From Phocaeicola sartorii JCM 17136 = DSM 21941 (GTDB lineage: Bacteria; Bacteroidota; Bacteroidia; Bacteroidales; Bacteroidaceae), in assembly GCF_000614185.1 (NCBI RefSeq), contig NZ_BAKM01000006.1, positions 62,001-126,000 on the forward strand: a stretch of 64,000 nt of DNA. Direction: 5' to 3'. Positions 1-64,000 of this stretch are shown here, piece by piece (the first letter of the stretch is position 1; the number at the start of each line of letters is the position of its first letter). Under the pieces are notes generated by a model, which saw nothing but the letters and a program-made list of their open reading frames with translations, was not told the DNA's origin and did not search any database. A program made the position numbers and the translations under genes.

Positions 1-1082
1 GTATATTTATAAAGTCCTTTTTCGCGATAATAGCTGACAGGTGATACACCTTTCAACTGCTTGCTTCCTTTGGGTAATACTTTGTTTGATACCAGAATCT
101 GTATTTTGAATACAGGCTTGGCAGATGTCCGGGCTTGGATGTCTGTCGCTGTTTTCCGCGTGGCGGGCAGAGGATTTCTGGCAACTTTGTCAGATTCCGT
201 TGCAGTGTCAGGCTCCGCTGTTTGTTCTTCTGCCGTTGATTCTTCCGGTTTGTTTTCCGGTTCCGGCAAGTCTTGTTCTTGTACTCTGCTGCGACTGGCG
301 GGGGCGTCATGTTCACGTTTGTAGTTGAGGAACGCTTTATAAATACTGTTGGACAAGGTTGTCGTTCCGGCATCGGATAGCAGATATTGTTCTTCATCCG
401 GTGTCGAGATATAGCCTAATTCCACCAAAACGCTGGGCATGGAAGTGGCACGTAGAACTAGAAATCCGGCTTGATGTACCCCTTTGTCTATCCGCTTGGC
501 TGTGCTCTTGAATTGTTTTTGGATAAGAGTGGCTAATTTTACACTCTTCTCCATATTTTTGTCTTGTACAAACTCAAAAATAATATAGCTTTCAGAAGAG
601 TTCGGATTGAATCCCGCGTAACGTTGCTTGTAATTATCCTCTATTAGGATAACCGAGTTTTCCTTTTTGGCAACTTCCAGATTCTCTTCAGTACGGTGGA
701 GTCCTAATGTATAAGTTTCTGTTCCCCGTACAGTTCTTCCACGGGCTACAGAATTGGTGTGTATGGAGATGAATAAATCCGCCTTGGCATTATTGGCTAT
801 TTGTGCACGACGGTCTAAAGGGATAAAGACATCTGTCTTCCGGGTATATATCACCTTTACATCATTACAGTTGTTTTGGATTAACCGGCCTACCTTCAGT
901 GCTACATTCAGATTGATATTCTTTTCTTTTCCACGTCTGCCGACGGCACCAGGATCATGTCCGCCATGACCGGGATCAATGACGACTACAAAATCCTTTC
1001 CCTTTGCCGCCAGGCAGAAACAGGGGAGGACCAGCCACAGGCTACACAACAGGAATATTATTTTAAGTCTATCGGTTTTCAT
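1..1082 (-). CDS. N-acetylmuramoyl-L-alanine amidase (Amidase_3), C-terminus cut by window edge
   Basis: Zinc-dependent cell-wall amidase that would cleave the bond between MurNAc and the stem peptide in the periplasm, typically during daughter-cell separation. The start is the ATG at 1082; a hydrophobic signal peptide (about residues 6-25) is followed by the family motif VVVIDPGHGGHDPGA (first zinc His near residue 39), FISIHTNS near residue 105 and VLVELGYIS near residue 220, which carries the catalytic Glu. A low-complexity Pro/Glu/Thr linker then leads to a C-terminal stretch beginning KPVFKIQILVSNK that resembles a SPOR-like repeat. The frame is open to base 1, so at least the last residues and the stop are missing. 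Promoter-like TACATTTG lies 14 bp upstream. The family call is firm; the particular Ami subtype is not. Confidence 0.9.
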   Translation of the reverse strand, partial: MKTDRLKIIFLLCSLWLVLPCFCLAAKGKDFVVVIDPGHGGHDPGAVGRRGKEKNINLNVALKVGRLIQNNCNDVKVIYTRKTDVFIPLDRRAQIANNAKADLFISIHTNSVARGRTVRGTETYTLGLHRTEENLEVAKKENSVILIEDNYKQRYAGFNPNSSESYIIFEFVQDKNMEKSVKLATLIQKQFKSTAKRIDKGVHQAGFLVLRATSMPSVLVELGYISTPDEEQYLLSDAGTTTLSNSIYKAFLNYKREHDAPASRSRVQEQDLPEPENKPEESTAEEQTAEPDTATESDKVARNPLPATRKTATDIQARTSAKPVFKIQILVSNKVLPKGSKQLKGVSPVSYYREKGLYKY

Positions 1083-1095
1083 ATTAATTAAGGTG

Positions 1096-1103
1096 CAAAT
1101 GTA
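1096..1103 (-). promoter_or_regulatory. Bacteroides-type -7 element of the amidase gene
   Basis: TACATTTG read on the minus strand matches the TAnnTTTG consensus, 14 bp before the amidase ATG. No clear -33 TTTG is seen. Confidence 0.5.
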
Positions 1104-1239
1104 GCGATTTTTAGTGAAAACTCGGCTTTTGTCTTTAAGTTTTGCGCTTTTTATTCGAAACATGCCACAAAACCCGAAAAATAGACGAGTGTTTGGACTA
1201 AATTCTTTTATTTTGCACTCCAAAATAAATAGTGAAAAG

Positions 1240-2199
1240 ATGGATTTGCTTAAGTTTATGAAGAATTGGACGTTACCTCTGGCTATGCTTGCAGGGGTTA
1301 TCGGCTATTTTGTTTTTGCCAACTTCACTTTTCTGGAGCCGGCAAAGCCATTTATGAACAGGTTGGTTTCTTTTTTAACTCCTGCCCTTATTTTTGCCCA
1401 ATTATTGCTTACATTTTGTAAAATAGAGCCAAAGGAATTAGTTCCTGGAGCATGGCATGGCTGGTTGTTGGCTATTCAAGCCGTTTCTTGTGGCATCATT
1501 GCGCTGTTGTTGATATTTTGTCCGATGGACGAATCTTATAAGGAGATATTTGAGGCGGCTATGGTTTGTTTGATTTGTCCTACTGCCACGGCAGCGGCGG
1601 TGATTACGGGAAAACTGGGTGGAAGTGCTTCCAGTCTGACTACCTATACATTGCTTTCAAATATTTTGGCTGCAATAGCGGTACCTTTGGTCTTTCCATT
1701 GGTTGAGCCGCATGCGGAGGTCACTTTTGGCATTGCTTTTCTTAAGATTTTAAGTAAGGTTTTCCCTTTGTTGCTTGCACCGTTTTTCATCGCTTTATTA
1801 TTTCGTTATTATATTCCCCGAATTCATAATTTTTTACTGGAATATCATACTTTGGCTTTTTACTTATGGGCGGTAGCATTGACCATTGTAATGGGGCAGA
1901 CCACTCGTTCATTGGTTAACAGCACGGCTGATGTAACGGTGGAGATGTTGATTGCTTTTGCCGGTCTGGTTACTTGTTGTTTGCAATTTTATTTTGGTAA
2001 AAGAATAGGCAGTGTATACAATGACCGTATAAGTGCGGGGCAGGCATTGGGACAGAAAAATACAGTGTTGGCTATTTGGATGGCGGTTACGTATCTTAAT
2101 CCTTTGTCGTCTGTCGGGCCCGGTAGCTATGTGGTGTGGCAGAATCTCTTCAATAGTTATCAGTTGTGGAAAAAGAGAAAAAATGAGATGAAAGATTGA
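1240..2199 (+). CDS. BASS-family (bile acid:sodium symporter-like) membrane transporter
   Basis: A 319-residue integral membrane protein with about nine or ten hydrophobic segments and no signal peptide. The segment CPTATAAAVITGKLGG near residue 110 resembles the conserved Ala/Gly-rich crossover region of BASS-type symporters, and the length fits that superfamily. The substrate cannot be read from sequence; bile acid is only the family name. I start at the ATG at 1240 (MDLLKFMKNW) rather than an in-frame ATG at 1114, because the extra 42 residues are basic, lack a membrane segment and overlap the region just upstream of the divergent amidase promoter. The tail is charged (KKRKNEMKD). A short ORF follows closely. 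Confidence 0.7.
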   Translation: MDLLKFMKNWTLPLAMLAGVIGYFVFANFTFLEPAKPFMNRLVSFLTPALIFAQLLLTFCKIEPKELVPGAWHGWLLAIQAVSCGIIALLLIFCPMDESYKEIFEAAMVCLICPTATAAAVITGKLGGSASSLTTYTLLSNILAAIAVPLVFPLVEPHAEVTFGIAFLKILSKVFPLLLAPFFIALLFRYYIPRIHNFLLEYHTLAFYLWAVALTIVMGQTTRSLVNSTADVTVEMLIAFAGLVTCCLQFYFGKRIGSVYNDRISAGQALGQKNTVLAIWMAVTYLNPLSSVGPGSYVVWQNLFNSYQLWKKRKNEMKD

Positions 2200-2222
2200 A
2201 TAGCAACTATATACTTCATTAT

Positions 2223-2480
2223 ATGCAAATGTTTGGTACAATAAAGCATATAGTTGCGGGAAAGAATTCATTGAACGAAACTTTTAGTGTGTTTCTTGTG
2301 GAAATTCATAAAAATGTCCTATCGCTTCTAACTATTCCTCCCATAGAGTTTTGCAAAACTCCGGGAAGTGGAAATTGCCCCATCAATGCGATTCGTGATT
2401 TTGCCAACCGTCTCGTCGAAATGAAGGATACGGAAGCTCTTCTATATTTATACCAAGAGGTGTTAAAACTCTCTCTTTGA
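2223..2480 (+). CDS. Small hypothetical protein (85 aa)
   Basis: Short ORF starting 23 bp after the transporter stop and ending just before a strong hairpin terminator, so it would be the last gene of that transcript. The product begins MQMFGTIKHI and ends in an amphipathic helix-like LLYLYQEVLKLSL. An in-frame TTG at 2196 would overlap the upstream stop and add nine residues. No family is recognised, and there is no signal peptide or membrane segment. It could be a chance ORF; its position between a gene and a terminator is the main support. Confidence 0.4.
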   Translation: MQMFGTIKHIVAGKNSLNETFSVFLVEIHKNVLSLLTIPPIEFCKTPGSGNCPINAIRDFANRLVEMKDTEALLYLYQEVLKLSL

Positions 2481-2485
2481 AGAAA

Positions 2486-2519
2486 TCACCCCTGCTACAG
2501 CTATTTGTCGCAGGGGTGA
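2486..2519. terminator. Hairpin terminator between convergent genes
   Basis: Perfect 10-bp stem TCACCCCTGC / GCAGGGGTGA with a 14-base loop. It sits between the plus-strand small ORF and the end of the minus-strand porin gene, so it may serve both directions. Confidence 0.7.
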
Positions 2520-2576
2520 AACTTTCTGTTTGGGCACTATGACACCCTCTTCTTTTTATTCCTTATTTTTTGTTTT

Positions 2577-3790
2577 TTAGAACATGAATAATGCTGTTGC
2601 TACCAGTCTGTTGTTTGAGACAGAATGAGTATCGGTGATTTTCCCGTTAGAACTTTTCATGGAACCATACCATGCGGAAGTAAGATTATACTCAACTCCT
2701 AGTTTCCAGTGAGGTACATTGTAAGTAAGTTCAGCGCTGGTGCTTACCAATTGGTCCACGTTGGTTCCTGTACCATACATTTTACTTACTTCGTCACTCG
2801 TCCCTAAATTTTTCATATAACCTAAAAAGACAGCCGGTTTCCATTTTTTGCCGTATGCAATGTTCAGCCATGAACTGGAATTGCGGTTGGGGGAGTACTC
2901 TTGCTCACCCGTACGTGCATCAATGGATTTTATACCGTATCCGCCCAGCATGGATACTTGGGTAAGGTTAGATCCCAAGATGCTTTTTGCTGCCACATAC
3001 CATAGAGGGGAAGTATATTTCATGTGAATTTCGTAAGACAGAGAAGTGACACGTTCGTCCACTTTATAGACTTTGTCTTCTACCACCGACTGGGTGCGCG
3101 GTTTTAATGAGATCATTTCAATGCCTGCTCCCACTAACCAGTTGCTTCTTTTGTAATCCGCACCGATATAGATTTCGGGTGTACAACTTCCTTTTATGTA
3201 TTTCTGGCTTTTTCCGTCAGGACCTTGGGACAGGTATTGGGATTGCCAGATAGCCGCGCCTGTCAGCTGTACATCACCGGTCTTGTAGCGGAAGCGTATT
3301 TGCGGGGCACGGCTGAATGGCTGGAAGGGAGCTCCCATATTCAGATTCAGAATTTGTGGGGCGACATCACCGTACAGCGGATGCCACGTTTGTCCCAGCA
3401 GTAAAGCTGTTTCTCCCCAATCAAGGTTCAAATAGGCATGGCGCAGACGTACAGTGGAGAAGGTTGTTCCCGATCCGCGGAAGTCCATTTCTACTTTTGC
3501 GGAAGTCTTTGCTCTACCCAGCCTGGGCCCTTGCACATCTACTCCCAAACGGTGTATAAAGTGTAAAAGCTTCCATTCGCTGTCGCATTCAGGTCTTTAC
3601 CAGCAGAGTCGTATACTTTGTCTTTGGGATACATATAGAAGAGCCCGTCAACAGTTTCTTCATTGGCACGACTATTGTAATAAAGATCGGTGCGGACTTG
3701 TCCGTAGAACTTGTAATTGAAATCTTTGTCTTGAGCAAAGTTGTTTGCCGACAGTAGTAAAAATGTGAATAAAAATAAATATTTTCTCAT
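2577..3790 (-). CDS. Outer-membrane porin-like beta-barrel protein (DcaP-like), frameshifted
   Basis: After correcting one frameshift this encodes 404 residues: a signal peptide (MRKYLFLFTFLLLSANNFAQ), then FYGQVRTDLYYNSR and alternating beta strands, ending in the aromatic residue (ALFMF) typical of outer-membrane barrels. The segments VEMDFRG, RLRHAYLNLDWG and LLLGQTWHPL resemble DcaP-type trimeric porins, so a passive or semi-specific outer-membrane channel is likely. The break is at 3551-3552, where a plus-strand GG needs to be GGG (minus-strand ACC-CGT reading T-R-L-G-V-D). As written, translation stops after 83 residues. A promoter-like TAATTTTG lies upstream at 3819-3826. The porin family is inferred from motifs only; the substrate is unknown. 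Confidence 0.7.
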
Positions 3791-3818
3791 AATTTAAAGG
3801 GTTGTTATAAACAGTCGG

Positions 3819-3826
3819 CAAAATTA
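3819..3826 (-). promoter_or_regulatory. -7 element of the porin gene
   Basis: TAATTTTG on the minus strand, 29 bp upstream of the porin ATG, matches TAnnTTTG. Confidence 0.45.
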
Positions 3827-3922
3827 CATAATTTATTTGAAAATAACACGTGTGCCTTGATAAAAGAGTCGTGCCGTCCGCATATAAAGCCTGCACCGAT
3901 ATAAATTATTTTTTCAGATCAT

Positions 3923-4747
3923 TCAAGGCAGCATTTGGATTTTGTCGTATTCTTCGTCGGTTACGGGTGCCAGCCATTCATTGGATGTGTTTTCTCCGGA
4001 AAGTTCGAATGCGAGGTGTGCGAACCAACTGTCGGCTGCTGCACCGTGCCAATGTTTTACGTTGGCAGGAATATGGATCACTGTGCCGGGAAGGATCGCT
4101 ACAGCAGCTTTTCCTTCCTCTTGGTACCAGCCACGACCGGCGACGCCAATAAGCATTTGCCCGCCACCTTGAGTTGCGTGGTGGATATGCCAGTTGTTGC
4201 GACAGCGTGGTTCAAAGGTGACATTGGATATGTTCACCTGTTCACGTGAGATGGGGGCGAGGTAACTGTTGCCGGTGAAATATGCTGCATAAGCGGTGTT
4301 GGGTTCTCCGACAGGAAAAATCATTTCGCGTTGGAATCTGGCTTTCTCATCTTTACCGGAGGTTTCTTCGTTCCATACTTCTTTGGCAAGGCGGAATGCT
4401 GCCCATGCTTTCGGCCATCCTGCATAGAAGCCGATGTGGGTGATGATCTCTGCAATTTCCGTACGCGTAATGCCGTTGTTCTTGGCTGATTGGAGATGGA
4501 ATGTGAGCGAGCTGTCCGTTATCCCTTGACTGATGAGTGAGGTGATTGTAACCAAACTGCGGTCACGAAGACCGAGTTGATCGGTGCGGCTCCATACTTC
4601 TCCAAAAAGAATGTCGTCATTAAGTTCCGCGAATTTAGGAGCGAATGTTCCCAATTGGTCGCGTCCTGCTGTCTGTTTGATTTTTTCTTGCGCCATACTG
4701 GTTGTTGTTAAAATACTGAATGTTAAAAGTAAAATGATTTTGTTCAT
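3923..4747 (-). CDS. Exported carboxymuconolactone decarboxylase-like / cupin two-domain protein
   Basis: A 274-residue protein starting at the ATG at 4747, with a signal peptide ending near TTTSMAQ. Residues about 35-125 resemble the CMD/AhpD alpha-helical fold (FGEVWSRTDQLGLRDRSLV, then HIGFYAGWPKAWAAF), but no CxxC thiol pair is present. Residues about 165-250 form a cupin domain with metal-type His pairs in NNWHIHHA and the second cupin motif in PGTVIHIPANVKHWHG. This fusion is known in Bacteroidota and often annotated as a cupin or quercetinase-like protein; the real substrate is unknown. An upstream in-frame ATG at 4801 is less likely because it would put charged residues before the signal peptide. 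It is a single gene with its own promoter-like TACTTTTG. Confidence 0.75.
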   Translation of the reverse strand: MNKIILLLTFSILTTTSMAQEKIKQTAGRDQLGTFAPKFAELNDDILFGEVWSRTDQLGLRDRSLVTITSLISQGITDSSLTFHLQSAKNNGITRTEIAEIITHIGFYAGWPKAWAAFRLAKEVWNEETSGKDEKARFQREMIFPVGEPNTAYAAYFTGNSYLAPISREQVNISNVTFEPRCRNNWHIHHATQGGGQMLIGVAGRGWYQEEGKAAVAILPGTVIHIPANVKHWHGAAADSWFAHLAFELSGENTSNEWLAPVTDEEYDKIQMLP

Positions 4748-4782
4748 AGTGTTTATCTTTTCAAATCTTTTAATTCTATGTA

Positions 4783-4790
4783 CAAAAGTA
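4783..4790 (-). promoter_or_regulatory. -7 element of the CMD-cupin gene
   Basis: TACTTTTG on the minus strand, 36 bp upstream of the chosen ATG at 4747. It lies inside the alternative longer ORF, which supports the shorter start. Confidence 0.5.
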
Positions 4791-4983
4791 TGGAATTGCA
4801 AGAAATGGCATAGTACCCGGATTACAGATTCTTATACCATTTTTCCTGTTTTATTCGTTGTGCTGTTTAAAATGAAATTCCATTGTCATCCGGCTAAGTT
4901 TTCAATCAGGAGATAGAAAACAAGGTTTTGAACCGGATAACAATGGAATTCAATGCTCTTTGATATAAAACGAGTATAGATGA

Positions 4984-7407
4984 TTAATAGATTTCTATCT
5001 CGTCCAAAGCTATCATACTGGGCACCTCGCTCTTGTCGTGCGGACTATAGCAATCTATTCCATTACGGATTTTGCCTCCGCTTGTAAATTCTATCTTCAC
5101 TTTGACAGCTTCTTGTGCGGGGAATTCTATTTCTTCATCAAATCCTTTGAACGTATTTTCTTTTATATTATATGTAAACTTCTTTTCGGCTACTTGTTCA
5201 AATTTGCCATCCGGTACACAAACATAGACTACGGCTTTGCTCACCGGCAATATTCCACCTGCTGCGTTATACAGTGTACCGAATCTGATTTTATGGATGG
5301 CAGTTTTTTCAAAGTTTACTATAAAGGTCACTTTGTCGTTATTGTCCGGGCGGATACCTACCCACGGAGTGGATGAGGCATTATTTCCACGTTTCCCGTT
5401 GGTCAGTCCTAAAGTCACCGTGTCAGCGCCCAATACGTCATTTTCTCCTAAAATATCCCCTTTCATTCCTTTGGGTTCAGGCGTGATTTCATATTTCTTT
5501 CCACTGATTAAATTCTTGTAAAGCTGTTTATGAGTAACTTTGCCGATGGGTTCGCCGTTGACGAAGGCGGCGGCTTTCAAGTCGTATGTGCCGTCCAATG
5601 GGAATGGATGACTGTACAAGCTGGCATGTACGGACGGTTCCTCACCATTGGTTGTATAATAGATTTGTGCTTCCGGACAGAATGTTTCCAGTTCCACATT
5701 CAGTACACCTTCTCGGGTGGCGCGGGTATTGATGTTTACATCAAAGAAATTGAGACAGGGTTTTACACCCATTGCTTCCAGACGTTTGAAATCTTCAACC
5801 ATGCGGTTGCAGAATGAAGCGAAATTCTTTTCCTTCATCGGAGTCCATCCGGTTTCGGCTATGGCGATCAGGCGCGGGAAGATTTGATAATCACGGTTAG
5901 TCTCGGTTGGCATATATTCTGCCCAGCAGTTGGCTTGTACACCGATGATGTGCTGTTTTACCTGGCTGTCTGCATCAGTCGGTACGGGATTATAGCTGTA
6001 TGTCTTTTTCAGTGTATTGTATCCGCCGATAGTGACAGGAGCTATTTCCGGCTCTTCCTGGTAATGGTCAAGGTAAGCGTAAGGATTAGGAGTCATGATG
6101 GCGTCATGTCCGGCCTTGGCTGCGGTTATTCCTCCTTCCACGCCACGCCATGACATCACTGTGGCGTTGGGGGCGAGCCCTCCTTCCAGTATTTCGTCCC
6201 AACCGATGATGTTACGTCCTTTGCTGTTCAGATACTTTTCCACACGGCTTACGATATAACTTTGTAACTTCTCTTCTTTCGTATGTTTTCTTCCGTCTAC
6301 GGGATTGGGGGTGATGTCATTTTTCAATCCCAGCTTGCGTATCAGTTTCTGGCAATGTCCACATTGTTCCCAGGCTGTTTTAGGACATTCATCACCACCT
6401 ATATGTATATAGGAGCTTGGGAATAATTCCACCACTTCGTCCATGACTCCCTCTATAAACTGGAAGAATGTGTCGGTGGGGCAAAATACCTGGTCGAACA
6501 CCCCCCACAGCTTGCATACTTCGTAGGTGCTGTCCGGAGTACAGGACAGTTCCGGGTAGGAGGCGATGGCGGCCAGGGCATGCCCCGGCAACTCTATCTC
6601 CGGAATGACAGTGATATACTTGCTTTGAGCGTATGCGATGACTTCTTTTATTTCCTCCTGCGTGTAAAAGCCTCCGTGGGGCTTGCCGTCATATTTGAAC
6701 GGATAGTGGGTATAGAAATAATCCACCATGGTTTCTGAACGCTGAGAGCCGGTTTCAGTCAGTTTGGGGTATTTTTTGATTTCAATTCTCCAGCCTTGAT
6801 CATCGGTAAGATGCCAGTGGAAGGTGTTCATCTTATGTGCGGCCAGTACATCTATGAATTTTTTGACATAATCTACGGATGCGAAATGACGGCATACATC
6901 CAGCATGGCTCCGCGATAGCGGAATGCAGGGGCATCTTCTATTTCGACACAAGGTACGCTCCAGTCGGCATTACGTGCTCTATCCTTATTATAGATATCG
7001 GCCGGCAGCAGTTGGTACAGGGTCTGTAACCCATAATAAAATCCGTTAGGCGCTGATGCACTAATCTTTATCAGTTGAGGGGTGACCGATAACTTATAGG
7101 CTTCATTCTCCATGCCCGGGATGCTGTCAAAAACAATGGTGGGTACGTTTTCATGTAACTCATCGGCCGGTTTCAGTTTGAGACCGGCTATATCCAGAAG
7201 GATGGTTGACAGACCGGAGGCGATGTTTTTCACTTCTTGTGAGGCGTTGACAACGATAGGGACATCGCTGTTCAGATAAAAACGTCCCTGCTGTTCATTC
7301 ATGGTCACAGGCAGTGGGACTACATTGTACTCATTGATTACTTCTTTCATTTGGCATCCATACATTAATAACCCAACGAAAAATACTAGCAGACTCTTTT
7401 CCTTCAT
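4984..7407 (-). CDS. GH20 beta-N-acetylhexosaminidase, lipoprotein
   Basis: An 807-residue secreted enzyme that releases terminal beta-linked GlcNAc or GalNAc by substrate-assisted catalysis. The N-terminus has an SPII lipobox (LLMYGC, Cys near residue 18). The GH20b domain (about 27-150) precedes the TIM barrel (about 155-510), which contains TFHWHLTDDQGWRIEI and the catalytic Asp-Glu pair in HIGGDECPK near residue 337. A small beta domain (about 570-640, chitobiase/hexosaminidase C-terminal-like, TRATREGVLNVELETF) and a C-terminal galactose-binding-like sandwich (about 660-807, ending MIALDEIEIY) follow. It is complete and undamaged. It is divergent from a NagX-like membrane acyltransferase, which fits amino-sugar scavenging from host mucin or glycosaminoglycan-type chains. 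Confidence 0.95.
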   Translation of the reverse strand: MKEKSLLVFFVGLLMYGCQMKEVINEYNVVPLPVTMNEQQGRFYLNSDVPIVVNASQEVKNIASGLSTILLDIAGLKLKPADELHENVPTIVFDSIPGMENEAYKLSVTPQLIKISASAPNGFYYGLQTLYQLLPADIYNKDRARNADWSVPCVEIEDAPAFRYRGAMLDVCRHFASVDYVKKFIDVLAAHKMNTFHWHLTDDQGWRIEIKKYPKLTETGSQRSETMVDYFYTHYPFKYDGKPHGGFYTQEEIKEVIAYAQSKYITVIPEIELPGHALAAIASYPELSCTPDSTYEVCKLWGVFDQVFCPTDTFFQFIEGVMDEVVELFPSSYIHIGGDECPKTAWEQCGHCQKLIRKLGLKNDITPNPVDGRKHTKEEKLQSYIVSRVEKYLNSKGRNIIGWDEILEGGLAPNATVMSWRGVEGGITAAKAGHDAIMTPNPYAYLDHYQEEPEIAPVTIGGYNTLKKTYSYNPVPTDADSQVKQHIIGVQANCWAEYMPTETNRDYQIFPRLIAIAETGWTPMKEKNFASFCNRMVEDFKRLEAMGVKPCLNFFDVNINTRATREGVLNVELETFCPEAQIYYTTNGEEPSVHASLYSHPFPLDGTYDLKAAAFVNGEPIGKVTHKQLYKNLISGKKYEITPEPKGMKGDILGENDVLGADTVTLGLTNGKRGNNASSTPWVGIRPDNNDKVTFIVNFEKTAIHKIRFGTLYNAAGGILPVSKAVVYVCVPDGKFEQVAEKKFTYNIKENTFKGFDEEIEFPAQEAVKVKIEFTSGGKIRNGIDCYSPHDKSEVPSMIALDEIEIY

Positions 7408-7460
7408 AATAAATTTGTGTTAAGTTTTTAAATAAAGGGGGTATAGAAATTCTTTGCGGA

Positions 7461-7468
7461 CAAAAATA
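7461..7468 (-). promoter_or_regulatory. -7 element of the GH20 gene
   Basis: TATTTTTG on the minus strand, 54 bp upstream of the hexosaminidase ATG. Confidence 0.5.
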
Positions 7469-7567
7469 GCAATAAAAACGGAATAAACATGTTTTCCGGG
7501 GAGATTAATATGTTTAGAATATCAAAATATTTTTCACAGATTTATTTCTTTATTGCTGATAGAATAC

Positions 7568-7575
7568 TATCTTTG
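7568..7575 (+). promoter_or_regulatory. -7 element of the NagX-like gene
   Basis: TATCTTTG, an exact TAnnTTTG match, 33 bp upstream of the ATG at 7608. No exact -33 TTTG is seen. Confidence 0.55.
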
Positions 7576-7607
7576 TCCGAGTTAACCAATTTATTAATCT
7601 AACACAC

Positions 7608-8718
7608 ATGACAGCAAATACCCCCAAACGATTGCTTGCTCTTGACATTTTGAGAGGCATCACTATTGCAGGCATGATTCTTGTGAATAACCCCGGTTCA
7701 TGGGGTTATGTATATACTCCTCTGGAGCATGCCGCCTTTAACGGATTGACCCCCACCGATCTTGTTTTCCCTTTTTTTATGTTCATTATGGGAATATCCA
7801 CTTATATCTCTTTGCGGAAATATAATTTTACTTATTCCCATGCTACGTTACGGAAGATTGTGAAACGTACAGTCGTTATTTTTTGTATCGGTCTGTTTCT
7901 GAATCTTTTGGCCAAGTCGGTTTTTGCACATCATCTGAATTTTGAGGAATGGCGCTATTTGGGAGTCATGCAGCGGCTTGCTATAGGATACGGCGTGACC
8001 AGTCTGGTTGCTATAACGGTGAGGCATAAATATTTTCCCGTTATCATTTTGGTGACTTTGGCCGCTTATTTTCTTTTATTGGCTGCGGGAGACGGCTTCA
8101 ACCTGTCGGAAACCAATATTGTGGCCCGTTTTGATGCATGGGCATTGGGTACATCCCACATGTATCATGAGGGAGGAATGGCGTTTGACCCGGAAGGACT
8201 GTTGAGTACGGTTCCTGCGGTGTGTCATGTCATGGTAGGGTTTTATTGTGGAAAGTTATTGCTTTCTGCTAAAGATAATGGCGAGAAGATACAGCGGTTG
8301 TTTTTGGTGGGCACTATACTCACATTTGCCGGCTTTTTGTTAAGTTACGGCTGTCCCATCAATAAGAAAGTGTGGTCGCCTACTTTTGTCATCACAACTT
8401 GCGGGCTGGCATCCAGCTTTTTGGCTTTGCTTATCTGGATCATTGATATGAAAGGCTATCAGATGGTGCACTTTTTTCCGGTCGTTCGGAGTGAACCCTT
8501 TGTTTATCTATGTGTTTGCGGAAATAATGGGGATTGTATTGGGCGCTACAGGAGCAAGCACTTTTATTTACGAAAAGGTGCTGGCTCCGGTGCTGGGAAA
8601 TTATCCCGGCTCGTTGGCATACGCTTTGTTATATATTATATTTTGTTGGAGTATTGTGCATATTTTATACAAAAAAAGGTATTTATGTCAAGATCTAGAA
8701 ACGGAAACAGAAAATTAG
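7608..8718 (+). CDS. NagX-like membrane acyltransferase (HGSNAT/DUF5009 type), frameshifted
   Basis: After correction, 369 residues of a polytopic membrane protein related to heparan-alpha-glucosaminide N-acetyltransferase and NagX. It begins with RLLALDILRGITIAGMILVNNPG, the characteristic opening of this acyltransferase group, followed by FPFFMFIMGISTYIS and about ten membrane helices. The last part (MNPLFIYVFAEIMG onward) sits in another frame because a run of six T at 8472-8477 should be five, giving HFFRSFGVNPLF. As written the frame continues to 8726 with an unrelated tail. It is divergent from the GH20 hexosaminidase, so a role in amino-sugar acetylation or uptake is plausible but inferred. 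The ECF sigma gene starts 4 bp after the corrected stop. Confidence 0.85.
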
Positions 8719-8722
8719 TTAG

Positions 8723-9282
8723 ATGAAAGAAACGAAGAATGTTTTTATGTCAGAACTGACGGAGGTGTTTAATAAACGTCAGCAACAGTTTATTCAGTTT
8801 GCCTGCTCATACGTCAGAGACAGGGAAGAGGCTGAGGATATTGTAATGGGGGCTTTTACTAATGTGTGGGAGCACCGGAATGAATTACAGGAAGATACCA
8901 ATATTTCCGCGTTGCTGTTGACTGCCATAAAAATCGTTCGTTGAATCATTTACAACATTTGGAGGTACGTATGCGTGCCGAGCAGCATATAGGAGATATG
9001 CGGCAGAAAGAGCTGGCTTTGCGTATCTCGACTTTGGAGGCCTGTGATCCCGACAAATTGTTTTGTGATGAGATTCAGGCTTTGGTACAGGAAGCCATCA
9101 GCGAACTGCCTCCTACAAGCAGGGAGGTGTTTGTCTTGAGCCGGATGAAGAATATGCCAAACAAGGAAATTGCTTTGCAACTGGATCTTTCTGTAAAGAC
9201 TGTGGAATTTCATATTACCCGGTCGCTGAAACAGTTGCGGGTACGGCTGAAGGATTATCAGTTTCTTTGGAGCTTTTTATAA
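8723..9282 (+). CDS. ECF RNA polymerase sigma factor, frameshifted
   Basis: About 186 residues when corrected. Region 2 is visible in FIQFACSYVRDREEAEDIVMGAF and region 4 in LPPTSREVFVLSRMKNMPNKEIA followed by the helix-turn-helix LSVKTVEFHITRSLKQLRVRL. The two halves lie in different frames: the A run at 8929-8933 has five A where six give TAIKNRSLNHL. As written, translation stops after residue 73. A second possible start is the ATG at 8747. No anti-sigma gene is adjacent; the upstream neighbour is the NagX-like gene, with which it is probably co-transcribed, and the next feature is a terminator. Its regulon cannot be inferred here. Confidence 0.85.
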
Positions 9283-9339
9283 GGACTGTTTTTCTGTTTT
9301 CAGGGGTGGCGCAAAATGATTGCGGAATCATAAAAAAAT

Positions 9340-9368
9340 AGGGCGACGCTTTCTTCTTAGCGTGCCCT
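9340..9368. terminator. Hairpin terminator after the ECF sigma gene
   Basis: AGGGCGACGCT pairs with AGCGTGCCCT around an 8-base loop. It lies between the sigma gene and the convergent FadL-like gene, preceded by A7, so it can act in both directions. Confidence 0.65.
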
Positions 9369-9391
9369 GAATTTGTTTTGTATGTTAAGGA

Positions 9392-10762
9392 TCAGAAACT
9401 ATAATCCGCACTTAAACCGAACACTTTGTTAGTACGGCTGTATACGTTTGTTCCTGGTAATTTGGTTCCGTTATAGTTTGAAGATGTTTTGGTATAATCT
9501 TCATAATTAGTCCACATGTAGCCTACATTCAAATTGAGATGTTGGTTCATTTTTACTTTCGCTCCGAATCCTAAAGTGTAAGAGTCGCAAGAGAAACTAG
9601 TATCTGATTGGAAACCATCAGACAACCCATAATCTGTAATTTGTCCACCGCAACTGAGAGTCAGCTGTTTGGTTACATCAAATTCGATACCTGCCAGATA
9701 TTCATTGGTTCCTTTGGTCAGGAATTTCTGCTTGTCGTTTGCCATACCTGCATTTTTGTCATCATAGAAATGGTATTCTACAGAAGCGCGCAGTACCGGA
9801 AGGAATTCGTAGGCGGCTGCAATGGAGAACATGGCTGGGATGTCATTGGGGGTGTTTACACCGTGTTTGTAGGGAGCTACCATGTCTTCGGCAGTAGAGG
9901 GATAATCTAATTTGTGGGTGTTGTTTTCAATATTCAGATTCGTCTTGAAATCGTATTTGGCACCGATGTTAAGTTTTCCTAGCTTGGCATCCACGCCGAT
10001 AACAGGAGTAAGCCCCCAACCTGTCTGGTCGCAATCCAAGGCGAGTGGCAACAGATTGGTATCGGTTCCTTTCACTATGGCATTCAGAAATCCTTTATAA
10101 CCACCTGTAAAATAGTTCATGCGGCCTCCGCCGAATACAGAAAGCCATTCGGTGGCTTTGTAGGATAACCCTAGCTGCAACGAGTAGATGTATTGTTTAC
10201 CGTCCATGGCGCTTGTGATATCGTACATGTTGGGAGTCATTATCGGCCTCTGCCCTTGGGACTCTTGGTATTTTTCCACACTGCTTTGGAAGATACCTGC
10301 CATGGCCGAGGCATCGAATATAGGCAATCCGTCGTCAAAAGACGCTTTTCCACCTCCGGCGGTAATTGCAAAAAAGCCCGAAATAGTCCAATCTCCTTTT
10401 TTATAGGCTGCGAACAGACTGGGGATAACCGGTGCGGAAGCTGTTCCTTCATAATATTTTTCGAAAGGTTTGTCTGCCACGGTAGGACCTGTGGCGCTAA
10501 CACCGCTGTATGTCATAAAGCTGGCATCAATATTTCTCGTCTGGTAAGCACTTTGAATGCTCAGTCCTACATGGAATCCGTCTTTGGGCAAGAAAGACAG
10601 TCCGGCAGGATTAGACAAAGCACCATCTATTTCTGTAGTAGCACCACGGGATAGCATACGAAGAAAAGCTGCATGTTGATTTGTATTGGTCAGGATACCT
10701 CCTGCGAAAGTTGAATTTGAAACGATTAGCGTCGCTGCGCCAATGAATAATAGTTTCTTCAT
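9392..10762 (-). CDS. OmpP1/FadL-family outer-membrane transporter
   Basis: A 456-residue outer-membrane beta-barrel related to FadL/TodX, which transports long-chain fatty acids or other hydrophobic molecules by lateral diffusion. A signal peptide (MKKLLFIGAATLIVSNSTFA) is followed directly by GGILTNTNQHAAFLRMLSRGA and the SNPAGLSFLP segment typical of the N-terminal hatch of this family. Many aromatic-capped beta strands follow and the last residues (FGLSADYSF) end in Phe, the usual barrel sorting signal. The gene is intact. It is transcribed alone from a canonical promoter (10792-10822). The real substrate is unknown. Confidence 0.88.
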   Translation of the reverse strand: MKKLLFIGAATLIVSNSTFAGGILTNTNQHAAFLRMLSRGATTEIDGALSNPAGLSFLPKDGFHVGLSIQSAYQTRNIDASFMTYSGVSATGPTVADKPFEKYYEGTASAPVIPSLFAAYKKGDWTISGFFAITAGGGKASFDDGLPIFDASAMAGIFQSSVEKYQESQGQRPIMTPNMYDITSAMDGKQYIYSLQLGLSYKATEWLSVFGGGRMNYFTGGYKGFLNAIVKGTDTNLLPLALDCDQTGWGLTPVIGVDAKLGKLNIGAKYDFKTNLNIENNTHKLDYPSTAEDMVAPYKHGVNTPNDIPAMFSIAAAYEFLPVLRASVEYHFYDDKNAGMANDKQKFLTKGTNEYLAGIEFDVTKQLTLSCGGQITDYGLSDGFQSDTSFSCDSYTLGFGAKVKMNQHLNLNVGYMWTNYEDYTKTSSNYNGTKLPGTNVYSRTNKVFGLSADYSF

Positions 10763-10791
10763 TTATTACTTGATTTTTTTGTTTGCGGGCG

Positions 10792-10822
10792 CAAAGGTAG
10801 GATAAAATAACACACGGACAAA
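10792..10822 (-). promoter_or_regulatory. Canonical Bacteroides promoter of the FadL-like gene
   Basis: On the minus strand, TTTG (10819-10822) is followed after 19 bp by TACCTTTG (10792-10799). Both elements and the spacing match the -33/-7 consensus. Confidence 0.7.
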
Positions 10823-11105
10823 CCTTTTGTGCAATTATTTGTGTGATCTATTGAAAAAATCAACTGTTTCAATGGAAACTATTTGCCTGGGTGCTGAATA
10901 TTCTTTTAAAAGCTTTTGTGATTGTACGAGTTGTGGAATGAGGGGGAGGATCTGGTGATCAGACTTTGGGGTAAAATGATTTGTTTTCTATGTTATCCAC
11001 TTTTTTCTGATACATTTGTTCCGGAACACCTGTCCGCTAAATAAATTCTTTGTCTGTTTACGGATTCTTCACTCCATTCAGAGTATGGGATTGAAAAGAA
11101 TATAG
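10823..11105. other. Intergenic stretch between divergent promoters
   Basis: I see no gene, repeat or stable hairpin here. It separates the FadL-like promoter from the MATE promoter. Confidence 0.5.
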
Positions 11106-11113
11106 TATCTTTG
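11106..11113 (+). promoter_or_regulatory. -7 element of the MATE transporter gene
   Basis: TATCTTTG, exact consensus, 30 bp before the ATG at 11143. Confidence 0.6.
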
Positions 11114-11142
11114 TAACCCTTTTACTCAATGCAAATTTTTAT

Positions 11143-12465
11143 ATGTACACCAACAAAGAAATATGGAATGTAAGTTATCCGATCTTTCTCGGACTATTGG
11201 CGCAAAACATTATCAATGTGACGGATACGGCTTTTCTGGGCAGGGTAGGAGAAGTTGAGTTGGGAGCTTCCGCCATGGGCGGGTTGTTTTACATCTGTGT
11301 CTTCACCATTGCTTTCGGTTTTAGTATCGGTTCGCAAATTCTGATTGCCCGTCGCAATGGAGAAGGCCGTTACAAGGATGTGGGTCCCGTGATGATACAA
11401 GGGGGAACATTCTTGTTAGGACTGGCGGTGGTGCTGTTCGGGCTGACGCGTCTGCTGGCCCCGTCTATAGTCCGTCTGCTCATTTCGTCCGATTCCATCT
11501 TCGATGCTACGATGGAATTCCTCAACTGGCGTATCTTCGGCTTTTTCTTCGCTTTTGTCAATGTGATGTTCCGTGCGTTGTATATTGGTATCACACGTAC
11601 TAAAGTGCTGACCATGAATGCAGTGGTCATGGCATTGGTGAATGTGTTGCTGGATTATATGCTGATATTCGGTAAGTTCGGAATGCCGGAAATGGGGATT
11701 AAGGGTGCGGCCGTCGCTTCGGTGATGGCTGAGGCTGCTTCGTTGGTTTTCTTTTTGATTTACACCTACGCCAAGGTCGATTTCAAGAAATTCGGATTAA
11801 ATCATTGGCAGCGGATTGATTTTTCTTTGTTAGGAAGAATTTTGAGTATATCGTGCTTTACTATGGTGCAATACTTTCTGGCCATGGCTACCTGGTTTGT
11901 CTTTTTTATCGCGATAGAACGGTTGGGGCAGCGTGAGCTGGCGATAGCCAATATTGTGCGTAGCATCTATATCGTGATGCTCATTCCGGTTCAGGCATTG
12001 TCTACCACAGCCAATTCCTTGGTCAGCAATCTGATTGGTGCGGGAGGAATAGCTCATGTCATGCGTTTGATTTGGCGTATAGCCCGGATGTCGTTTCTCA
12101 TTATGGTGGTTTGTGTGGCGGTGGTGGTGCTTTTCCCTCATGCCATGCTTTCGGTTTACACCAATGAACCGGCGCTGCTGGTGGAGTCTGTGCCTTCGTT
12201 GTATGTCATTGCCGGAGCGATGATGATTGCATCGGTGGCGAATATCTATTTCAACGCCATTTCGGGCACGGGGAACACACAGGCTGCTTTGGTGCTGGAG
12301 ATGGGAACTTTGGTATTCTATACCCTTTACATTCTGTGGATAGGCATGGTGGTGAAAGCACCGGTTTCGGTTTGTTTCTCCATAGAGGTGGTTTACTATA
12401 GTTTGTTGTTACTGAGCAGCATTATTTATTTGAAAAAAGCAAAATGGCAGAATAAAAAGTTATAA
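11143..12465 (+). CDS. MATE-family efflux transporter
   Basis: A 440-residue polytopic membrane protein with twelve predicted helices in two similar halves. The opening YPIFLGLLAQNIINVTDTAFLG is the conserved first MatE segment (P-x-x-L/G-Q-N-x-x-N-x-x-D-T-x-x-x-G), and the second half repeats the pattern (SISCFTMVQYFLAMATWFVFF). MATE proteins exchange Na+ or H+ for cationic drugs or metabolites across the inner membrane. It is complete, with its own promoter and close spacing (about 100 bp) to ffh, which also has its own promoter. The substrate cannot be deduced. Confidence 0.92.
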   Translation: MYTNKEIWNVSYPIFLGLLAQNIINVTDTAFLGRVGEVELGASAMGGLFYICVFTIAFGFSIGSQILIARRNGEGRYKDVGPVMIQGGTFLLGLAVVLFGLTRLLAPSIVRLLISSDSIFDATMEFLNWRIFGFFFAFVNVMFRALYIGITRTKVLTMNAVVMALVNVLLDYMLIFGKFGMPEMGIKGAAVASVMAEAASLVFFLIYTYAKVDFKKFGLNHWQRIDFSLLGRILSISCFTMVQYFLAMATWFVFFIAIERLGQRELAIANIVRSIYIVMLIPVQALSTTANSLVSNLIGAGGIAHVMRLIWRIARMSFLIMVVCVAVVVLFPHAMLSVYTNEPALLVESVPSLYVIAGAMMIASVANIYFNAISGTGNTQAALVLEMGTLVFYTLYILWIGMVVKAPVSVCFSIEVVYYSLLLLSSIIYLKKAKWQNKKL

Positions 12466-12482
12466 GGTTCATAAGTTTTTTG

Positions 12483-12490
12483 TATTTTTG
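12483..12490 (+). promoter_or_regulatory. -7 element of ffh
   Basis: TATTTTTG, exact TAnnTTTG match, 73 bp upstream of the ffh ATG. Confidence 0.5.
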
Positions 12491-12563
12491 CACCCTGTTG
12501 TTATTCTGGATACTGGTGAGGGATAGCAGACAATCATAATTCGTAATTTATAATGAAAGATAT

Positions 12564-13886
12564 ATGTTCGATAATTTAAGTGAGAGACTGGAACGGTCTT
12601 TTAAGATTTTGAAAGGTGAGGGGAAAATCACCGAGATTAATGTAGCGGAAACGTTGAAGGATGTGCGTAAAGCTTTGTTAGATGCTGACGTGAACTATAA
12701 GGTCGCCAAAAGTTTTACTGATACAGTGAAAGAAAAAGCCTTGGGGCAGAATGTGCTTACGGCTGTGAAGCCCAGCCAGTTGATGGTGAAGATTGTACAT
12801 GATGAACTGACAGCATTGATGGGTGGCGAGACTGCCGAGCTGGTGCTGGAAGGTCGTCCGGCGGTTATTTTGATGTCCGGTCTGCAAGGTTCTGGTAAGA
12901 CTACTTTCTCCGGTAAACTGGCCCGTATGCTGAAAACCAAGAAGAACCGTAAGCCGCTGTTGGTGGCTTGTGACGTCTATCGTCCTGCTGCTATCGAACA
13001 GTTGAGGGTCTTGGGAGAGCAGATCGAAGTTCCTGTATATAGCGAATTGGATAGTAAGAATCCGGTGCAGATAGCATTGAACGCTATTCATGAAGCGAAG
13101 GCGAAAGGTTATGATTTGGTCATTGTCGATACAGCCGGTCGTCTGGCTATCGACGAGCAGATGATGAATGAGATTGAGGCGATCAAGAAAGCGGTCAATC
13201 CGGATGAAACACTGTTTGTGGTCGATTCCATGACCGGTCAGGATGCGGTGAATACCGCCCGTGAGTTTAATGAACGTCTGGATTTTAACGGTGTAGTGCT
13301 GACCAAGCTGGACGGTGATACCCGCGGTGGTGCCGCCCTTTCTATCCGTACTGTTGTGAACAAGCCTATCAAGTTTGTGGGTACCGGTGAGAAGTTGGAT
13401 GCTATTGACCAGTTCCACCCGGCGCGTATGGCAGACCGTATTCTCGGCATGGGTGATATCGTGTCTTTGGTGGAACGTGCACAGGAGCAATATGACGAGG
13501 AAGAGGCAAAGCGTCTTCAGAAGAAGATTGCCAAGAACCAGTTCGATTTCAATGATTTCCTGAGCCAGATTCATCAGATCAAGAAGATGGGTAACCTGAA
13601 AGAACTGGCTTCCATGATTCCGGGTGTGGGTAAAGCGATTAAAGATATTGATATCGATGATAATGCCTTCAAGAGCATTGAAGCGATTATTTATTCCATG
13701 ACTCCGCAGGAACGTACAAACCCCGAAATTCTGAACGGAACCCGCCGCACGCGTATCGCCAAAGGTAGTGGAACCAGCATTCAGGAGGTGAACCGCCTGC
13801 TGAAACAGTTTGACCAGACCCGCAAGATGATGAAGATGGTGACCGGCAGCAAGATGGGTAAGATGATGCCGAAGCTGAAAAAATAA
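12564..13886 (+). CDS. ffh: Signal recognition particle protein Ffh (SRP54)
   Basis: A 440-residue SRP GTPase that binds signal sequences of nascent membrane proteins together with the SRP RNA and delivers ribosomes to FtsY. N domain (1-90), then the G domain with the P-loop GLQGSGKTTFSGKLA near residue 112, DVYRPAAIEQLR, DTAGR and TKLDGDTRGGAALS. The C-terminal M domain is Met-rich (MIPGVGKAIKD, then MMKMVTGSKMGKMMPKLKK) and contains the RNA-binding segment RTRIAKGSGTSIQEVNRLLKQF. It is full length and undamaged. A terminator follows, then folD. A 403-residue open frame on the opposite strand is a shadow of this GC-richer coding sequence. Confidence 0.98.
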   Translation: MFDNLSERLERSFKILKGEGKITEINVAETLKDVRKALLDADVNYKVAKSFTDTVKEKALGQNVLTAVKPSQLMVKIVHDELTALMGGETAELVLEGRPAVILMSGLQGSGKTTFSGKLARMLKTKKNRKPLLVACDVYRPAAIEQLRVLGEQIEVPVYSELDSKNPVQIALNAIHEAKAKGYDLVIVDTAGRLAIDEQMMNEIEAIKKAVNPDETLFVVDSMTGQDAVNTAREFNERLDFNGVVLTKLDGDTRGGAALSIRTVVNKPIKFVGTGEKLDAIDQFHPARMADRILGMGDIVSLVERAQEQYDEEEAKRLQKKIAKNQFDFNDFLSQIHQIKKMGNLKELASMIPGVGKAIKDIDIDDNAFKSIEAIIYSMTPQERTNPEILNGTRRTRIAKGSGTSIQEVNRLLKQFDQTRKMMKMVTGSKMGKMMPKLKK

Positions 13887-13904
13887 CACCTAATAATATA
13901 TAAG

Positions 13905-13932
13905 AAGGAGGAAGCGCGAAACTTTCTCCTTT
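13905..13932 (+). terminator. Rho-independent terminator of ffh
   Basis: AAGGAGgAAG pairs with CTTtCTCCTT around a short GCGCGAAA loop and runs into seven T. Confidence 0.75.
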
Positions 13933-13961
13933 TTTTGTTATGTCGGGTGGCTCATTTGTAG

Positions 13962-13969
13962 TATATTTG
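13962..13969 (+). promoter_or_regulatory. -7 element of folD
   Basis: TATATTTG, TAnnTTTG match, 36 bp before the folD ATG. The nearest upstream TTTG has non-ideal spacing (24 bp). Confidence 0.5.
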
Positions 13970-14004
13970 CTACTCAATGACTCATTTATAAGTAAACAGA
14001 TAGT

Positions 14005-14885
14005 ATGCAACTGATTGATGGAAAAGCTATTTCGGAACAAGTGAAGCAGGAAATTGCTGCCGAAGTTGCCGAAATCGTAGCCAATGGCGGCAAGCGTCCC
14101 CATTTGGCTGCCATCCTCGTGGGACACGACGGGGGAAGTGAAACATATGTAGCGGCCAAGGTAAAGGCTTGCGAAGTATGCGGTTTTAAATCCAGCCTGA
14201 TCCGCTATGAAGCGGATGTGACGGAAGAAGAGCTGCTGGCGAAGGTTAGAGAACTGAATGAAGATGCGGATGTGGACGGTTTCATCGTACAGCTTCCGTT
14301 GCCGAAACACATTTCGGAACAGAAAGTGATTGAAACGATTGACTACCGCAAAGATGTGGACGGTTTCCATCCCATCAATGTGGGACGTATGTCTATCGGT
14401 CTTCCTTGCTATGTATCTGCCACCCCCAATGGTATTCTGGAATTGCTGAAGCGTTATAACATAGAAACACAGGGAAAGAAGTGTGTGGTATTGGGACGCA
14501 GTAATATAGTGGGTAAGCCGATGGCCAGCCTGATGATGCAGAAAGCTTATCCGGGCGATGCGACCGTCACTGTTTGTCACAGCCGCAGCAAGGATTTAGT
14601 GAAAGAATGCCAGGAAGCGGATATCATTATCGCCGCATTGGGACAGCCTAATTTTGTAAAGGCGGATATGGTGAAAGACGGAGCGGTGCTGGTGGATGTA
14701 GGTACACCCGTGTGCCGGATGCGACCAAGAAGTCGGGCTTTAAACTGACTGGTGATGTGAAGTTTGACGAAGTGGCTCCGAAGTGTTCTTATATCACTCC
14801 GGTGCCGGGCGGCGTAGGTCCTATGACTATTGTTTCGCTGATGAAGAATACATTGCTGGCCGGAAAGAAGGCTATTTATAAGTAA
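14005..14885 (+). CDS. folD: Bifunctional methylene-THF dehydrogenase/cyclohydrolase FolD, frameshifted
   Basis: Converts 5,10-methylene-THF to 10-formyl-THF in one-carbon metabolism. Corrected length is 293 residues, normal for the family. [17 protein letters not shown] opens the protein; [18 protein letters not shown] contains the active-site Tyr and Lys, and VQLPLPKHI and [11 protein letters not shown] are family signatures. The NADP-binding loop is [17 protein letters not shown]. After VDVGT the frame breaks: around 14704-14707 ACACCC needs one more base to read [17 protein letters not shown], and the expected C-terminus [20 protein letters not shown] then follows to TAA at 14883-14885. 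Damage to this important single-copy gene points to a sequencing error. Confidence 0.95.
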
Positions 14886-14907
14886 GAAAAAACTTCAGAA
14901 TATCATT

Positions 14908-14947
14908 AGAAAGGTGGAGGCTGTATGAAAACAGTATCCACCTTTCT
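14908..14947 (+). terminator. Rho-independent terminator of folD
   Basis: AGAAAGGTGGA pairs with TCCACCTTTCT and is followed by a T-rich tract (TTATTTT). Confidence 0.75.
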
Positions 14948-15001
14948 TTATTTTAAAATAATGATATAAATTATTGTTAGTCAATTTGTTATGCTCTACG
15001 C

Positions 15002-15058
15002 TTGTACAATAGAGATAGTATTTTGTACAATAGAGACAGTGCTTTGTATGCTATTTCT
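15002..15058. repeat. Three 21-bp-phased direct repeats upstream of PUL1 (candidate operator)
   Basis: TTGTACAATAGAGATAGT at 15002-15019 recurs at 15023-15040 with one difference (17/18), and a weaker third copy starting TTGTATGCTATTTCT begins at 15044. All three start exactly 21 bp apart, two helical turns, which suggests a dimeric or multimeric regulator on one DNA face. The site lies 85-140 bp before the first PUL1 gene. The AraC-type domain of the PUL1 HTCS is the natural candidate to bind; this is inference. Confidence 0.6.
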
Positions 15059-15142
15059 AATACTTTGAACGATTCATACCATCCTCTTTTCATATTCCAG
15101 ATACATTTGCCATCACAATGTTCAACCTATAAAATTAAGAAT

Positions 15143-17071
15143 ATGAAAAAGACTTTATTATGCCTGATGATGGCATGGGGAAGCTTGGTTTTTGCCGAAA
15201 ACTACACGGTTAATTCCCCGGACTCTCGTATTACAGTGAATGTGGAAACAGGAACGAATACCACTTATTCCGTTACCTTTCATGGGAAAGTGATTCTGAA
15301 CCCTTCTCCCATTTCCATGACATTCGACAATGGAACCGTTATCGGAAGAAATATGGAAGTGAAGAAAGTGGAGCGTTTTACGCAAAACCAAGTATTGAAA
15401 CCGGTAGTGCGCCAGAAGAGCGAACAAATCATTGACCATTATAATGAAATGGTGTTGGATGCGGATCGTTATAAATTGTATTTCCGTGTCTATAATGATG
15501 GATTGGCTTACCGCTTTCATACAGATTTTCCGGATTCCTTGAAAGTGCTGAATGAAGAAGTGACTTATTGTTTTCCGGAAGATTATAATACGTTGTTTCC
15601 TGAAGAGCGCAGTATGCTTTCTGCTCAGCAGCCGTTATTCAAACCGATGAAACTCTCGGAAATCGGTACAGATCGTTTTTGCAGTACTCCTATATTAATA
15701 AAAGTAGATGAGAATGCCCGTATTTTTATCAGCGAATCTGACCTGGAAAGCTATCCGGGAATGTTCTTGCGTAAGCAAGGTAAAAACGAGCTGGCCGGCA
15801 AGTTTGCCGCTGTCTCATTGGAAGATTATAAGACAGACGACCGCCAGATATTTCCGACCAAGCGTGCTGATTACATTGCCCGGGTAAATGGCACACGCAA
15901 TTATCCTTGGCGTGCGATGATTGTTGCCGAGAATGATGCTAATCTGATAACCAACCAATTGATCTATAAGTTAGCTCCGGAAGCAGAAGGCGATTATTCA
16001 TGGGTACGTCCCGGAAAGATAGCATGGGACTGGTATAATGCGTTGATTTTAACAGGAGTGGACTTTAAATGTGGTATCAATAATGACACTTATAAATATT
16101 ACATTGATTTTGCTTCAAAATATGGGATAGAATATGTGGTGATTGACGATGGATGGTCGGAAGCATGGGATGTGACTAAAACGATTCCTGAAATCAATAT
16201 GGAAGAGTTGGTGGCATACGGAAAGAAGAAGAACGTGGATTTGATTTTATGGGTGTCTTGGGCGCCGTTCCGCGAAAAGATAGACGAGGCTTTTGATAAG
16301 TTCAGCCAATGGGGAATTAAAGGTATCAAGATGGACTTTATGAACCGTGATGATCAGGAAATGGTGGACTTTTATTATGAAGTGGCCAGGAAAGCTGCCG
16401 CACACAAGATGCTGGTGGACTTTCATGGAGCTTACAAACCGACAGGATGGTTGCGTACGTTCCCCAACGTACTGACTTCGGAAGGTGTGGCCGGATTGGA
16501 AAACCATAAATGGGGGAGCTTCGTGACACCGAAACATAATGTTACTTTGCCGTTTACCCGTATGGTGGCAGGTCCGATGGACTATACGCCGGGCGCCATG
16601 ATTAACTTCCACGAAAAGGATCATAAAATATGGTTTAATTTACCCGCTTCTGTGGGTACTCGTTGTCATCAATTGGGTATGTATGTAGTCTATGAAAGTC
16701 CGTTGCAGATGCTTGCAGACTCTCCTTCCAACTATTATCGTGAGCCTGTTTGTATGGAATTCTTGTCTCAAGTGCCGGTGGTATGGGATGAGACACGCGT
16801 ATTGAAAGCTTCTGTAGGCGAATATGTGATAGTGGCCCGTCGTCATGGGGATGCATGGTATATCGGCGGAATGGCAGGCGAGAAAGGACAGAAATTTGAA
16901 ATCGACCTTGATTTCATAAAGGGAAACAAAATCCTGACTTACTGGGAGGATGGTGTCAATGTGGACATGAATGCCAATGATGTTGCCCGTCGGACACGGA
17001 AGGTGAAGCAGGGAGATAAAATTACGATAACAATGTATGATGGCGGTGGTTATGCTGCTGTTATCAAATAA
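15143..17071 (+). CDS. GH97 glycoside hydrolase, retaining type (alpha-galactosidase-like)
   Basis: A 642-residue secreted enzyme; the ATG at 15143 gives a clean signal peptide (MKKTLLCLMMAWGSLVFA). The N-terminal beta-sandwich starts YTVNSPDSRITVNVETG and shows YFRVYNDGLAYRF near residue 115. The barrel carries VVIDDGWSEAWD and IKMDFMNRDDQEMVDF near residue 396: the Asp in KMDF is in the position of the nucleophile of retaining GH97 (absent from inverting SusB-type members), and TSEGVAGLEN supplies the likely acid/base Glu. Retaining GH97s characterised so far are mainly alpha-galactosidases, so an alpha-galactoside-type substrate is likely, not proven. First gene of PUL1, 33 bp before susC. 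Confidence 0.93.
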   Translation: MKKTLLCLMMAWGSLVFAENYTVNSPDSRITVNVETGTNTTYSVTFHGKVILNPSPISMTFDNGTVIGRNMEVKKVERFTQNQVLKPVVRQKSEQIIDHYNEMVLDADRYKLYFRVYNDGLAYRFHTDFPDSLKVLNEEVTYCFPEDYNTLFPEERSMLSAQQPLFKPMKLSEIGTDRFCSTPILIKVDENARIFISESDLESYPGMFLRKQGKNELAGKFAAVSLEDYKTDDRQIFPTKRADYIARVNGTRNYPWRAMIVAENDANLITNQLIYKLAPEAEGDYSWVRPGKIAWDWYNALILTGVDFKCGINNDTYKYYIDFASKYGIEYVVIDDGWSEAWDVTKTIPEINMEELVAYGKKKNVDLILWVSWAPFREKIDEAFDKFSQWGIKGIKMDFMNRDDQEMVDFYYEVARKAAAHKMLVDFHGAYKPTGWLRTFPNVLTSEGVAGLENHKWGSFVTPKHNVTLPFTRMVAGPMDYTPGAMINFHEKDHKIWFNLPASVGTRCHQLGMYVVYESPLQMLADSPSNYYREPVCMEFLSQVPVVWDETRVLKASVGEYVIVARRHGDAWYIGGMAGEKGQKFEIDLDFIKGNKILTYWEDGVNVDMNANDVARRTRKVKQGDKITITMYDGGGYAAVIK

Positions 17072-17104
17072 CAGTTTTGTTAAACTTAATATTTCTAATC
17101 TAAA

Positions 17105-20100
17105 ATGAACACTTTAAATTCTAATTCAAAAAGTAAGCATATCCTGTTGGCTGGAATGCTTAGCTTGGGAGCTATGACGGCTTTTGCTGCTCCATCCTTG
17201 AGTGGTGAGATGCTGGCTTCGTATTCTGTTTCTCAGCAGAATCAGACGGTGAAAGGAGTGGTGGTTGACAAAAGTACCGGGGAACCGATTATCGGAGCCA
17301 ATGTTGTTGTCAAAGGAACTACGAATGGAGTAATTACAGATTTTGACGGTAACTATACCTTGGAAGCTCCTATAGGCTCTATCTTGGTTATTTCGTATAT
17401 CGGTTATCAGCCTATAGAAGTAAAAGCAACTGCGGGCGTTCAGCAAATCCAGTTGGGTGAAGACACGCAAGCATTGGAAGAAGTAGTCGTAGTGGGATAC
17501 GGTGTACAGAAGAAAGCGACTGTTACCGGGTCTGTGTCCACGGTGAAAGGTAGCGATTTAAAAACAACAGGTACGGCTAATATAACCAATACATTTGCCG
17601 GAAAACTACCGGGGGTAATTGCTACTAACCGTTCAGGAGAGCCGGGAAATGACTATTCAGATATATTGATTCGAGGTAAGGGCTCATTGAATGACAATTC
17701 CCCTTTGATTGTGATAGATGGGGTTGCCAATCGGGGCGGGCTAGAGCGAATTAATCCGAGCGATATCGAATCCATCAACGTATTGAAAGATGCTTCGGCT
17801 GCTATTTATGGGGCACAGGCTGCGAATGGTGTCATTCTTGTAACTACCAAACGAGGTACATCAGACAAGCCTACTATTACTTATAACGGATCATTCACTT
17901 TGTCGCAAAATACCCGTACACCGGATTTGATGAATGCTTACCAGAATATGACTTGGACAGACGAAATCCGTCAAGGAAACGGGCAGGCTCCGCTGTATGA
18001 AAATATAAAAGGAGGTTATCTGGATGGTACAATCAACCGTGATCAGTATGGAGATACAGACTGGATGAATGTGGTTTTTCGTGGGGCTGCTCCGCAGACC
18101 CGCCATTCGCTTAGTATTAGCGGAGGATCGGAAAAAGTCAAATTTTATGTATCCGGTGATTATTCCTATCAAGAACCTAATTATAGAAATACGGCCTTGG
18201 ACTTCCAAACAGGTCAAGTGCGTTCGAATATTGATGCGCAAATTACAAATAATTTGAAAATAGGTGTGGACTTGGCTGCCCGCAGGGAAAAACGTAATAA
18301 CTCGGTTATTCCTACTGAAAGCATTTTCTGGGAGGCTTTTATGGCATATCCATGGTTGTATGATTATTATCCTAACGGATTGCCGGGACCGGGTTTGGCA
18401 AATGGTAATAATCTGGCTATTTTGGTAGCAGGAAAAGAAACCGGTTATAACAGGGTGAATGATACTTTTGTGGATTCCAAGTTCTCCTTTGACTTGAAAT
18501 TGCCTTGGATTACAGAAGGGCTTTCTTTATCGGGTTATGCCGCATTTGACTATCATGCACGCGAGCAGAAACAATTGTGGGATGTATGGGATACATACGA
18601 TTATAATGCCGATAGTGGAGAGTATATCAAGAAGACCACTAATATGAATGGTAATAACATCAGCCTGCGTCAGGATCATGATGACAATGTGACCAAGACT
18701 TTCCATTTGAAACTGGATTACCAGCGGACATTTGACGATCATCGGGTAGGAGCATTTGTTGCTTATGAACAAAGTAAATATGAAGGTGAAAACTTCTATG
18801 GATGGCGTGGATATTATTTGAGTAACCGTCCTGATTATCTGGATTTTGGTGCAGACAAAGAAAAGACAAACGGTGGAAGAGGGTATGTCACTGCCCGTCA
18901 GAATTTCTTCGGACGATTGAACTATGCTTATAAGGAACGCTATATGTTTGAATTTACATTGCGTCGTGATGGTTCCATGAATTTTGCTTCCAATAAGCGT
19001 TGGGGTACTTTCCCGGGTTTGTCTGTGGGATGGCGTATGAGTGAGGAAGATTTTATCAAGAATAATTTTTCATTTGTCAATGACTTGAAATTGCGTGCTT
19101 CCTGGGGAAAATTGGGTAATGACAGGGTGGATGCTTTTCAATATATTAGCACTTACAATATGCAGAATGGAGCTATTTTAGGTGAAACTCCCAATATAAA
19201 TAAAGGATTTGTACCGGGACGTATTGGTAACCCTGATATTACTTGGGAAAAGGTGGATTCTAAAAATATTGCATTGGATGGTAACTTGTGGAACAGTCTG
19301 TTAGGATTTACTGTGGAATATTTTTATCAAAACCGTACGGATATCCTGACTCCGAAACAAGCTTCTATTCCTTCTTATACCGGTCTGGTATTACCTGACC
19401 AGAATATTGGTGAGGTAAGCAATCAAGGAGTGGAATTGATGTTGAGCCATAGAAACCGTGTGAACGATATTAACTATTATGTATCGGGTAACTTTACTTT
19501 TACCAAGAATAAGATTAAATTTTTTGATGAGGCGGCTAATACTCCTGAGTGGCAGAGGAGAACCGGACACTCTATCGATTCATGGTTAATGTATAAGACA
19601 GATGGTATTTATCAGACATGGGACGAGGTGAATAGTACCCCGCATATGGCTAATGCACAGCCGGGTGACATCAAGTATGTGGATATTGATGGAGACAATG
19701 CGATTACTGACAATGACCGTATCCGTAGCAAATATGGTAATGTTCCACAGATTGTTTACGGTTTGAATATGGGTGTTGAATGGAAAGGTCTGGAATTCAG
19801 TATGCTATGGACCGGACAGGCTAGAGCGGAACAGATGATTGTACCTTATTCTTATAATCTGGATAAAGAATTCTATAATCATCGTTGGATATCGGCTGAA
19901 GAAACTCCTGATGCAAAATATCCGAGAGCTTTTGATAAAGATGATTATGAAAATACCAGATGGAGTGATTTCTGGTTATATGATGCTTCATTTATTCGTT
20001 TGAAAAATGTGGAACTGGCTTATACATTCCCTAAATCTTTTGTAGAGAAATTAAAGATTCAGAACTTGCGTCTGGTATTGACTGGAACGAATTTGCTGAC

Positions 20101-20206
20101 CTTTGACAAGGTGAAAATTCAAGACCCGGAATCGGATGCGACTTCTACAGGTCAGAAATATCCTCAAGCCCGTACTTATACATTCGGAGTTAATGTCAGT
20201 TTCTAA
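17105..20206 (+). CDS. SusC-type TonB-dependent outer-membrane transporter (PUL1)
   Basis: A 1033-residue outer-membrane importer that, with its SusD lid, takes up oligosaccharides using TonB energy. Signal peptide to about residue 29, then the carboxypeptidase-regulatory-like domain (VKGVVVDKSTGEPIIGANV to LGEDTQALEEV), then the TonB box-proximal VVVGYGVQKKATVTGSV and plug (GKLPGVIATNRSGEPGND, LIVIDGVANRGG, NVLKDASAAIYGAQAANGV). The C-terminal barrel ends RTYTFGVNVSF. There is no N-terminal STN domain, so sigma/anti-sigma control is not expected, which fits the HTCS at the end of the operon. It is intact and 28 bp from susD. Confidence 0.97.
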   Translation: MNTLNSNSKSKHILLAGMLSLGAMTAFAAPSLSGEMLASYSVSQQNQTVKGVVVDKSTGEPIIGANVVVKGTTNGVITDFDGNYTLEAPIGSILVISYIGYQPIEVKATAGVQQIQLGEDTQALEEVVVVGYGVQKKATVTGSVSTVKGSDLKTTGTANITNTFAGKLPGVIATNRSGEPGNDYSDILIRGKGSLNDNSPLIVIDGVANRGGLERINPSDIESINVLKDASAAIYGAQAANGVILVTTKRGTSDKPTITYNGSFTLSQNTRTPDLMNAYQNMTWTDEIRQGNGQAPLYENIKGGYLDGTINRDQYGDTDWMNVVFRGAAPQTRHSLSISGGSEKVKFYVSGDYSYQEPNYRNTALDFQTGQVRSNIDAQITNNLKIGVDLAARREKRNNSVIPTESIFWEAFMAYPWLYDYYPNGLPGPGLANGNNLAILVAGKETGYNRVNDTFVDSKFSFDLKLPWITEGLSLSGYAAFDYHAREQKQLWDVWDTYDYNADSGEYIKKTTNMNGNNISLRQDHDDNVTKTFHLKLDYQRTFDDHRVGAFVAYEQSKYEGENFYGWRGYYLSNRPDYLDFGADKEKTNGGRGYVTARQNFFGRLNYAYKERYMFEFTLRRDGSMNFASNKRWGTFPGLSVGWRMSEEDFIKNNFSFVNDLKLRASWGKLGNDRVDAFQYISTYNMQNGAILGETPNINKGFVPGRIGNPDITWEKVDSKNIALDGNLWNSLLGFTVEYFYQNRTDILTPKQASIPSYTGLVLPDQNIGEVSNQGVELMLSHRNRVNDINYYVSGNFTFTKNKIKFFDEAANTPEWQRRTGHSIDSWLMYKTDGIYQTWDEVNSTPHMANAQPGDIKYVDIDGDNAITDNDRIRSKYGNVPQIVYGLNMGVEWKGLEFSMLWTGQARAEQMIVPYSYNLDKEFYNHRWISAEETPDAKYPRAFDKDDYENTRWSDFWLYDASFIRLKNVELAYTFPKSFVEKLKIQNLRLVLTGTNLLTFDKVKIQDPESDATSTGQKYPQARTYTFGVNVSF

Positions 20207-20234
20207 TTAGTAACCTTTAAGTTTAAGAATAAAT

Positions 20235-21866
20235 ATGAAAACAACCATATTGAAAAGTACATGCATTGCCTTGTTGATGGGAAGTATGTTTTCTTGTGAT
20301 GTACTGGATGTAGAACCATTGGATTCGTACACGGAAGATGGCATTTTTACAGATGCCAATCTTACTGAATCTTATGTGACTATGAATTATACAAAACCAC
20401 GTAACGGATGGAGTCGTAGCTCGTTGAGATTTGTGTGTGATGAATCTATGGAAAACTTCAATTGGGCCGGCGCGTGGACTATTAATACGGGAGGCATGAC
20501 TCCCGACCAACTTGGTGGACTGAATATCTGGTCGGATTATTATACCAATATAAAGAATTGCAACATATTCTTTAGTAATATGGATAAGGTGGAGACAATA
20601 GATGAACCGAGAAGAAGCTGGTTGATAGGTGAGGCTACTTTTTCAGAGCTTATTACTATATGGAATTAGTGAACAATTATGGAGGAGTACCCTTGATTAC
20701 CCGCTTGTTTGAGTTGGATGATCCCGAAATGATGATTAAGCGTGACACTTATGAGGATTGTGTGGATTTTATTGTTTCTGAATTTCAGAAAGCGTCCGAA
20801 CTGTTACCGGAAAAATTTACAGGTGAAAACTTCGGACGTGTAACGAAAGGGGCGGCTTTGGCCATGAAAGCACGTATGCTGCTTTATGCTGCAAGTCCGT
20901 TATGGAATCCGTCTGATGATAAAAGCAAGTGGGAGGCTGCCGCCAAGGCTGCGGAAGAGGTGATGGCGTTGGGATATTCTTTGGATGCCGATTACAAAGA
21001 ACTTTTTCTTGATCCGATGAGTCCTGAAATTATATTCCAGCGTTTGTATAATACGGAATTCGGTCATTGGTATGATTGGTATAACAGTACAAATGGTTGG
21101 GGTGGATATTCCTGTACCGCTGTGTTGCAGGAAATGGTAGATAGTTATGAAATGGAAGACGGAACTATGCCGGATCCGGCTCTATATACCTCTGCTACAA
21201 CAGATCCTTGGGCCGGACGTGATCCTCGTTGTATGCTTCTGTAGTGTGCGACGGACAGTTGTTCAGAGGTACGGAAACCGAATTCTGGGTAAATAGTGAC
21301 GGGAAAACGGGTGGTGTTGATAGTGAGTTCGGTAGAGATGCATGGAACTATTCTAAAACACATTATATCATCCGGAAATTTATGGATGAAAATCTGACTA
21401 AAAGCTGGTCGGACAAAGGAAAGCAACCGTGGGTTTATTGCCGTTTGGCAGAAATCTATCTGAATTATGCGGAAGCCATGTATCATTGTGGCAAGGAAGA
21501 TGTAGCACGTGAATATGTAAATTATATCCGTAAAAGAGCACGTGGGGAAGAGAAGATATTTTACCTGATGTGACTGAAAGCGGAGAGGCTCTATTGGCCA
21601 AAATCCAACATGAACGTAAAGTGGAACTGGCTTTCGAAGAACATCGTTTTTATGATGTGCGTCGCTGGAAAATTGCAGAAAAAGTGGATAAAAGTGTTTT
21701 TCATGGTATAAATATTACCAAACAGGCGGATGGCACAAAGAAATATGAGTTATTTGAAATTCAAAAACGTGATTTTGTAGCTCCTGCTCATTATTTGCTT
21801 CCTATTCCACGTTATGAAATTCAAAAGAATGACTTATTGGAACAAAATCCGGGTTACGATAAATAG
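20235..21866 (+). CDS. SusD-type glycan-binding lipoprotein (PUL1), three frameshifts
   Basis: Surface lipoprotein that caps the preceding SusC barrel and binds glycan. The lipobox is MGSMFSC (Cys about residue 21), followed by DVLDVEPLDSYTEDGIFTD, the normal SusD opening. Correcting three one-base losses restores 544 residues: T run at 20639-20643 (five, should be six; reads TFFRAYYYMELVNNYGGVPL), TT at 21229-21230 (should be TTT; reads DPRLYASVVCDGQ), and T run at 21559-21562 (one T short; reads LPDVTESGEALLAKI). The C-terminus has the family segment ERKVELAFEEHRFYDVRRWK and LLPIPRYEIQKN. Three separate hits in one gene otherwise perfectly conserved argue for read errors, not decay. Confidence 0.95.
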
Positions 21867-21888
21867 GTAGAGGTATGATTATATGACG

Positions 21889-21922
21889 AATTCCGGGAAC
21901 GTGTGATGATGTTCCCGGAATT
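21889..21922 (+). terminator. Strong hairpin between susD and the downstream glycosidase genes
   Basis: Perfect 12-bp stem AATTCCGGGAAC / GTTCCCGGAATT, 10-base loop, followed by TTTATCTTATTTT. It lies inside the PUL operon, 23 bp after susD and 38 bp before the next ATG, so it probably acts as a partial terminator or RNA-stabilising end that lets susCD be expressed above the enzymes. Confidence 0.7.
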
Positions 21923-21959
21923 TTATCTTATTTTGTGAATCTCAGAAATTATATGAATT

Positions 21960-23969
21960 ATGCATAAAGTAAAAGCGATTTTTTTAGCGGCCTGGATGTT
22001 CCTGGCTGTATCTTCTTCTTTGGCTATGAAGACCGGAGAGTCTCGTTGGCAAATGTTGGCGGATGGAAGCATTGAATGGATGCCCGGCAAACAAATTCCG
22101 CATGATGACCACATCGAGATGAGTGGAAAACAAGTGTCTGTCGTTTTGCGCTATGGTGTGAATGCGGAAGGGGAATTTGTGATAAATAAAAGTATGGTAT
22201 GGCCTTTGTTACGTACCATTCCCAATAATACTCATGCCAGTTTGATGAGACGGTTCGACTGGAATCCGTTAGATTTAGTGACGGTTAATGGCAGAACCAT
22301 CAACGGAGAGAAAGTGGAAAAGATCCGTTTGAAGGGGATGTTGGCTGTGGAGAGTTCGTATAACGGCGGATGGTATGGGCAATGCAAAGTGATACGGGAG
22401 TATTTGCCTTCGGTGGACCAGCCCGCATTGGTTGAGAATTATTTCTTGATCAATACGGACAAGAAACCTATGTCCGTAGAAATTCCGGTAACCAATGACA
22501 GGTTGTTCACCGATCCGCAAAAAGGAGTGGACGGTTCTTATCTTATTGAAATGAAAATGGATAGAAATGGGTATTTCTCCATACAACCGGGAGATACGCT
22601 GGCTTTTAGCGCTTATATTATCGGATATAAAAAAGGACAGCCCGCATTGGCCATTAACGGACAGCAGGAGAAACTGAAACGAATGGAGGCGGTAACTTCA
22701 TGGATGGACAATCTGGTGCTCGAAACCCCTGATCCGGTTATTGACCGGATGTTCGCTTTCTCTAAAATCCGGGCTTGTGAGAGTATCTATGAAACTCAGG
22801 GAGGGCCTATGCACGGACCCGGCGGAGAATCATATTATGCAGCTATCTGGGCTAATGACCAGGCTGAATATATCAATCCTTATTTCCCCTTTACAGGCTA
22901 TGATTATGGAAATGCATCGGCATTGAACTCATTCAAGCATTTTGCCCGTTTTATGAATAATGAATGGAAACCTATTCCCAGTTCCATTGTGGCTGAAGGG
23001 CTGGATATCTGGAATGGAGTAGGAGACAGAGGGGATGCGGCTATGATCGCTTATGGAGCGTCCCGTTATCTGCTGGCCCGTGCAAGCCGTGAGGAAGCGG
23101 AACAACTGTGGCCGCTTGTCACCTGGTGTTTGGAATATTGTAATCATAAACTGAACAAAGAGGGAGTGGTGGCTTCGGATACGGACGAATTGGAAAATCG
23201 TTTTCCTTCGGGAGATGCTAATTTGTGCACTTCTTCCCTTTATTATGACGCTTTGATTTCTGCTGCCTGTCTGGCACGGGAACTGGGTAAAGGGAATGCG
23301 GGTGCTTATCGTAAACAGGCTGCCGTATTGCGTAAGAACATTGAAAAATATTTCGGTGCCTCTGTGGAAGGCTTTGACACGTATGCTTATTATAAGGGGA
23401 ATGACATTTTGCGTTCGTGGATTTGTATTCCATTGACGGTGGGTATAGATGAACGTGCCGAGGCTACTATAAATGCGCTGTTCTCACCACGTTTATGGAC
23501 GGAAAACGGATTATTGACACAGGCAGGAAGTGATACTTTCTGGGATCGTTCCACGCTATATGCCTTGAGAGGGGTATATGCGGTGGGAGAGACGGAAAAA
23601 GCGACAGAGTATTTGCACCGTTATTCCACTACCCGGTTGTTGGGAGGGCATGTGCCTTATGCCATTGAAGCATGGCCTGAAGGTGGCCAGCGTCATCTTT
23701 CTGCTGAAAGCGGCTTGTATGGACGCATTATCACGGAAGGTATGTTTGGCATTCGTCCTACGGGTTTCAAAAGTTTTACTCTTACTCCTCGTCTGCCGGA
23801 GGCGTGGAATCACATGGCATTGAGAAGAATCGGGGCGTTTGGTGCTGAATTTGACATTGAAATCCAGCGTTTGTCCAATAATAGGCTTCAAGTGAAGATT
23901 ATAAATGGAAACAAGATACAACAACACGTAATGAAAGCCGGAAATACACTTTCCATTCAATTAAAGTAA
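21960..23969 (+). CDS. Six-hairpin (alpha/alpha)6-barrel glycosidase-like secreted protein (PUL1)
   Basis: A 669-residue exported protein with a signal peptide (to about residue 22). An N-terminal beta-rich region (WQMLADGSIEWMPGKQIPHD, then SVVLRYGVNAEGEF) precedes an (alpha/alpha)6-type catalytic region, about 255-600, with GGPMHGPGGESYYAAIWAND near residue 285, PIPSSIVAEG, VVASDTDELENRFPSGDANL and YAIEAWPEGGQRHLSAESGL. Conserved acidic residues in AIWANDQAEY, TDELEN and EAWPEGG are candidate catalytic residues. I cannot assign a GH number. A paralogue occurs at 62420-64000 beside GH97, GH31 and GH36 genes. Position in the operon, 7 bp before the next gene, supports a glycan-degrading role. 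Confidence 0.75.
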   Translation: MHKVKAIFLAAWMFLAVSSSLAMKTGESRWQMLADGSIEWMPGKQIPHDDHIEMSGKQVSVVLRYGVNAEGEFVINKSMVWPLLRTIPNNTHASLMRRFDWNPLDLVTVNGRTINGEKVEKIRLKGMLAVESSYNGGWYGQCKVIREYLPSVDQPALVENYFLINTDKKPMSVEIPVTNDRLFTDPQKGVDGSYLIEMKMDRNGYFSIQPGDTLAFSAYIIGYKKGQPALAINGQQEKLKRMEAVTSWMDNLVLETPDPVIDRMFAFSKIRACESIYETQGGPMHGPGGESYYAAIWANDQAEYINPYFPFTGYDYGNASALNSFKHFARFMNNEWKPIPSSIVAEGLDIWNGVGDRGDAAMIAYGASRYLLARASREEAEQLWPLVTWCLEYCNHKLNKEGVVASDTDELENRFPSGDANLCTSSLYYDALISAACLARELGKGNAGAYRKQAAVLRKNIEKYFGASVEGFDTYAYYKGNDILRSWICIPLTVGIDERAEATINALFSPRLWTENGLLTQAGSDTFWDRSTLYALRGVYAVGETEKATEYLHRYSTTRLLGGHVPYAIEAWPEGGQRHLSAESGLYGRIITEGMFGIRPTGFKSFTLTPRLPEAWNHMALRRIGAFGAEFDIEIQRLSNNRLQVKIINGNKIQQHVMKAGNTLSIQLK

Positions 23970-23976
23970 GTATAAA

Positions 23977-25455
23977 ATGAAAAAAGCGATATTATTGGGA
24001 GTTACAGCTTTGTGCATGGCAGGTTGTAGCTCATCTTCAAAAGAGGACGCTATTCAGAGATTGCCGTCGGACCAGGTATCAGTATTCACCTCTTCGGACA
24101 AGCAATTGGAAAATGCGTACAATTGGGCGAAAAAAATGGCATTGTCATACGCACATGATCATAGTGACCCGGTAGGTTACTGGTACGAAGCCGCATTACC
24201 GCAGCGCGAGGCTTTCTGTATGCGCGATGTGTCTCATCAGTCGGTGGGAGCCCAGATTTTGGGCCTTACCGCGCATAATAAGAATATGTTCACGCGTTTT
24301 GTGGAAAATATCAGTGAAGAAAAAGACTGGTGCACTTATTGGGAGATAAACCGTTATAATAAACCTGCACCGGCTGACTATACCAATGACAAGGAATTCT
24401 GGTATAATCTGAATGCCAACTTTGATGTGATGCAGGCTTGCCTGAAAATGTATCAATGGACGGGAGATGCCGGTTATCTGACAGACCCTCTTTTTACGAA
24501 CTTCTATGAAAAGTCTGTGAACGAATATGTGCATCGCTGGGCTTTGGAACCGGAAAAGATAATGGATCGCCCTCCTTATATGAATCAGCCTGAGGACTTT
24601 AATCCGAATAATAACTTTCATACTTGCAGGGGGCTGCCTTCGTATGTGGAGAATTTCCGTGGACTGACGGTTGGTGTGGATTTATTGGCTACGATGTATG
24701 CGGGTTTTAATGCATACGCCGAAATGGCCGGATTGACGGGGGATGATGTGAAGATGACAAAAGGAAGAATCCAGGCGGAAGCATACCGGGAAATCTTGGA
24801 GAACAGGTGGTGGAACCCTGACAGTTCTTTTTATCAGACTTTTTGGACGGAGGATCAGAAGTTTCACCGGGGGGAAGGAGTTCCTTTTATTCTTTGGTTT
24901 GACGCGTCTGAAAATCCGGACCGCATTCGTGCCAGCGTGAAGGACATTTTGAGCAGAGAATGGAATGTGGAGAATATGTCAGCATTTCCCGCCCTTTTTT
25001 ATCGTTTGGGGTATGATGATGAGGCTTATTATTTTCTTGTAAATCTGCCTCACATGAACAGGTCTGAGTATCCTGAAGTGTCTTATGGTATCATTGAAGG
25101 TACGGTGTGCGGGGCTATGGGAGTCAAGCCTTTGGCTAGTGAAAGCAGTGTGGCGACTTGCTCGCGTCTGACGGGCGATTCCCAAAAGGCGGAAATTAAA
25201 AATCTTCCTGTTTTTGATGGATATATCACCGTGAAGCATGGAGGCAGGACGAGGACTGATATAGAGAATAACACTTCTAAGGAATTGACATGGAGGGTTG
25301 CTTTTATGGGGGATTATTCTCAGATAAAAGTGAACGGGAAGATGCATGCCCCGACCTTGTTGAAAGACATTCGTGGAAATCTGATTTCTGAAGTTTGCGT
25401 ATCCTTGCCTGCCCACTCTAAGTTAAGTGCGGAAGTTCTAACTAATTCAAACTAA
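23977..25455 (+). CDS. Six-hairpin glycosidase-like lipoprotein (PUL1)
   Basis: A 492-residue lipoprotein (lipobox LCMAGC, Cys about residue 17). The sequence is helical and tryptophan-rich in the way of six-hairpin glycosidases: LENAYNWAKKMALSYAHDH, then YWYEAALPQREAFCMRDVSH near residue 70, MFTRFVENISEEKDWCTYWE, NLNANFDVMQACLKMYQWTG and YREILENRWWNPDSSFYQTF. A short beta domain closes the protein (GGRTRTDIENNTSKELTW). It is distinct from its 669-residue neighbour. Arg-Asp in MRDVSH and the EINRYN segment are candidate active-site parts. No CAZy family is assigned. It is flanked by 7- and 6-bp gaps, so it is co-transcribed with the GH97 genes. Confidence 0.65.
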   Translation: MKKAILLGVTALCMAGCSSSSKEDAIQRLPSDQVSVFTSSDKQLENAYNWAKKMALSYAHDHSDPVGYWYEAALPQREAFCMRDVSHQSVGAQILGLTAHNKNMFTRFVENISEEKDWCTYWEINRYNKPAPADYTNDKEFWYNLNANFDVMQACLKMYQWTGDAGYLTDPLFTNFYEKSVNEYVHRWALEPEKIMDRPPYMNQPEDFNPNNNFHTCRGLPSYVENFRGLTVGVDLLATMYAGFNAYAEMAGLTGDDVKMTKGRIQAEAYREILENRWWNPDSSFYQTFWTEDQKFHRGEGVPFILWFDASENPDRIRASVKDILSREWNVENMSAFPALFYRLGYDDEAYYFLVNLPHMNRSEYPEVSYGIIEGTVCGAMGVKPLASESSVATCSRLTGDSQKAEIKNLPVFDGYITVKHGGRTRTDIENNTSKELTWRVAFMGDYSQIKVNGKMHAPTLLKDIRGNLISEVCVSLPAHSKLSAEVLTNSN

Positions 25456-25461
25456 CAGATC

Positions 25462-27437
25462 ATGAAAAAGCTGACAATTTTATTTTTATGCAGTTGGATA
25501 GTATTGACTGCACAGGCACGGAAAGTGTTCCAACTGGACTCGCCTGACGGACATTTGAGTACAACTATAACCCTAGGGGATGAGTTGACTTATGACATAA
25601 CATGTAACGGGCAGCAGGTGCTTGCCGCTTCTCCATTGTCAATGACTTTGGAAGACGGAACCGTGTGGGGGGATCATCCGCAACTGGCAGGCAGTTCTCG
25701 GAAAGAGGTGGACCAGCTGATTGATTCGCCTTTTTATCGCAGCAGCCGGCTGCGGGATCATTATAAAAAGCTGGTACTTCGTTTTAAAAAAGGATGGAGT
25801 GTAGAGTTCCGGGCGTATAATGATGGAATAGCTATCGGTTTGTGAATCAATTGAAAAAGCCGTTCAATATTCTTCAAGAAGAAGTGAACTATCAATTTAC
25901 CGCTGATAAAACGGCTATTGTGCCTTATGTAGTACCACGTAGTGAGGATCAATTTTATAGTGCGTTTGAGAATACATATACTACCAGTAAAATTTCAGAA
26001 TTGGATAAACAGAAGCTGATGTTTCTTCCGTTAGTCGTTGAAGCCGCTGACGGAGTGAAAGTATGCATTACCGAATCGGATCTGGAGAATTATCCGGGGC
26101 TTTATTTGTCGGGTGCGACAGGTGGTAACAGTTTGACAGGTGTACATGCTCCTTATCCTGCAAGTAAGCGTCAGGGAGGACATAATAACTTGCAGATGAT
26201 TGTGGAAAAACGTGAACGTTTTATAGCGAAGGTTGATGGACCGCGCACTTTTCCCTGGCGCATGGCGATTGTTACGACTGATGATAAGGATTTGGCTGCA
26301 AGTAATATGACTTATTTGCTTAGTTCACCTTCACGGATTGGTGATCTTTCATGGATAAAGCCGGGTAAAGTGGCTTGGGAATGGTGGAGCGACTGGAATC
26401 TGGATGGAGTGGATTTTGTAACGGGAGTGAACAATGATACTTATAAAGCATATGTTGATTTCGCAGCCGCCCATCAGTTGGAGTATGTGATATTGGATGA
26501 AGGATGGGCGGTTAATCTGCAGGCTGACTTGATGCAGGTGGTAAAAGATATCAATTTGAAAGAACTGGTGAATTACGCAGCTGCCAAGAATGTAGGTATT
26601 ATTTTATGGGCCGGTTATTATGCATTCGACAGAGATATGGAAAATCTGTGTCGCCATTATGCTGAACTGGGAGTGAAGGGTTTCAAGGTTGATTTTATGG
26701 ATCGGGATGATCAGGAAATGGTCGCTTTCAATTATCGGGCGGCGGAAACCTGCGCTAAATATAAACTGCTCCTTGACTTGCATGGCATGTATAAGCCGTC
26801 CGGATTGAACCGTACTTATCCTAATGTATTGAATTTTGAGGGAGTTCATGGACTGGAGAACATGAAATGGAGTCCGGAGAGTGTGGATCAGGTAAAATAT
26901 GATGTGACGATTCCTTTTATCCGTCAGGTGGCAGGGCCGATGGATTATACACAAGGTGCAATGAGAAATGCTGTGAAGGGCAGTTATTTCCCTTGCAACT
27001 CTGAACCGATGAGCCAGGGTACCCGTTGTCGGCAATTGGCTTTGTATGTGATATTTGAATCCCCGTTGAATATGCTGTGTGACACACCGGGCAATTATGA
27101 ACGGGAGACTGAGTGTACTGATTTTATAACAGGTATTCCTACAGTTTGGGATGAAACGCATATTTTGGATGCCAAATTGGGAGAATACATTGTAACGGCA
27201 CGTAGGAAAGGAGACCACTGGTATATCGGCGGCATTACGGATGGAACCGCAAGAAACCTTGAGATAGATTGTTCCTTCCTTGGAGATAAGGATTATGTGG
27301 GGGATCTGTTTAAAGATGGTATGAATGCGCATCGTATTGGCAAGGATTTCAAACGCGAGTCCGTTCGTTTGAACAAACAGGATAAGTTGAAAATACATCT
27401 GGCTCCAGGAGGTGGATTTGCAATCAGATTGCAATAA
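25462..27437 (+). CDS. GH97 glycoside hydrolase, retaining type, frameshifted (PUL1)
   Basis: Second GH97 of PUL1, 658 residues when corrected. The signal peptide ends near VLTAQA, followed by VFQLDSPDGHLSTTITLGDE. The break is at 25833: GCTATCGG should be GCTTATCGG, reading FRAYNDGIAYRFVNQLKK as in the first GH97. The barrel has VILDEGWAVN and GFKVDFMDRDDQEMVAF near residue 410 with the retaining-type nucleophile Asp, and NFEGVHGLEN for the acid/base. It is clearly divergent from the first GH97, so the two probably act on different linkages or chain positions. Ends in LAPGGGFAIRLQ. As written it would stop at residue 127. Confidence 0.92.
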
Positions 27438-27459
27438 AGTTTTCATTGTCCGGATAATG

Positions 27460-27495
27460 ATGAGGTGGGGAGGCTGGTAGCACTCCTCATCTCAT
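27460..27495 (+). terminator. Terminator of the PUL1 enzyme operon
   Basis: ATGAGGTGGGGAG pairs with CTCCTCATCTCAT over 13 bp with two G-U pairs, followed by TGTATTTTAA. It separates the operon from the HTCS gene, which has its own promoter. Confidence 0.65.
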
Positions 27496-27557
27496 TGTAT
27501 TTTAAGTATAGGATCAAATAACTTTCTTTTTATACCTGTTAAATCATAAGAAAGCAT

Positions 27558-27565
27558 TATTTTTG
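27558..27565 (+). promoter_or_regulatory. -7 element of the HTCS gene
   Basis: TATTTTTG, exact consensus, 72 bp upstream of the ATG at 27638. Confidence 0.5.
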
Positions 27566-27637
27566 CAAGAAACCTTGGTTCCTTTTATTGGACTTCCAAT
27601 GATGGAGAAGAACAATGATCAATAGAAATGTCTAACT

Positions 27638-30600
27638 ATGAATAAACGGATTTCGTTATTTGCTTTTCTTTTTATACTATGCTTTGCGATTAGAAGCCAG
27701 ACTAGAAATGTGAGGCACTATACCATTAATGAAGGTTTGGCAAACAATGCTGTGTATAGCATATTTCAGGACGTGAAGGGCCGGATGTGGTTCGGAACGA
27801 TTGATGGGATACATAGTTTTGATGGTAACGGGATTCGTGTATGGCGGGATGAACGGATTTCTTCATTAGGCTCCAGTATTTATACTATAAGAGAAGATGA
27901 CAGGCAAAGGCTTTGGATAGGTAGCGATCAGGGATTGGCATTATTTAATCTTCAGACGGAGAGTTTCTCTACTTTTGACGGGCAAACAGTGTCGGGCGTA
28001 AAGATCAATACGCCTGTCAGCCATATTATGCTGGACCGTAAAAAAACGCTTTGGATAGGTACGGTGGGCCAAGGCCTTTTTCATTATGATCCCCATGCGG
28101 ACAAGTTGTATCAATATACGGCTCTTGGAAAAATAAATTCGGACTACATTTCATATATATTAGAAGATAGTTCCGGTACTATTTGGGTAGCTACAATGAA
28201 TGCCGGAGTAAGCCGGTTTGTTCCATCGGAAGATCTTTTTCAACAGGTTGCGGCGGATGGGGTAAAGAATACAATCACTCTGTTTGAAGATTCAAGACGG
28301 AACCTGTGGGTGGGAAGCAGCGGAAACGGACTTTATTTACTGGAAAAGAAGGATGAACGACTTGTACAAAAATTAAAGCCGTCAGATGCTAAAGGGGTGC
28401 TTCAGGTGCGAAGTATGGTGGAATGGATACCGGGAGAACTTTTGATAGCTTCGGATGAAGGGTTGACGAGTTACAATATTGTCACAGGAGAAGATAAAAC
28501 ATTACGTTCGGACTCCAGGCAGGCTAACGGGTTGAATGATAATTATCTGCAAACATTGTTTGTCGATCGTGAACAGGCTCTTTGGGTCGGCACTTATTTT
28601 GGAGGGGTGAATTATGTTCCACCGACAGGAAACAGCTTTATACATTATTATAAAGGAAATACGCAGTTGGATGCCCGGATTATCAGCGTCTTTGCCCAAG
28701 CGGATAAGGATAATCTTTGGTTAGGTACTGATGATGCCGGTTTCTTTTATTGGGATCGTAAGAAAAATACATTTAAATCTTATAAACCTCAGCATTCTGT
28801 TTCCGGACCGACTTATCATAATATTCATGCCTTGTTGCAGGATGGTGATAATTTGTATATCGGAATGTATATGGGCGGACTCGATATAATGGATTTAAAA
28901 ACCGGAAAGTTTAAGAATTATAAGTTCGGTACTTCTTCCAGATCTTTGTATGCATCAGGTATTTATGCGCTCTATAAAGATTCCGCTCAGCGCTTGTGGG
29001 TGGGAACTACCAATGGCTTGAATAAATACATTCCTGAAACAGATGATTTTGAACGGATTTATGAGGTACATCCGGCTGATGTGTCTTATATAATGGAAGA
29101 CAAAAAAGGATATCTATGGGTATGTTCGCTTAATCAAGGCGTTTTTCGTTTGGATGGGAAAACACAAAAATGGGAACATTTTTCTTTACGAACAGAGGAA
29201 GAGAGGAATCAGTCCGTTATTCCTTCCAATAAGATTATTACTGCTTGTCTGGATGAAAAAGAAAATTTATGGTTTGGAACAGATGGATGTGGTCTTTTAA
29301 GATATGATTATAAGAAAAATGTTTTTGAGAAAGTGGTTTTACCGGAGAATATACGTGTGGTACACAAGATTATAGCGGCAAATAATGAACTGTGGCTGAC
29401 AACCAGCAATGGTCTGTATTGTTACCAACCGGAGAATGGGAGTATCAAGATATATAATAAGCAGGATGGATTGCAGGAAAATCAGTTCTTGCCCAATTCG
29501 GGAATACAGTTGGTGGACGGTACTATTTTTGTAGGAGGCATTAATGGATTTAATGAATTCCATCCGGACAGACTTGCTTCTCATAGCCCAAAAACGACAG
29601 TGGTTCTGGCTGACTTTCAGCTGTTCAACAAACCGGTAAAAGTCGGGAGTGAAGATTCTCCTTTATCTACTTCCATTACGTATGCAGACCGTTTGGTACT
29701 GGAACATAAACATTCCATTTTCAGTTTGTCTGTCGCTACGCTTAATTATGCTAATCCTTCCAAAAATCAATATAAATATAAACTGGATGGATTTGAAAAA
29801 GACTGGACTGAGACAAATTCGGCTCCTCGCGTGACCTATACTAACCTTCCTTCCGGAAATTATACATTTCGTGTCAGTGCTTCCAATGGTGACGGAGTAT
29901 GGAACGAAAACGCGATTGTTTTTCCTATTAGGGTTCTTCCTCCTTGGTGGGCGTCTACTTGGTTCTTCATTTTGTATGTTTGTATGGGAATAGGTCTGTT
30001 GGCCTGTTTGTATTATCGTATGAATAAAAAGCAACGTGAGAAATTAATGATGATGGCAGTAGAGAAGGACAAGGAAATCTATCAAAGTAAAATAGAGTTT
30101 TTTACGCACATGATACATGAGATAAGAACTCCCCTTACCTTGATTTTGGCTCCTCTTGAAAATGTGATGAGGTCTACAGGAAGCATCGGAGAGGCTATGC
30201 CCCAGCTTTTAGTCATTGAGCGCAATGGAAAGCGGTTGCTGAATTTGGTGAATCAGCTGATGGATTTCCGCAAAGTAGAGTCGGGGGATGAATGTTACTT
30301 TGGTGGATGTTGACATAAAAGCGATTCTGGCAGCTGTTTGCCAGCGTTTCTCTCTTTCGGCGGAACTGAAGAATATCAAAATTGTACTTACAATGCCGGA
30401 TGCGGCTTGTTATGCTAAAGTAGATCCGGAGGCGTTTACAAAAATTGTGAGCAATTTGCTTACAAATGCATTAAAATTCACGGTTTCCCATATTTGGATT
30501 GATTTGATTCCCACAGAGGAAAACAAATTGGAATTGAGGATCAAAGATAATGGTCAAGGAATAGCCGTAGAGGAGCAAGAGAAGATTTTTACTCCTTTTT

Positions 30601-31595
30601 ATCAGATACACGAGAACAGACCCAGTGATAATATAGGGACAGGTGTAGGATTACTGTTGGTGAAAAAACTGGTGAGCCTGATGCATGGTGAACTAAAATT
30701 GGAAAGTGAATCAGGTCTTGGAGCTACATTTATTATATGGTTCGATCGAAGTGAACAGGGTGAAACTTTACAAGATGAGGCCACACCGGCTGTCATGTTG
30801 CCTCAGGTACCTATTGATGTGACCGAACAGAAGCCCTATCACATTCTTCTCGTAGATGATAATCAGGATTTATTGGCTTATTTACGAATGCTTTTGGCTC
30901 CCGGGTATCAGATTACTTGTGCTTCGAATGGTAAGGAAGCGCTTGATTTATTAAGTGAACTGATGCCGGATTTGGTTATCAGTGATGTGATGATGCCTGT
31001 AATGGATGGTATGGAACTTTGTCGGAAAATAAAACAGAACTTCCGGACAAGTCATTTACCGATTATTTTGCTTACTGCAAAGGTGGAAACAAGGGATTAT
31101 GTGGAAGGATTGGAGAATGGAGCAGACCTCTATGTGGCAAAACCATTTTCCTCAGATATTATAAAAGCACAGATACATAGTTTGCTGTCTAATAGAGAGC
31201 GAATGAAAGGAAGTTTCAAGACCGAACCGATGCTTCCTTCCGTTTCTGTTGCCAGCTCGCGGATTGATAAAGAGTTTTTGGAAAAAGTGACCGGTATTAT
31301 CGAAGGCAGAATGACCGATTCGGATTTTTCAGTGGATGTGTTGGCACAAGAAATTGGGATTTCCCGTACCGGATTGTTCACAAAGCTAAAAGCGGTGTCG
31401 GGTATGACTCCGAATGATTTTATTCGTGTTATCCGATTGAAGAAAGCAGCGGTATTACTTTCTCAAGGCGATGTACAGGTTAGTGAGGCCTGTTTTCAGG
31501 TTGGTTTTTCATCTCCATCTTATTTCGCGAAATGTTTTCAGGCACAGTTCGGCGTTGCTCCTACGGAATTTAAGCGTATGAAAACTGTTAATTGA
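27638..31595 (+). CDS. Hybrid two-component system regulator (HTCS) of PUL1, frameshifted
   Basis: One-protein sensor, kinase and transcription factor that detects a periplasmic oligosaccharide and activates its PUL. Corrected length is 1318 residues. Order: signal peptide; two-bladed Reg_prop beta-propeller region (about 25-690, repeats such as LWIGTVGQGLF); Y_Y_Y domain (about 700-765); membrane helix (about 770-795); HisKA with H-box FFTHMIHEIRTPLTLIL near 824; HATPase with NLLTNALKF, KDNGQGI and GTGVGLLLVKKL; receiver domain (HILLVDDNQDLL near 1068, phosphoacceptor Asp in VISDVMMPVMDG); AraC-type helix-turn-helix (about 1230-1308). The break is a G run at 30283-30287 (five, should be four), which otherwise ends the protein in the kinase domain. 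Confidence 0.96.
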
Positions 31596-31662
31596 TGTAG
31601 AACTTTGTTCTTTACGGATTTTCTTCCTATCTTGTGGCCCTCAATAAATAAGATAAGAATAG

Positions 31663-32736
31663 ATGAAACAGCTATCCGCTTTCTTTCTGTTATGCTTTTG
31701 TCTTTCGCTATCGGCGCAGGATCAGATCTCTTTGTTGTTTGTCGGTGATTTGATGCAGCATCAGGCTCAGATTGATGCGGCCAGGCAAGGAGACGGGTAT
31801 CATTACGATGATTGTTTCCGCCATGTGAAGGACGAAATCAGCCGGGCGGATGTGTCTGTAGGAAACTTGGAGGTGACATTGGGCGGAAAGCCTTATAGAG
31901 GGTATCCGGTGTTCAGTGCTCCGGACGAGTATCTTTACGCGATAAAGGATGCCGGATTTGACGTGCTGCTGACTGCTAACAATCATTGCCTGGACAAAAG
32001 GAAGACAGGGCTGGAACGCACCATCCGGATGCTGGATTCTTTGAAAATACCCCATGCCGGAACGTATAGCAATCCGGAGGAACGCCGTAAGAACTATCCG
32101 TTAGTGATAGAGAAAAATGGTTTTAGAGTTGTATTGTTGAACTATACTTATGGCACGAATGGTTTTAAGCCTGATGCTCCGAACGTGGTGAATTACATTG
32201 ACCGGGAGCAGATAAAGAAAGATATTCTGGCGGCGCGCAGGAAATTCCCCGATGTCATTATAGCCTGTATGCACTGGGGGGTGGAATATCGTTCCTTTCC
32301 CGAACGGTCGGAGCGTGAACTGGCTGACTGGTTGATCGGGCAAGGAGTAGATCATGTAATAGGTTCGCATCCGCATGTGCTCCAGCCGATGGAAATTGTA
32401 AAGGACTCCCGAACTCCTGCCCGGCACGTTGTTGTTTATTCATTGGGTAATTTTATATCGAACATGTCGAAAGAAAAAACGGATGGAGGGGCTATGGTAA
32501 AATTGAAACTGCAACGGATTTTTCGAATAACCCGTCTGGTAGATTGTGAATATGCCTTGGTTTGGACTTCAAGACCGGTTTTAAGTAAAAAAAAGAACTT
32601 TGAATTATATCCTGCTACTTTTATAAATAAATCCATTCATAATGAGGAGTTTAACGTGATGAAACGTTTCTTGAAGGGAGCTGGAGAACTATTGGAAAAA
32701 TCGAATGAAGGCATAAAAGAGTATTTTTTTGAATAA
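31663..32736 (+). CDS. CapA-family (PGA_cap) metallophosphatase-fold protein
   Basis: A 357-residue exported protein (signal peptide MKQLSAFFLLCFCLSLSAQ) of the CapA/PgsA type, a calcineurin-like fold. Visible motifs are LLFVGDLMQHQAQ, VGNLEVTLGG, LLTANNHCLDK, ACMHWGVEYRSFPERSER and VIGSHPHVLQPMEI, which carry the Asp, Asn and His residues that normally bind metal. Family members take part in poly-gamma-glutamate capsule or other envelope functions, but many Bacteroides copies lie outside capsule loci, as here, so the role is unknown. It stands alone between the HTCS gene and tRNA-His. Confidence 0.85.
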   Translation: MKQLSAFFLLCFCLSLSAQDQISLLFVGDLMQHQAQIDAARQGDGYHYDDCFRHVKDEISRADVSVGNLEVTLGGKPYRGYPVFSAPDEYLYAIKDAGFDVLLTANNHCLDKRKTGLERTIRMLDSLKIPHAGTYSNPEERRKNYPLVIEKNGFRVVLLNYTYGTNGFKPDAPNVVNYIDREQIKKDILAARRKFPDVIIACMHWGVEYRSFPERSERELADWLIGQGVDHVIGSHPHVLQPMEIVKDSRTPARHVVVYSLGNFISNMSKEKTDGGAMVKLKLQRIFRITRLVDCEYALVWTSRPVLSKKKNFELYPATFINKSIHNEEFNVMKRFLKGAGELLEKSNEGIKEYFFE

Positions 32737-32751
32737 TTTTTCCCCGAAATG

Positions 32752-32782
32752 TTTGCAGATATAAAAAAAAGCCGTATCTTTG
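32752..32782 (+). promoter_or_regulatory. Canonical promoter of tRNA-His
   Basis: TTTG at 32752-32755, 19 bp spacer, TATCTTTG at 32775-32782. Complete -33/-7 match, 29 bp before the mature tRNA. Confidence 0.8.
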
Positions 32783-32811
32783 CATCGCTTTCGAAAGGAA
32801 AGCCTAACATG

Positions 32812-32885
32812 GTGACTATAGTTCAGTCGGTTAGAGCGTCAGATTGTGGTTCTGAATGTCGTGGGTTCGAATCCCACTAGTCACC
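32812..32885 (+). tRNA. tRNA-His (GTG)
   Basis: Full cloverleaf: acceptor GTGACTA / TAGTCAC, anticodon arm TCAGA-TTGTGGT-TCTGA with anticodon GTG, T arm GTGGG-TTCGAAT-CCCAC. The encoded G just before the acceptor stem (32811) faces discriminator C73, the G-1:C73 pair specific to tRNA-His. Confidence 0.97.
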
Positions 32886-32896
32886 CTACCCCTATG

Positions 32897-32933
32897 AAAG
32901 GTTCTGTAAATCTAATGATTTATAGGACCTTTT
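32897..32933 (+). terminator. Terminator of tRNA-His
   Basis: AAAGGTtCTgTAAAT pairs imperfectly with ATTTATAGgACCTTT and continues into a run of T. Confidence 0.65.
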
Positions 32934-32964
32934 TTTATTTTCTGTACCTGTTTGTGCAATTGTC

Positions 32965-33531
32965 ATGACGATAAATTTAAACGATAATGGCGAAAGAGAT
33001 AAATATATCTTGGAGTTGTTCCGGACATCTCCTAAGGAGGCTTTTCGTTTATTATTTGATACTTATCACATGAAATTGTGCATATATGCAGTGCAACTGA
33101 CCGACTCTTTTGAAATGGCGGAAGATATAGTGCAGGATTTTTTCATCTATTTCTGGGAGAAGAAATATTATTTGAAAATAAATCAAAATCTTCGTTATTA
33201 TCTTTATTTGTCTGTGCGGAATGCGGCCGTCAATGCTTTGCAGAAAAATAACATGTTGTCTATGGAGGAACTCTCGGGCATTGATATGACTATTCCGGAG
33301 GAATCTATAGATGAAGAGGAGCAAGAGGAGCAAAATAAGTTATTATTGGAAAAACTACAGAAATTATCTCATCAGGAACTACAAGTGGTGAGAGCTGTCA
33401 TTATGGAAAATAAGAAATATAAAGAGGCGGCTGAGGAACTCCATATATCTGTGAATACTTTAAAGACTCATCTGGCGAGAGCGTTGAAGAAACTAAGAGA
33501 AGGATACAATTTGTACGCGCTGTTTTATTAA
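32965..33531 (+). CDS. ECF RNA polymerase sigma factor of the SusC/D-TlpA unit
   Basis: A 188-residue sigma-70-family factor. Region 2 is seen in AFRLLFDTYHMKLCIYAVQL and MAEDIVQDFFIYFWEKK; region 4 in LSHQELQVVRAVIMENKKYK with helix-turn-helix HISVNTLKTHLARALKKLRE. An acidic linker (ESIDEEEQEEQ) separates them. It is followed after 71 bp by a FecR-type anti-sigma gene and then a SusC with an STN domain, the classical arrangement for trans-envelope signalling, in which substrate binding at the receptor frees the sigma factor to transcribe the receptor operon. It is intact. Confidence 0.93.
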   Translation: MTINLNDNGERDKYILELFRTSPKEAFRLLFDTYHMKLCIYAVQLTDSFEMAEDIVQDFFIYFWEKKYYLKINQNLRYYLYLSVRNAAVNALQKNNMLSMEELSGIDMTIPEESIDEEEQEEQNKLLLEKLQKLSHQELQVVRAVIMENKKYKEAAEELHISVNTLKTHLARALKKLREGYNLYALFY

Positions 33532-33602
33532 AATTAAAATTCTTTTCCTTTTTTGTCACCCGTTTATTAAAAATGGCTCTCTTTCATTAAACGAAAGTGA
33601 TA

Positions 33603-34682
33603 ATGGATAAAGAGAATCAAAAAAAGAATAAAAAGTATTTTGAATATTATATAGTGCAGCGAAAGGAAGAATTTCGTTGCCGATATGATCACGAACGGTC
33701 GTGGGAAGCCTTGCAATGCAAGCTTCAAAAGAGAAGAAAACGCCGGATCGGCCTGTATTGTGTAACAGCGTCGGCAGCCCTTTTTATTCTGGTTTTAGGA
33801 ATTAGTCATATATTCTCTCTTCACAATAACACACAAAACAAAGATGCCGTAGTGGCTGCTGTAGTTTCATTTCCGGAAACAGGCAGCCGCAAGGCTATTC
33901 TTACTTTGGAGAATGGAGAAAAAGTGGACTTGTCGGTTAAAAAAGGTACGATTTCTAATGAAAGTTCTACGATCATTAATAATAATTCCAATCAATTATT
34001 GACTTATAAAAAAGTGGAAGAGGTTTCTTCAACTCCTCAGATGAATACATTGGCTGTCCCTAGAGGTGGGGAATATCAGTTGATTTTATCGGACGGAACA
34101 AGGATATGGATGAATGCTGAGAGTTTTTTGCGTTATCCTGCTTCTTTCGTTGGGGAGAAAAGAGAAGTGTTTCTGGAAGGGGAAGCTTTTTTTGAAGTGG
34201 CAAAAGATACTGAGCATCCCTTTGTCGTTCATACAAACAGACATTCAGTGGAGGTGCTGGGTACAAGTTTTAATATTTCTGCTTATCCTGACTATAAGGT
34301 ATATACAACTCTTGAAGAAGGGCGCGTTAAAGTCAGTACGGCTAAGGCATCGGTCGTGTTAAATCCAGATCAACAAGCAGTTATTGAGCCGGATAATGAT
34401 GATATAGTGACACGTGATGTGCCTGCTTACCTGTTTACTTCCTGGGCGAAGGGGAATTACGAATTTCGTAATACGTCTTTGGCTGAGATTGTCGCCCAGC
34501 TGTCACGGTGGTATAATGTGGATATCTATTTTAAAAATGAATCTTTAAAAAATAAGAGATTTGCAGGTATCATTTTCAGGGAGGAAGAACTGAGCTTTGC
34601 CATTGAAGTGATAGAAAGAGTCTCTAATGTGCATTTTACCCGTGATGGGGAAACTATTTACATTGAAGATAAGCACGAATAA
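33603..34682 (+). CDS. FecR-type anti-sigma factor
   Basis: A 359-residue inner-membrane protein. The cytoplasmic N-terminus (about 1-48) would bind the ECF sigma factor; a membrane helix follows near residues 49-68 (LYCVTASAALFILVLGI). The periplasmic FecR domain starts near MNTLAVPRGGEYQLILSDGT and contains ASFVGEKREVFLEGEAFFEV and VLGTSFNISAYPDY; the C-terminal DUF4974-like domain (FRNTSLAEIVAQLSRWYNVD) would contact the STN domain of SusC. I use the ATG at 33603, six bases after an in-frame GTG. It is paired with the upstream sigma gene. Confidence 0.93.
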   Translation: MDKENQKKNKKYFEYYIVQRKEEFRCRYDHERSWEALQCKLQKRRKRRIGLYCVTASAALFILVLGISHIFSLHNNTQNKDAVVAAVVSFPETGSRKAILTLENGEKVDLSVKKGTISNESSTIINNNSNQLLTYKKVEEVSSTPQMNTLAVPRGGEYQLILSDGTRIWMNAESFLRYPASFVGEKREVFLEGEAFFEVAKDTEHPFVVHTNRHSVEVLGTSFNISAYPDYKVYTTLEEGRVKVSTAKASVVLNPDQQAVIEPDNDDIVTRDVPAYLFTSWAKGNYEFRNTSLAEIVAQLSRWYNVDIYFKNESLKNKRFAGIIFREEELSFAIEVIERVSNVHFTRDGETIYIEDKHE

Positions 34683-34782
34683 GAAAGCAGCATGATAGGA
34701 GAGAATTGACTTTTTTAATAATAAATCAACAAACAATTATGAGTACAAAACTTTTGAGCGAAACTATTTGTCGCAAAGGCTC

Positions 34783-37700
34783 ATGGTGAAATGCTTTGTT
34801 GCATTGATCGTATTCTTTTGTTCGGTGGGTGATGCGTTTGCCCAGGCTGATACTAAAGTGACTGTCAATGTGAACAGTGTTTTAATCAGAACTGCCTTGG
34901 ATCAACTGCAAAGGGAGGCAAAGATCCATTTTGTTTATGATGAAGAGAATATTGATTCAGGAAAACGGGTGAGTTTATCTTATACTCAAACCCCTCTGAA
35001 CGTGGTTCTGGATGATTTTTGTAAACAGACCTCGTTGCGGTATGAAGTAAAAAGAAACTTGATTCTTATTTTACCAGCAAAAGCGGAGAAAAAGACCGGA
35101 AAGCATGAACCTTTTTATATGACGGGCGTGGTTACGGATGAAACCGGAGAAAGTATCATTGGAGCTACCATAATGATTGGAGGTACAAGCCAGGGTACGG
35201 TGACCGATATAGACGGCCGGTATAGCTTGCAGGTTACTCCCGGCGATTTGGTGTCATTTACTTTTGTCGGAATGGCGGATAAAGTAGTCAAGGCGCAAGC
35301 TGGCAAGAAAGTGGTGAATGTGAAGATGGAGACAAATGCCACTGCATTGGCGGATGTTGTAGTAACTGGTTATCAGACGTTGTCTAAAGAACGTGCGACA
35401 GGTTCTTATTCTGTCATTTCAGAAAAAAGTACGAAGGGTAAACTGGAAACAGATGTGTTGTCACGTATTGAAGGTCTGGTAGCGGGTATCAATAAAACTT
35501 CCAGTAACAGCAGTGATGTCGTTATTCGTGGTATTACTACTTATATGGGAAATACAAAGCCACTGTATGTAGTTGATGGTATGCCTTATGAAGGTGATTT
35601 GGCATCCATAAATCCTACTGATGTGCAAAATATAACCGTATTGAAGGACGCTGCTGCAAGTTCTATTTATGGTGCCCGTGCTGCTAATGGAGTAATTGTT
35701 ATTACAACCAAGCGCGGACAGGAAGGTAAAACTAAAGTGAGCTATAATGGTAGTGTCAAGTTGTCACCGAAGCCGGATTTTGATTATTTGAACTTGATGA
35801 GTAGTTCTGAATTGGTGGATATGCAGATTGAGGGATTTGATTATTATCATACGGCTTATGAGAATCTGAATAAACGTCGGGCTGTAAATCAGGTAGTTGA
35901 TTTGTTATATCAGCATGAACAAGGTCAGCTGACGGATGGTCAATTGGCAGATGCTTTGTTGCCTTATCGCACCAATGATAACCGTAAACAAATAGAAGAT
36001 GAATTTGCGCGTGTAGGTATTGTTCATCAGCATAATTTGGCTGTTTCTGGTGGTTCTAATAAAAATCGGTATATGGCTACTATTAATTATATGGGTGATT
36101 ATGGTAATCAAAAGTACCAAAGTAAAGATCGTATTGGCTTTAGCTTAAAAGATGATGTGGATTTCTTTAATTGGCTATCGGCTGATTTCGGGGTGACAGG
36201 AAGCTTTTATCGTTCAAAAGGTGATAATGGAGCAGGCAGTTATAGCAGTTTGATGAGCAGTTATCCTAGTTATTATATGTTGAGAGACTTACAAGGTAAT
36301 CCACTAAGTTTCCAACGTACTAAATCAGATTATGAATTGCAACGTTTGCAAAGTATAGGTTTGATGGATGAAACATATAGCCCGATAACGAACCGTGCAG
36401 AAGAAAGTTATCATAATAATTCTAATTATTATCGTTTGCATGCAGGGTTGAAATTTAAAATAATAGAAGGTCTTAATCTTGATTTGAAATATCAGACTGA
36501 AGGAACGTATGATAAAAATCGGACTTTGTATAGTAATATGTCATATACAGTACGTAATATGATAAATGATGCAGCTCAATATGATGCGGCAACAGGAAGT
36601 CTTACACTGAATGTTCCTAAGGGTGGCCAGTTGGGTGAGAGCCGTTACGAATCTTATTCATATACAATGCGTGCTCAAGTGAACTTTAATCGTGCATTTG
36701 GAAAACATGCTATATCAGCGTTGGGCGGTGCTGAACGTCGGTTGGTGCGTCGTACCGGTGCGAAGAATTATTATATGGGATATGATGATAATAGTCTGGG
36801 AGTAAAACCTATAAATCCGTTGGTTATGTCTCCTATTAATGGAACTGAGGCTTTGCTGGGATCATTTAATTGGGTTTATGGTGAATATAATTCATTGACT
36901 CATACGGAAGATCGATATGTTTCTTTCTATGCTAATGGTTCATATACATTTGACGAACGTTATTCACTGACAGGAAGTATTCGTATTGATCAATCTAACT
37001 TGTTTGGTACTGATCCTAAGTATCAGTATCGTCCGTTATGGTCTGTTGGTGGTGGTTGGCAAATTGCTAACGAGGCTTTTATGGAAGATTGTACGTGGCT
37101 GAATCGTTTGAATTTGCGTATTACTTATGGTGTGGGCGGTAATGTACCTAAGGATGCAGGACCGTATATGACTGTGGTTGACAGCGGATATAATGATTGG
37201 GTAGGAGATTTTGGCTCGTACATAAAGAATCCGCCTAACTCTCAGCTTCGTTGGGAAAAAACGGCTTCTACCAATATAGGGCTTGATTTTTCTGTATTCA
37301 ATTCTCGTTTAGGTGGTAGCATTGATTATTATTATAAGAAAACGACGGACTTGTTAGGAAATCGTAATGCGGATCCGACTTTGGGCTGGGCAAGTTTATT
37401 GCAAAATTATGGTTCGATGTTCAATAGAGGCGTGGAATTGTCGTTACAGAGTGTAAATATTCAAAATAAGAATTTTACTTGGGGCACTAATTTAATGTTC
37501 AGTTATAATAAAAATGAACTGACCAATTTGGAAGGTACAAGAGAAACTGTTTTTTATTATAGTGCATATAATGTAGCTGCAGTGGGATATCCTATAAATA
37601 GTGTATTCAGCTATCGTTATGCGGGACTTGATCCGGAAAATGGAAATGTGCTGGTCTATAATAAGGAAGGAGAAAAAGTTTCAAAAATAAGTTCTATTGA

Positions 37701-38232
37701 TGATATGGTATATTCTGGTACTCGTACTCCCAAATATACAGCGTCATTGAAAAATTTCTTCTCTTATCGTGATTTTGATTTTTCATTCATGTTTGTATAT
37801 TATGGCGGTCATGTATTGCGCGATGTCGTAGCTGGATATATGAGTGGTGCACCGAGCGCAAATCTTACTCGTAAGGCTTTAAATCATTGGAGGAAGCCGG
37901 GGGATGAAAATATTCCGGGAGTGGCTCCGTCTTTCAATAGGAATATTTATTATACAGACGCTCAGGCATGGTATTCGGCAGATACGCATGTAAAGAAAGC
38001 AGACTATATCAAATTGAGAGATATTTCATTGAGTTACAATTTGCCGAAGAATTGGTTGAGGAAATATTTTATAGAGTCGGCTGCTGTGACTTGTCAAATC
38101 AGTAATGCGTGGTGGTGGGCTGCTAATGGAGATATTGATCCGGAAGCATATACTACATCTGGGTATGGATGGGGATCCTTGACTCTTCCGAATCCTACTA
38201 CTTATACAATTGGTTTGTCTCTTAATTTTTAA
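34783..38232 (+). CDS. SusC-type TonB-dependent receptor with STN signalling domain
   Basis: About 1149 residues from the ATG at 34783, which gives a signal peptide ending VGDAFAQ. An STN (secretin/TonB short N-terminal) domain (about 25-90; VLIRTALDQLQREAKIHFVY, TPLNVVLDDFCKQTSL) would talk to the FecR partner. Then come a carboxypeptidase-like domain (MTGVVTDETGESIIGATIMI), a plug (DVVVTGYQTLSKERATGSYS, VVDGMPYEGDLASINP, AAASSIYGARAANGVIVITT) and a barrel ending TTYTIGLSLNF. The true start may be the ATG at 34739: adding one G to GG at 34778-34779 joins MSTKLLSETICRKG to LMVKCF. This gene looks AT-richer than its neighbours by eye. Confidence 0.95.
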   Translation: MVKCFVALIVFFCSVGDAFAQADTKVTVNVNSVLIRTALDQLQREAKIHFVYDEENIDSGKRVSLSYTQTPLNVVLDDFCKQTSLRYEVKRNLILILPAKAEKKTGKHEPFYMTGVVTDETGESIIGATIMIGGTSQGTVTDIDGRYSLQVTPGDLVSFTFVGMADKVVKAQAGKKVVNVKMETNATALADVVVTGYQTLSKERATGSYSVISEKSTKGKLETDVLSRIEGLVAGINKTSSNSSDVVIRGITTYMGNTKPLYVVDGMPYEGDLASINPTDVQNITVLKDAAASSIYGARAANGVIVITTKRGQEGKTKVSYNGSVKLSPKPDFDYLNLMSSSELVDMQIEGFDYYHTAYENLNKRRAVNQVVDLLYQHEQGQLTDGQLADALLPYRTNDNRKQIEDEFARVGIVHQHNLAVSGGSNKNRYMATINYMGDYGNQKYQSKDRIGFSLKDDVDFFNWLSADFGVTGSFYRSKGDNGAGSYSSLMSSYPSYYMLRDLQGNPLSFQRTKSDYELQRLQSIGLMDETYSPITNRAEESYHNNSNYYRLHAGLKFKIIEGLNLDLKYQTEGTYDKNRTLYSNMSYTVRNMINDAAQYDAATGSLTLNVPKGGQLGESRYESYSYTMRAQVNFNRAFGKHAISALGGAERRLVRRTGAKNYYMGYDDNSLGVKPINPLVMSPINGTEALLGSFNWVYGEYNSLTHTEDRYVSFYANGSYTFDERYSLTGSIRIDQSNLFGTDPKYQYRPLWSVGGGWQIANEAFMEDCTWLNRLNLRITYGVGGNVPKDAGPYMTVVDSGYNDWVGDFGSYIKNPPNSQLRWEKTASTNIGLDFSVFNSRLGGSIDYYYKKTTDLLGNRNADPTLGWASLLQNYGSMFNRGVELSLQSVNIQNKNFTWGTNLMFSYNKNELTNLEGTRETVFYYSAYNVAAVGYPINSVFSYRYAGLDPENGNVLVYNKEGEKVSKISSIDDMVYSGTRTPKYTASLKNFFSYRDFDFSFMFVYYGGHVLRDVVAGYMSGAPSANLTRKALNHWRKPGDENIPGVAPSFNRNIYYTDAQAWYSADTHVKKADYIKLRDISLSYNLPKNWLRKYFIESAAVTCQISNAWWWAANGDIDPEAYTTSGYGWGSLTLPNPTTYTIGLSLNF

Positions 38233-38250
38233 ATGATTAAATAGATAAAT

Positions 38251-39642
38251 ATGAAATTATATAAATTTTTACTTTGTGCATGCCTGGCGTTGTCTGTAAT
38301 GTCATGTGATGATTATTTGGATATACAGCCCAAAGGGATTGTAATTCCGGAAAAGAGTGAAGACTATGAACGTTTATTGAACTATGCTCAATTGCTGAAA
38401 GCTTCAGAGTCATATCCTAATTTTATGACAGATGATGTTTTTATGCCTTATGATGATGATATGACAGGAGGATTTATTTCTCTAGGGTTGCCGGATCAGC
38501 ATTTATATGCGTTTAATAGTGAAATCTTTGGAGAGGGAGAAAGTGACGGTCTTTGGGAATATTCCTATAATCGTATTTACTATTACAATGTAGTTATTGA
38601 TGATATAATGGGGGCTACTCAAGATACTGAAGAACATAAAAAGCAATTGAGGGCTGAAGCTTTGGTTGGACGTGCTTTTGAATATTTGACTTTGGTCAAT
38701 GCTTACGCCAATCATTACGATCCGTCGACTGCCGCTACAGATCCTGGAGTTCCATTGATGCTGGATAAGAATATCAATAAAACAAATCTGCAGCGTGCCA
38801 CAGTGCAGGAAGTGTATGATCAAATTAAGGCAGATTTGGATGAGGCTGCTCCTAATTTACCGGAAAAACCTGTGTTGAATGCCTATCGTGCATCTAAGCC
38901 GGTGGGCTACGGGATGTTGGCACGTATGTATCTTTATATGGGAGATTACAAAAAAGCGTTGGAGAATGCGGTAATCTCATTACAGAATAATTCAACTTTG
39001 ATGAGTCTTTTCCCTTATAAAGTAGTGGATCGTGATAAATACATTGGTAGAATTGACGTTCCGGATGGAGATGAGAATCCGGAAAATATTTATATTCGTT
39101 TGGCTCCATGGACTTTTGGATTCAGTGCTACTGCGTATGCATCTGAAGAATTGGCGTCTTTGTACGATCAGGAAAAGGACCAGCGTTACCTGTTGTATTT
39201 TACGAAATATTTAGGTGGAATAGATTTGGATTATCCTCTTTGGGCTCCTTATATTTATGCAAATATGGCTATGTCTACTCCGGAAATGTATTTGATAGCA
39301 GCCGAGTGTGAAGCCCGTATAGGTAGTAAAGACAAGGCTATGGAATATATTAATACCTTGCGCGATAACCGTATTATTGATAATGTACCTTTGGTTGCGA
39401 GTGATAACAAGGATGCATTGGTAAAAGTGCTGGAGGAGAGAAGACGGGAGATGCCTATGCTGGGTTGCACCCGCTTGATTGACTTGAAACGTTTGAATCG
39501 TGAGCCTGAATTTGCAAAGACTATTGTGCATGAGGTGAATGGTGTGGAATATAAATTGGAGCCTAACAGCCCTAAATATATTCTGCCTATTCCGCCTACA
39601 GTGCTTCGTTTTAATCCTGATATGGTTCCTAATATAAGATAA
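38251..39642 (+). CDS. SusD/RagB-type outer-membrane lipoprotein
   Basis: A 463-residue lipoprotein (lipobox LSVMSC, Cys about residue 19; DDYLDIQPKG follows) that would cap the preceding SusC barrel. TPR-like helices are visible (AEALVGRAFEYLTLVNAYAN, GMLARMYLYMGDYKKALENA) and the C-terminal family segment EERRREMPMLGCTRLIDLKR, then YILPIPPTVLRFNPDM. It is shorter than the PUL1 SusD and intact. It lies 18 bp after susC and 11 bp before the first thioredoxin-like gene, so it belongs to the same operon. The ligand is unknown; no glycosidase is linked. Confidence 0.94.
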   Translation: MKLYKFLLCACLALSVMSCDDYLDIQPKGIVIPEKSEDYERLLNYAQLLKASESYPNFMTDDVFMPYDDDMTGGFISLGLPDQHLYAFNSEIFGEGESDGLWEYSYNRIYYYNVVIDDIMGATQDTEEHKKQLRAEALVGRAFEYLTLVNAYANHYDPSTAATDPGVPLMLDKNINKTNLQRATVQEVYDQIKADLDEAAPNLPEKPVLNAYRASKPVGYGMLARMYLYMGDYKKALENAVISLQNNSTLMSLFPYKVVDRDKYIGRIDVPDGDENPENIYIRLAPWTFGFSATAYASEELASLYDQEKDQRYLLYFTKYLGGIDLDYPLWAPYIYANMAMSTPEMYLIAAECEARIGSKDKAMEYINTLRDNRIIDNVPLVASDNKDALVKVLEERRREMPMLGCTRLIDLKRLNREPEFAKTIVHEVNGVEYKLEPNSPKYILPIPPTVLRFNPDMVPNIR

Positions 39643-39653
39643 AAGATATTTTA

Positions 39654-41033
39654 ATGAAAAAACTAACAAGTATGATGGCAACAGCAGCATTATGCTGTTG
39701 CCTGGGTTCCTGCAACAGTGGAACTAAGCAAGAAGTGGAGAATACGGTACATATCAAAGGCCAGCTGATGGATATGGGTAGCCAGAATGTGCGTATGCGA
39801 TTTGACGGAGCGGCATCTATGGTGGGCGACAGCCGGGACATTTTGTTGGAAACGGATGCTGCCGGTTATTTTGATACTACTTTTGTACTGAAAGAGCCGA
39901 CATATTACAGCATCAGTCGCAACACATTGTATCTTACTCCAGGGGATGATATGACTATCAAAGTAACTCAGTCAAATACTGAAGCGGAATTTTCAGGAAA
40001 AGGCGCTGAAGCTAATAATTACATGAAGTTCCGTCTTTTCCCGAAAGGGGGATCTTACTTGGAAGGCGGCGGTAACTTACGTGGAGATTTTGTTTCTACT
40101 AAAGCATTGGTTGACAGCTTGGCCGCTATACGTATGCATACATTGGATACGTTGAGTAATGTATCCGGTTTATTTAAAAAGCTGGAAACAGCACGGATCA
40201 AGGCGGATGTGATCAATAGCTATATCTGTTATGCTAGTTATTCAAGGATGTTTGCCGACATAAAAACTGAAGAAGAGATGCAGGCTAAATGGAATGAGTT
40301 TAATGTTTCGTTGACACCGGAGGTAGCTCCGTTGTATAAGGAAATTATGGATGAGAATATGTTGGATGTGGCTGTAGTACGCGATGTCCTTTCTTATCAG
40401 GAAGATTCCACACTGACTTCTCTTTGGTTCAAAGACATTTCCATTCCTGCGCGTACCACAGAACTGTATGCTTGTGCTAAAATCGTAGGCGATTTACGCG
40501 ATGAAGTTTCGGAACAGACGGTGGACAAGGCGAAGGCATTTTTGCAAACAGTGAAGAATGCCGATTTCGCAACAGAAGTGGAAGGAAAGATTGTTCAGGC
40601 TTCCAAGTTGCTTCCCGGACAACCTGCATTTGATTTTGAGATGGAGGACGTGGAAGGCAATGTGAAACATCTTGCGGATTTCAAGGGCAAGGTGATTTAT
40701 ATTGATTTATGGGCGACTTGGTGCGGTCCTTGTATTCAGGAGTCTCCGGCGTTCGAGGCTTTAGGAAAGAAATATGCGGGTAAGGATATTGTTTTTCTTC
40801 CGGTTTCCACAGATACTACTACGAAGCCTTGGCTAGGATACCTGGATGCACATAAGAAAGAGTTGACTCAGTATCATTCCAATGACGTGGCTTTAAAAGA
40901 AAGCTGGGCCATCATGTATATTCCTCGTTTTATCTTGATAGACAAGGATTTCAATATTGTGAATGCATACGCTCCACGTCCGTCAAGTGAAGAGATTAGT
41001 CCTTTGATCGATTCTGTTCTTAATAAACAGTAA
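39654..41033 (+). CDS. TlpA-type thioredoxin-like lipoprotein (DUF4369-like plus AhpC/TSA)
   Basis: A 459-residue lipoprotein (lipobox CLGSC, Cys about residue 22). The N-terminal beta domain (about 30-130, VHIKGQLMDMGSQNVRMRFD) looks like DUF4369, followed by a helical linker and a C-terminal thioredoxin fold (about 315-455) with WATWCGPCIQESPAFEAL near residue 355, VIYIDLW before it and a cis-Pro in MYIPRFILIDKD. The CGPC pair indicates a working thiol-disulfide oxidoreductase at the envelope, probably a reductase. It follows the SusC/D pair directly, so it may reduce or release a captured substrate or maintain thiols of the importer. Confidence 0.9.
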   Translation: MKKLTSMMATAALCCCLGSCNSGTKQEVENTVHIKGQLMDMGSQNVRMRFDGAASMVGDSRDILLETDAAGYFDTTFVLKEPTYYSISRNTLYLTPGDDMTIKVTQSNTEAEFSGKGAEANNYMKFRLFPKGGSYLEGGGNLRGDFVSTKALVDSLAAIRMHTLDTLSNVSGLFKKLETARIKADVINSYICYASYSRMFADIKTEEEMQAKWNEFNVSLTPEVAPLYKEIMDENMLDVAVVRDVLSYQEDSTLTSLWFKDISIPARTTELYACAKIVGDLRDEVSEQTVDKAKAFLQTVKNADFATEVEGKIVQASKLLPGQPAFDFEMEDVEGNVKHLADFKGKVIYIDLWATWCGPCIQESPAFEALGKKYAGKDIVFLPVSTDTTTKPWLGYLDAHKKELTQYHSNDVALKESWAIMYIPRFILIDKDFNIVNAYAPRPSSEEISPLIDSVLNKQ

Positions 41034-41037
41034 ATTT

Positions 41038-42216
41038 ATGATTGATAAGAAATATTTGTTATTAGGCGTTTCTCTATGCATGTTAAATGCTTGTAATGAG
41101 CCTAAGTCTGTGACTTTAGAGGGCAGTCTGGATGGAATCCAGACTGATTCCATCTATCTGTATCAAGTAAACAATGAGCATTATGGTAATGTGAAACTGA
41201 TTGAGTCCATTGCCGTTACCGATGGTAAATTTGTTTATCCCGCTGATTCTATAGAAACCGGTCTTTATTGTTTCTCTTTGCAGAATATGGAGCGTGGAGA
41301 GTATTTACAACAATATGCCAACTTGTTTTTAGAACCCAAGTCCATGCAACTGACTCTTGGCAAGGACAAATATGAACATCTGAGTTTGCATGCTACTGGT
41401 TCTGCATTACAGGAACAATATGAGGCCTTACAAAAAGCGAAATATGTAGCTGGAAATCGTGCTGTTCTCGACTCTTTGGATAATATGTTCTATGAAGCCC
41501 GTGAAAAGGGAGACCAAAAAGAAATGGAGCGTATCCGGGAGGTTTCCATGCCCTATTATGACAGTGCTTCGGAACAGACCCGTAAATTGATCAGTGAGGA
41601 AATTGATAAAAATAAGGGTTCATACTTCGGTTTGTATCTGTATTACACCTATCGTTTCCAGAATCATACTTTTAATACAGTAGAGGAGATTGATGAGGTG
41701 CGTAACTTCATTGGTGGTTTTGACGAGACTTCCAAGCAGAGTAGCATGTATGCCAAAATGCAAGAAGGTTTGGATAAACTTGCCCAGTGTGCTGTTGGCA
41801 GTGCCGCTCCTGCTATAACCGGTATTGATTTGGAGGGAAATACTGTCAGTCTGAGCGATTTTAAAGGCAAATATGTATTGGTGGATTTTTGGTTTGCAGG
41901 CTGTCATTGGTGCCGTTTGGAAACTCCTTATTTATTGAAGACATACAATGCTTTTAAAGATAAGGGATTCACTATTTATGGTGTGTCAACGGACCGTCGT
42001 GAGGAAGACTGGAAAAAGGCCATTGAAGAAGACAAGAGTTATTGGAACCAGGTCCTCTTGCAGAAGGATGACGTAAAGAAGGTGTTGGAAACCTACTGTA
42101 TTGTTGGTTTCCCACATATTATTTTAGTAGATCCGGAAGGTAAGATCGTAGCGAAGGAGTTGCGTGGAGATGATCTTTATAATACCGTTGAGAAGTTTGT
42201 AAACGGAGCAGAATAA
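41038..42216 (+). CDS. TlpA-type thioredoxin-like lipoprotein with CHWC active site
   Basis: A 392-residue lipoprotein (lipobox MLNAC, Cys about residue 19) with the same plan as its upstream neighbour: a DUF4369-like N-domain (VTLEGSLDGIQTDSIYLYQV), a helical middle and a thioredoxin fold (about 255-390). The active site is WFAGCHWCRLETPYLLKTYN near residue 288, so the dipeptide between the cysteines is His-Trp rather than Gly-Pro; the cis-Pro is in IVGFPHIILVDPEG. A different dipeptide implies a different redox potential, so the pair may form a relay or act on different substrates. The gap to the first TlpA gene is 4 bp. A terminator follows. Confidence 0.88.
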   Translation: MIDKKYLLLGVSLCMLNACNEPKSVTLEGSLDGIQTDSIYLYQVNNEHYGNVKLIESIAVTDGKFVYPADSIETGLYCFSLQNMERGEYLQQYANLFLEPKSMQLTLGKDKYEHLSLHATGSALQEQYEALQKAKYVAGNRAVLDSLDNMFYEAREKGDQKEMERIREVSMPYYDSASEQTRKLISEEIDKNKGSYFGLYLYYTYRFQNHTFNTVEEIDEVRNFIGGFDETSKQSSMYAKMQEGLDKLAQCAVGSAAPAITGIDLEGNTVSLSDFKGKYVLVDFWFAGCHWCRLETPYLLKTYNAFKDKGFTIYGVSTDRREEDWKKAIEEDKSYWNQVLLQKDDVKKVLETYCIVGFPHIILVDPEGKIVAKELRGDDLYNTVEKFVNGAE

Positions 42217-42241
42217 GGAAATGTGTTTTTAAACGAGTGGA

Positions 42242-42277
42242 ACAGCAGGTTGGGGAATGTCCAGCCTGCTGTTTTTT
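42242..42277 (+). terminator. Terminator of the ECF/SusCD/TlpA operon
   Basis: ACAGCAGGTTGG pairs with CCAGCCTGCTGT (one G-U), seven-base loop, six T at the end. Textbook intrinsic terminator. Confidence 0.85.
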
Positions 42278-42416
42278 CTTTTATGGAATGTGAGTTTCTT
42301 GAGGGGAGGATATTCCTTTATTGCAGATAATGATGCATCGTGGTTTTGTTGTATTCATTTTTTATAGATCTAATGTGTGACCTGTATTTCTTTAATCTTT
42401 TCCTTTTGAAGAACAT

Positions 42417-42450
42417 TTTGCCTGTCGGATAGGTTAAAAGATTATCTTTG
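42417..42450 (+). promoter_or_regulatory. Promoter of the candidate small RNA
   Basis: TATCTTTG at 42443-42450 matches the -7 consensus exactly; TTTG at 42417-42420 is a possible -33 element with a 22-bp spacer, slightly long. Confidence 0.55.
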
Positions 42451-42456
42451 TACTAT

Positions 42457-42652
42457 TATTTAAAAAGAAAGACATTGGCAGAAATAAACATAAAAGACTA
42501 AAACGTATAGGTATTGTAAGCGTACAATACTTTTGGCGGTCTCGTTGGATGCTTGTGTTCAGATTTAAGACGAGGCCACCTTATTCTCGTAGAGAATTTA
42601 GATTTTAATTTGGATGATACCTGCTCGTGATGAGTAGGTATCATTTGTTTTT
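42457..42652 (+). ncRNA. Candidate structured small RNA, about 195 nt
   Basis: This non-coding stretch has a promoter upstream and an excellent terminator at its end. After an A-rich 5' part (to about 42510) come hairpin GTATTGTA-AGCG-TACAATAC (42511-42530), a longer hairpin pairing GGCGGTCTCGT (about 42535-42545) with ACGAGGCCACC (about 42570-42580) with one mismatch, and the small hairpin ATTCTC-GTA-GAGAAT (about 42583-42597). The terminator stem ATGATACCTGCTC / GAGTAGGTATCAT (42614-42644) runs into TTGTTTTTC. I do not recognise tmRNA, SRP RNA, RNase P RNA or 6S RNA features. The transcription start is estimated from the -7 element. Confidence 0.6.
42614..42644 (+). terminator. Intrinsic terminator of the candidate small RNA
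   Basis: 13-bp stem with a single G-U pair and a five-base loop GTGAT, then TTGTTTTT. Confidence 0.8.
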
Positions 42653-42798
42653 CAGCCTGTCCTGTTATGGAAATGGTATCCGTGATAATATAAAAGGAAA
42701 GCCAAGAAATATTTCGGCAGATTTCATGTTATTTATTGAATAAAACAAGTAAAAGAAAGATTCTTTTCTGTTTAATGTAACAGTTTACTTTAAATTCT
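42653..42798. other. Intergenic spacer between the small RNA and pabB
   Basis: AT-rich sequence; no ORF, repeat or convincing hairpin seen. Confidence 0.4.
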
Positions 42799-42806
42799 TA
42801 ACTTTG
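42799..42806 (+). promoter_or_regulatory. -7 element of pabB
   Basis: TAACTTTG, exact TAnnTTTG match, 44 bp before the pabB ATG. Confidence 0.5.
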
Positions 42807-42850
42807 TCCCCCTCGAAAATGATTGTTACAAGATAATTTAGCAGTTAAAG

Positions 42851-43834
42851 ATGCAACCATATAAAAAACCGGAAGCCATAAAACGTATGAATGAGCTGGC
42901 GGGCAGCCGGAAGCCTTTTCTTTTTATTATAGATTATAAACAGCAATGCTCTTTGATAGAAGAGGTAAGCCGGATTGATTCTGCCTGTTGCCGTTATGAT
43001 TTCAATGGAGTGAAAAATGTGGAGGCTTCAACGGAAAGTTACCCTGGGCGGATAGATTGGGACTTTGCCCCGATGCCTTTGGCAGATTACCGGCAGGCTT
43101 TTGAAATCGTAAAACGGAATATTCTGGCGGGTAACAGTTATCTTGCCAATTTGACTTGCAAGGTTCCTGTCAGTACTAATCTTACTTTGGAAGATGTGTT
43201 CCGGCATTCCAAGGCGCTTTATAAACTTTGGTTGAAGGATAAACTGGTCTGCTTTTCTCCCGAAATCTTTGTCCGCATAGAGAATGGAGAGATAAAATCT
43301 TTTCCCATGAAAGGAACGATTGACGCGACTTTGCCGGATGCGGAAAAACAATTGATGGACGATCCTAAGGAGGCAGCCGAACATGCTACCATTGTAGACT
43401 TGATTCGGAATGATCTGAGTATGGTGGCGGAACGGGTGAGCGTTGCGCGGTATCGGTATTGTGACCGGTTGGAAACAAATAAAGGCCCTATCTTTCAGAC
43501 CAGTTCGGAGATCTGTGGAACTTTACCTGATGATTATCCTTCCCGTATCGGAGAAATTATATTTCGTCTGCTGCCGGCCGGCTCCATAACCGGAGCGCCT
43601 AAACCCAAAACCATGGCTATTATTGAAGAAGCGGAGGATTATGAGCGCGGCTTTTATACAGGTATAATGGGGTATTGTGACGGCAGGACTTTAGACAGTG
43701 CTGTGATGATCCGTTTCATAGAAAAAGACGGAGAACGACTTTATTATAAGGCAGGGGGAGGAATTACTTCAAAGAGTGATTTGCAAAGTGAATATAACGA
43801 GATGATACAGAAAATTTATGTGCCCATTTATTGA
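42851..43834 (+). CDS. pabB: Aminodeoxychorismate synthase component I (PabB)
   Basis: A 327-residue chorismate-utilising enzyme that aminates chorismate to aminodeoxychorismate for p-aminobenzoate and folate synthesis, using ammonia from a glutaminase partner (PabA/TrpG, not in this window). Family motifs: RNILAGNSYLANLTCKVPV, CFSPEIFVRIENGEIKSFPM, MKGTIDATLPDAEKQLMDD, HATIVDLIRNDLSMVAERV, and the active-site block LLPAGSITGAPKPKTMAIIE with YTGIMGYCDG. It is shorter than E. coli PabB because the N-terminal beta domain is reduced, common in Bacteroidota. It overlaps pabC by 17 bp, indicating co-translation. Confidence 0.93.
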   Translation: MQPYKKPEAIKRMNELAGSRKPFLFIIDYKQQCSLIEEVSRIDSACCRYDFNGVKNVEASTESYPGRIDWDFAPMPLADYRQAFEIVKRNILAGNSYLANLTCKVPVSTNLTLEDVFRHSKALYKLWLKDKLVCFSPEIFVRIENGEIKSFPMKGTIDATLPDAEKQLMDDPKEAAEHATIVDLIRNDLSMVAERVSVARYRYCDRLETNKGPIFQTSSEICGTLPDDYPSRIGEIIFRLLPAGSITGAPKPKTMAIIEEAEDYERGFYTGIMGYCDGRTLDSAVMIRFIEKDGERLYYKAGGGITSKSDLQSEYNEMIQKIYVPIY

Positions 43835-44411
43835 GACTATACGGATAAAGCAAGGAAAAGCGTGCAATTTGTCTTATCATAATGAAAGACTGAATGACAC
43901 CCGTCGTCATTTCTGGCCGGGCTGTCCCGACATAGAGCTGGACAAATACCTGAAACTGACACCGGAGATGGACGGGATGAAATGCAGGGTGATATATGAT
44001 GGTGGAGGTATAAAGGAAATTAGCTATGCAGCCTACCGGATGCGTCCGGTACATTCCTTGCGGCTGGTTTGTTCGGATGATATAGACTATACCTATAAAA
44101 GTACGGACAGGGAGGTATTGAACCGTCTTTTCGCCTGTCGCGGGGAACAGGATGATGTATTGATTGTCAGACGCGGACTGCTGACCGATACCTCCATAGC
44201 CAATATTGCCTTGTTCGACGGGAAGGATTGGGTTACGCCTAAATCACCTCTGCTGAGAGGGACTTGCCGCATGGCGCTGATGGATAAAGGAGTCATAAAA
44301 GAGAAAGATATCCGGCCGGAAGAACTATCCTCTTATTCTTTTGTTAGGTTGTTTAACGCTATGATCGAATGGGGAGCGTTGGAACTTTCTACCGGAACTA
44401 TTTACGAATAA
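43818..44411 (+). CDS. pabC: Aminodeoxychorismate lyase-like PLP enzyme (PabC)
   Basis: A 197-residue class IV aminotransferase-fold protein that would remove pyruvate from aminodeoxychorismate to give p-aminobenzoate. It starts MCPFIETIRIKQGKACNLSY inside the end of pabB (17-bp overlap in another frame). Expected elements are HNERLNDTRRHFWPG, the Arg-rich start of the fold, and DTSIANIALFDGKDWVTP with the PLP-site segment LLRGTCRMALMDKGVIKE; it ends FNAMIEWGALELS. It is smaller than E. coli PabC (269 residues) but of a usual size for Bacteroides. Assignment rests on both sequence and the pabB overlap. Confidence 0.88.
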   Translation: MCPFIETIRIKQGKACNLSYHNERLNDTRRHFWPGCPDIELDKYLKLTPEMDGMKCRVIYDGGGIKEISYAAYRMRPVHSLRLVCSDDIDYTYKSTDREVLNRLFACRGEQDDVLIVRRGLLTDTSIANIALFDGKDWVTPKSPLLRGTCRMALMDKGVIKEKDIRPEELSSYSFVRLFNAMIEWGALELSTGTIYE

Positions 44412-44443
44412 TAAAAAAGACGGTGGAATTTTGGACTTTTTTG

Positions 44444-44473
44444 TTTGTTTTCTTAAATAATTTGCTATATTTG
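44444..44473 (+). promoter_or_regulatory. Promoter of the DUF3352-like gene
   Basis: TTTG at 44444-44447, 18-bp spacer, TATATTTG at 44466-44473, 27 bp before the ATG. Confidence 0.65.
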
Positions 44474-44500
44474 CAAAAAAAATATAAATATAGGTAGGGT

Positions 44501-45642
44501 ATGAGATTGCGGACAGTTGCCAAGTTGGGTATGGTGTTATCAGTTGTATTGTTTTGTACAGCTGTTGGCTTTTACGGCTTTGCAAAATTAAGCCTGACGG
44601 ATAAGAGTCGTGAAATCAATCTCTTCTCACTTGTACCGGCTGATTGCATCGGTGTGTTGGAGAGCGACAATATTAATTATTTTCAGAATGAATTTACTCA
44701 GTTGAATTATTCGGAAGAGTTGGGCAATTTCCAGTTTCCCGGTTTGTTTAATTATGTGTTGGGAGGCTTGAATGAATATACAACCAATAATGCCCATGGC
44801 TTGAGCAGCAAGATGAGCCGGGTGGTGGTCAGTTTCCATTCGCCTGGCACTCCGCGTGACCAGGTGGTGTATTTCCGTATGGGAGATGATGATAAGGAAA
44901 CATTGGGCGATATGTTGTTGGAGAGGGCTCCGGGGAATTTCTCACCTAAAAAGGAAAAATACAGAGGGAAAAATATAGCTGTCTACCCGTTGGGCAATGA
45001 TGATTTTCTGGCTGTCTATAGCGAGGAGGGATTCTATGTGGTGAGCTACCAGAAAAGTTTGATAGAGAAAGTGATTGATACACGTGAGGATGAGGAGAAA
45101 GCACTGAGCAACGATCCTGTATTCTCCAAAGCGATGCAGAAAAAGAAAACGCATAATTTTCTGACTTTATACGGACGTACCCCTTCTATGCCTTTCTTGC
45201 AGGATAATAAAGGCTGTTGGAGTGAATTTGACTTTCACATGAACAGCGATGTGGTGTATCTCACCGGAGATACCTTCATGCCTGATACATGCGATTGTAT
45301 GAACCAGATATCCGGAAAGTTGAAAAGTATTCCGGATATTAGGGAAGATAGTCTGATCATTTCTGCTGATAAGGATTCCATGGCAGGTTATATGGAAGAG
45401 GCATACGAAAGGAACAGCCGGACATTGTTCAATGAATGTGTGGCTAATCTTTCACGCGACGCCGCCTTTATGCTTGTGGCGGATATGAACAAGGTATCCC
45501 GGAATCCGGAACGTTTCGAACCTTATCTGCCGGCATTTCTGCTGGAAAATGCTCCTTGTTCCACTCGTTCATTCTTTCAGCACAGTTGTCGGTAGTGAAC
45601 GACCGGCTTTCCCACATCATGGTGCTGACATATAAAGATTAG
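44501..45642 (+). CDS. Membrane-anchored protein of unknown function (DUF3352-like), frameshifted
   Basis: 380 residues after correction. One N-terminal membrane helix (about 8-28, GMVLSVVLFCTAVGFYGFA) anchors a large extracytoplasmic domain beginning EINLFSLVPADCIGVLESDN, reminiscent of DUF3352 proteins, in which a repeated beta-alpha module is seen (DQVVYFRMGDDDKETLGDML; DFLAVYSEEGFYVVSYQKSL). No catalytic motif is evident. The break is near 45554-45557: CCTTG needs one more base to read LENAPLFHSFILSAQLSVV, ending HIMVLTYKD at 45642. The corrected stop overlaps the stop of the convergent MFS gene by four bases. Function unknown; family call tentative. Confidence 0.65.
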
Positions 45643-46835
45643 CGCAACTTGTGCCGGTGGAAGTGGGGGGCCACTTTGTTTCTGAAATAGAATAATGAGA
45701 TAACAGTGAGTGCAGCTCCGAATAGATAAGCCATCTTGAAAGTGGCTATTTCCGCTATATATCCGCCCAGTAACATGCCGGCGCCTATGCCCACATCCCA
45801 CGAAGTCAGGTAGGTGCTGGTTGCCGTACCGCGCTGACTGTTGGGGGCCAGGTTCACAAACAACGTGTTGTAGGCAGGAAACATGGTTCCGAAACCGATG
45901 CCTAGCAAAAGAGCTATGGTGAACAGAAAATAAGTAGTCCATTGCAAGTCCCATGTTGTCAGCCATCCGCATGAACTCAACCCGAAGAAACAGAAACAGA
46001 CCAGATACAGGCCGGCTTCGATGACCTGGGTAACCATTCCCCGGTCTACCAGGCGTCCGGAGAAGAGACGGGAAACCGCCATGCCCAATGCCATGAAGGT
46101 GAAGAAGAAACCGGTGGATGCCTGGATGCCTATTTGCTTGGCATACATTGCAACGTAATTGGTGGTCATGCCGTAAGGAATGGATAACAGTAGCAAGCTG
46201 AAACCTGCCGGGAGTCCTTTGAGCAAGATGAAACGGTCCAATGATACCGGTTCTCGTTTTACAGGTGGCTTGTAGGTGGTCTTTACCAATGAGGCGCAGA
46301 GAAATCCTGTCAGGCAGGAGCCTAACGAACAGCAGAAGATAAGTGTATAATCCACTCCTGCATCATGCAGGAAGAGCCCTGTCATCGGTCCGATGGACAT
46401 GGCTATGTTGTTTGCCAGTCCGTAATATCCCAGTCCTTCCCCACGGCGTGAAGAAGGCATGATATCAATGACAATGGTATTTCCGCTGACTGTCACCATG
46501 CCGAACGATACTCCGTGTACAATGCGGAATAAGATAAATAAGGTGAGTGTTCCAGCAATGATATATCCTCCGAAGATGGCGGTAAAAGTGAAATAAGCCA
46601 ACAGATAAAGCGGTTTGCGGGAAAAGGTATCCAACAGATAGCCGGAAAAGGGGCGTATGCACAGAGCGGCGATGGTGTAACAGGAAAGTACGGCACCTAT
46701 GGTTGTTTTATTGGCGTCAAAAACTTCTGCCAGATAGAAAGGCAATACAGGCATCAGTAACCAGAATCCAAAGAATAATAGAAAATTGGCTGCCAGTATT
46801 TCTATATAATTTTGGGTAATCAGCTTGTCCTTCAT
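45639..46835 (-). CDS. Major facilitator superfamily transporter
   Basis: A 398-residue protein with twelve predicted membrane helices. The first helix pair carries NFLLFFGFWLLMPVLPFYLA; the loop between helices 2 and 3 has the MFS signature-like RPFSGYLLDTFSRKPLYLLA, and a similar GRLVDRGMV occurs in the second half. This sub-group (DHA1-like, SetA/YfcJ style) exports sugars or drugs, but the substrate is not readable. It lies downstream of pheS on the same strand, separated by an 8-bp tandem repeat and palindrome, with no promoter of the usual type, so it may be co-transcribed with pheS. Confidence 0.88.
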   Translation of the reverse strand: MKDKLITQNYIEILAANFLLFFGFWLLMPVLPFYLAEVFDANKTTIGAVLSCYTIAALCIRPFSGYLLDTFSRKPLYLLAYFTFTAIFGGYIIAGTLTLFILFRIVHGVSFGMVTVSGNTIVIDIMPSSRRGEGLGYYGLANNIAMSIGPMTGLFLHDAGVDYTLIFCCSLGSCLTGFLCASLVKTTYKPPVKREPVSLDRFILLKGLPAGFSLLLLSIPYGMTTNYVAMYAKQIGIQASTGFFFTFMALGMAVSRLFSGRLVDRGMVTQVIEAGLYLVCFCFFGLSSCGWLTTWDLQWTTYFLFTIALLLGIGFGTMFPAYNTLFVNLAPNSQRGTATSTYLTSWDVGIGAGMLLGGYIAEIATFKMAYLFGAALTVISLFYFRNKVAPHFHRHKLR

Positions 46836-46843
46836 GAGTGATA

Positions 46844-46947
46844 ATGTGCTAATGTGTCAATCTGCTAATGGGTTAATGTGTCAATGTGCCAATAGCTAAT
46901 ATGCCAATTGACCGCGTTATATTCCGCATGGCAATTGGCACATTAGC
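46844..46947 (-). repeat. Degenerate 8-bp tandem repeat and 16-bp palindrome between pheS and the MFS gene
   Basis: Eight consecutive units of consensus ATGTGYYA (one of 7 bp) fill 46844-46906, for example ATGTGCTA, ATGTGTCA, ATCTGCTA, ATGTGCCA. The last part forms one arm of a palindrome: GCTAATATGCCAATTG (46895-46910) pairs with CAATTGGCACATTAGC (46932-46947), one mismatch, 21-base loop. The block at 46919-46938 recurs, on the opposite strand and 18/20 identical, at 52417-52436. Confidence 0.75.
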
Positions 46948-46973
46948 ACAGGGTCTGCAATTGAGACACATTA

Positions 46974-48008
46974 TTAATTAGCCGCTTCGAATTCTTTCAG
47001 GAAGCGGGTATCGTTTTCAGAGAATAATCGTAAGTCGTTTACGCGATATTTCAAGTTGGTGATGCGTTCAATACCCATACCTAGCGCATAGCCTGAGTAA
47101 ACTTTACTGTCAATGCCGTTGGCTTCCAATACATTCGGATCCACCATACCACATCCCAGAATTTCCACCCAGCCCGTACCTTTACAGAACGGACAACCTT
47201 TTCCGCCGCAGATATTACAACTGATATCCATTTCGGCACTCGGTTCGGTGAACGGGAAATAGGACGGACGCAGACGGATTTGAGTATCTTCGCCGAACAT
47301 TTCTTTGGCGAACAGCAACAATACCTGCTTCAAGTCAGTGAATGATACATTCTTGTCAATGTAGAGCGCCTCTACCTGATGGAAGAATGCGTGGGCACGG
47401 TAGCTGATCGCTTCATTGCGGTACACACGTCCCGGACAGATAATGCGGATGGGAGGTTGCGAATGCTCCATGGCTCTGGCCTGTACGGAAGAAGTGTGGG
47501 TACGAAGCACGATGTTCTTTTTCACATCTTCCTGATTGGCTTCGATGAAGAACGTGTCTTGCATGTCACGTGCGGGATGGTCCTCGGCAAAGTTCATGGC
47601 GGTGAACACGTGCAGGTCGTCTTCTATTTCGGGGCCGTCGGCAATGCTGAAGCCCAGCCGGTGGAATATATCAATGATTTCATTCTTTACGATGCTCAGC
47701 GGGTGGCGTGTTCCCAGGTCGATGGGGTAGGCCGTGCGGGTGAGATCCATTTCGGCCGCGCCGTTGTCCTGGGTCTCGAAAGCTTCTTTCAAGGAGGCGA
47801 TACGTTCCTGAGCCTTGTTCTTCAGCTCGTTCAGTCTCATGCCTACTTCTTTTTTCTGTTCGGCAGGTACATTGCGGAAGTCTGCCATCAACTCATTAAT
47901 CGCTCCTTTTTTGCTAAGATATTTAATGCGCAAGGCTTCCAATTCTTCCGCATTGGCTGCTTGCAAGCCTTCAATTTCCTGAAGTAATTGTTCTATTTTA
48001 GCTAACAT
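46974..48008 (-). CDS. pheS: Phenylalanyl-tRNA synthetase alpha subunit
   Basis: A 344-residue class II aminoacyl-tRNA synthetase subunit that with PheT charges tRNA-Phe. The ATG at 48008 (MLAKIEQLLQEIEG) is chosen over an upstream in-frame ATG at 48038, because the -7 element at 48036-48043 would overlap that codon. N-terminal coiled coil (about 1-90) that binds tRNA; motif 2 region in RVYRNEAISYRAHAFFHQVE; phenylalanine-site FTEPSAEMDISC; motif 3 in GYALGMGIERITNLKY. An inserted zinc-type CNICGGKGCPFCKG segment near residue 258 is common in Bacteroidota PheS. pheT is not in this window. Intact. Confidence 0.97.
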   Translation of the reverse strand: MLAKIEQLLQEIEGLQAANAEELEALRIKYLSKKGAINELMADFRNVPAEQKKEVGMRLNELKNKAQERIASLKEAFETQDNGAAEMDLTRTAYPIDLGTRHPLSIVKNEIIDIFHRLGFSIADGPEIEDDLHVFTAMNFAEDHPARDMQDTFFIEANQEDVKKNIVLRTHTSSVQARAMEHSQPPIRIICPGRVYRNEAISYRAHAFFHQVEALYIDKNVSFTDLKQVLLLFAKEMFGEDTQIRLRPSYFPFTEPSAEMDISCNICGGKGCPFCKGTGWVEILGCGMVDPNVLEANGIDSKVYSGYALGMGIERITNLKYRVNDLRLFSENDTRFLKEFEAAN

Positions 48009-48035
48009 AGTTTCTTCTTTATTTTTTAATGACCG

Positions 48036-48043
48036 CAAAGTTA
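48036..48043 (-). promoter_or_regulatory. -7 element of pheS
   Basis: TAACTTTG on the minus strand, 28 bp upstream of the chosen ATG at 48008. Confidence 0.55.
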
Positions 48044-48086
48044 GCGAATTAAACCCATATATTTTGCTGAAAACTAAAAAAAACGA

Positions 48087-48094
48087 TATTTTTG
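48087..48094 (+). promoter_or_regulatory. -7 element of the lipoprotein gene at 48119
   Basis: TATTTTTG, exact consensus, 25 bp before the ATG and divergent from the pheS promoter. Confidence 0.6.
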
Positions 48095-48118
48095 CATCGT
48101 TTTTTCTAAATATAGAAA

Positions 48119-48979
48119 ATGAGAAAACTAATAATCGGAGTTTGTCTGCTTATGCTGATAAGCTCCTGTGGAGGCGGAAAAAAGAAAATGGACCCCTTCG
48201 AGACGCTTACTGAGGAAATTGATTCGCTGACTGCAACCCCGGACACAACAGAGGCGATGGCTGCGGTAGAGGAAGAGCCCATGGTTCCCGCTACGGCCGA
48301 CGAGAGTTTTGCTGACTTTTTCTACAATTTTGCCAGTGATGAAAAATTGCAACTGTCACGCATCGTGTTCCCTTTACCCTATTATACCATGGAAAAGAAA
48401 GAACACATTGAAAAGGACAAGTGGAAGCACGATCCTTTATTCAGCCGGCAGGATGCCTATACTGTTCTGTTTGACAAGGCGGAGGACATGGAGGTGGAGA
48501 AAGATACGGGGCTGACCAGTGTCAAGATAGAATGGATTTACTTGAAAACAGGGAAAATCAAGCGGTATTATTTTGAACGCTTGAAAGGGCTGTGGAAACT
48601 GGAAGCCATAGATTTCGCGGATATGCCGCGGGAGGATGCCGGTAAGGAGGACTTCTTTGAGTTTTATGAACGTTTTGCCAACGACTCTGTTTTCCAGTTG
48701 TCACGTCTGCACGAACCGTTGAAATTTGTGACCGCTGATCCCGAAGACGAGTTCCAGATACTGGAGACAACCCTGGAGGCCGGACAATGGTTCGCCTTCC
48801 AGCCTGTATTGCCTCGTGAGAATCTGACCAATGTGAACTATGGACAGAACGAGAATGTGCATTCCGATACGAAGGTGATTGAAATGAAGGGCTTTGGCAA
48901 TGGATTTAATAATACGCTCTATTTTGAACGGCGGCACGGTCAGTGGAGACTGATGCAGTTTGAGGATCTGAGCGACTGA
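48119..48979 (+). CDS. Lipoprotein of unknown function (DUF4348-like)
   Basis: A 286-residue lipoprotein with lipobox LISSC (Cys about residue 17) followed by a Gly/Lys-rich and then an acidic linker (ETLTEEIDSLTATPDTTEAM). Two similar halves are visible: ADFFYNFASDEKLQLSRIVF with PLPYYT, and EFYERFANDSVFQLSRLHEP with LKFV, each leading to a Tyr/Phe-rich strand pattern (KRYYFERLKGLWKLEAIDF; TLYFERRHGQWRLMQFEDL). This internal duplication fits the DUF4348 group of Bacteroides. No catalytic residues can be pointed to. It is 11 bp upstream of murB and probably in the same transcript. Confidence 0.75.
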   Translation: MRKLIIGVCLLMLISSCGGGKKKMDPFETLTEEIDSLTATPDTTEAMAAVEEEPMVPATADESFADFFYNFASDEKLQLSRIVFPLPYYTMEKKEHIEKDKWKHDPLFSRQDAYTVLFDKAEDMEVEKDTGLTSVKIEWIYLKTGKIKRYYFERLKGLWKLEAIDFADMPREDAGKEDFFEFYERFANDSVFQLSRLHEPLKFVTADPEDEFQILETTLEAGQWFAFQPVLPRENLTNVNYGQNENVHSDTKVIEMKGFGNGFNNTLYFERRHGQWRLMQFEDLSD

Positions 48980-48990
48980 TTTGATGGTAA

Positions 48991-50004
48991 ATGAAAGAAA
49001 TAAAAGACTACTCTCTGTTGCCTCATAATACATTCGGTATGGATGTAAAGGCATCTTTGTTCGTGGAATATGAATCGGTGGAAGAACTGCGGTCCGTCTT
49101 GTCGGATAAAAAACGGATGGCCGGCGGCTGGTTGCATATCGGCGGAGGAAGTAACTTGCTTTTTAAAGGTGATTACGCGGGGACTATCCTGCATTCGGCT
49201 GTCCGGGGATATGAGGTGGTGGCTGAGAACGAACGGGAAATAGAGGTCAGGGCGGGAGCCGGAGAGGTATGGGATGATTTTGTGGCATATACCGTAAGAA
49301 ACGGTTGGTATGGCGCTGAAAATCTGTCATTGATTCCCGGCGAGGTAGGCGCTTCTGCCGTCCAGAATATCGGTGCGTACGGTGTGGAGGCGAAAGATCT
49401 GATTGTAAGTGTGGAAACCCTCGAGGTGGAGACCGGCAGGGAACGGCTCTTTACCTGGGAGGAATGCCGTTACGCTTATCGTGAAAGCATTTTCAAGAAA
49501 GAATTGAAAGGTAAATATATAGTGACTCATGTCACTTACCGTCTGAGCCGGCAGCCGGTCTTTCATCTGGAATATGGCAATGTGCGTGGCGAATTGGAAA
49601 AGCAAGGCCGTGAGGTGACTTTGGAGAATGTAAGGGAGGTGATCATAGCCGTGCGTGAAGCCAAGTTGCCCGATCCGCGGGTGCAGGGCAATGCCGGAAG
49701 TTTCTTTATGAATCCCATCGTTCCGCGTAAGCAGTTTGACATGCTACAGCAGCAGTATCCCGACATGCCGCATTATGAGGTGGATGGCAGCCGGGTGAAA
49801 ATTCCCGCTGCATGGATGATAGACCGTTGCGGCTGGAAAGGCAAACAAATAGGACGCGCGGGTGTTCATTCCAGACAGGCGTTGGTTCTGGTGAACTGTG
49901 GGGGCGCTACGGGGGATGAAGTGATCTCTCTTGCCATGCAGATACAGCAGTCTGTGTTTCAAAAGTTCGGGGTGGCGATCTCTCCCGAAGTGAATTTTAT
50001 ATAA
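48991..50004 (+). CDS. murB: UDP-N-acetylenolpyruvoylglucosamine reductase (MurB)
   Basis: A 337-residue FAD enzyme that reduces UDP-GlcNAc-enolpyruvate to UDP-MurNAc with NADPH, the second committed step of peptidoglycan synthesis in the cytoplasm. FAD-binding motifs: [14 protein letters not shown] and [20 protein letters not shown]; the YRES segment ([11 protein letters not shown]) supplies the conserved Tyr/Arg. The catalytic Ser lies in [12 protein letters not shown] and the C-terminal Glu in [12 protein letters not shown]. The YRES form and length match the type I (E. coli-like) enzyme. It is intact and followed after 8 bp by a metallo-beta-lactamase-fold gene. Confidence 0.96.
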
Positions 50005-50012
50005 GGTATGAT

Positions 50013-50789
50013 ATGAAGATTACAATACTAGGCAGCGGAACATCTACGGGAGTACCCGAAATAGGGTGCAAATGCCCGGTATGTACCAGCAGTGATCCCC
50101 GGGACAACCGTTTGCGCTGTTCGGGGCTGGTAGAAACGGAAGGGCTCCGGATACTGATAGACTGCGGTCCCGACTTCCGTGAGCAGATGATACGATTGGA
50201 TGATTTCAAGCCCTTGGATGGTGTTCTGATCACTCACGAGCATTATGACCATGTAGGAGGTTTGGATGATTTGCGTCCTTTCTGCCGTTTCCGCGATGTG
50301 CCGGTTTATGCCGAACAATATACGGCGGAGCGTCTGCGCCAGCGTATTCCTTATTGTTTTGCCGAACATCTTTATCCGGGAGTTCCCCGTATTACATTAG
50401 AGGAAATTGTTCCCGGCTCTCCTTTTGTGATCGGCAGTCCCGAAAGAAAAAAGGTGGAAGTGACGCCCCTCCGGGTGATGCACGGCAGACTGCCCATTTT
50501 GGGATACCGCATCGGCCGGATGGCATGGATTACCGATATGCTGACGATGCCCGAATCTGAATACGATTTGTTGCAGGGACTGGATGTACTGGTAATGAAC
50601 GCGTTGCGTCCCCAGCCTCACAATACCCATCAGAACCTGCTGACGGCGTTGGAAAATGCGCGGAGGATAGGAGCCGGAGAGACTTATTTTATTCACATGA
50701 GCCATCATGTGGGATTGCATGCTGACGCTGAACGGCTGTTGCCTCCGCATATACATTTTGCATACGATGGAATGAAAATTTGTTTATAA
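50013..50789 (+). CDS. PhnP-like metallo-beta-lactamase-fold hydrolase
   Basis: A 258-residue protein of the MBL superfamily. It opens MKITILGSGTSTGVPEIGC, followed by the zinc-type CKCPVCTSSD seen in PhnP phosphodiesterases. The metal-binding HxHxDH is in LITHEHYDHVGGLDDLRPF near residue 75, with further ligands in RVMHGRLPILGYR and HMSHHVGLHADAERLLPPHI, and the Asp in WITDMLTMPE. Relatives hydrolyse cyclic phosphodiesters, but in a murB neighbourhood without phn genes the substrate is unknown. Its end overlaps the end of the convergent nth gene by six bases. Confidence 0.85.
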   Translation: MKITILGSGTSTGVPEIGCKCPVCTSSDPRDNRLRCSGLVETEGLRILIDCGPDFREQMIRLDDFKPLDGVLITHEHYDHVGGLDDLRPFCRFRDVPVYAEQYTAERLRQRIPYCFAEHLYPGVPRITLEEIVPGSPFVIGSPERKKVEVTPLRVMHGRLPILGYRIGRMAWITDMLTMPESEYDLLQGLDVLVMNALRPQPHNTHQNLLTALENARRIGAGETYFIHMSHHVGLHADAERLLPPHIHFAYDGMKICL

Positions 50790-51428
50790 AGCCGGCTTCA
50801 ACGAATACCGGCACAATCCGTTCAGTCCGCATTCCGCACATTTCGGCGTACGTGCCACGCAGACATACCTGCCGTGTAAAATCAACCAATGATGTGCGGT
50901 GGGTACAATCTCTTCCGGAATGTACTTCATCAGATATTTCTCGGTAGCCAGCGGTGTGGTGCAGGTTTTGGGAACCAGCCCGATGCGGTGGCTCACCCGG
51001 AACACATGCGTGTCTACCGCCATGGCAGCTTTGTTGAACACTACGCTTTGAATGACATTGGCCGTCTTGCGTCCCACTCCCGGCAGTCTGATCAGTTCTT
51101 CCAGTGTTCCCGGCACTTCGCTGTGAAAATCCTTCACCAGCATCTGTGCCATGCCCACCAGATGTTTCGCCTTGTTGTTGGGATAACTTACACTCCGTAT
51201 GTATTCATAAACCACTTCCGGTGTCGAAGCGGCCAGTGCCTCAGGAGTCGGGAAATCCCGGTAAAGGGGAGGGGTGATCATGTTTACCCGCTTGTCCGTA
51301 CATTGCGCGCTCAGAATAACGGCTATCAACAACTCGAATGGGTTGTTGTAATGAAGTTCGGTCTCGGCAACGGGCATCGCCTCTTGGAAGTAAGCGATTA
51401 CCTTGTTATAAAGTTCTTGTTTTTTCAT
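50784..51428 (-). CDS. nth: Endonuclease III (DNA glycosylase/AP lyase)
   Basis: A 214-residue base-excision-repair enzyme that removes oxidised pyrimidines and nicks the abasic site. The helix-hairpin-helix is LPGVGRKTANVI (catalytic Lys121), and the catalytic Asp139 lies in AMAVDTHVFRVSHRIGL. The 4Fe-4S cluster loop CVARTPKCAECGLNGLC has the C-x6-C-x2-C-x5-C spacing and begins in GRYVC near the C-terminus. It is full length and undamaged. It is convergent with the PhnP-like gene and has its own promoter-like TATATTTG upstream. Confidence 0.96.
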   Translation of the reverse strand: MKKQELYNKVIAYFQEAMPVAETELHYNNPFELLIAVILSAQCTDKRVNMITPPLYRDFPTPEALAASTPEVVYEYIRSVSYPNNKAKHLVGMAQMLVKDFHSEVPGTLEELIRLPGVGRKTANVIQSVVFNKAAMAVDTHVFRVSHRIGLVPKTCTTPLATEKYLMKYIPEEIVPTAHHWLILHGRYVCVARTPKCAECGLNGLCRYSLKPAL

Positions 51429-51451
51429 CTTTTCTCTTCTTTTTCCGGTTA

Positions 51452-51459
51452 CAAATATA
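51452..51459 (-). promoter_or_regulatory. -7 element of nth
   Basis: TATATTTG on the minus strand, 24 bp upstream of the nth ATG. Confidence 0.5.
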
Positions 51460-51608
51460 ATTGATAAATCAATAAGGTGGAGTGATTCGGGCGGTTCATT
51501 TGTCCGGCCGGGGTGTCTTCTTCTCCTGTTTGCATGAGCGGGCTTGACGGTTTCTTTCAGATAAGAATATTTAAGGCGGTTATATTCAAATACCTCGGAA
51601 ATAATTTC

Positions 51609-51616
51609 TATCTTTG
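51609..51616 (+). promoter_or_regulatory. -7 element of the queuosine operon
   Basis: TATCTTTG, exact consensus. It implies a 5' leader of about 70 nt before the yhhQ-like ATG, long enough for a small riboswitch. Confidence 0.6.
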
Positions 51617-51657
51617 CGCCTTGAATTAAAAATAGACGTATGATGCCGTGAATAGCG

Positions 51658-51693
51658 GTCGTGTATTCTAGAACACCACGTAAAAAACAGGAG
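51658..51693 (+). promoter_or_regulatory. Candidate preQ1 riboswitch upstream of queuosine genes
   Basis: The leader has CGTG (51660-51663) pairing with CACG (51677-51680), an enclosed loop containing TTCTAGAACAC, then TAAAAAAC and the Shine-Dalgarno AGGAG. This order resembles the preQ1-I aptamer (stem, loop with TTCTAG and ACAC, stem, A-rich tail that folds back near the ribosome-binding site). The three downstream genes all concern queuosine. The stem is short and the usual CUA pairing to the loop is not obvious, so it could instead be a simple GTGTaTTCTAGAACAC hairpin. Confidence 0.45.
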
Positions 51694-51695
51694 AA

Positions 51696-52385
51696 ATGAA
51701 GAAGAATAATAACACTGTATCTGTATCGTTCATGTTGCTCGGCATACTGTTTTGTGTATGTCTTGTCGCAGCGAATTTATTGGAGACCAAGGTAGTCCAG
51801 GTCTGGAAAATCACGGCGACAGCCGGATTGGTCGTATTTCCCATCTCTTACATCATCAATGACTGTATAGCCGAAGTCTGGGGCTTCCGTAAGGCGCGCC
51901 TTATCATTTGGATGGGCTTTGCCATGAATTTCATGGTGGTAGCCTTGGGCCAGCTTGCCATCCTGATGCCCGCGGCTCCGTTCTGGGAAGGAGAGGAGGG
52001 CTTCAACTTCGTGTTCGGCATGGCGCCCCGCATCGCCGTGGCCAGTCTGACCGCTTTTCTGGCAGGTTCTTTCCTGAATGCCTATGTCATGAGCAAAATG
52101 AAGCTGGCCTCGGGTGGAAAGCACTTTTCGCTCCGTGCCGTCGCTTCTACCTTGGTGGGCGAGAGCGCCGATTCCATCATTTTCTTTCCTGTCGCCTTCG
52201 GAGGCTTGATGCCTGCCGGCGAACTGATGAAGATGATGCTCATTCAGGCGGTGCTCAAGACACTCTATGAAATCATTATCCTGCCCGTTACCATCCGTGT
52301 GGTAAAGTATATCAAGAAGGTGGATGGAAGCGATGTCTTTGATGAGCATATCTCATACAACGTATTAAAAATAAAAGAACTATAA
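51696..52385 (+). CDS. Queuosine precursor transporter (YhhQ/VUT family)
   Basis: A 229-residue inner-membrane protein with about six helices that imports queuosine precursors such as preQ0 or preQ1. It shows the family's NLLETKVVQVWKITATAG, FPISYIINDCIAEVWGFRKA and the later ESADSIIFFPVAF with a buried acidic residue, then VLKTLYEIIILPVTIRVVKY. It is the first gene of an operon with queC and queF, which supports the annotation strongly. RBS AGGAG lies 3 bp before the ATG. Intact. Confidence 0.9.
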   Translation: MKKNNNTVSVSFMLLGILFCVCLVAANLLETKVVQVWKITATAGLVVFPISYIINDCIAEVWGFRKARLIIWMGFAMNFMVVALGQLAILMPAAPFWEGEEGFNFVFGMAPRIAVASLTAFLAGSFLNAYVMSKMKLASGGKHFSLRAVASTLVGESADSIIFFPVAFGGLMPAGELMKMMLIQAVLKTLYEIIILPVTIRVVKYIKKVDGSDVFDEHISYNVLKIKEL

Positions 52386-52500
52386 TAATTTGCTAACGTG
52401 CCGGTATGCCGATAGGCCAATTACCGTGCGGAATATGGCGTACCATATCCATATAGCGGGGCGGTTAGTGCAGGGGCATGTCAGCACATTGAAAAAATAT
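52386..52500 (+). repeat. Intergenic repeat related to the pheS-MFS element
   Basis: Contains 8-bp-like units (ACGTGCCG, GTATGCCG, ATAGGCCA) followed by CCAATTACCGTGCGGAATAT (52417-52436), which matches 18 of 20 bases on the reverse strand at 46919-46938. A local hairpin ATATGG-CGTA-CCATAT follows. Like the other copy it lies between two genes of one direction, in sense orientation. Confidence 0.65.
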
Positions 52501-52505
52501 AAACA

Positions 52506-53177
52506 ATGAATAAAAGTGACGCATTGGTTGTGTTCAGCGGCGGGCAGGACTCGACCACTTGCCTGTTTTGGGCAAAAAAGCATTTCCGCAGGGTATATGC
52601 TTTAAGTTTTATCTATGGACAAAAGCATGTGAAGGAGGTGGAGTTGGCCCGCGCCATTGCCGGAAAGGCAGGTGTGGAGTTTAAAGCGATGGATGTCTCC
52701 TTTATAGGAAACTTGGGCAAAAATTCGCTGACGGATACCACGATAGCGATGGACGAGGAGAAGCCTGCCGGCAGTTTCCCTAATACATTTGTGCCGGGGC
52801 GCAATCTGTTCTTTCTGAGCATTGCGGCTGTCTATGCGCGCGAACTGGGGATCAATCATATCGTGACCGGTGTGTCGCAGACCGATTTCAGCGGTTATCC
52901 CGATTGCCGGGATGCTTTCATCAAGTCGCTGAATGTGACGTTGAACCTTGCCATGGATGAGCAGTTCGTGCTTCACACTCCGCTGATGTGGATTGACAAA
53001 GCGGAGACATGGGCGTTGGCGGATGAATTGGGCGTGCTCGATTTGATCCGGCATGAAACGCTGACTTGCTATAATGGCATACAAGGGGATGGCTGTGGCC
53101 ATTGTCCGGCCTGTAAGCTTCGTCGTGAAGGATTGGAGAAGTATCTGGAGATAAAGGCGGAAAAAGAGAAACAATAA
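52506..53177 (+). CDS. queC: 7-cyano-7-deazaguanine synthase QueC
   Basis: A 223-residue ATP-dependent enzyme that makes preQ0 from 7-carboxy-7-deazaguanine. The PP-loop [16 protein letters not shown] opens the protein, with [17 protein letters not shown] and [19 protein letters not shown] in the middle. The zinc site is [19 protein letters not shown] (four cysteines, C-x8-C-x2-C-x2-C). Length and motifs are normal. It lies between the transporter gene and queF, from which it is separated by a palindrome-rich spacer. Confidence 0.97.
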
Positions 53178-53232
53178 GATAAATGAAGGTGTTTTCTCCC
53201 TGTATGAAAAGTGTTTCCTTCCTGTAGATTTT

Positions 53233-53322
53233 ATCGTTTCACCCTAGTGATTAAGCTTGATCACTAAAGTGAGGATGTTTCATCACCTTGGTGATATAAC
53301 TTCATCACCCGGGTGAAACGAT
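53233..53322. repeat. Nested palindromes (TCACC/GGTGA family) between queC and queF
   Basis: Outer arms ATCGTTTCACCC (53233-53244) and GGGTGAAACGAT (53311-53322) are perfect inverted repeats. Between them lie TAGTGAT-TAAGCTT-GATCACTA, ATCACCTTGGTGAT and TTCATCACCCGGGTGAA, so the whole 90 bp can fold as one branched hairpin or several small ones. Confidence 0.7.
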
Positions 53323-53396
53323 AGGCTCTGCCGGAAGGGAATCTCTTCTCCGAAGCATGAAAGAGGAAACATGAATATGGAAAAAAGAGAACTTTA

Positions 53397-53851
53397 ATGG
53401 AAAGAAAAGATGAATTGACCCTTCTCGGGGCGAAGACCGAGTACAAGCAGGATTATGCTCCGAAGTGTTGGAGTCCTTTGTGAACAAGCATCCCGGAAAC
53501 GACTATTGGGTACGTTTCAACTGCCCCGAATTTACCAGTCTGTGTCCTATTACAGGACAGCCCGACTTTGCGGAGATCCGTATCTCCTATCTTCCCGATG
53601 TGAAAATGGTGGAGAGCAAGAGTTTGAAACTGTATTTGTTCAGTTTCCGTAATCACGGTGATTTTCATGAAGATTGCGTGAATATCATCATGAAAGACTT
53701 GATAAAGCTGATGGATCCCAAATATATAGAGGTGACGGGCATCTTTACTCCGCGCGGCGGGATCTCCATTTATCCGTATTGCAATTACGGCCGTCCGGGT
53801 ACCAAGTATGAGGAATTGGCGGAGTATCGGATGCGCAATCACGATTTATAA
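53397..53851 (+). CDS. queF: preQ0 reductase QueF, frameshifted
   Basis: NADPH-dependent nitrile reductase converting preQ0 to preQ1. Corrected length is 151 residues, normal for the short, single-domain QueF. The start ATG at 53397 reads [20 protein letters not shown]. The break is at about 53460-53462: CTCCGAAG lacks one G or C, and restoring it gives [14 protein letters not shown]. The catalytic Cys is in [16 protein letters not shown] and the QueF motif is [32 protein letters not shown] follows. Third gene of the queuosine set. As written only the last 128 residues are open. Confidence 0.93.
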
Positions 53852-53892
53852 GCCGTTTCTTATCAATGAATGAGAGTTTGTTGCCTCAAATA

Positions 53893-53924
53893 TTTGCTAG
53901 TCTTGAAAATTTGTTCTACCTTTG
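53893..53924 (+). promoter_or_regulatory. Canonical promoter of tRNA-Ser
   Basis: TTTG at 53893-53896, 20-bp spacer, TACCTTTG at 53917-53924, 12 bp before the mature tRNA. Confidence 0.75.
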
Positions 53925-53936
53925 CACCCCGATAAA

Positions 53937-54024
53937 GGAGAGGTGCTCGAGTGGTTGAAGAGGCACGCCTGGAAAGCGTGTATACCCCAAAAGGGTATCC
54001 GGGGTTCGAATCCCCGTCTCTCCG
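53937..54024 (+). tRNA. tRNA-Ser (GGA)
   Basis: An 88-nt class II tRNA: acceptor GGAGAGG / TCTCTCC with discriminator G, anticodon loop CTGGAAA with anticodon GGA, long variable arm TACCCCAAAAGGGTA and T arm CGGGG-TTCGAAT-CCCCG. Confidence 0.97.
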
Positions 54025-54047
54025 CTGGAAAGAATTGCAAAACAAAG

Positions 54048-54080
54048 AAAATCCCTGTAAATTAATAATTTACGGGGATT
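54048..54080 (+). terminator. Terminator of tRNA-Ser
   Basis: AATCCC-TGTAAAT pairs with AATTTAC-GGGGATT around TAAT and runs into six T. Confidence 0.8.
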
Positions 54081-54084
54081 TTTT

Positions 54085-54349
54085 GTTTTTGATATATAGC
54101 TAAGCATATCTTTAGAATGGAGGAAATGCAAAGCTTTCCTCTCAGTCTGTTAATTGTAATGCAGATAGTCGTATCCCAATGAAAAAGGCTTAGTTGTCGG
54201 ATAGAAAACCTTTAGCAATGCATAAGAAAAGGCTTGCCTTTCAAAGCGTTTTTCTGCTGTAGTCCCAGTGTATGAGGGCTGTTCGCTGCTTTGACACGAT
54301 ACTATAAACATTTGGTATAATCCTACAAATCTTTTTCAGACTGTGCATC
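54085..54349. other. Spacer between tRNA-Ser and the second glycan locus
   Basis: No gene recognised. One hairpin GAGGAAA-TGCAAAGC-TTTCCTC occurs at about 54120-54141. Nothing resembles an attachment site or a tRNA 3' duplication. Confidence 0.4.
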
Positions 54350-54357
54350 TATCTTTG
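54350..54357 (+). promoter_or_regulatory. -7 element of the small ORF-GH28 operon
   Basis: TATCTTTG, exact consensus, 31 bp before the small ORF. Confidence 0.55.
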
Positions 54358-54388
54358 AGGCAACGAATTAAATGTAAAATCTGATAAT

Positions 54389-54541
54389 ATGGAAAAGATT
54401 AAAAAGTGGTTTCTTAAGATTTATTTCCCTGTCGGACTGGAGAAGGGTACAAGCACCCTCCAGCTTGAGATGCCGGGGCAGTGTGGAAATTGTATTCACC
54501 AGTTGTTTATCGTGAAAGAAATTAATTCGTCTGAAAAATGA
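54389..54541 (+). CDS. Small ORF (50 aa) translationally coupled to GH28
   Basis: ATG at 54389 opens a 50-residue frame, product starting MEKIKKWFLKIYFPVGLEKG and containing a CGNC pair (PGQCGNCIHQL). Its TGA overlaps the GH28 ATG in the four-base ATGA pattern typical of translational coupling, and it sits just behind an exact -7 element. No family is recognised. A GGGT-ACAAGC-ACCC hairpin lies inside it. It may be a leader peptide or a real small protein; the cysteine pair and basic N-terminus are its only features. Confidence 0.5.
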   Translation: MEKIKKWFLKIYFPVGLEKGTSTLQLEMPGQCGNCIHQLFIVKEINSSEK

Positions 54542-55920
54542 AAAATATGAAGAGGCTTTTATCTGTTATATTATGTGTGCTGATGTCCGTGGAAATGTCG
54601 CATGCCCAAACTGTTTCCTTTAATGTGAAGGACTATGGGGCGCGTGGCAATGGGAAAAGGTTGGATTCTCCTGCCATCCAGCGGGCGATTGATGCTTGTC
54701 ATCGTGCCGGAGGAGGAACTGTGATAGTTCCTCCCGGTACTTATCTTTCGGCTACGGTAGAGTTGAAGGACAATGTGACGTTGCATCTGGAAAAGGATGC
54801 GCTTATCTTGGGTACTACCGATTATAAAGCATATCGGAATCTGGATCCTTTTACGGAAGGACTGGGCATTGAGGTAGGCTGGGCATTGTTGGTGGCGGTG
54901 GATGCCCGGAATGTGGGATTGACCGGCGAGGGGACGATTGACGGGCAGGGATCTGCTTTGAAAGAACGTCATATAAAGGAAGACAAGCGTCCGGAAAAAG
55001 ATCGTTGGGGATTGCGTCCTTTCTTGCTTCGCTGGGTGCGTTGCCAGGGTGTTACGGTGAAGGATGTGACATTGAAATATGCCGGTGCGTGGACTTCGCA
55101 TTATTTTCAGTGCACGGATGTGACGATTGACCGGGTGACGATTCGCAGCGTGGGGGTTGCTCACAATGATGGTATCAATATTGATGGTTGCCGGCATGTG
55201 CGTATCAGTCATTGTGATATTGTGAGCGGAGATGATGCGCTGTGTTTCAAGACAACTTCCAGCAAGATGGCATGCAGTGATATTGTTGTCACCGATATGA
55301 AAATGAAAACCAATCAGGCGGGGATAAAGATGGGAACGGAGTCGATGGCGCCGTTCGAGGATATCAAGATAAGCAACTGTCACATCTATGACACGAAGAA
55401 CGGGGGGATCAAACTCTTCTCGGTGGATGGTGCTTGTTTGCGTAATGTGGAAATTTCGGATATCACGATGGATGAAGTCCGTACGCCGATGATGTTCCGG
55501 TTGGGGTCGAGACTGAGCGTTTTCCGTAAGCAGGAAGACACGAAGCAATCTACCGGCACGTTTGAAAATGTAGTTGTCCGCAATGTGAGGGCAGTGGCGG
55601 CCGACAAGGCGCAGCTTGATCCGCCTTCGGGTATTCTGGTAACCGGTGTCCCGGGACATTATATTACAAATCTGACGTTGGAAAATATTCATATCCGTCT
55701 GTTGGGAACGGGAACGGAGGAGGACGCTCGCCGGCAGGTGCCGGAAGCGGTGGACCAGTATCCTGAAGTGAAGACTTTCGGACCTAAGATTCCTGCTTAC
55801 GGCGTATGGGCACGCCACGTCAAAGGATTGAAGTTGAAAAATGTGACTTTTGAATTGAAGAATCCGGATGCCCGTCCTAAGATTATTTGTGAGGATGGAG
55901 ACCTGGAAATTTATGAATGA
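54538..55920 (+). CDS. GH28 polygalacturonase/exo-galacturonidase
   Basis: A 460-residue secreted right-handed beta-helix enzyme cleaving alpha-1,4-linked galacturonic acid. Signal peptide ends at SVEMSHA; the pectate-lyase-like opening is FNVKDYGARGNGKRLDSPAI. Catalytic features: HNDGINIDG near residue 210 (replacing NTD) and SGDDALCFK near residue 230 with the Asp pair; the canonical GHG is replaced by a region around NQAGIKMGTES. That pattern is usual for exo-acting Bacteroides GH28 proteins. ATG overlaps the small ORF stop; a second Met is the fourth codon. First enzyme of the right-hand glycan locus. Confidence 0.92.
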   Translation: MKNMKRLLSVILCVLMSVEMSHAQTVSFNVKDYGARGNGKRLDSPAIQRAIDACHRAGGGTVIVPPGTYLSATVELKDNVTLHLEKDALILGTTDYKAYRNLDPFTEGLGIEVGWALLVAVDARNVGLTGEGTIDGQGSALKERHIKEDKRPEKDRWGLRPFLLRWVRCQGVTVKDVTLKYAGAWTSHYFQCTDVTIDRVTIRSVGVAHNDGINIDGCRHVRISHCDIVSGDDALCFKTTSSKMACSDIVVTDMKMKTNQAGIKMGTESMAPFEDIKISNCHIYDTKNGGIKLFSVDGACLRNVEISDITMDEVRTPMMFRLGSRLSVFRKQEDTKQSTGTFENVVVRNVRAVAADKAQLDPPSGILVTGVPGHYITNLTLENIHIRLLGTGTEEDARRQVPEAVDQYPEVKTFGPKIPAYGVWARHVKGLKLKNVTFELKNPDARPKIICEDGDLEIYE

Positions 55921-55934
55921 TAGAAGAGACTGAT

Positions 55935-56089
55935 ATGATAAGGTTGTATAAAATAGGTTTTGCTTTGTGGCGCTGTGTCAGCGCGGTTGGTGTGCTGGCA
56001 CAGACAGCCACCTTGAAAAGTCCGGATGGAAGGATTACTTTTTAAGGGTGGACAAGGATCGTTTGATTTACATTAATGAAGAAATAGAG
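55935..56089 (+). pseudogene. Remnant of a GH97 N-terminus fused in front of the intact GH97
   Basis: An ATG at 55935 encodes MIRLYKIGFALWRCVSAVGV, then LAQTATLKSPDGRITF, and stops at 56045. SPDGRITF is the first strand of GH97 enzymes (compare SPDSRITV and SPDGHLST in PUL1). Adding one T to the T run near 56038-56042 continues it as LRVDKDRLIYINEEIE, still GH97-like, directly into the signal peptide of the next gene. This looks like the leftover start of a GH97 gene whose body was deleted, or an N-terminal duplication. Confidence 0.5.
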
Positions 56090-58036
56090 ATGAAAAAGAT
56101 ATTGATAGGAATTTATGGTGTGGCAGTGCTGTGCTTGTCCGGATGCGGACAGAAAGCGGCTGTGTGGGAAGTGGCTTCTCCGGATGGTAATGTCCGGTTT
56201 GTGACTGAAACTGTAGGCGGGGAAGGAGAGGATACAGAATTGCAATATAAAATAATGTATAAGGATTCGGTAGTGGTGAACCCCTCCCGTTTGGGCATTG
56301 TGATGAACGGGCATGAGTATGGACGTAATGTGAGGCTGGAAGATGTGTCTTTCAAGAGCATAGACGAATCTTATGAACTGAAAGCGGGCAAACGGCTTCT
56401 TGCGCATAACCGTTGTGAGGAAATGACCTTGACTTTTGCGGATGGACATACCCTGCCTTTCCAATTCATTGTCCGTGTATTTGATGACGGAGCTGCCTTT
56501 CGTTACAGTTTTCCGGCACAGGTGGATTCTTTGTTCACTATTGAAAATGAATTGACAGAATTTGCCGTGCCTGTTGGTGGCAAGGCATGGATCCATCCTT
56601 ATGACTGGAATGACCGCTTCAAACCTAGTTACGAACAATATTCAAAAAATGAGATAGCTGTCAATGCTTTGCCCGATCATGATAAAGGCTGGGCCTTTCC
56701 CATGCTTTTCCATACCAATGGAGTGTGGATGATGATAACGGAAGCTTGTCTGGATGGTACGTATCCGGCTACTCATGTGGATAACTCCGGTAAAGGAGAG
56801 GTTTATAAAATTCGTTTTCCAGAGGCGGAGGAGCCTGTCATTCCCGATAGTCCCGAGCCTGTATCTACCTTGCCCTGGTGTACTCCCTGGAGGGCCATTG
56901 TCATTGGCACGGAGCTGAATACCGTGTTTACCACTCAAATGGTATCTCATCTGAATCCGCCTTCGGTCATTGAAGACGCTTCATGGATAAAGGCAGGTCG
57001 TTCGGCATGGAGTTGGTGGTATGATGGTTCGTCTGCACGCAGTTACAAGGAACAGTTGAAATATGTGGACTTGTGTTGCGAGATGGGCTGGGAATATCTG
57101 TTGATTGATGCCGGATGGCCGGACATGGACGGCAAGGGAGTGGAAGGTGTAGTGGCGTATGCGGCAGAGCGTGGCATCGGTGTATGGTTGTGGTATCATT
57201 CCGGTTCAGGCAGAGGGGAGGACACCCCGTTACAGCATCGGCTGATGGCTGATACGCAATTGCGAAGGGCCGAAATGGAGCGCATCAGCAAGATGGGAGT
57301 CAAAGGCATCAAGGTCGATTTCTTTGATACGGACAAACAACGTATTATCGCCAATTATCCGGCCATATTGAAGGATGCGGCGGATTATCGGTTGTTGGTT
57401 GATTTGCATGGAGCCACTTTGCCACGTGGTTTAGAACGCACCTATCCCAATCTGTTGACAACTGAGGCGATCCGTGGAGCGGAGACGCTGGGCAGGCAGG
57501 AACGCTGTGACAGGGCTGCGGAGCATAATGCCACTGTGCCGTTTACCAGAAACGTGGTTGGTTCGATGGATTATACGCCGGTGACTTTCTCCAATAAAAT
57601 CCGTCAGGGAGTACCGGCTTTCCGCCGTACTTCGGTGGCACATCAGTTGGCGTTGGCGGTTGTATTCGAGTCGGGCTTCCAGTGCTTTGCCGATCGTGCC
57701 GAGGCTTATCTGTCATTGCCCGAAATACCCCGGGATTTTCTGAAGAAGGTTCCTGCCGCATGGGATGAGAGCTTGTTGCTGGCCGGATATCCTTCAGATT
57801 ATGTGGTAGTGGCCCGGCGTAAAGGGGATACATGGTTCATTGGAGGAATTAATGGTAAGAATCAAGAAAGAGAGATTTCGTTTGCGCTGCCTGAATCCGG
57901 TGCCGGTAAAGCTTTTACTCTCATAAAAGATGGGGAGGACATCCATAGCTTTGACTATGAGGAAGTGAAACCGGAAGATGGCAGACTTCACCTTACACTG
58001 GCTGGTAATGGAGGGTTTGCGGCTATAATTAACTGA
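56090..58036 (+). CDS. GH97 glycoside hydrolase, retaining type, lipoprotein
   Basis: A 648-residue lipoprotein starting at the ATG at 56090 (lipobox CLSGC, Cys about residue 18). The N-domain opens WEVASPDGNVRFVTETVGG, with FIVRVFDDGAAFRYSF. The barrel has LLIDAGWPDMDGKGVEGV and GVKGIKVDFFDTDKQRI near residue 410 containing the retaining-type nucleophile Asp; LTTEAIRGAET holds the likely acid/base Glu, then TVPFTRNVVGSMDYTP. It differs from both PUL1 copies, so it is a separate specificity. An in-frame extension upstream is the GH97 remnant, not a real N-terminus. 25 bp before the GH31 gene. Confidence 0.92.
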   Translation: MKKILIGIYGVAVLCLSGCGQKAAVWEVASPDGNVRFVTETVGGEGEDTELQYKIMYKDSVVVNPSRLGIVMNGHEYGRNVRLEDVSFKSIDESYELKAGKRLLAHNRCEEMTLTFADGHTLPFQFIVRVFDDGAAFRYSFPAQVDSLFTIENELTEFAVPVGGKAWIHPYDWNDRFKPSYEQYSKNEIAVNALPDHDKGWAFPMLFHTNGVWMMITEACLDGTYPATHVDNSGKGEVYKIRFPEAEEPVIPDSPEPVSTLPWCTPWRAIVIGTELNTVFTTQMVSHLNPPSVIEDASWIKAGRSAWSWWYDGSSARSYKEQLKYVDLCCEMGWEYLLIDAGWPDMDGKGVEGVVAYAAERGIGVWLWYHSGSGRGEDTPLQHRLMADTQLRRAEMERISKMGVKGIKVDFFDTDKQRIIANYPAILKDAADYRLLVDLHGATLPRGLERTYPNLLTTEAIRGAETLGRQERCDRAAEHNATVPFTRNVVGSMDYTPVTFSNKIRQGVPAFRRTSVAHQLALAVVFESGFQCFADRAEAYLSLPEIPRDFLKKVPAAWDESLLLAGYPSDYVVVARRKGDTWFIGGINGKNQEREISFALPESGAGKAFTLIKDGEDIHSFDYEEVKPEDGRLHLTLAGNGGFAAIIN

Positions 58037-58061
58037 TCGTATAAATAATATTGTGGAATTT

Positions 58062-60208
58062 ATGAATATCAAGAAATGGATAGGTACGGTGCTATGCATG
58101 GTGTGTATGTTGCCTTTGCGTGCACAGATTGTCTGGCAGCCGGTAGAACCGGGAGTCTGGAAAGGGGTTGTGGGTACTCCTGAAGCGTACTCTTTGTTGG
58201 AGGTGGCAGGATGCACACCGCAGAAAGAAGGTTTTAAACGGTTGCCGGAGGTTGGTCTGCCGGAGTGGGCTGGCAAGATTGTGGGTAATGTTCAGGATGG
58301 GAAAACCTCGCTTCGCATTCCTTTGCAGAAGAAAGAACAACTGTATGGGTTCGGACTGAATTTTCAAACTGTCCATCAACGTGGGAAGATATTGAATTTG
58401 CATACCGACCATTATGGTGGGAAGGATAATGGGCGTACTCATGCTCCGGTTCCTTTTTATGTTTCAAGCCGGGGATATGGCATCTTTATCAATTCCGCCC
58501 GCTATCTCACGGTGTATGCAGGAACAGGAGCGCGCAAGGACAGCCCCGAAGCGCCGGTTGCAAAAGACCGCAATACGGATAAAACGTGGGTGGCGCGTCC
58601 TTATTCGGATGCCGTATCAGTATTGGTTCCGGCAGGGGGGGTGGAGATTTATTTGTTTGCCGGTCCTGCACCGATGGATGTGGTGCGCCGTTATAACTTG
58701 TTTTGTGGAGGAGGTAACTTGCCGCCGCGTTGGGGGCTGGGTTTTACACAACGCACGCAGAAACTATATACTGCCGGGCAGGTGATGGAGGAAGCAGAGG
58801 CTTTCGAGCGGAAAGGTTTTCCGTTGGATTATATCGGCTTGGAGCGGGATGGCAGAGCAAGGCTTATCCCTGTACATTTGAATGGGATAAGGAGCGTTAT
58901 CCTGCGCCTGCCGATTTTATAGCGAAAATGCAGGAAAGGGGAGTACGCATTAACTTGTGGACCAATCCTTACGTGTCGCCTGAGTCGGGGATTTATAACG
59001 AGATGTATCCTTTCAGTGGTTCGCATACGGTGTGGTGTGGCATTGTGCCTGATTTTGCTACTGTGCAGGCACGCCGTTTGTGGAAGGATAAGTTGGAAAA
59101 AGAACATATAAACATCGGTGTCAGTGGTTTCAAGATTGACGAGGTGGATGGGTATGATCACTATATATGGCCGGATGTGGCAACATTCCCGTCGGGTATC
59201 TCTGCCGAACAGATGCGCCAGACTTACGGTTTGTGGGTGCAACGTACTACAGCCGAACTTTATAAACAGCGCAATCAGCGCACATTCGGTTTGGTACGTG
59301 CTTCCAATGCAGGGGGAAATTCATTTCCTTATGTGCTTTATAATGATTACTATAGTCATCAAGATTTTATAACGGCACTTATTAATTCCGGTTTCAGCGG
59401 TGTGTTGTGGACTCCGGAGGTGCGTGGCTCCAAATCAGGAGAAGAATGGTTGCGCCGTTTCCAGTCGGTAGTGTTTTCGCCTATGGCCATGATTAATGCG
59501 TGGGCGAGTGGCACCAAACCTTGGTCTTTTCCCGAAGTGGCGGAACAGGTAAAAGAGTATGCCATGCTCAGAATGCAGATGATGCCTTATTGGTATACGG
59601 AGTTTGCCCGCTATCATTATGATGGTATTCCACCTTTCCGGGCTATGAATCTGGAGCCGGGATTTAATCCGGAACAAGCCGTGTCTGTGGAGATGGCTGA
59701 TCGTAATTTGGAGGACAATCCTTATCTGGAGGCAGTGACTAAAGAAATAAAAGATCAGTATATGGCGGGAGAATACTTGCTGGTGGCTCCGATGTTCACC
59801 GGACAGGCTACCCGCAAAGTGGTTCTTCCGAAAGGAGACTGGTATGATTTCTATACTGGCAAGTATGCTGGAAATGGGGAGACGATTATAGTCACTCCGG
59901 GGCTGGACCGCATTCCTGTTTATGTAAAGGATGGAGGAATCATCCCGATGATGGAAGCCAGACTTCATGCTCCGGCTGCCGGTGAAAAAGTAAACCTTGA
60001 AATCCGTCATTATGGTAAGGCGGAGGGAAGCTATCGCTTGTATGATGACGATGGAGAAACATTCGATTATGAGAAGGGGGCTTTTTGCTGGCGCGAGATC
60101 AAGGTGGTGCGTCAAAAGGACGGTAAGCTGAAAGGAACCGTTTCTAAAGCGGAGAAAGGTAAGCCCAATTCGGTGGCTTCAGTGACTTGGAAATTTATGT
60201 CTATGTAA
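58062..60208 (+). CDS. GH31 glycoside hydrolase, frameshifted
   Basis: 715 residues after correction. Signal peptide MNIKKWIGTVLCMVCMLPLRAQ, N-terminal beta-sandwich (to about 215), then the barrel from LPPRWGLGFTQRTQKLY. The break is at 58845: GAGCGGG should be GAGCCGGG, restoring DYIGLEPGWQSKAYPCTFEW. The nucleophile Asp is in SGFKIDEVDGYDHY near residue 356. Where many alpha-glucosidases have WxGD as acid/base, this protein shows GVLWTPEVRGSKSG near residue 449, so a Glu may act or the site differs; this points to a less-studied GH31 subfamily. A GTG at 58053 is an unlikely alternative start. It sits between GH97 and GH36. Confidence 0.9.
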
Positions 60209-60221
60209 TAATGGGTAATTT

Positions 60222-62396
60222 ATGAAAAACAGAATCGGTATATTTTGTATGTTGGTGTTTGCCCTGTTGGGGGCGCAGGCACAGCAGGCTGCATCTTCTG
60301 TAGCAAAGCAGGTGATTGAGATCGTCTCCGGCAATTTGAAGTTGACTTTGATGGTGGGCAGTGACAACCGCCTTTATCAGCTGGGCTTCGGAGATGCGGA
60401 GAAGAAGATTTTGCTTCCTTCGGTTTTGCCCTCTCGCGAACAGGAGTTTTTGCCGCCTTATGGCAATGGTGTGATAACGGAATCTGCTATCCAAGCTACG
60501 CATACGGATGGAAATACTTCGACGGAATTACATTATGTGGGCCATGAAGAGCAATCGGTGTCGGCTGATGTGCGGCAGACTGTCATTTCCTTGCGTGACC
60601 CTGCCTATAATTTTTTCGTTGATGTCTATGTGAAATGTTATCAGTCTGCAGGTCTGATGGAAATATGGAATACAATCCGTCATGATGAGCGAGGGGGGAA
60701 AGTGGTATTGTATCGTTATGCTTCAGCCTCTCCTTTATTGAAAGCTTCCTCTTATTGGCTTACCCAGTTCAATGGAAAGTACAAGCGTGAGGCAACTTTG
60801 GAAGAAGAACGGCTGGGAGAAGGTATCAAGATACTGGATTCTAAATTGGGAGTAAGGGCCAATCAGTTTAGAATTCCTTCTTTTATCTTATCATACAATC
60901 ATGCCGCCAAGGAGAATGAAGGGGAAGTGTTTGCTGCATCTCTGAAATGGGCGGGAAGTTTTCAGTTGGCGTTCGAAGTGGATTGGAACAAGAACTTGCG
61001 TGTGCTGACAGGGATCAATCCTATCGGTTCACAGTATTATTTAGAGCGTGGAGCTACATTTACCACGCCTGCCGTGTTGTGGACATACAGTAAGAAAGGG
61101 AAGGGAGAAACCAGCCGCAAGTTTCATCGATGGGCTGCCGAGTATGCTATCCGCGATGCGGAGAAAGACCGTCCGGTGCTGTTGAATAATTGGGAAGCCA
61201 CTCATTGCGATTTTGACGAGAAACGCCTTATCGGACTTTTTGACGGTGCCCGGCAGATTGGAGCCGAACTGTTTTTGCTGGATGACGGTTGGTTTGGTAA
61301 CGGAGAATTCTCCCGCGACGATGACAAGCACGGGCTGGGAGACTGGCAGGTGTCTGCTAAGAAACTGCCCAAAGGACTCTCTTATCTGGCTAAACAAGCA
61401 AGCAAACGGAAAATAGGTTTTGGAATTTGGCTGGAGCCTGAGATGGTGAATCCTAAAAGCGAGCTCTATAACCTGCATCCCGACTGGATTATCACTCAGC
61501 AAAAACGTGAGCCCATCTTGGGACGTCATCAAGAAATCTTGGATTTGACTCGCCCGGAAGTGCAACATTACGAATGGCAGGTGATTGATCAGACACTTCG
61601 TCCCAATCCGGGTATCTCTTATGTGAAGTGGGACTGCAACCGTTATGTCACCCAGCCTGGATCTGCCTATCTGCCCGCACAGGAGCAGAGCCATCTGTTG
61701 ATAGATTACAATTGGGCGCTTTACCGGCTGATGGACCGTTTTGCAAAAGGTTTTCCGGATGTGATGGCGATGTTGTGTGCCGGTGGGTCGGGGCGCATCG
61801 ACTATGGTTCCTTGCAGTATTTCCATTCTTTCTGGCCCAGCGATAACACAGATCCGTTGAGCCGGATAAAAATACAATGGGGGTTTGGGCATTTCTTTCC
61901 AGCAAGTACTATTTCCGCACATGTCACCCGTATGGGCAAGCGCCATCTGAAACTGGCGATTGATGTGGCATTGAGCGGTGCTTTCGGCATTGACTTGGCA
62001 TTAGACAAAGCAACTCCCGAAGAGCGCGCCCAACTTGCCGAAGGGGTACGGCTGTATAAAGAAAACCTTCGCAAACTGGTGATGCATGGAGAACTCTATC
62101 GGTTGGTTTCTCCTTATGAACATCCGTTGGCTGCTTTAAGCTACGTGGCAAAGGATAAGACAGAGGCCGTTGTTTATCTTTATCAGACTATGGATGGAAA
62201 GGTTTCTTCCGTGCATTTGGATGGATTGGAAGCCGACCGGACCTATAGTCTCCGGGAAATCAATCTGCCTGAAGGAGCGGTTTCCCGTTTTACTTCGGAG
62301 ATACGTACCGGAAAGGAATGGATGGAAAAAGGAGTTGCCAATCCTTTGGAGAAACAGTTTGAAAGTGCTGTCTTGGAATTGAAAATGATTGACTAA
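60222..62396 (+). CDS. GH36 alpha-galactosidase
   Basis: A 724-residue secreted retaining alpha-galactosidase. The signal peptide ends ALLGAQA. The N-terminal supersandwich runs to about 310; the barrel starts RPVLLNNWEATHCDFDEKRL. Key motifs are LFLLDDGWFGNGEFSRDDDK, FGIWLEPEMVNPKSELY, the nucleophile Asp in ISYVKWDCNRYVTQPGS near residue 470 and the acid/base Asp in HSFWPSDNTDPLSR near residue 539. The C-terminal beta-domain is standard. It is undamaged, with 13-bp and 23-bp gaps to its neighbours, so part of one operon with GH31 and the following six-hairpin gene. Confidence 0.96.
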   Translation: MKNRIGIFCMLVFALLGAQAQQAASSVAKQVIEIVSGNLKLTLMVGSDNRLYQLGFGDAEKKILLPSVLPSREQEFLPPYGNGVITESAIQATHTDGNTSTELHYVGHEEQSVSADVRQTVISLRDPAYNFFVDVYVKCYQSAGLMEIWNTIRHDERGGKVVLYRYASASPLLKASSYWLTQFNGKYKREATLEEERLGEGIKILDSKLGVRANQFRIPSFILSYNHAAKENEGEVFAASLKWAGSFQLAFEVDWNKNLRVLTGINPIGSQYYLERGATFTTPAVLWTYSKKGKGETSRKFHRWAAEYAIRDAEKDRPVLLNNWEATHCDFDEKRLIGLFDGARQIGAELFLLDDGWFGNGEFSRDDDKHGLGDWQVSAKKLPKGLSYLAKQASKRKIGFGIWLEPEMVNPKSELYNLHPDWIITQQKREPILGRHQEILDLTRPEVQHYEWQVIDQTLRPNPGISYVKWDCNRYVTQPGSAYLPAQEQSHLLIDYNWALYRLMDRFAKGFPDVMAMLCAGGSGRIDYGSLQYFHSFWPSDNTDPLSRIKIQWGFGHFFPASTISAHVTRMGKRHLKLAIDVALSGAFGIDLALDKATPEERAQLAEGVRLYKENLRKLVMHGELYRLVSPYEHPLAALSYVAKDKTEAVVYLYQTMDGKVSSVHLDGLEADRTYSLREINLPEGAVSRFTSEIRTGKEWMEKGVANPLEKQFESAVLELKMID

Positions 62397-62419
62397 TTTA
62401 ATAAATAGCTGTAATAGAT

Positions 62420-64000
62420 ATGAAAAAGAGATTATTGATAGGGGCCATTGCTCTGTGGGGAGTGTGTGGAGCTGCTCATGCACAAATGATGGATCGGTGG
62501 CGCATTGAAGATAATGGAGCCATCTGTTGGAAAATCAATGGGCGTCTTCCGCATTTTGATCATGTGGAAATGAGCGGTCAGAAATTATCTGTCGTGTTGC
62601 GTTATGGGGTCAATGCCGACGGTGCCTTTTCTTTGAATCGTAGCTTGGTGTTTCCGATGTTGCGTATGAAGCCTAATAAGACACAGAACAACTTGAAACA
62701 GAGGTTTGATGTAAACATACCGGGTATGGTCACCATTGACGACCTTACGTTGACGGATGAAAAAGTGAAGGATGTAAACTTCGACGGAATCATGACTGTG
62801 GAAAGTTCGTTTAGTCATGTTTACAGAAGAAAGAAGGTGGATAACGCCGTATCGTTGAAACGGGTACTTTATCCGTCACCCAACTCTGCTTATTACTGCG
62901 AGGAATATACTTTCACCAATCAGATGAAGAATGCCATCACGATGCGCGTCCCCGAATGGAAAGTGAAATATACCACTCCTGAGGAGGCGGGCGTTTATGG
63001 AGCTTATCATATTGAGGCATCTTTGTCCAAGAGCGGTGTGTTTGTGCTGAATCCCGGTGAGTCATTGGAATTTTCTGCCGTTTTCAGTGGCAGAAAAGAG
63101 GGAGACGAGCCGTTCGCCCGTATCAATCTTGACGCCGATAGGGCGGGACGCCGTGCGTTGATAGCCCAGTGGCGGAACAATCTGGTGCTGGACACTCCTG
63201 ATAAAACTCTGAATACGATGTTTGCTTTTGCCAAATTGCGTGGTGCTGAGAGCATTTACAATACGAAGGGCGGACTGATGCATGGCCCTGGTGGCGAAGT
63301 ATTATGCAGCCATCTGGGCGAATGACCAGGCCGAGTATATCAATCCGTTTTTTCCTTATTTGGGCTATGAGATAGGAAATCAATCAGCTTTGAATGCTTT
63401 CCGTCATTTTGCCCGTTACATGAATGATGAATACCGTCCTATTCCCAGTTCCATCATTTCAGAAGGCGTGGGCTACTGGCACGGAGCGAAAGACCGGGGC
63501 GACGGGGCGATGATTGCATACGGAGCGGCACGTTATGCATTGGCACGAGGCAATGAAAAAGAGGCGCGCGAACTTTGGCCTTTGATAGAATGGTGCCTGG
63601 AGTATTGTCGTCGGAAACTGACAGATCAAGGAGTCGTGGCTTCCGATTCCGATGAATTGGAGAACCGCTTTCCTGCCGGTAACGCCAATCTTTGCACCTC
63701 TTCTTTATATTATGATGCGCTGTTGTCTGCTTCTTTTTTAGGAAAGGAACTGGGGCTTCCCTCATCACGGTTGAAAGAGTATTCGCAACAGGCGGCTGCA
63801 TTGCGTCGTGCTATCGAATCTCATTTTGGTTATGATATAGAAGGGTATAAAAGTTATCGGTATTATGAAGGCAACGATGTGCTACGTGCATGGATCTGCA
63901 TGCCGTTGACAGTCGGAATCTATGATCGCTCCCGAGGTACTATTGATGCGTTGTTTTCATCGCGCCTTTGGACAAATGACGGTCTGTTGACACAGGCCGG
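62420..64000 (+). CDS. Six-hairpin glycosidase-like secreted protein, frameshifted and cut by window edge
   Basis: Paralogue of the 669-residue PUL1 protein. Signal peptide to about residue 22, then DRWRIEDNGAICWKINGRLP, FDHVEMSGQKLSVVLRYGVN. The (alpha/alpha)6-like part has MHGPGGE followed, in another frame, by YYAAIWANDQAEYINPFFPY, PIPSSIISEGVGYWHG and VVASDSDELENRFPAGNANL. The frame changes at about 63297-63300 (GCGAAGTATTAT); relative to the paralogue (GGESYYAAIW) two bases are missing or one is extra. The frame stays open to base 64000, so the C-terminal part is outside. Function as in the PUL1 copy: probably a glycosidase, family not assigned. Confidence 0.75.

Follow-up and report, generated by a model that had tools for sequence, protein, structure and literature searches.

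To our knowledge, most of what is known about riboregulation in gut Bacteroidota comes from Bacteroides thetaiotaomicron. For Phocaeicola vulgatus, neither a small RNA (sRNA) map nor a transcript map was among the matches listed in a search of open-licence literature. In the sections of the reports considered here, the precedents for an intergenic trans-acting sRNA are GibS (PMC7366714) and FopS (PMC11697453) of B. thetaiotaomicron. GibS is 145 nt long as printed and carries a highly conserved single-stranded 5′ seed (PMC7366714). The FopS sRNAs, which repress SusC mRNAs, are ~65–70 nt long, comprise 14 members in B. thetaiotaomicron and have a 5′ seed (PMC11697453).

We analyzed a stretch of 64 kb, hereafter the window, taken from a 5.29-Mb draft genome (G000) of the same genus as P. 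vulgatus ATCC 8482 (taken to be genome G011). A candidate sRNA locus was located at 42443–42652, between a nutrient-uptake gene cluster and the folate gene pabB, and the presumed RNA measures ~198 nt from its −7 box to its terminator. Like GibS, it is intergenic, similar in length and built of hairpins followed by a terminator, whereas the 5′ seed of GibS is described as conserved in the sections considered (PMC7366714) and the 5′ end of our RNA is its least conserved part. With the FopS family it shares a promoter of the sigma-ABfr type, a Bacteroidota PUL context and a terminator. It differs from the FopS sRNAs, as far as the consulted sections describe them, in length (~198 nt versus 65–70 nt, although a processed shorter form is possible), in copy number (single copy versus several paralogues per genome) and in its 5′ end, which holds the R1′ seed in FopS but is not conserved between our three copies. 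BatR and MasB, intergenic sRNAs of B. thetaiotaomicron to which the consulted sections assign cell-surface or stress roles (PMC10861873; PMC10994844), belong to the same phylum and are likened to our RNA by description only.

On balance, and with modest confidence, we read the locus as an independent, intergenic, PUL-linked sRNA gene of ~198 nt that is narrowly conserved and would act by trans base-pairing. At the level of sequence comparison, the anatomy of an independent gene, the conservation of its body and its occurrence in the same genomes as the final gene of the upstream operon are established. An earlier interpretation made from the letters of the window (the sequence-only reading) was upheld in this independent gene anatomy and not in the target pairing that it assigned to the A-rich 5′ end. 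We regard the locus as a credible sRNA candidate that is absent from Rfam and of an ordinary kind, and the view of sRNAs as such would stay unchanged. The finding places a candidate RNA beside an accessory uptake operon and provides a defined single-copy locus in the type strain P. vulgatus ATCC 8482 that is amenable to deletion, northern blotting and target capture.

Anatomy of the locus between the uptake operon and pabB

The genes upstream of the locus form a linked block on the plus strand (32965–42216) encoding an ECF sigma factor, FecR, SusC, SusD and two thioredoxin/TlpA-like proteins, as assigned by Pfam. The sRNA gene would be carried together with this ECF-sigma/FecR-controlled SusCD-TlpA nutrient-uptake operon. 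A tRNA gene (32812–32885) lies directly ahead of the operon start (window 32812–32965); tRNA genes are sites at which islands commonly insert. Behind the second TlpA-like gene, whose 3′ end is at 42216, a terminator scan detected the operon's own terminator (stem 42239–42275 and a T-rich tail), about 165–205 bp ahead of the sRNA −7 box. On the other side, pabB, which encodes a chorismate-binding domain (Pfam), begins with an ATG at 42851 and has its own TAnnTTTG at 42799–42806, 44 nt ahead of the ATG.

These elements bear out the earlier description of a free-standing gene apart from its neighbours, with its own −7 box and terminator and a separate box for pabB. The separation from pabB is also seen in P. 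vulgatus ATCC 8482 and in another genome of the genus, G041, where a 19-kb PUL block lies between them. It is improbable that the locus is no independent gene and represents a piece of the 3′ end of the TlpA operon mRNA or an unexpressed relic. Such a reading would suit the co-occurrence with the last operon gene and the fact that the sRNA is known here from sequence alone, but the operon has its own terminator ahead of the −7 box, and the core of the RNA is far better conserved than both flanks.

The Bacteroides −7 box is TAnnTTTG. An exact match, TATCTTTG, is present at 42443–42450 on the plus strand, as the sequence-only reading had stated, and the element is retained in all three genomes that carry the RNA (TATCTTTG in two and TACCTTTG in the third). 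TAnnTTTG occurs 46 times on the plus strand of the window, giving a chance of ~4% for one per 60-nt stretch. Thus, the box by itself is weak evidence, but it is kept in all three genomes. The −33 element is unconvincing, since the TTTTG stops 22 nt ahead of the −7 box and is not conserved across the three copies. No E. coli-type sigma-70 site was detected at the locus (0 versus 2.9 expected), which agrees with what a Bacteroides-type promoter would predict. Transcription would start from this housekeeping-type TAnnTTTG promoter and end at the intrinsic terminator.

Ahead of the −7 box, the block CTGTCGGATARGTTAAAAG (42422–42440, plus strand) is the same in the three genomes except for R and is a possible activator site. 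It is the sole copy in the window at up to 3 mismatches, and a 17-nt part of it has no second exact copy in G000, G011 or G041. A regulon sharing this block was not seen; near matches were no commoner than in the reversed control.

The region 42455–42652 folds with −54.5 kcal/mol (z −4.57; none of 200 shuffles as good). Together with the exact TATCTTTG and the terminator scan, this confirms the observation of a locus with a promoter box, hairpins and a terminator. The presumed RNA begins with an A-rich, poorly conserved 5′ tail (42455–42500), its start at ~42455–42457 being placed from the −7 box. It continues as a conserved body, the core (42501–42652; pairwise identities of 95.4%, 94.8% and 94.1% among the three copies). 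Within the body, the predicted structure comprises hairpin 1 (42509–42532; 10 bp with an AGCG loop), hairpin 2 (42535–42580; a long stem with the invariant loop region GGATGCTTGTGTTCAGATTTAAG) and hairpin 3 (42583–42597; 6 bp, weak, invariant in the three sequences). These are followed by the linker TTAGATTTTAATTT (42598–42611), which is invariant in the three sequences and predicted to be partly to largely unpaired. All lie on the plus strand. The hairpins and terminator would give the RNA stability.

The z-score of the core fold is −5.6 in the window, −6.0 in G041 and −5.0 in G011. Without the terminator it falls to −2.8 (5 of 300 shuffles as good), −3.6 (0 of 300) and −1.9 (14 of 300), respectively, indicating that the terminator carries much of the fold signal and that the remainder of the body is only moderately significant. 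All 45 pairs hold in the three sequences (135/135 cells) and no pair is broken; a substitution affects one side of seven pairs, and no pair has changed on both sides. As only three sequences are available, this pattern fits the structure but cannot prove it. A joint absence of compensatory changes and of conservation in related genomes had been named as one outcome that would tell against the candidate; of the two, only the compensatory changes were absent (0/45), the core being ~95% identical in two relatives.

The intrinsic terminator (42612–42652, plus strand) consists of 15 bp and a T-run, agreeing with the textbook terminator described earlier. It was detected by the terminator scan (stem 42611–42647) and by folding, and is retained in all three genomes. 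Terminator-like sites numbered 3 versus 0.4 expected on both strands of an 801-base region, and one of them is the end of the upstream operon. A terminator with the GATACC/GGTATC stem was found at only 4 places, in three of four genomes, and thus is not a mass repeat. Terminator hairpins with a (C/T)GTGA loop recur in the window (42612–42652) and at L053, L059, L064 and L067, loci matched by the model described below, and the recurrence may reflect model selection. The motif CYYGTGAWRRG occurs 3 times in the window versus 0.94 expected, with no clear excess (8 of 100 shuffles reach 3).

The locus had also been said to contain no open frame, which does not hold strictly. A 19-codon ATG frame (42549–42608, plus strand; MLVFRFKTRPPYSRREFRF) is open in all three genomes, overlaps hairpins 2 and 3 and is probably not translated. 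If it were, the locus would be a small mRNA, alone or with a dual function, for a 19-residue basic peptide, MLVFRFK(T/A)R(P/S)PYSRREFRF. We consider this very improbable, even with a frame intact from ATG to TAA in every copy. Its three variable codons comprise two amino-acid changes and one silent change, while nearby four-fold sites are only ~66% identical; with two of three variable codons changing the amino acid, the pattern is not that of a conserved peptide. Moreover, the start codon is inside hairpin 2, and the conserved region exceeds the frame on both sides.

Conservation of the body and distribution among relatives

We searched 100 genomes with the region 42417–42652 by blastn. Full-length copies were found in the own genome, G041 (91%) and G011 (86%). 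Eight of the 100 relatives matched at E up to 0.001, and five of these did so only through 32–60-nt pieces in the initial 85 nt of the query, its promoter and tail part, and were excluded from the copy count. Two covariance models were used, R1 for the RNA core including the terminator and R2 for the body without it. Among 61 genomes of the genus, R1 gave three full copies at 197–203 bits and ≤46 bits elsewhere; at E up to 0.1 it matched 5 of the 61, namely the three full copies, G046 (45.6 bits) and G047 (20.3 bits). In the family, 13 of 399 genomes had an R1 match at E up to 0.01, three being the full copies, and among 295 order genomes R1 matched 8 at E up to 0.1 including the own genome, of which the other seven (≤30.3 bits) were dropped.

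R2 at E up to 0.05 detected only the three known copies in the 399 family genomes, with a single copy per genome, and at E up to 0.01 only the own copy in 395 phylum genomes; the wide covariance-model and blastn surveys used stricter filters, by which weak matches are lost. With these models, the 399 family and 395 phylum genomes gave no convincing relative beyond the three genomes. The sRNA is single copy in its own genome by both blastn and R2. Phages, plasmids and viral contigs gave no match to it, one of these searches being for an exact 26-mer only. In the consulted part of one report, 27 of 49 high-confidence intergenic sRNAs of B. thetaiotaomicron are called strain-specific (PMC7366714), and by that account a narrow distribution is ordinary for intergenic sRNAs.

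The core (153 columns) is identical to the window at 146/153 positions in G041 and 145/153 in G011, and at 144/153 between G041 and G011. Identity to the window is lower in the upstream flank (42286–42416; 94/134 in G041 and 103/135 in G011, i.e., 70–76%) and at the four-fold sites in the neighbouring gene (80/120 in G041 and 79/121 in G011, ~66%). The core differs from the four-fold sites with a Fisher p of 3e-10 (G041), and from the flank with 5e-9 and 5e-6. Because the body is ~95% identical against lower values in flank and four-fold sites when the window is compared with G041 or G011, we read the pattern as purifying selection on a body that has no coding appearance. In the G041–G011 pair, the core is no slower than the four-fold sites (144/153 versus 129/137, p 1.0). 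G041 and G011 are 98.5% identical along a 28-kb alignment spanning the locus, and with three sequences in all there are few independent lineages.

The last operon gene (TlpA) has a full-length match in the same 3 of 61 genus genomes as the sRNA and in no others; another genome, G049, has a 310-base match of 69%. The co-occurrence has a p of 3e-5, or 1e-4 counting G049, with the genomes treated as independent, though they are related. G046, a genus genome that has the closest pabB (92%), is without the TlpA gene genome-wide, and neither the operon nor the RNA was found within 14.6 kb upstream of its pabB. From the linkage with the last TlpA gene and the absence of operon and RNA in G046, the sRNA is assigned to an accessory uptake region and not to the core genome.

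Between the sRNA and pabB, G041 and G011 have a 19-kb block with a different PUL, which is missing in the window; alignments with L039–L042 break at window position 42676 and resume at 42733. The ORFs of this block encode a protein of 1316 residues, another SusC/SusD-like pair and additional secreted proteins, and from the ORF starts we read it as an HTCS/glycoside-hydrolase PUL. In both genomes, the sRNA gene is ~180 bp upstream of this PUL in the same direction. This position, and the resemblance of the structure and terminator to a leader, would fit a cis-acting leader or attenuator that is a remnant of the downstream PUL and whose terminator is read through on a signal. We give this little probability, since the PUL is absent beside the window copy and the core is still ~95% identical, the first gene of the PUL has its own TATCTTTG just ahead of its start, and the core folds contain no obvious anti-terminator.

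At the DNA level, G011 has no alignment with G041 over most of susC, the whole of susD and the extreme 5′ end of the first TlpA gene (L041 about 1927–6483 versus L039). The second TlpA gene and the RNA do align. With aligned DNA on either side, the susC/susD gap looks like a specificity-module swap inside the operon.

Candidate pairing regions and the divergent 5′ tail

The A-rich 5′ end had been proposed as a target-pairing region. However, the tail (42456–42500) is the least conserved segment, with identities of 63% (window–G041), 39% (window–G011) and 50% (G041–G011), and is therefore ill suited to the role of a conserved seed. The invariant loop of hairpin 2 and the linker appear to be better seed candidates, and on the predicted fold the hairpin 2 loop is the best candidate for a pairing or protein-binding site. 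In the reading that we favour, an independent trans-acting sRNA, the hairpin 2 loop and/or the linker (42598–42611) would base-pair with mRNAs. By analogy with the FopS sRNAs of B. thetaiotaomicron, the targets would most likely be mRNAs of outer-membrane uptake systems. The A-rich tail may be a leader that the RNA can do without, or a site at which an RNA-binding protein is loaded.

We scanned four RNA segments against 100 start regions of the window, G041 and G011, taken from ORFs of 150 aa or more on both strands of the local loci without curation. None beat the best of 20 shuffles, and thus we name no target. This absence of a clear target among the tested start regions would also fit an RNA that works by titration instead of base-pairing, its hairpins binding a protein partner (an RRM protein or a ribonuclease), as would a conserved part that is mostly structured with loops invariant in the three sequences, and a free 5′ tail that is not conserved. 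By eye, however, the RNA has no repeated motif as in a multi-site sponge, and an occurrence in 3/61 genus and 3/399 family genomes would be unusual for a sponge that titrates a general protein. We consider such a protein-binding role doubtful.

Relative to four-fold sites, the tail is not faster in the window–G041 pair (29/46 versus 80/120, p 0.72), but is faster in window–G011 (18/46 versus 79/121, p 0.003) and G041–G011 (23/46 versus 129/137, p 2e-10). In 100-bp steps along 8001–11000 (G041 stretch coordinates), G041 and G011 mostly have 0–6 differences. The exceptions are the promoter-tail step with 32 differences and the two steps directly upstream of the promoter with 8 and 9; the step after the promoter-tail, mostly body, has 6. 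The same 6-kb comparison contains other divergent patches, with 16–22 differences per 100 at three steps within 12001–12500, and the promoter-tail is therefore not its sole divergent patch.

With 144/153 identical columns, the core diverges as much between G041 and G011 as between either of them and the window, suggesting that G041 or G011 carries an imported allele at the sRNA locus. Diversifying selection on the tail was not accepted, as one pair is not faster and allele exchange would also explain the G041–G011 pair. The tail may be either unconstrained or diversifying, and we lean towards the former. A modular PUL-linked sRNA, with a constant folded body and an interchangeable 5′ tail, is a conjecture to which we attach very little probability. 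Were targets set by the tails, the locus would amount to a specificity cassette whose alleles are swapped in step with the exchange of SusCD modules.

Resemblance to known families and other loci

The sequence-only reading had seen no resemblance to a housekeeping RNA, and we found none either. At Rfam 15 gathering scores, no family was detected at the sRNA locus, the window yielding only two tRNAs elsewhere, and nothing was detected in the loci of the two relatives (L060 and L061). Thus, the RNA is not a housekeeping RNA in Rfam. The GibS model (RF04182) reached 22.5 bits against a cut-off of 115, and the match was dropped, its aligned span (42580–42736) overrunning the terminator; this sub-threshold alignment places a hairpin internal to GibS opposite that of our terminator. 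A let-7 match at 42232–42281 (28.5 versus 53.5 bits) corresponds to the terminator hairpin of the TlpA operon, and a minus-strand match to the idnO motif (24.9 versus 100 bits, E 0.049) was judged to be chance.

BTnc231 (RF04180) scored 21.3 bits over 42578–42645 against a cut-off of 80.4, which we regard as background. At E up to 0.1, this model has matches in 58 of 61 genus genomes, of up to 47 bits and none above the cut-off, and the 21.3-bit match was therefore given no weight. The own genome has 6 of these matches (best 34.1 bits). In a control panel of 14 genomes, it matched 2 (Bacteroides ihuae and Lactococcus lactis), with 1 over the cut-off. The best BTnc231 matches (45–47 bits; G025, G029, G002 and G016) may be real distant relatives of that family.

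A locus next to an S9-peptidase-like gene scored 39–46 bits with R1 in G000, G011, G041 and G046, and weaker R1 matches occurred elsewhere, the best being 41 bits in G041. R2 was near-silent at a set of loci matched by R1: L066 gave only 13.8 and 12.9 bits, the latter from the AGCG hairpin, and L057, L062, L064, L065, L059, L067 and L068 had no match at E up to 10. As R2 lacks the terminator, we take the R1 resemblance to be that of terminators, and second copies were rejected, even though an AGCG loop is also present in the S9-side hairpin. L070, picked through an R1 match, scored 26 bits with R2 but was absent at E up to 0.05 in the family-wide search, and was left as chance. At L057, L062, L065 and L066, the S9-peptidase-like gene, named from its ORF, has a conserved 3′ region with an AGCG-loop hairpin and a strong terminator. 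This region is possibly a 3′-UTR-derived RNA of its own, which does not imply kinship to our RNA.
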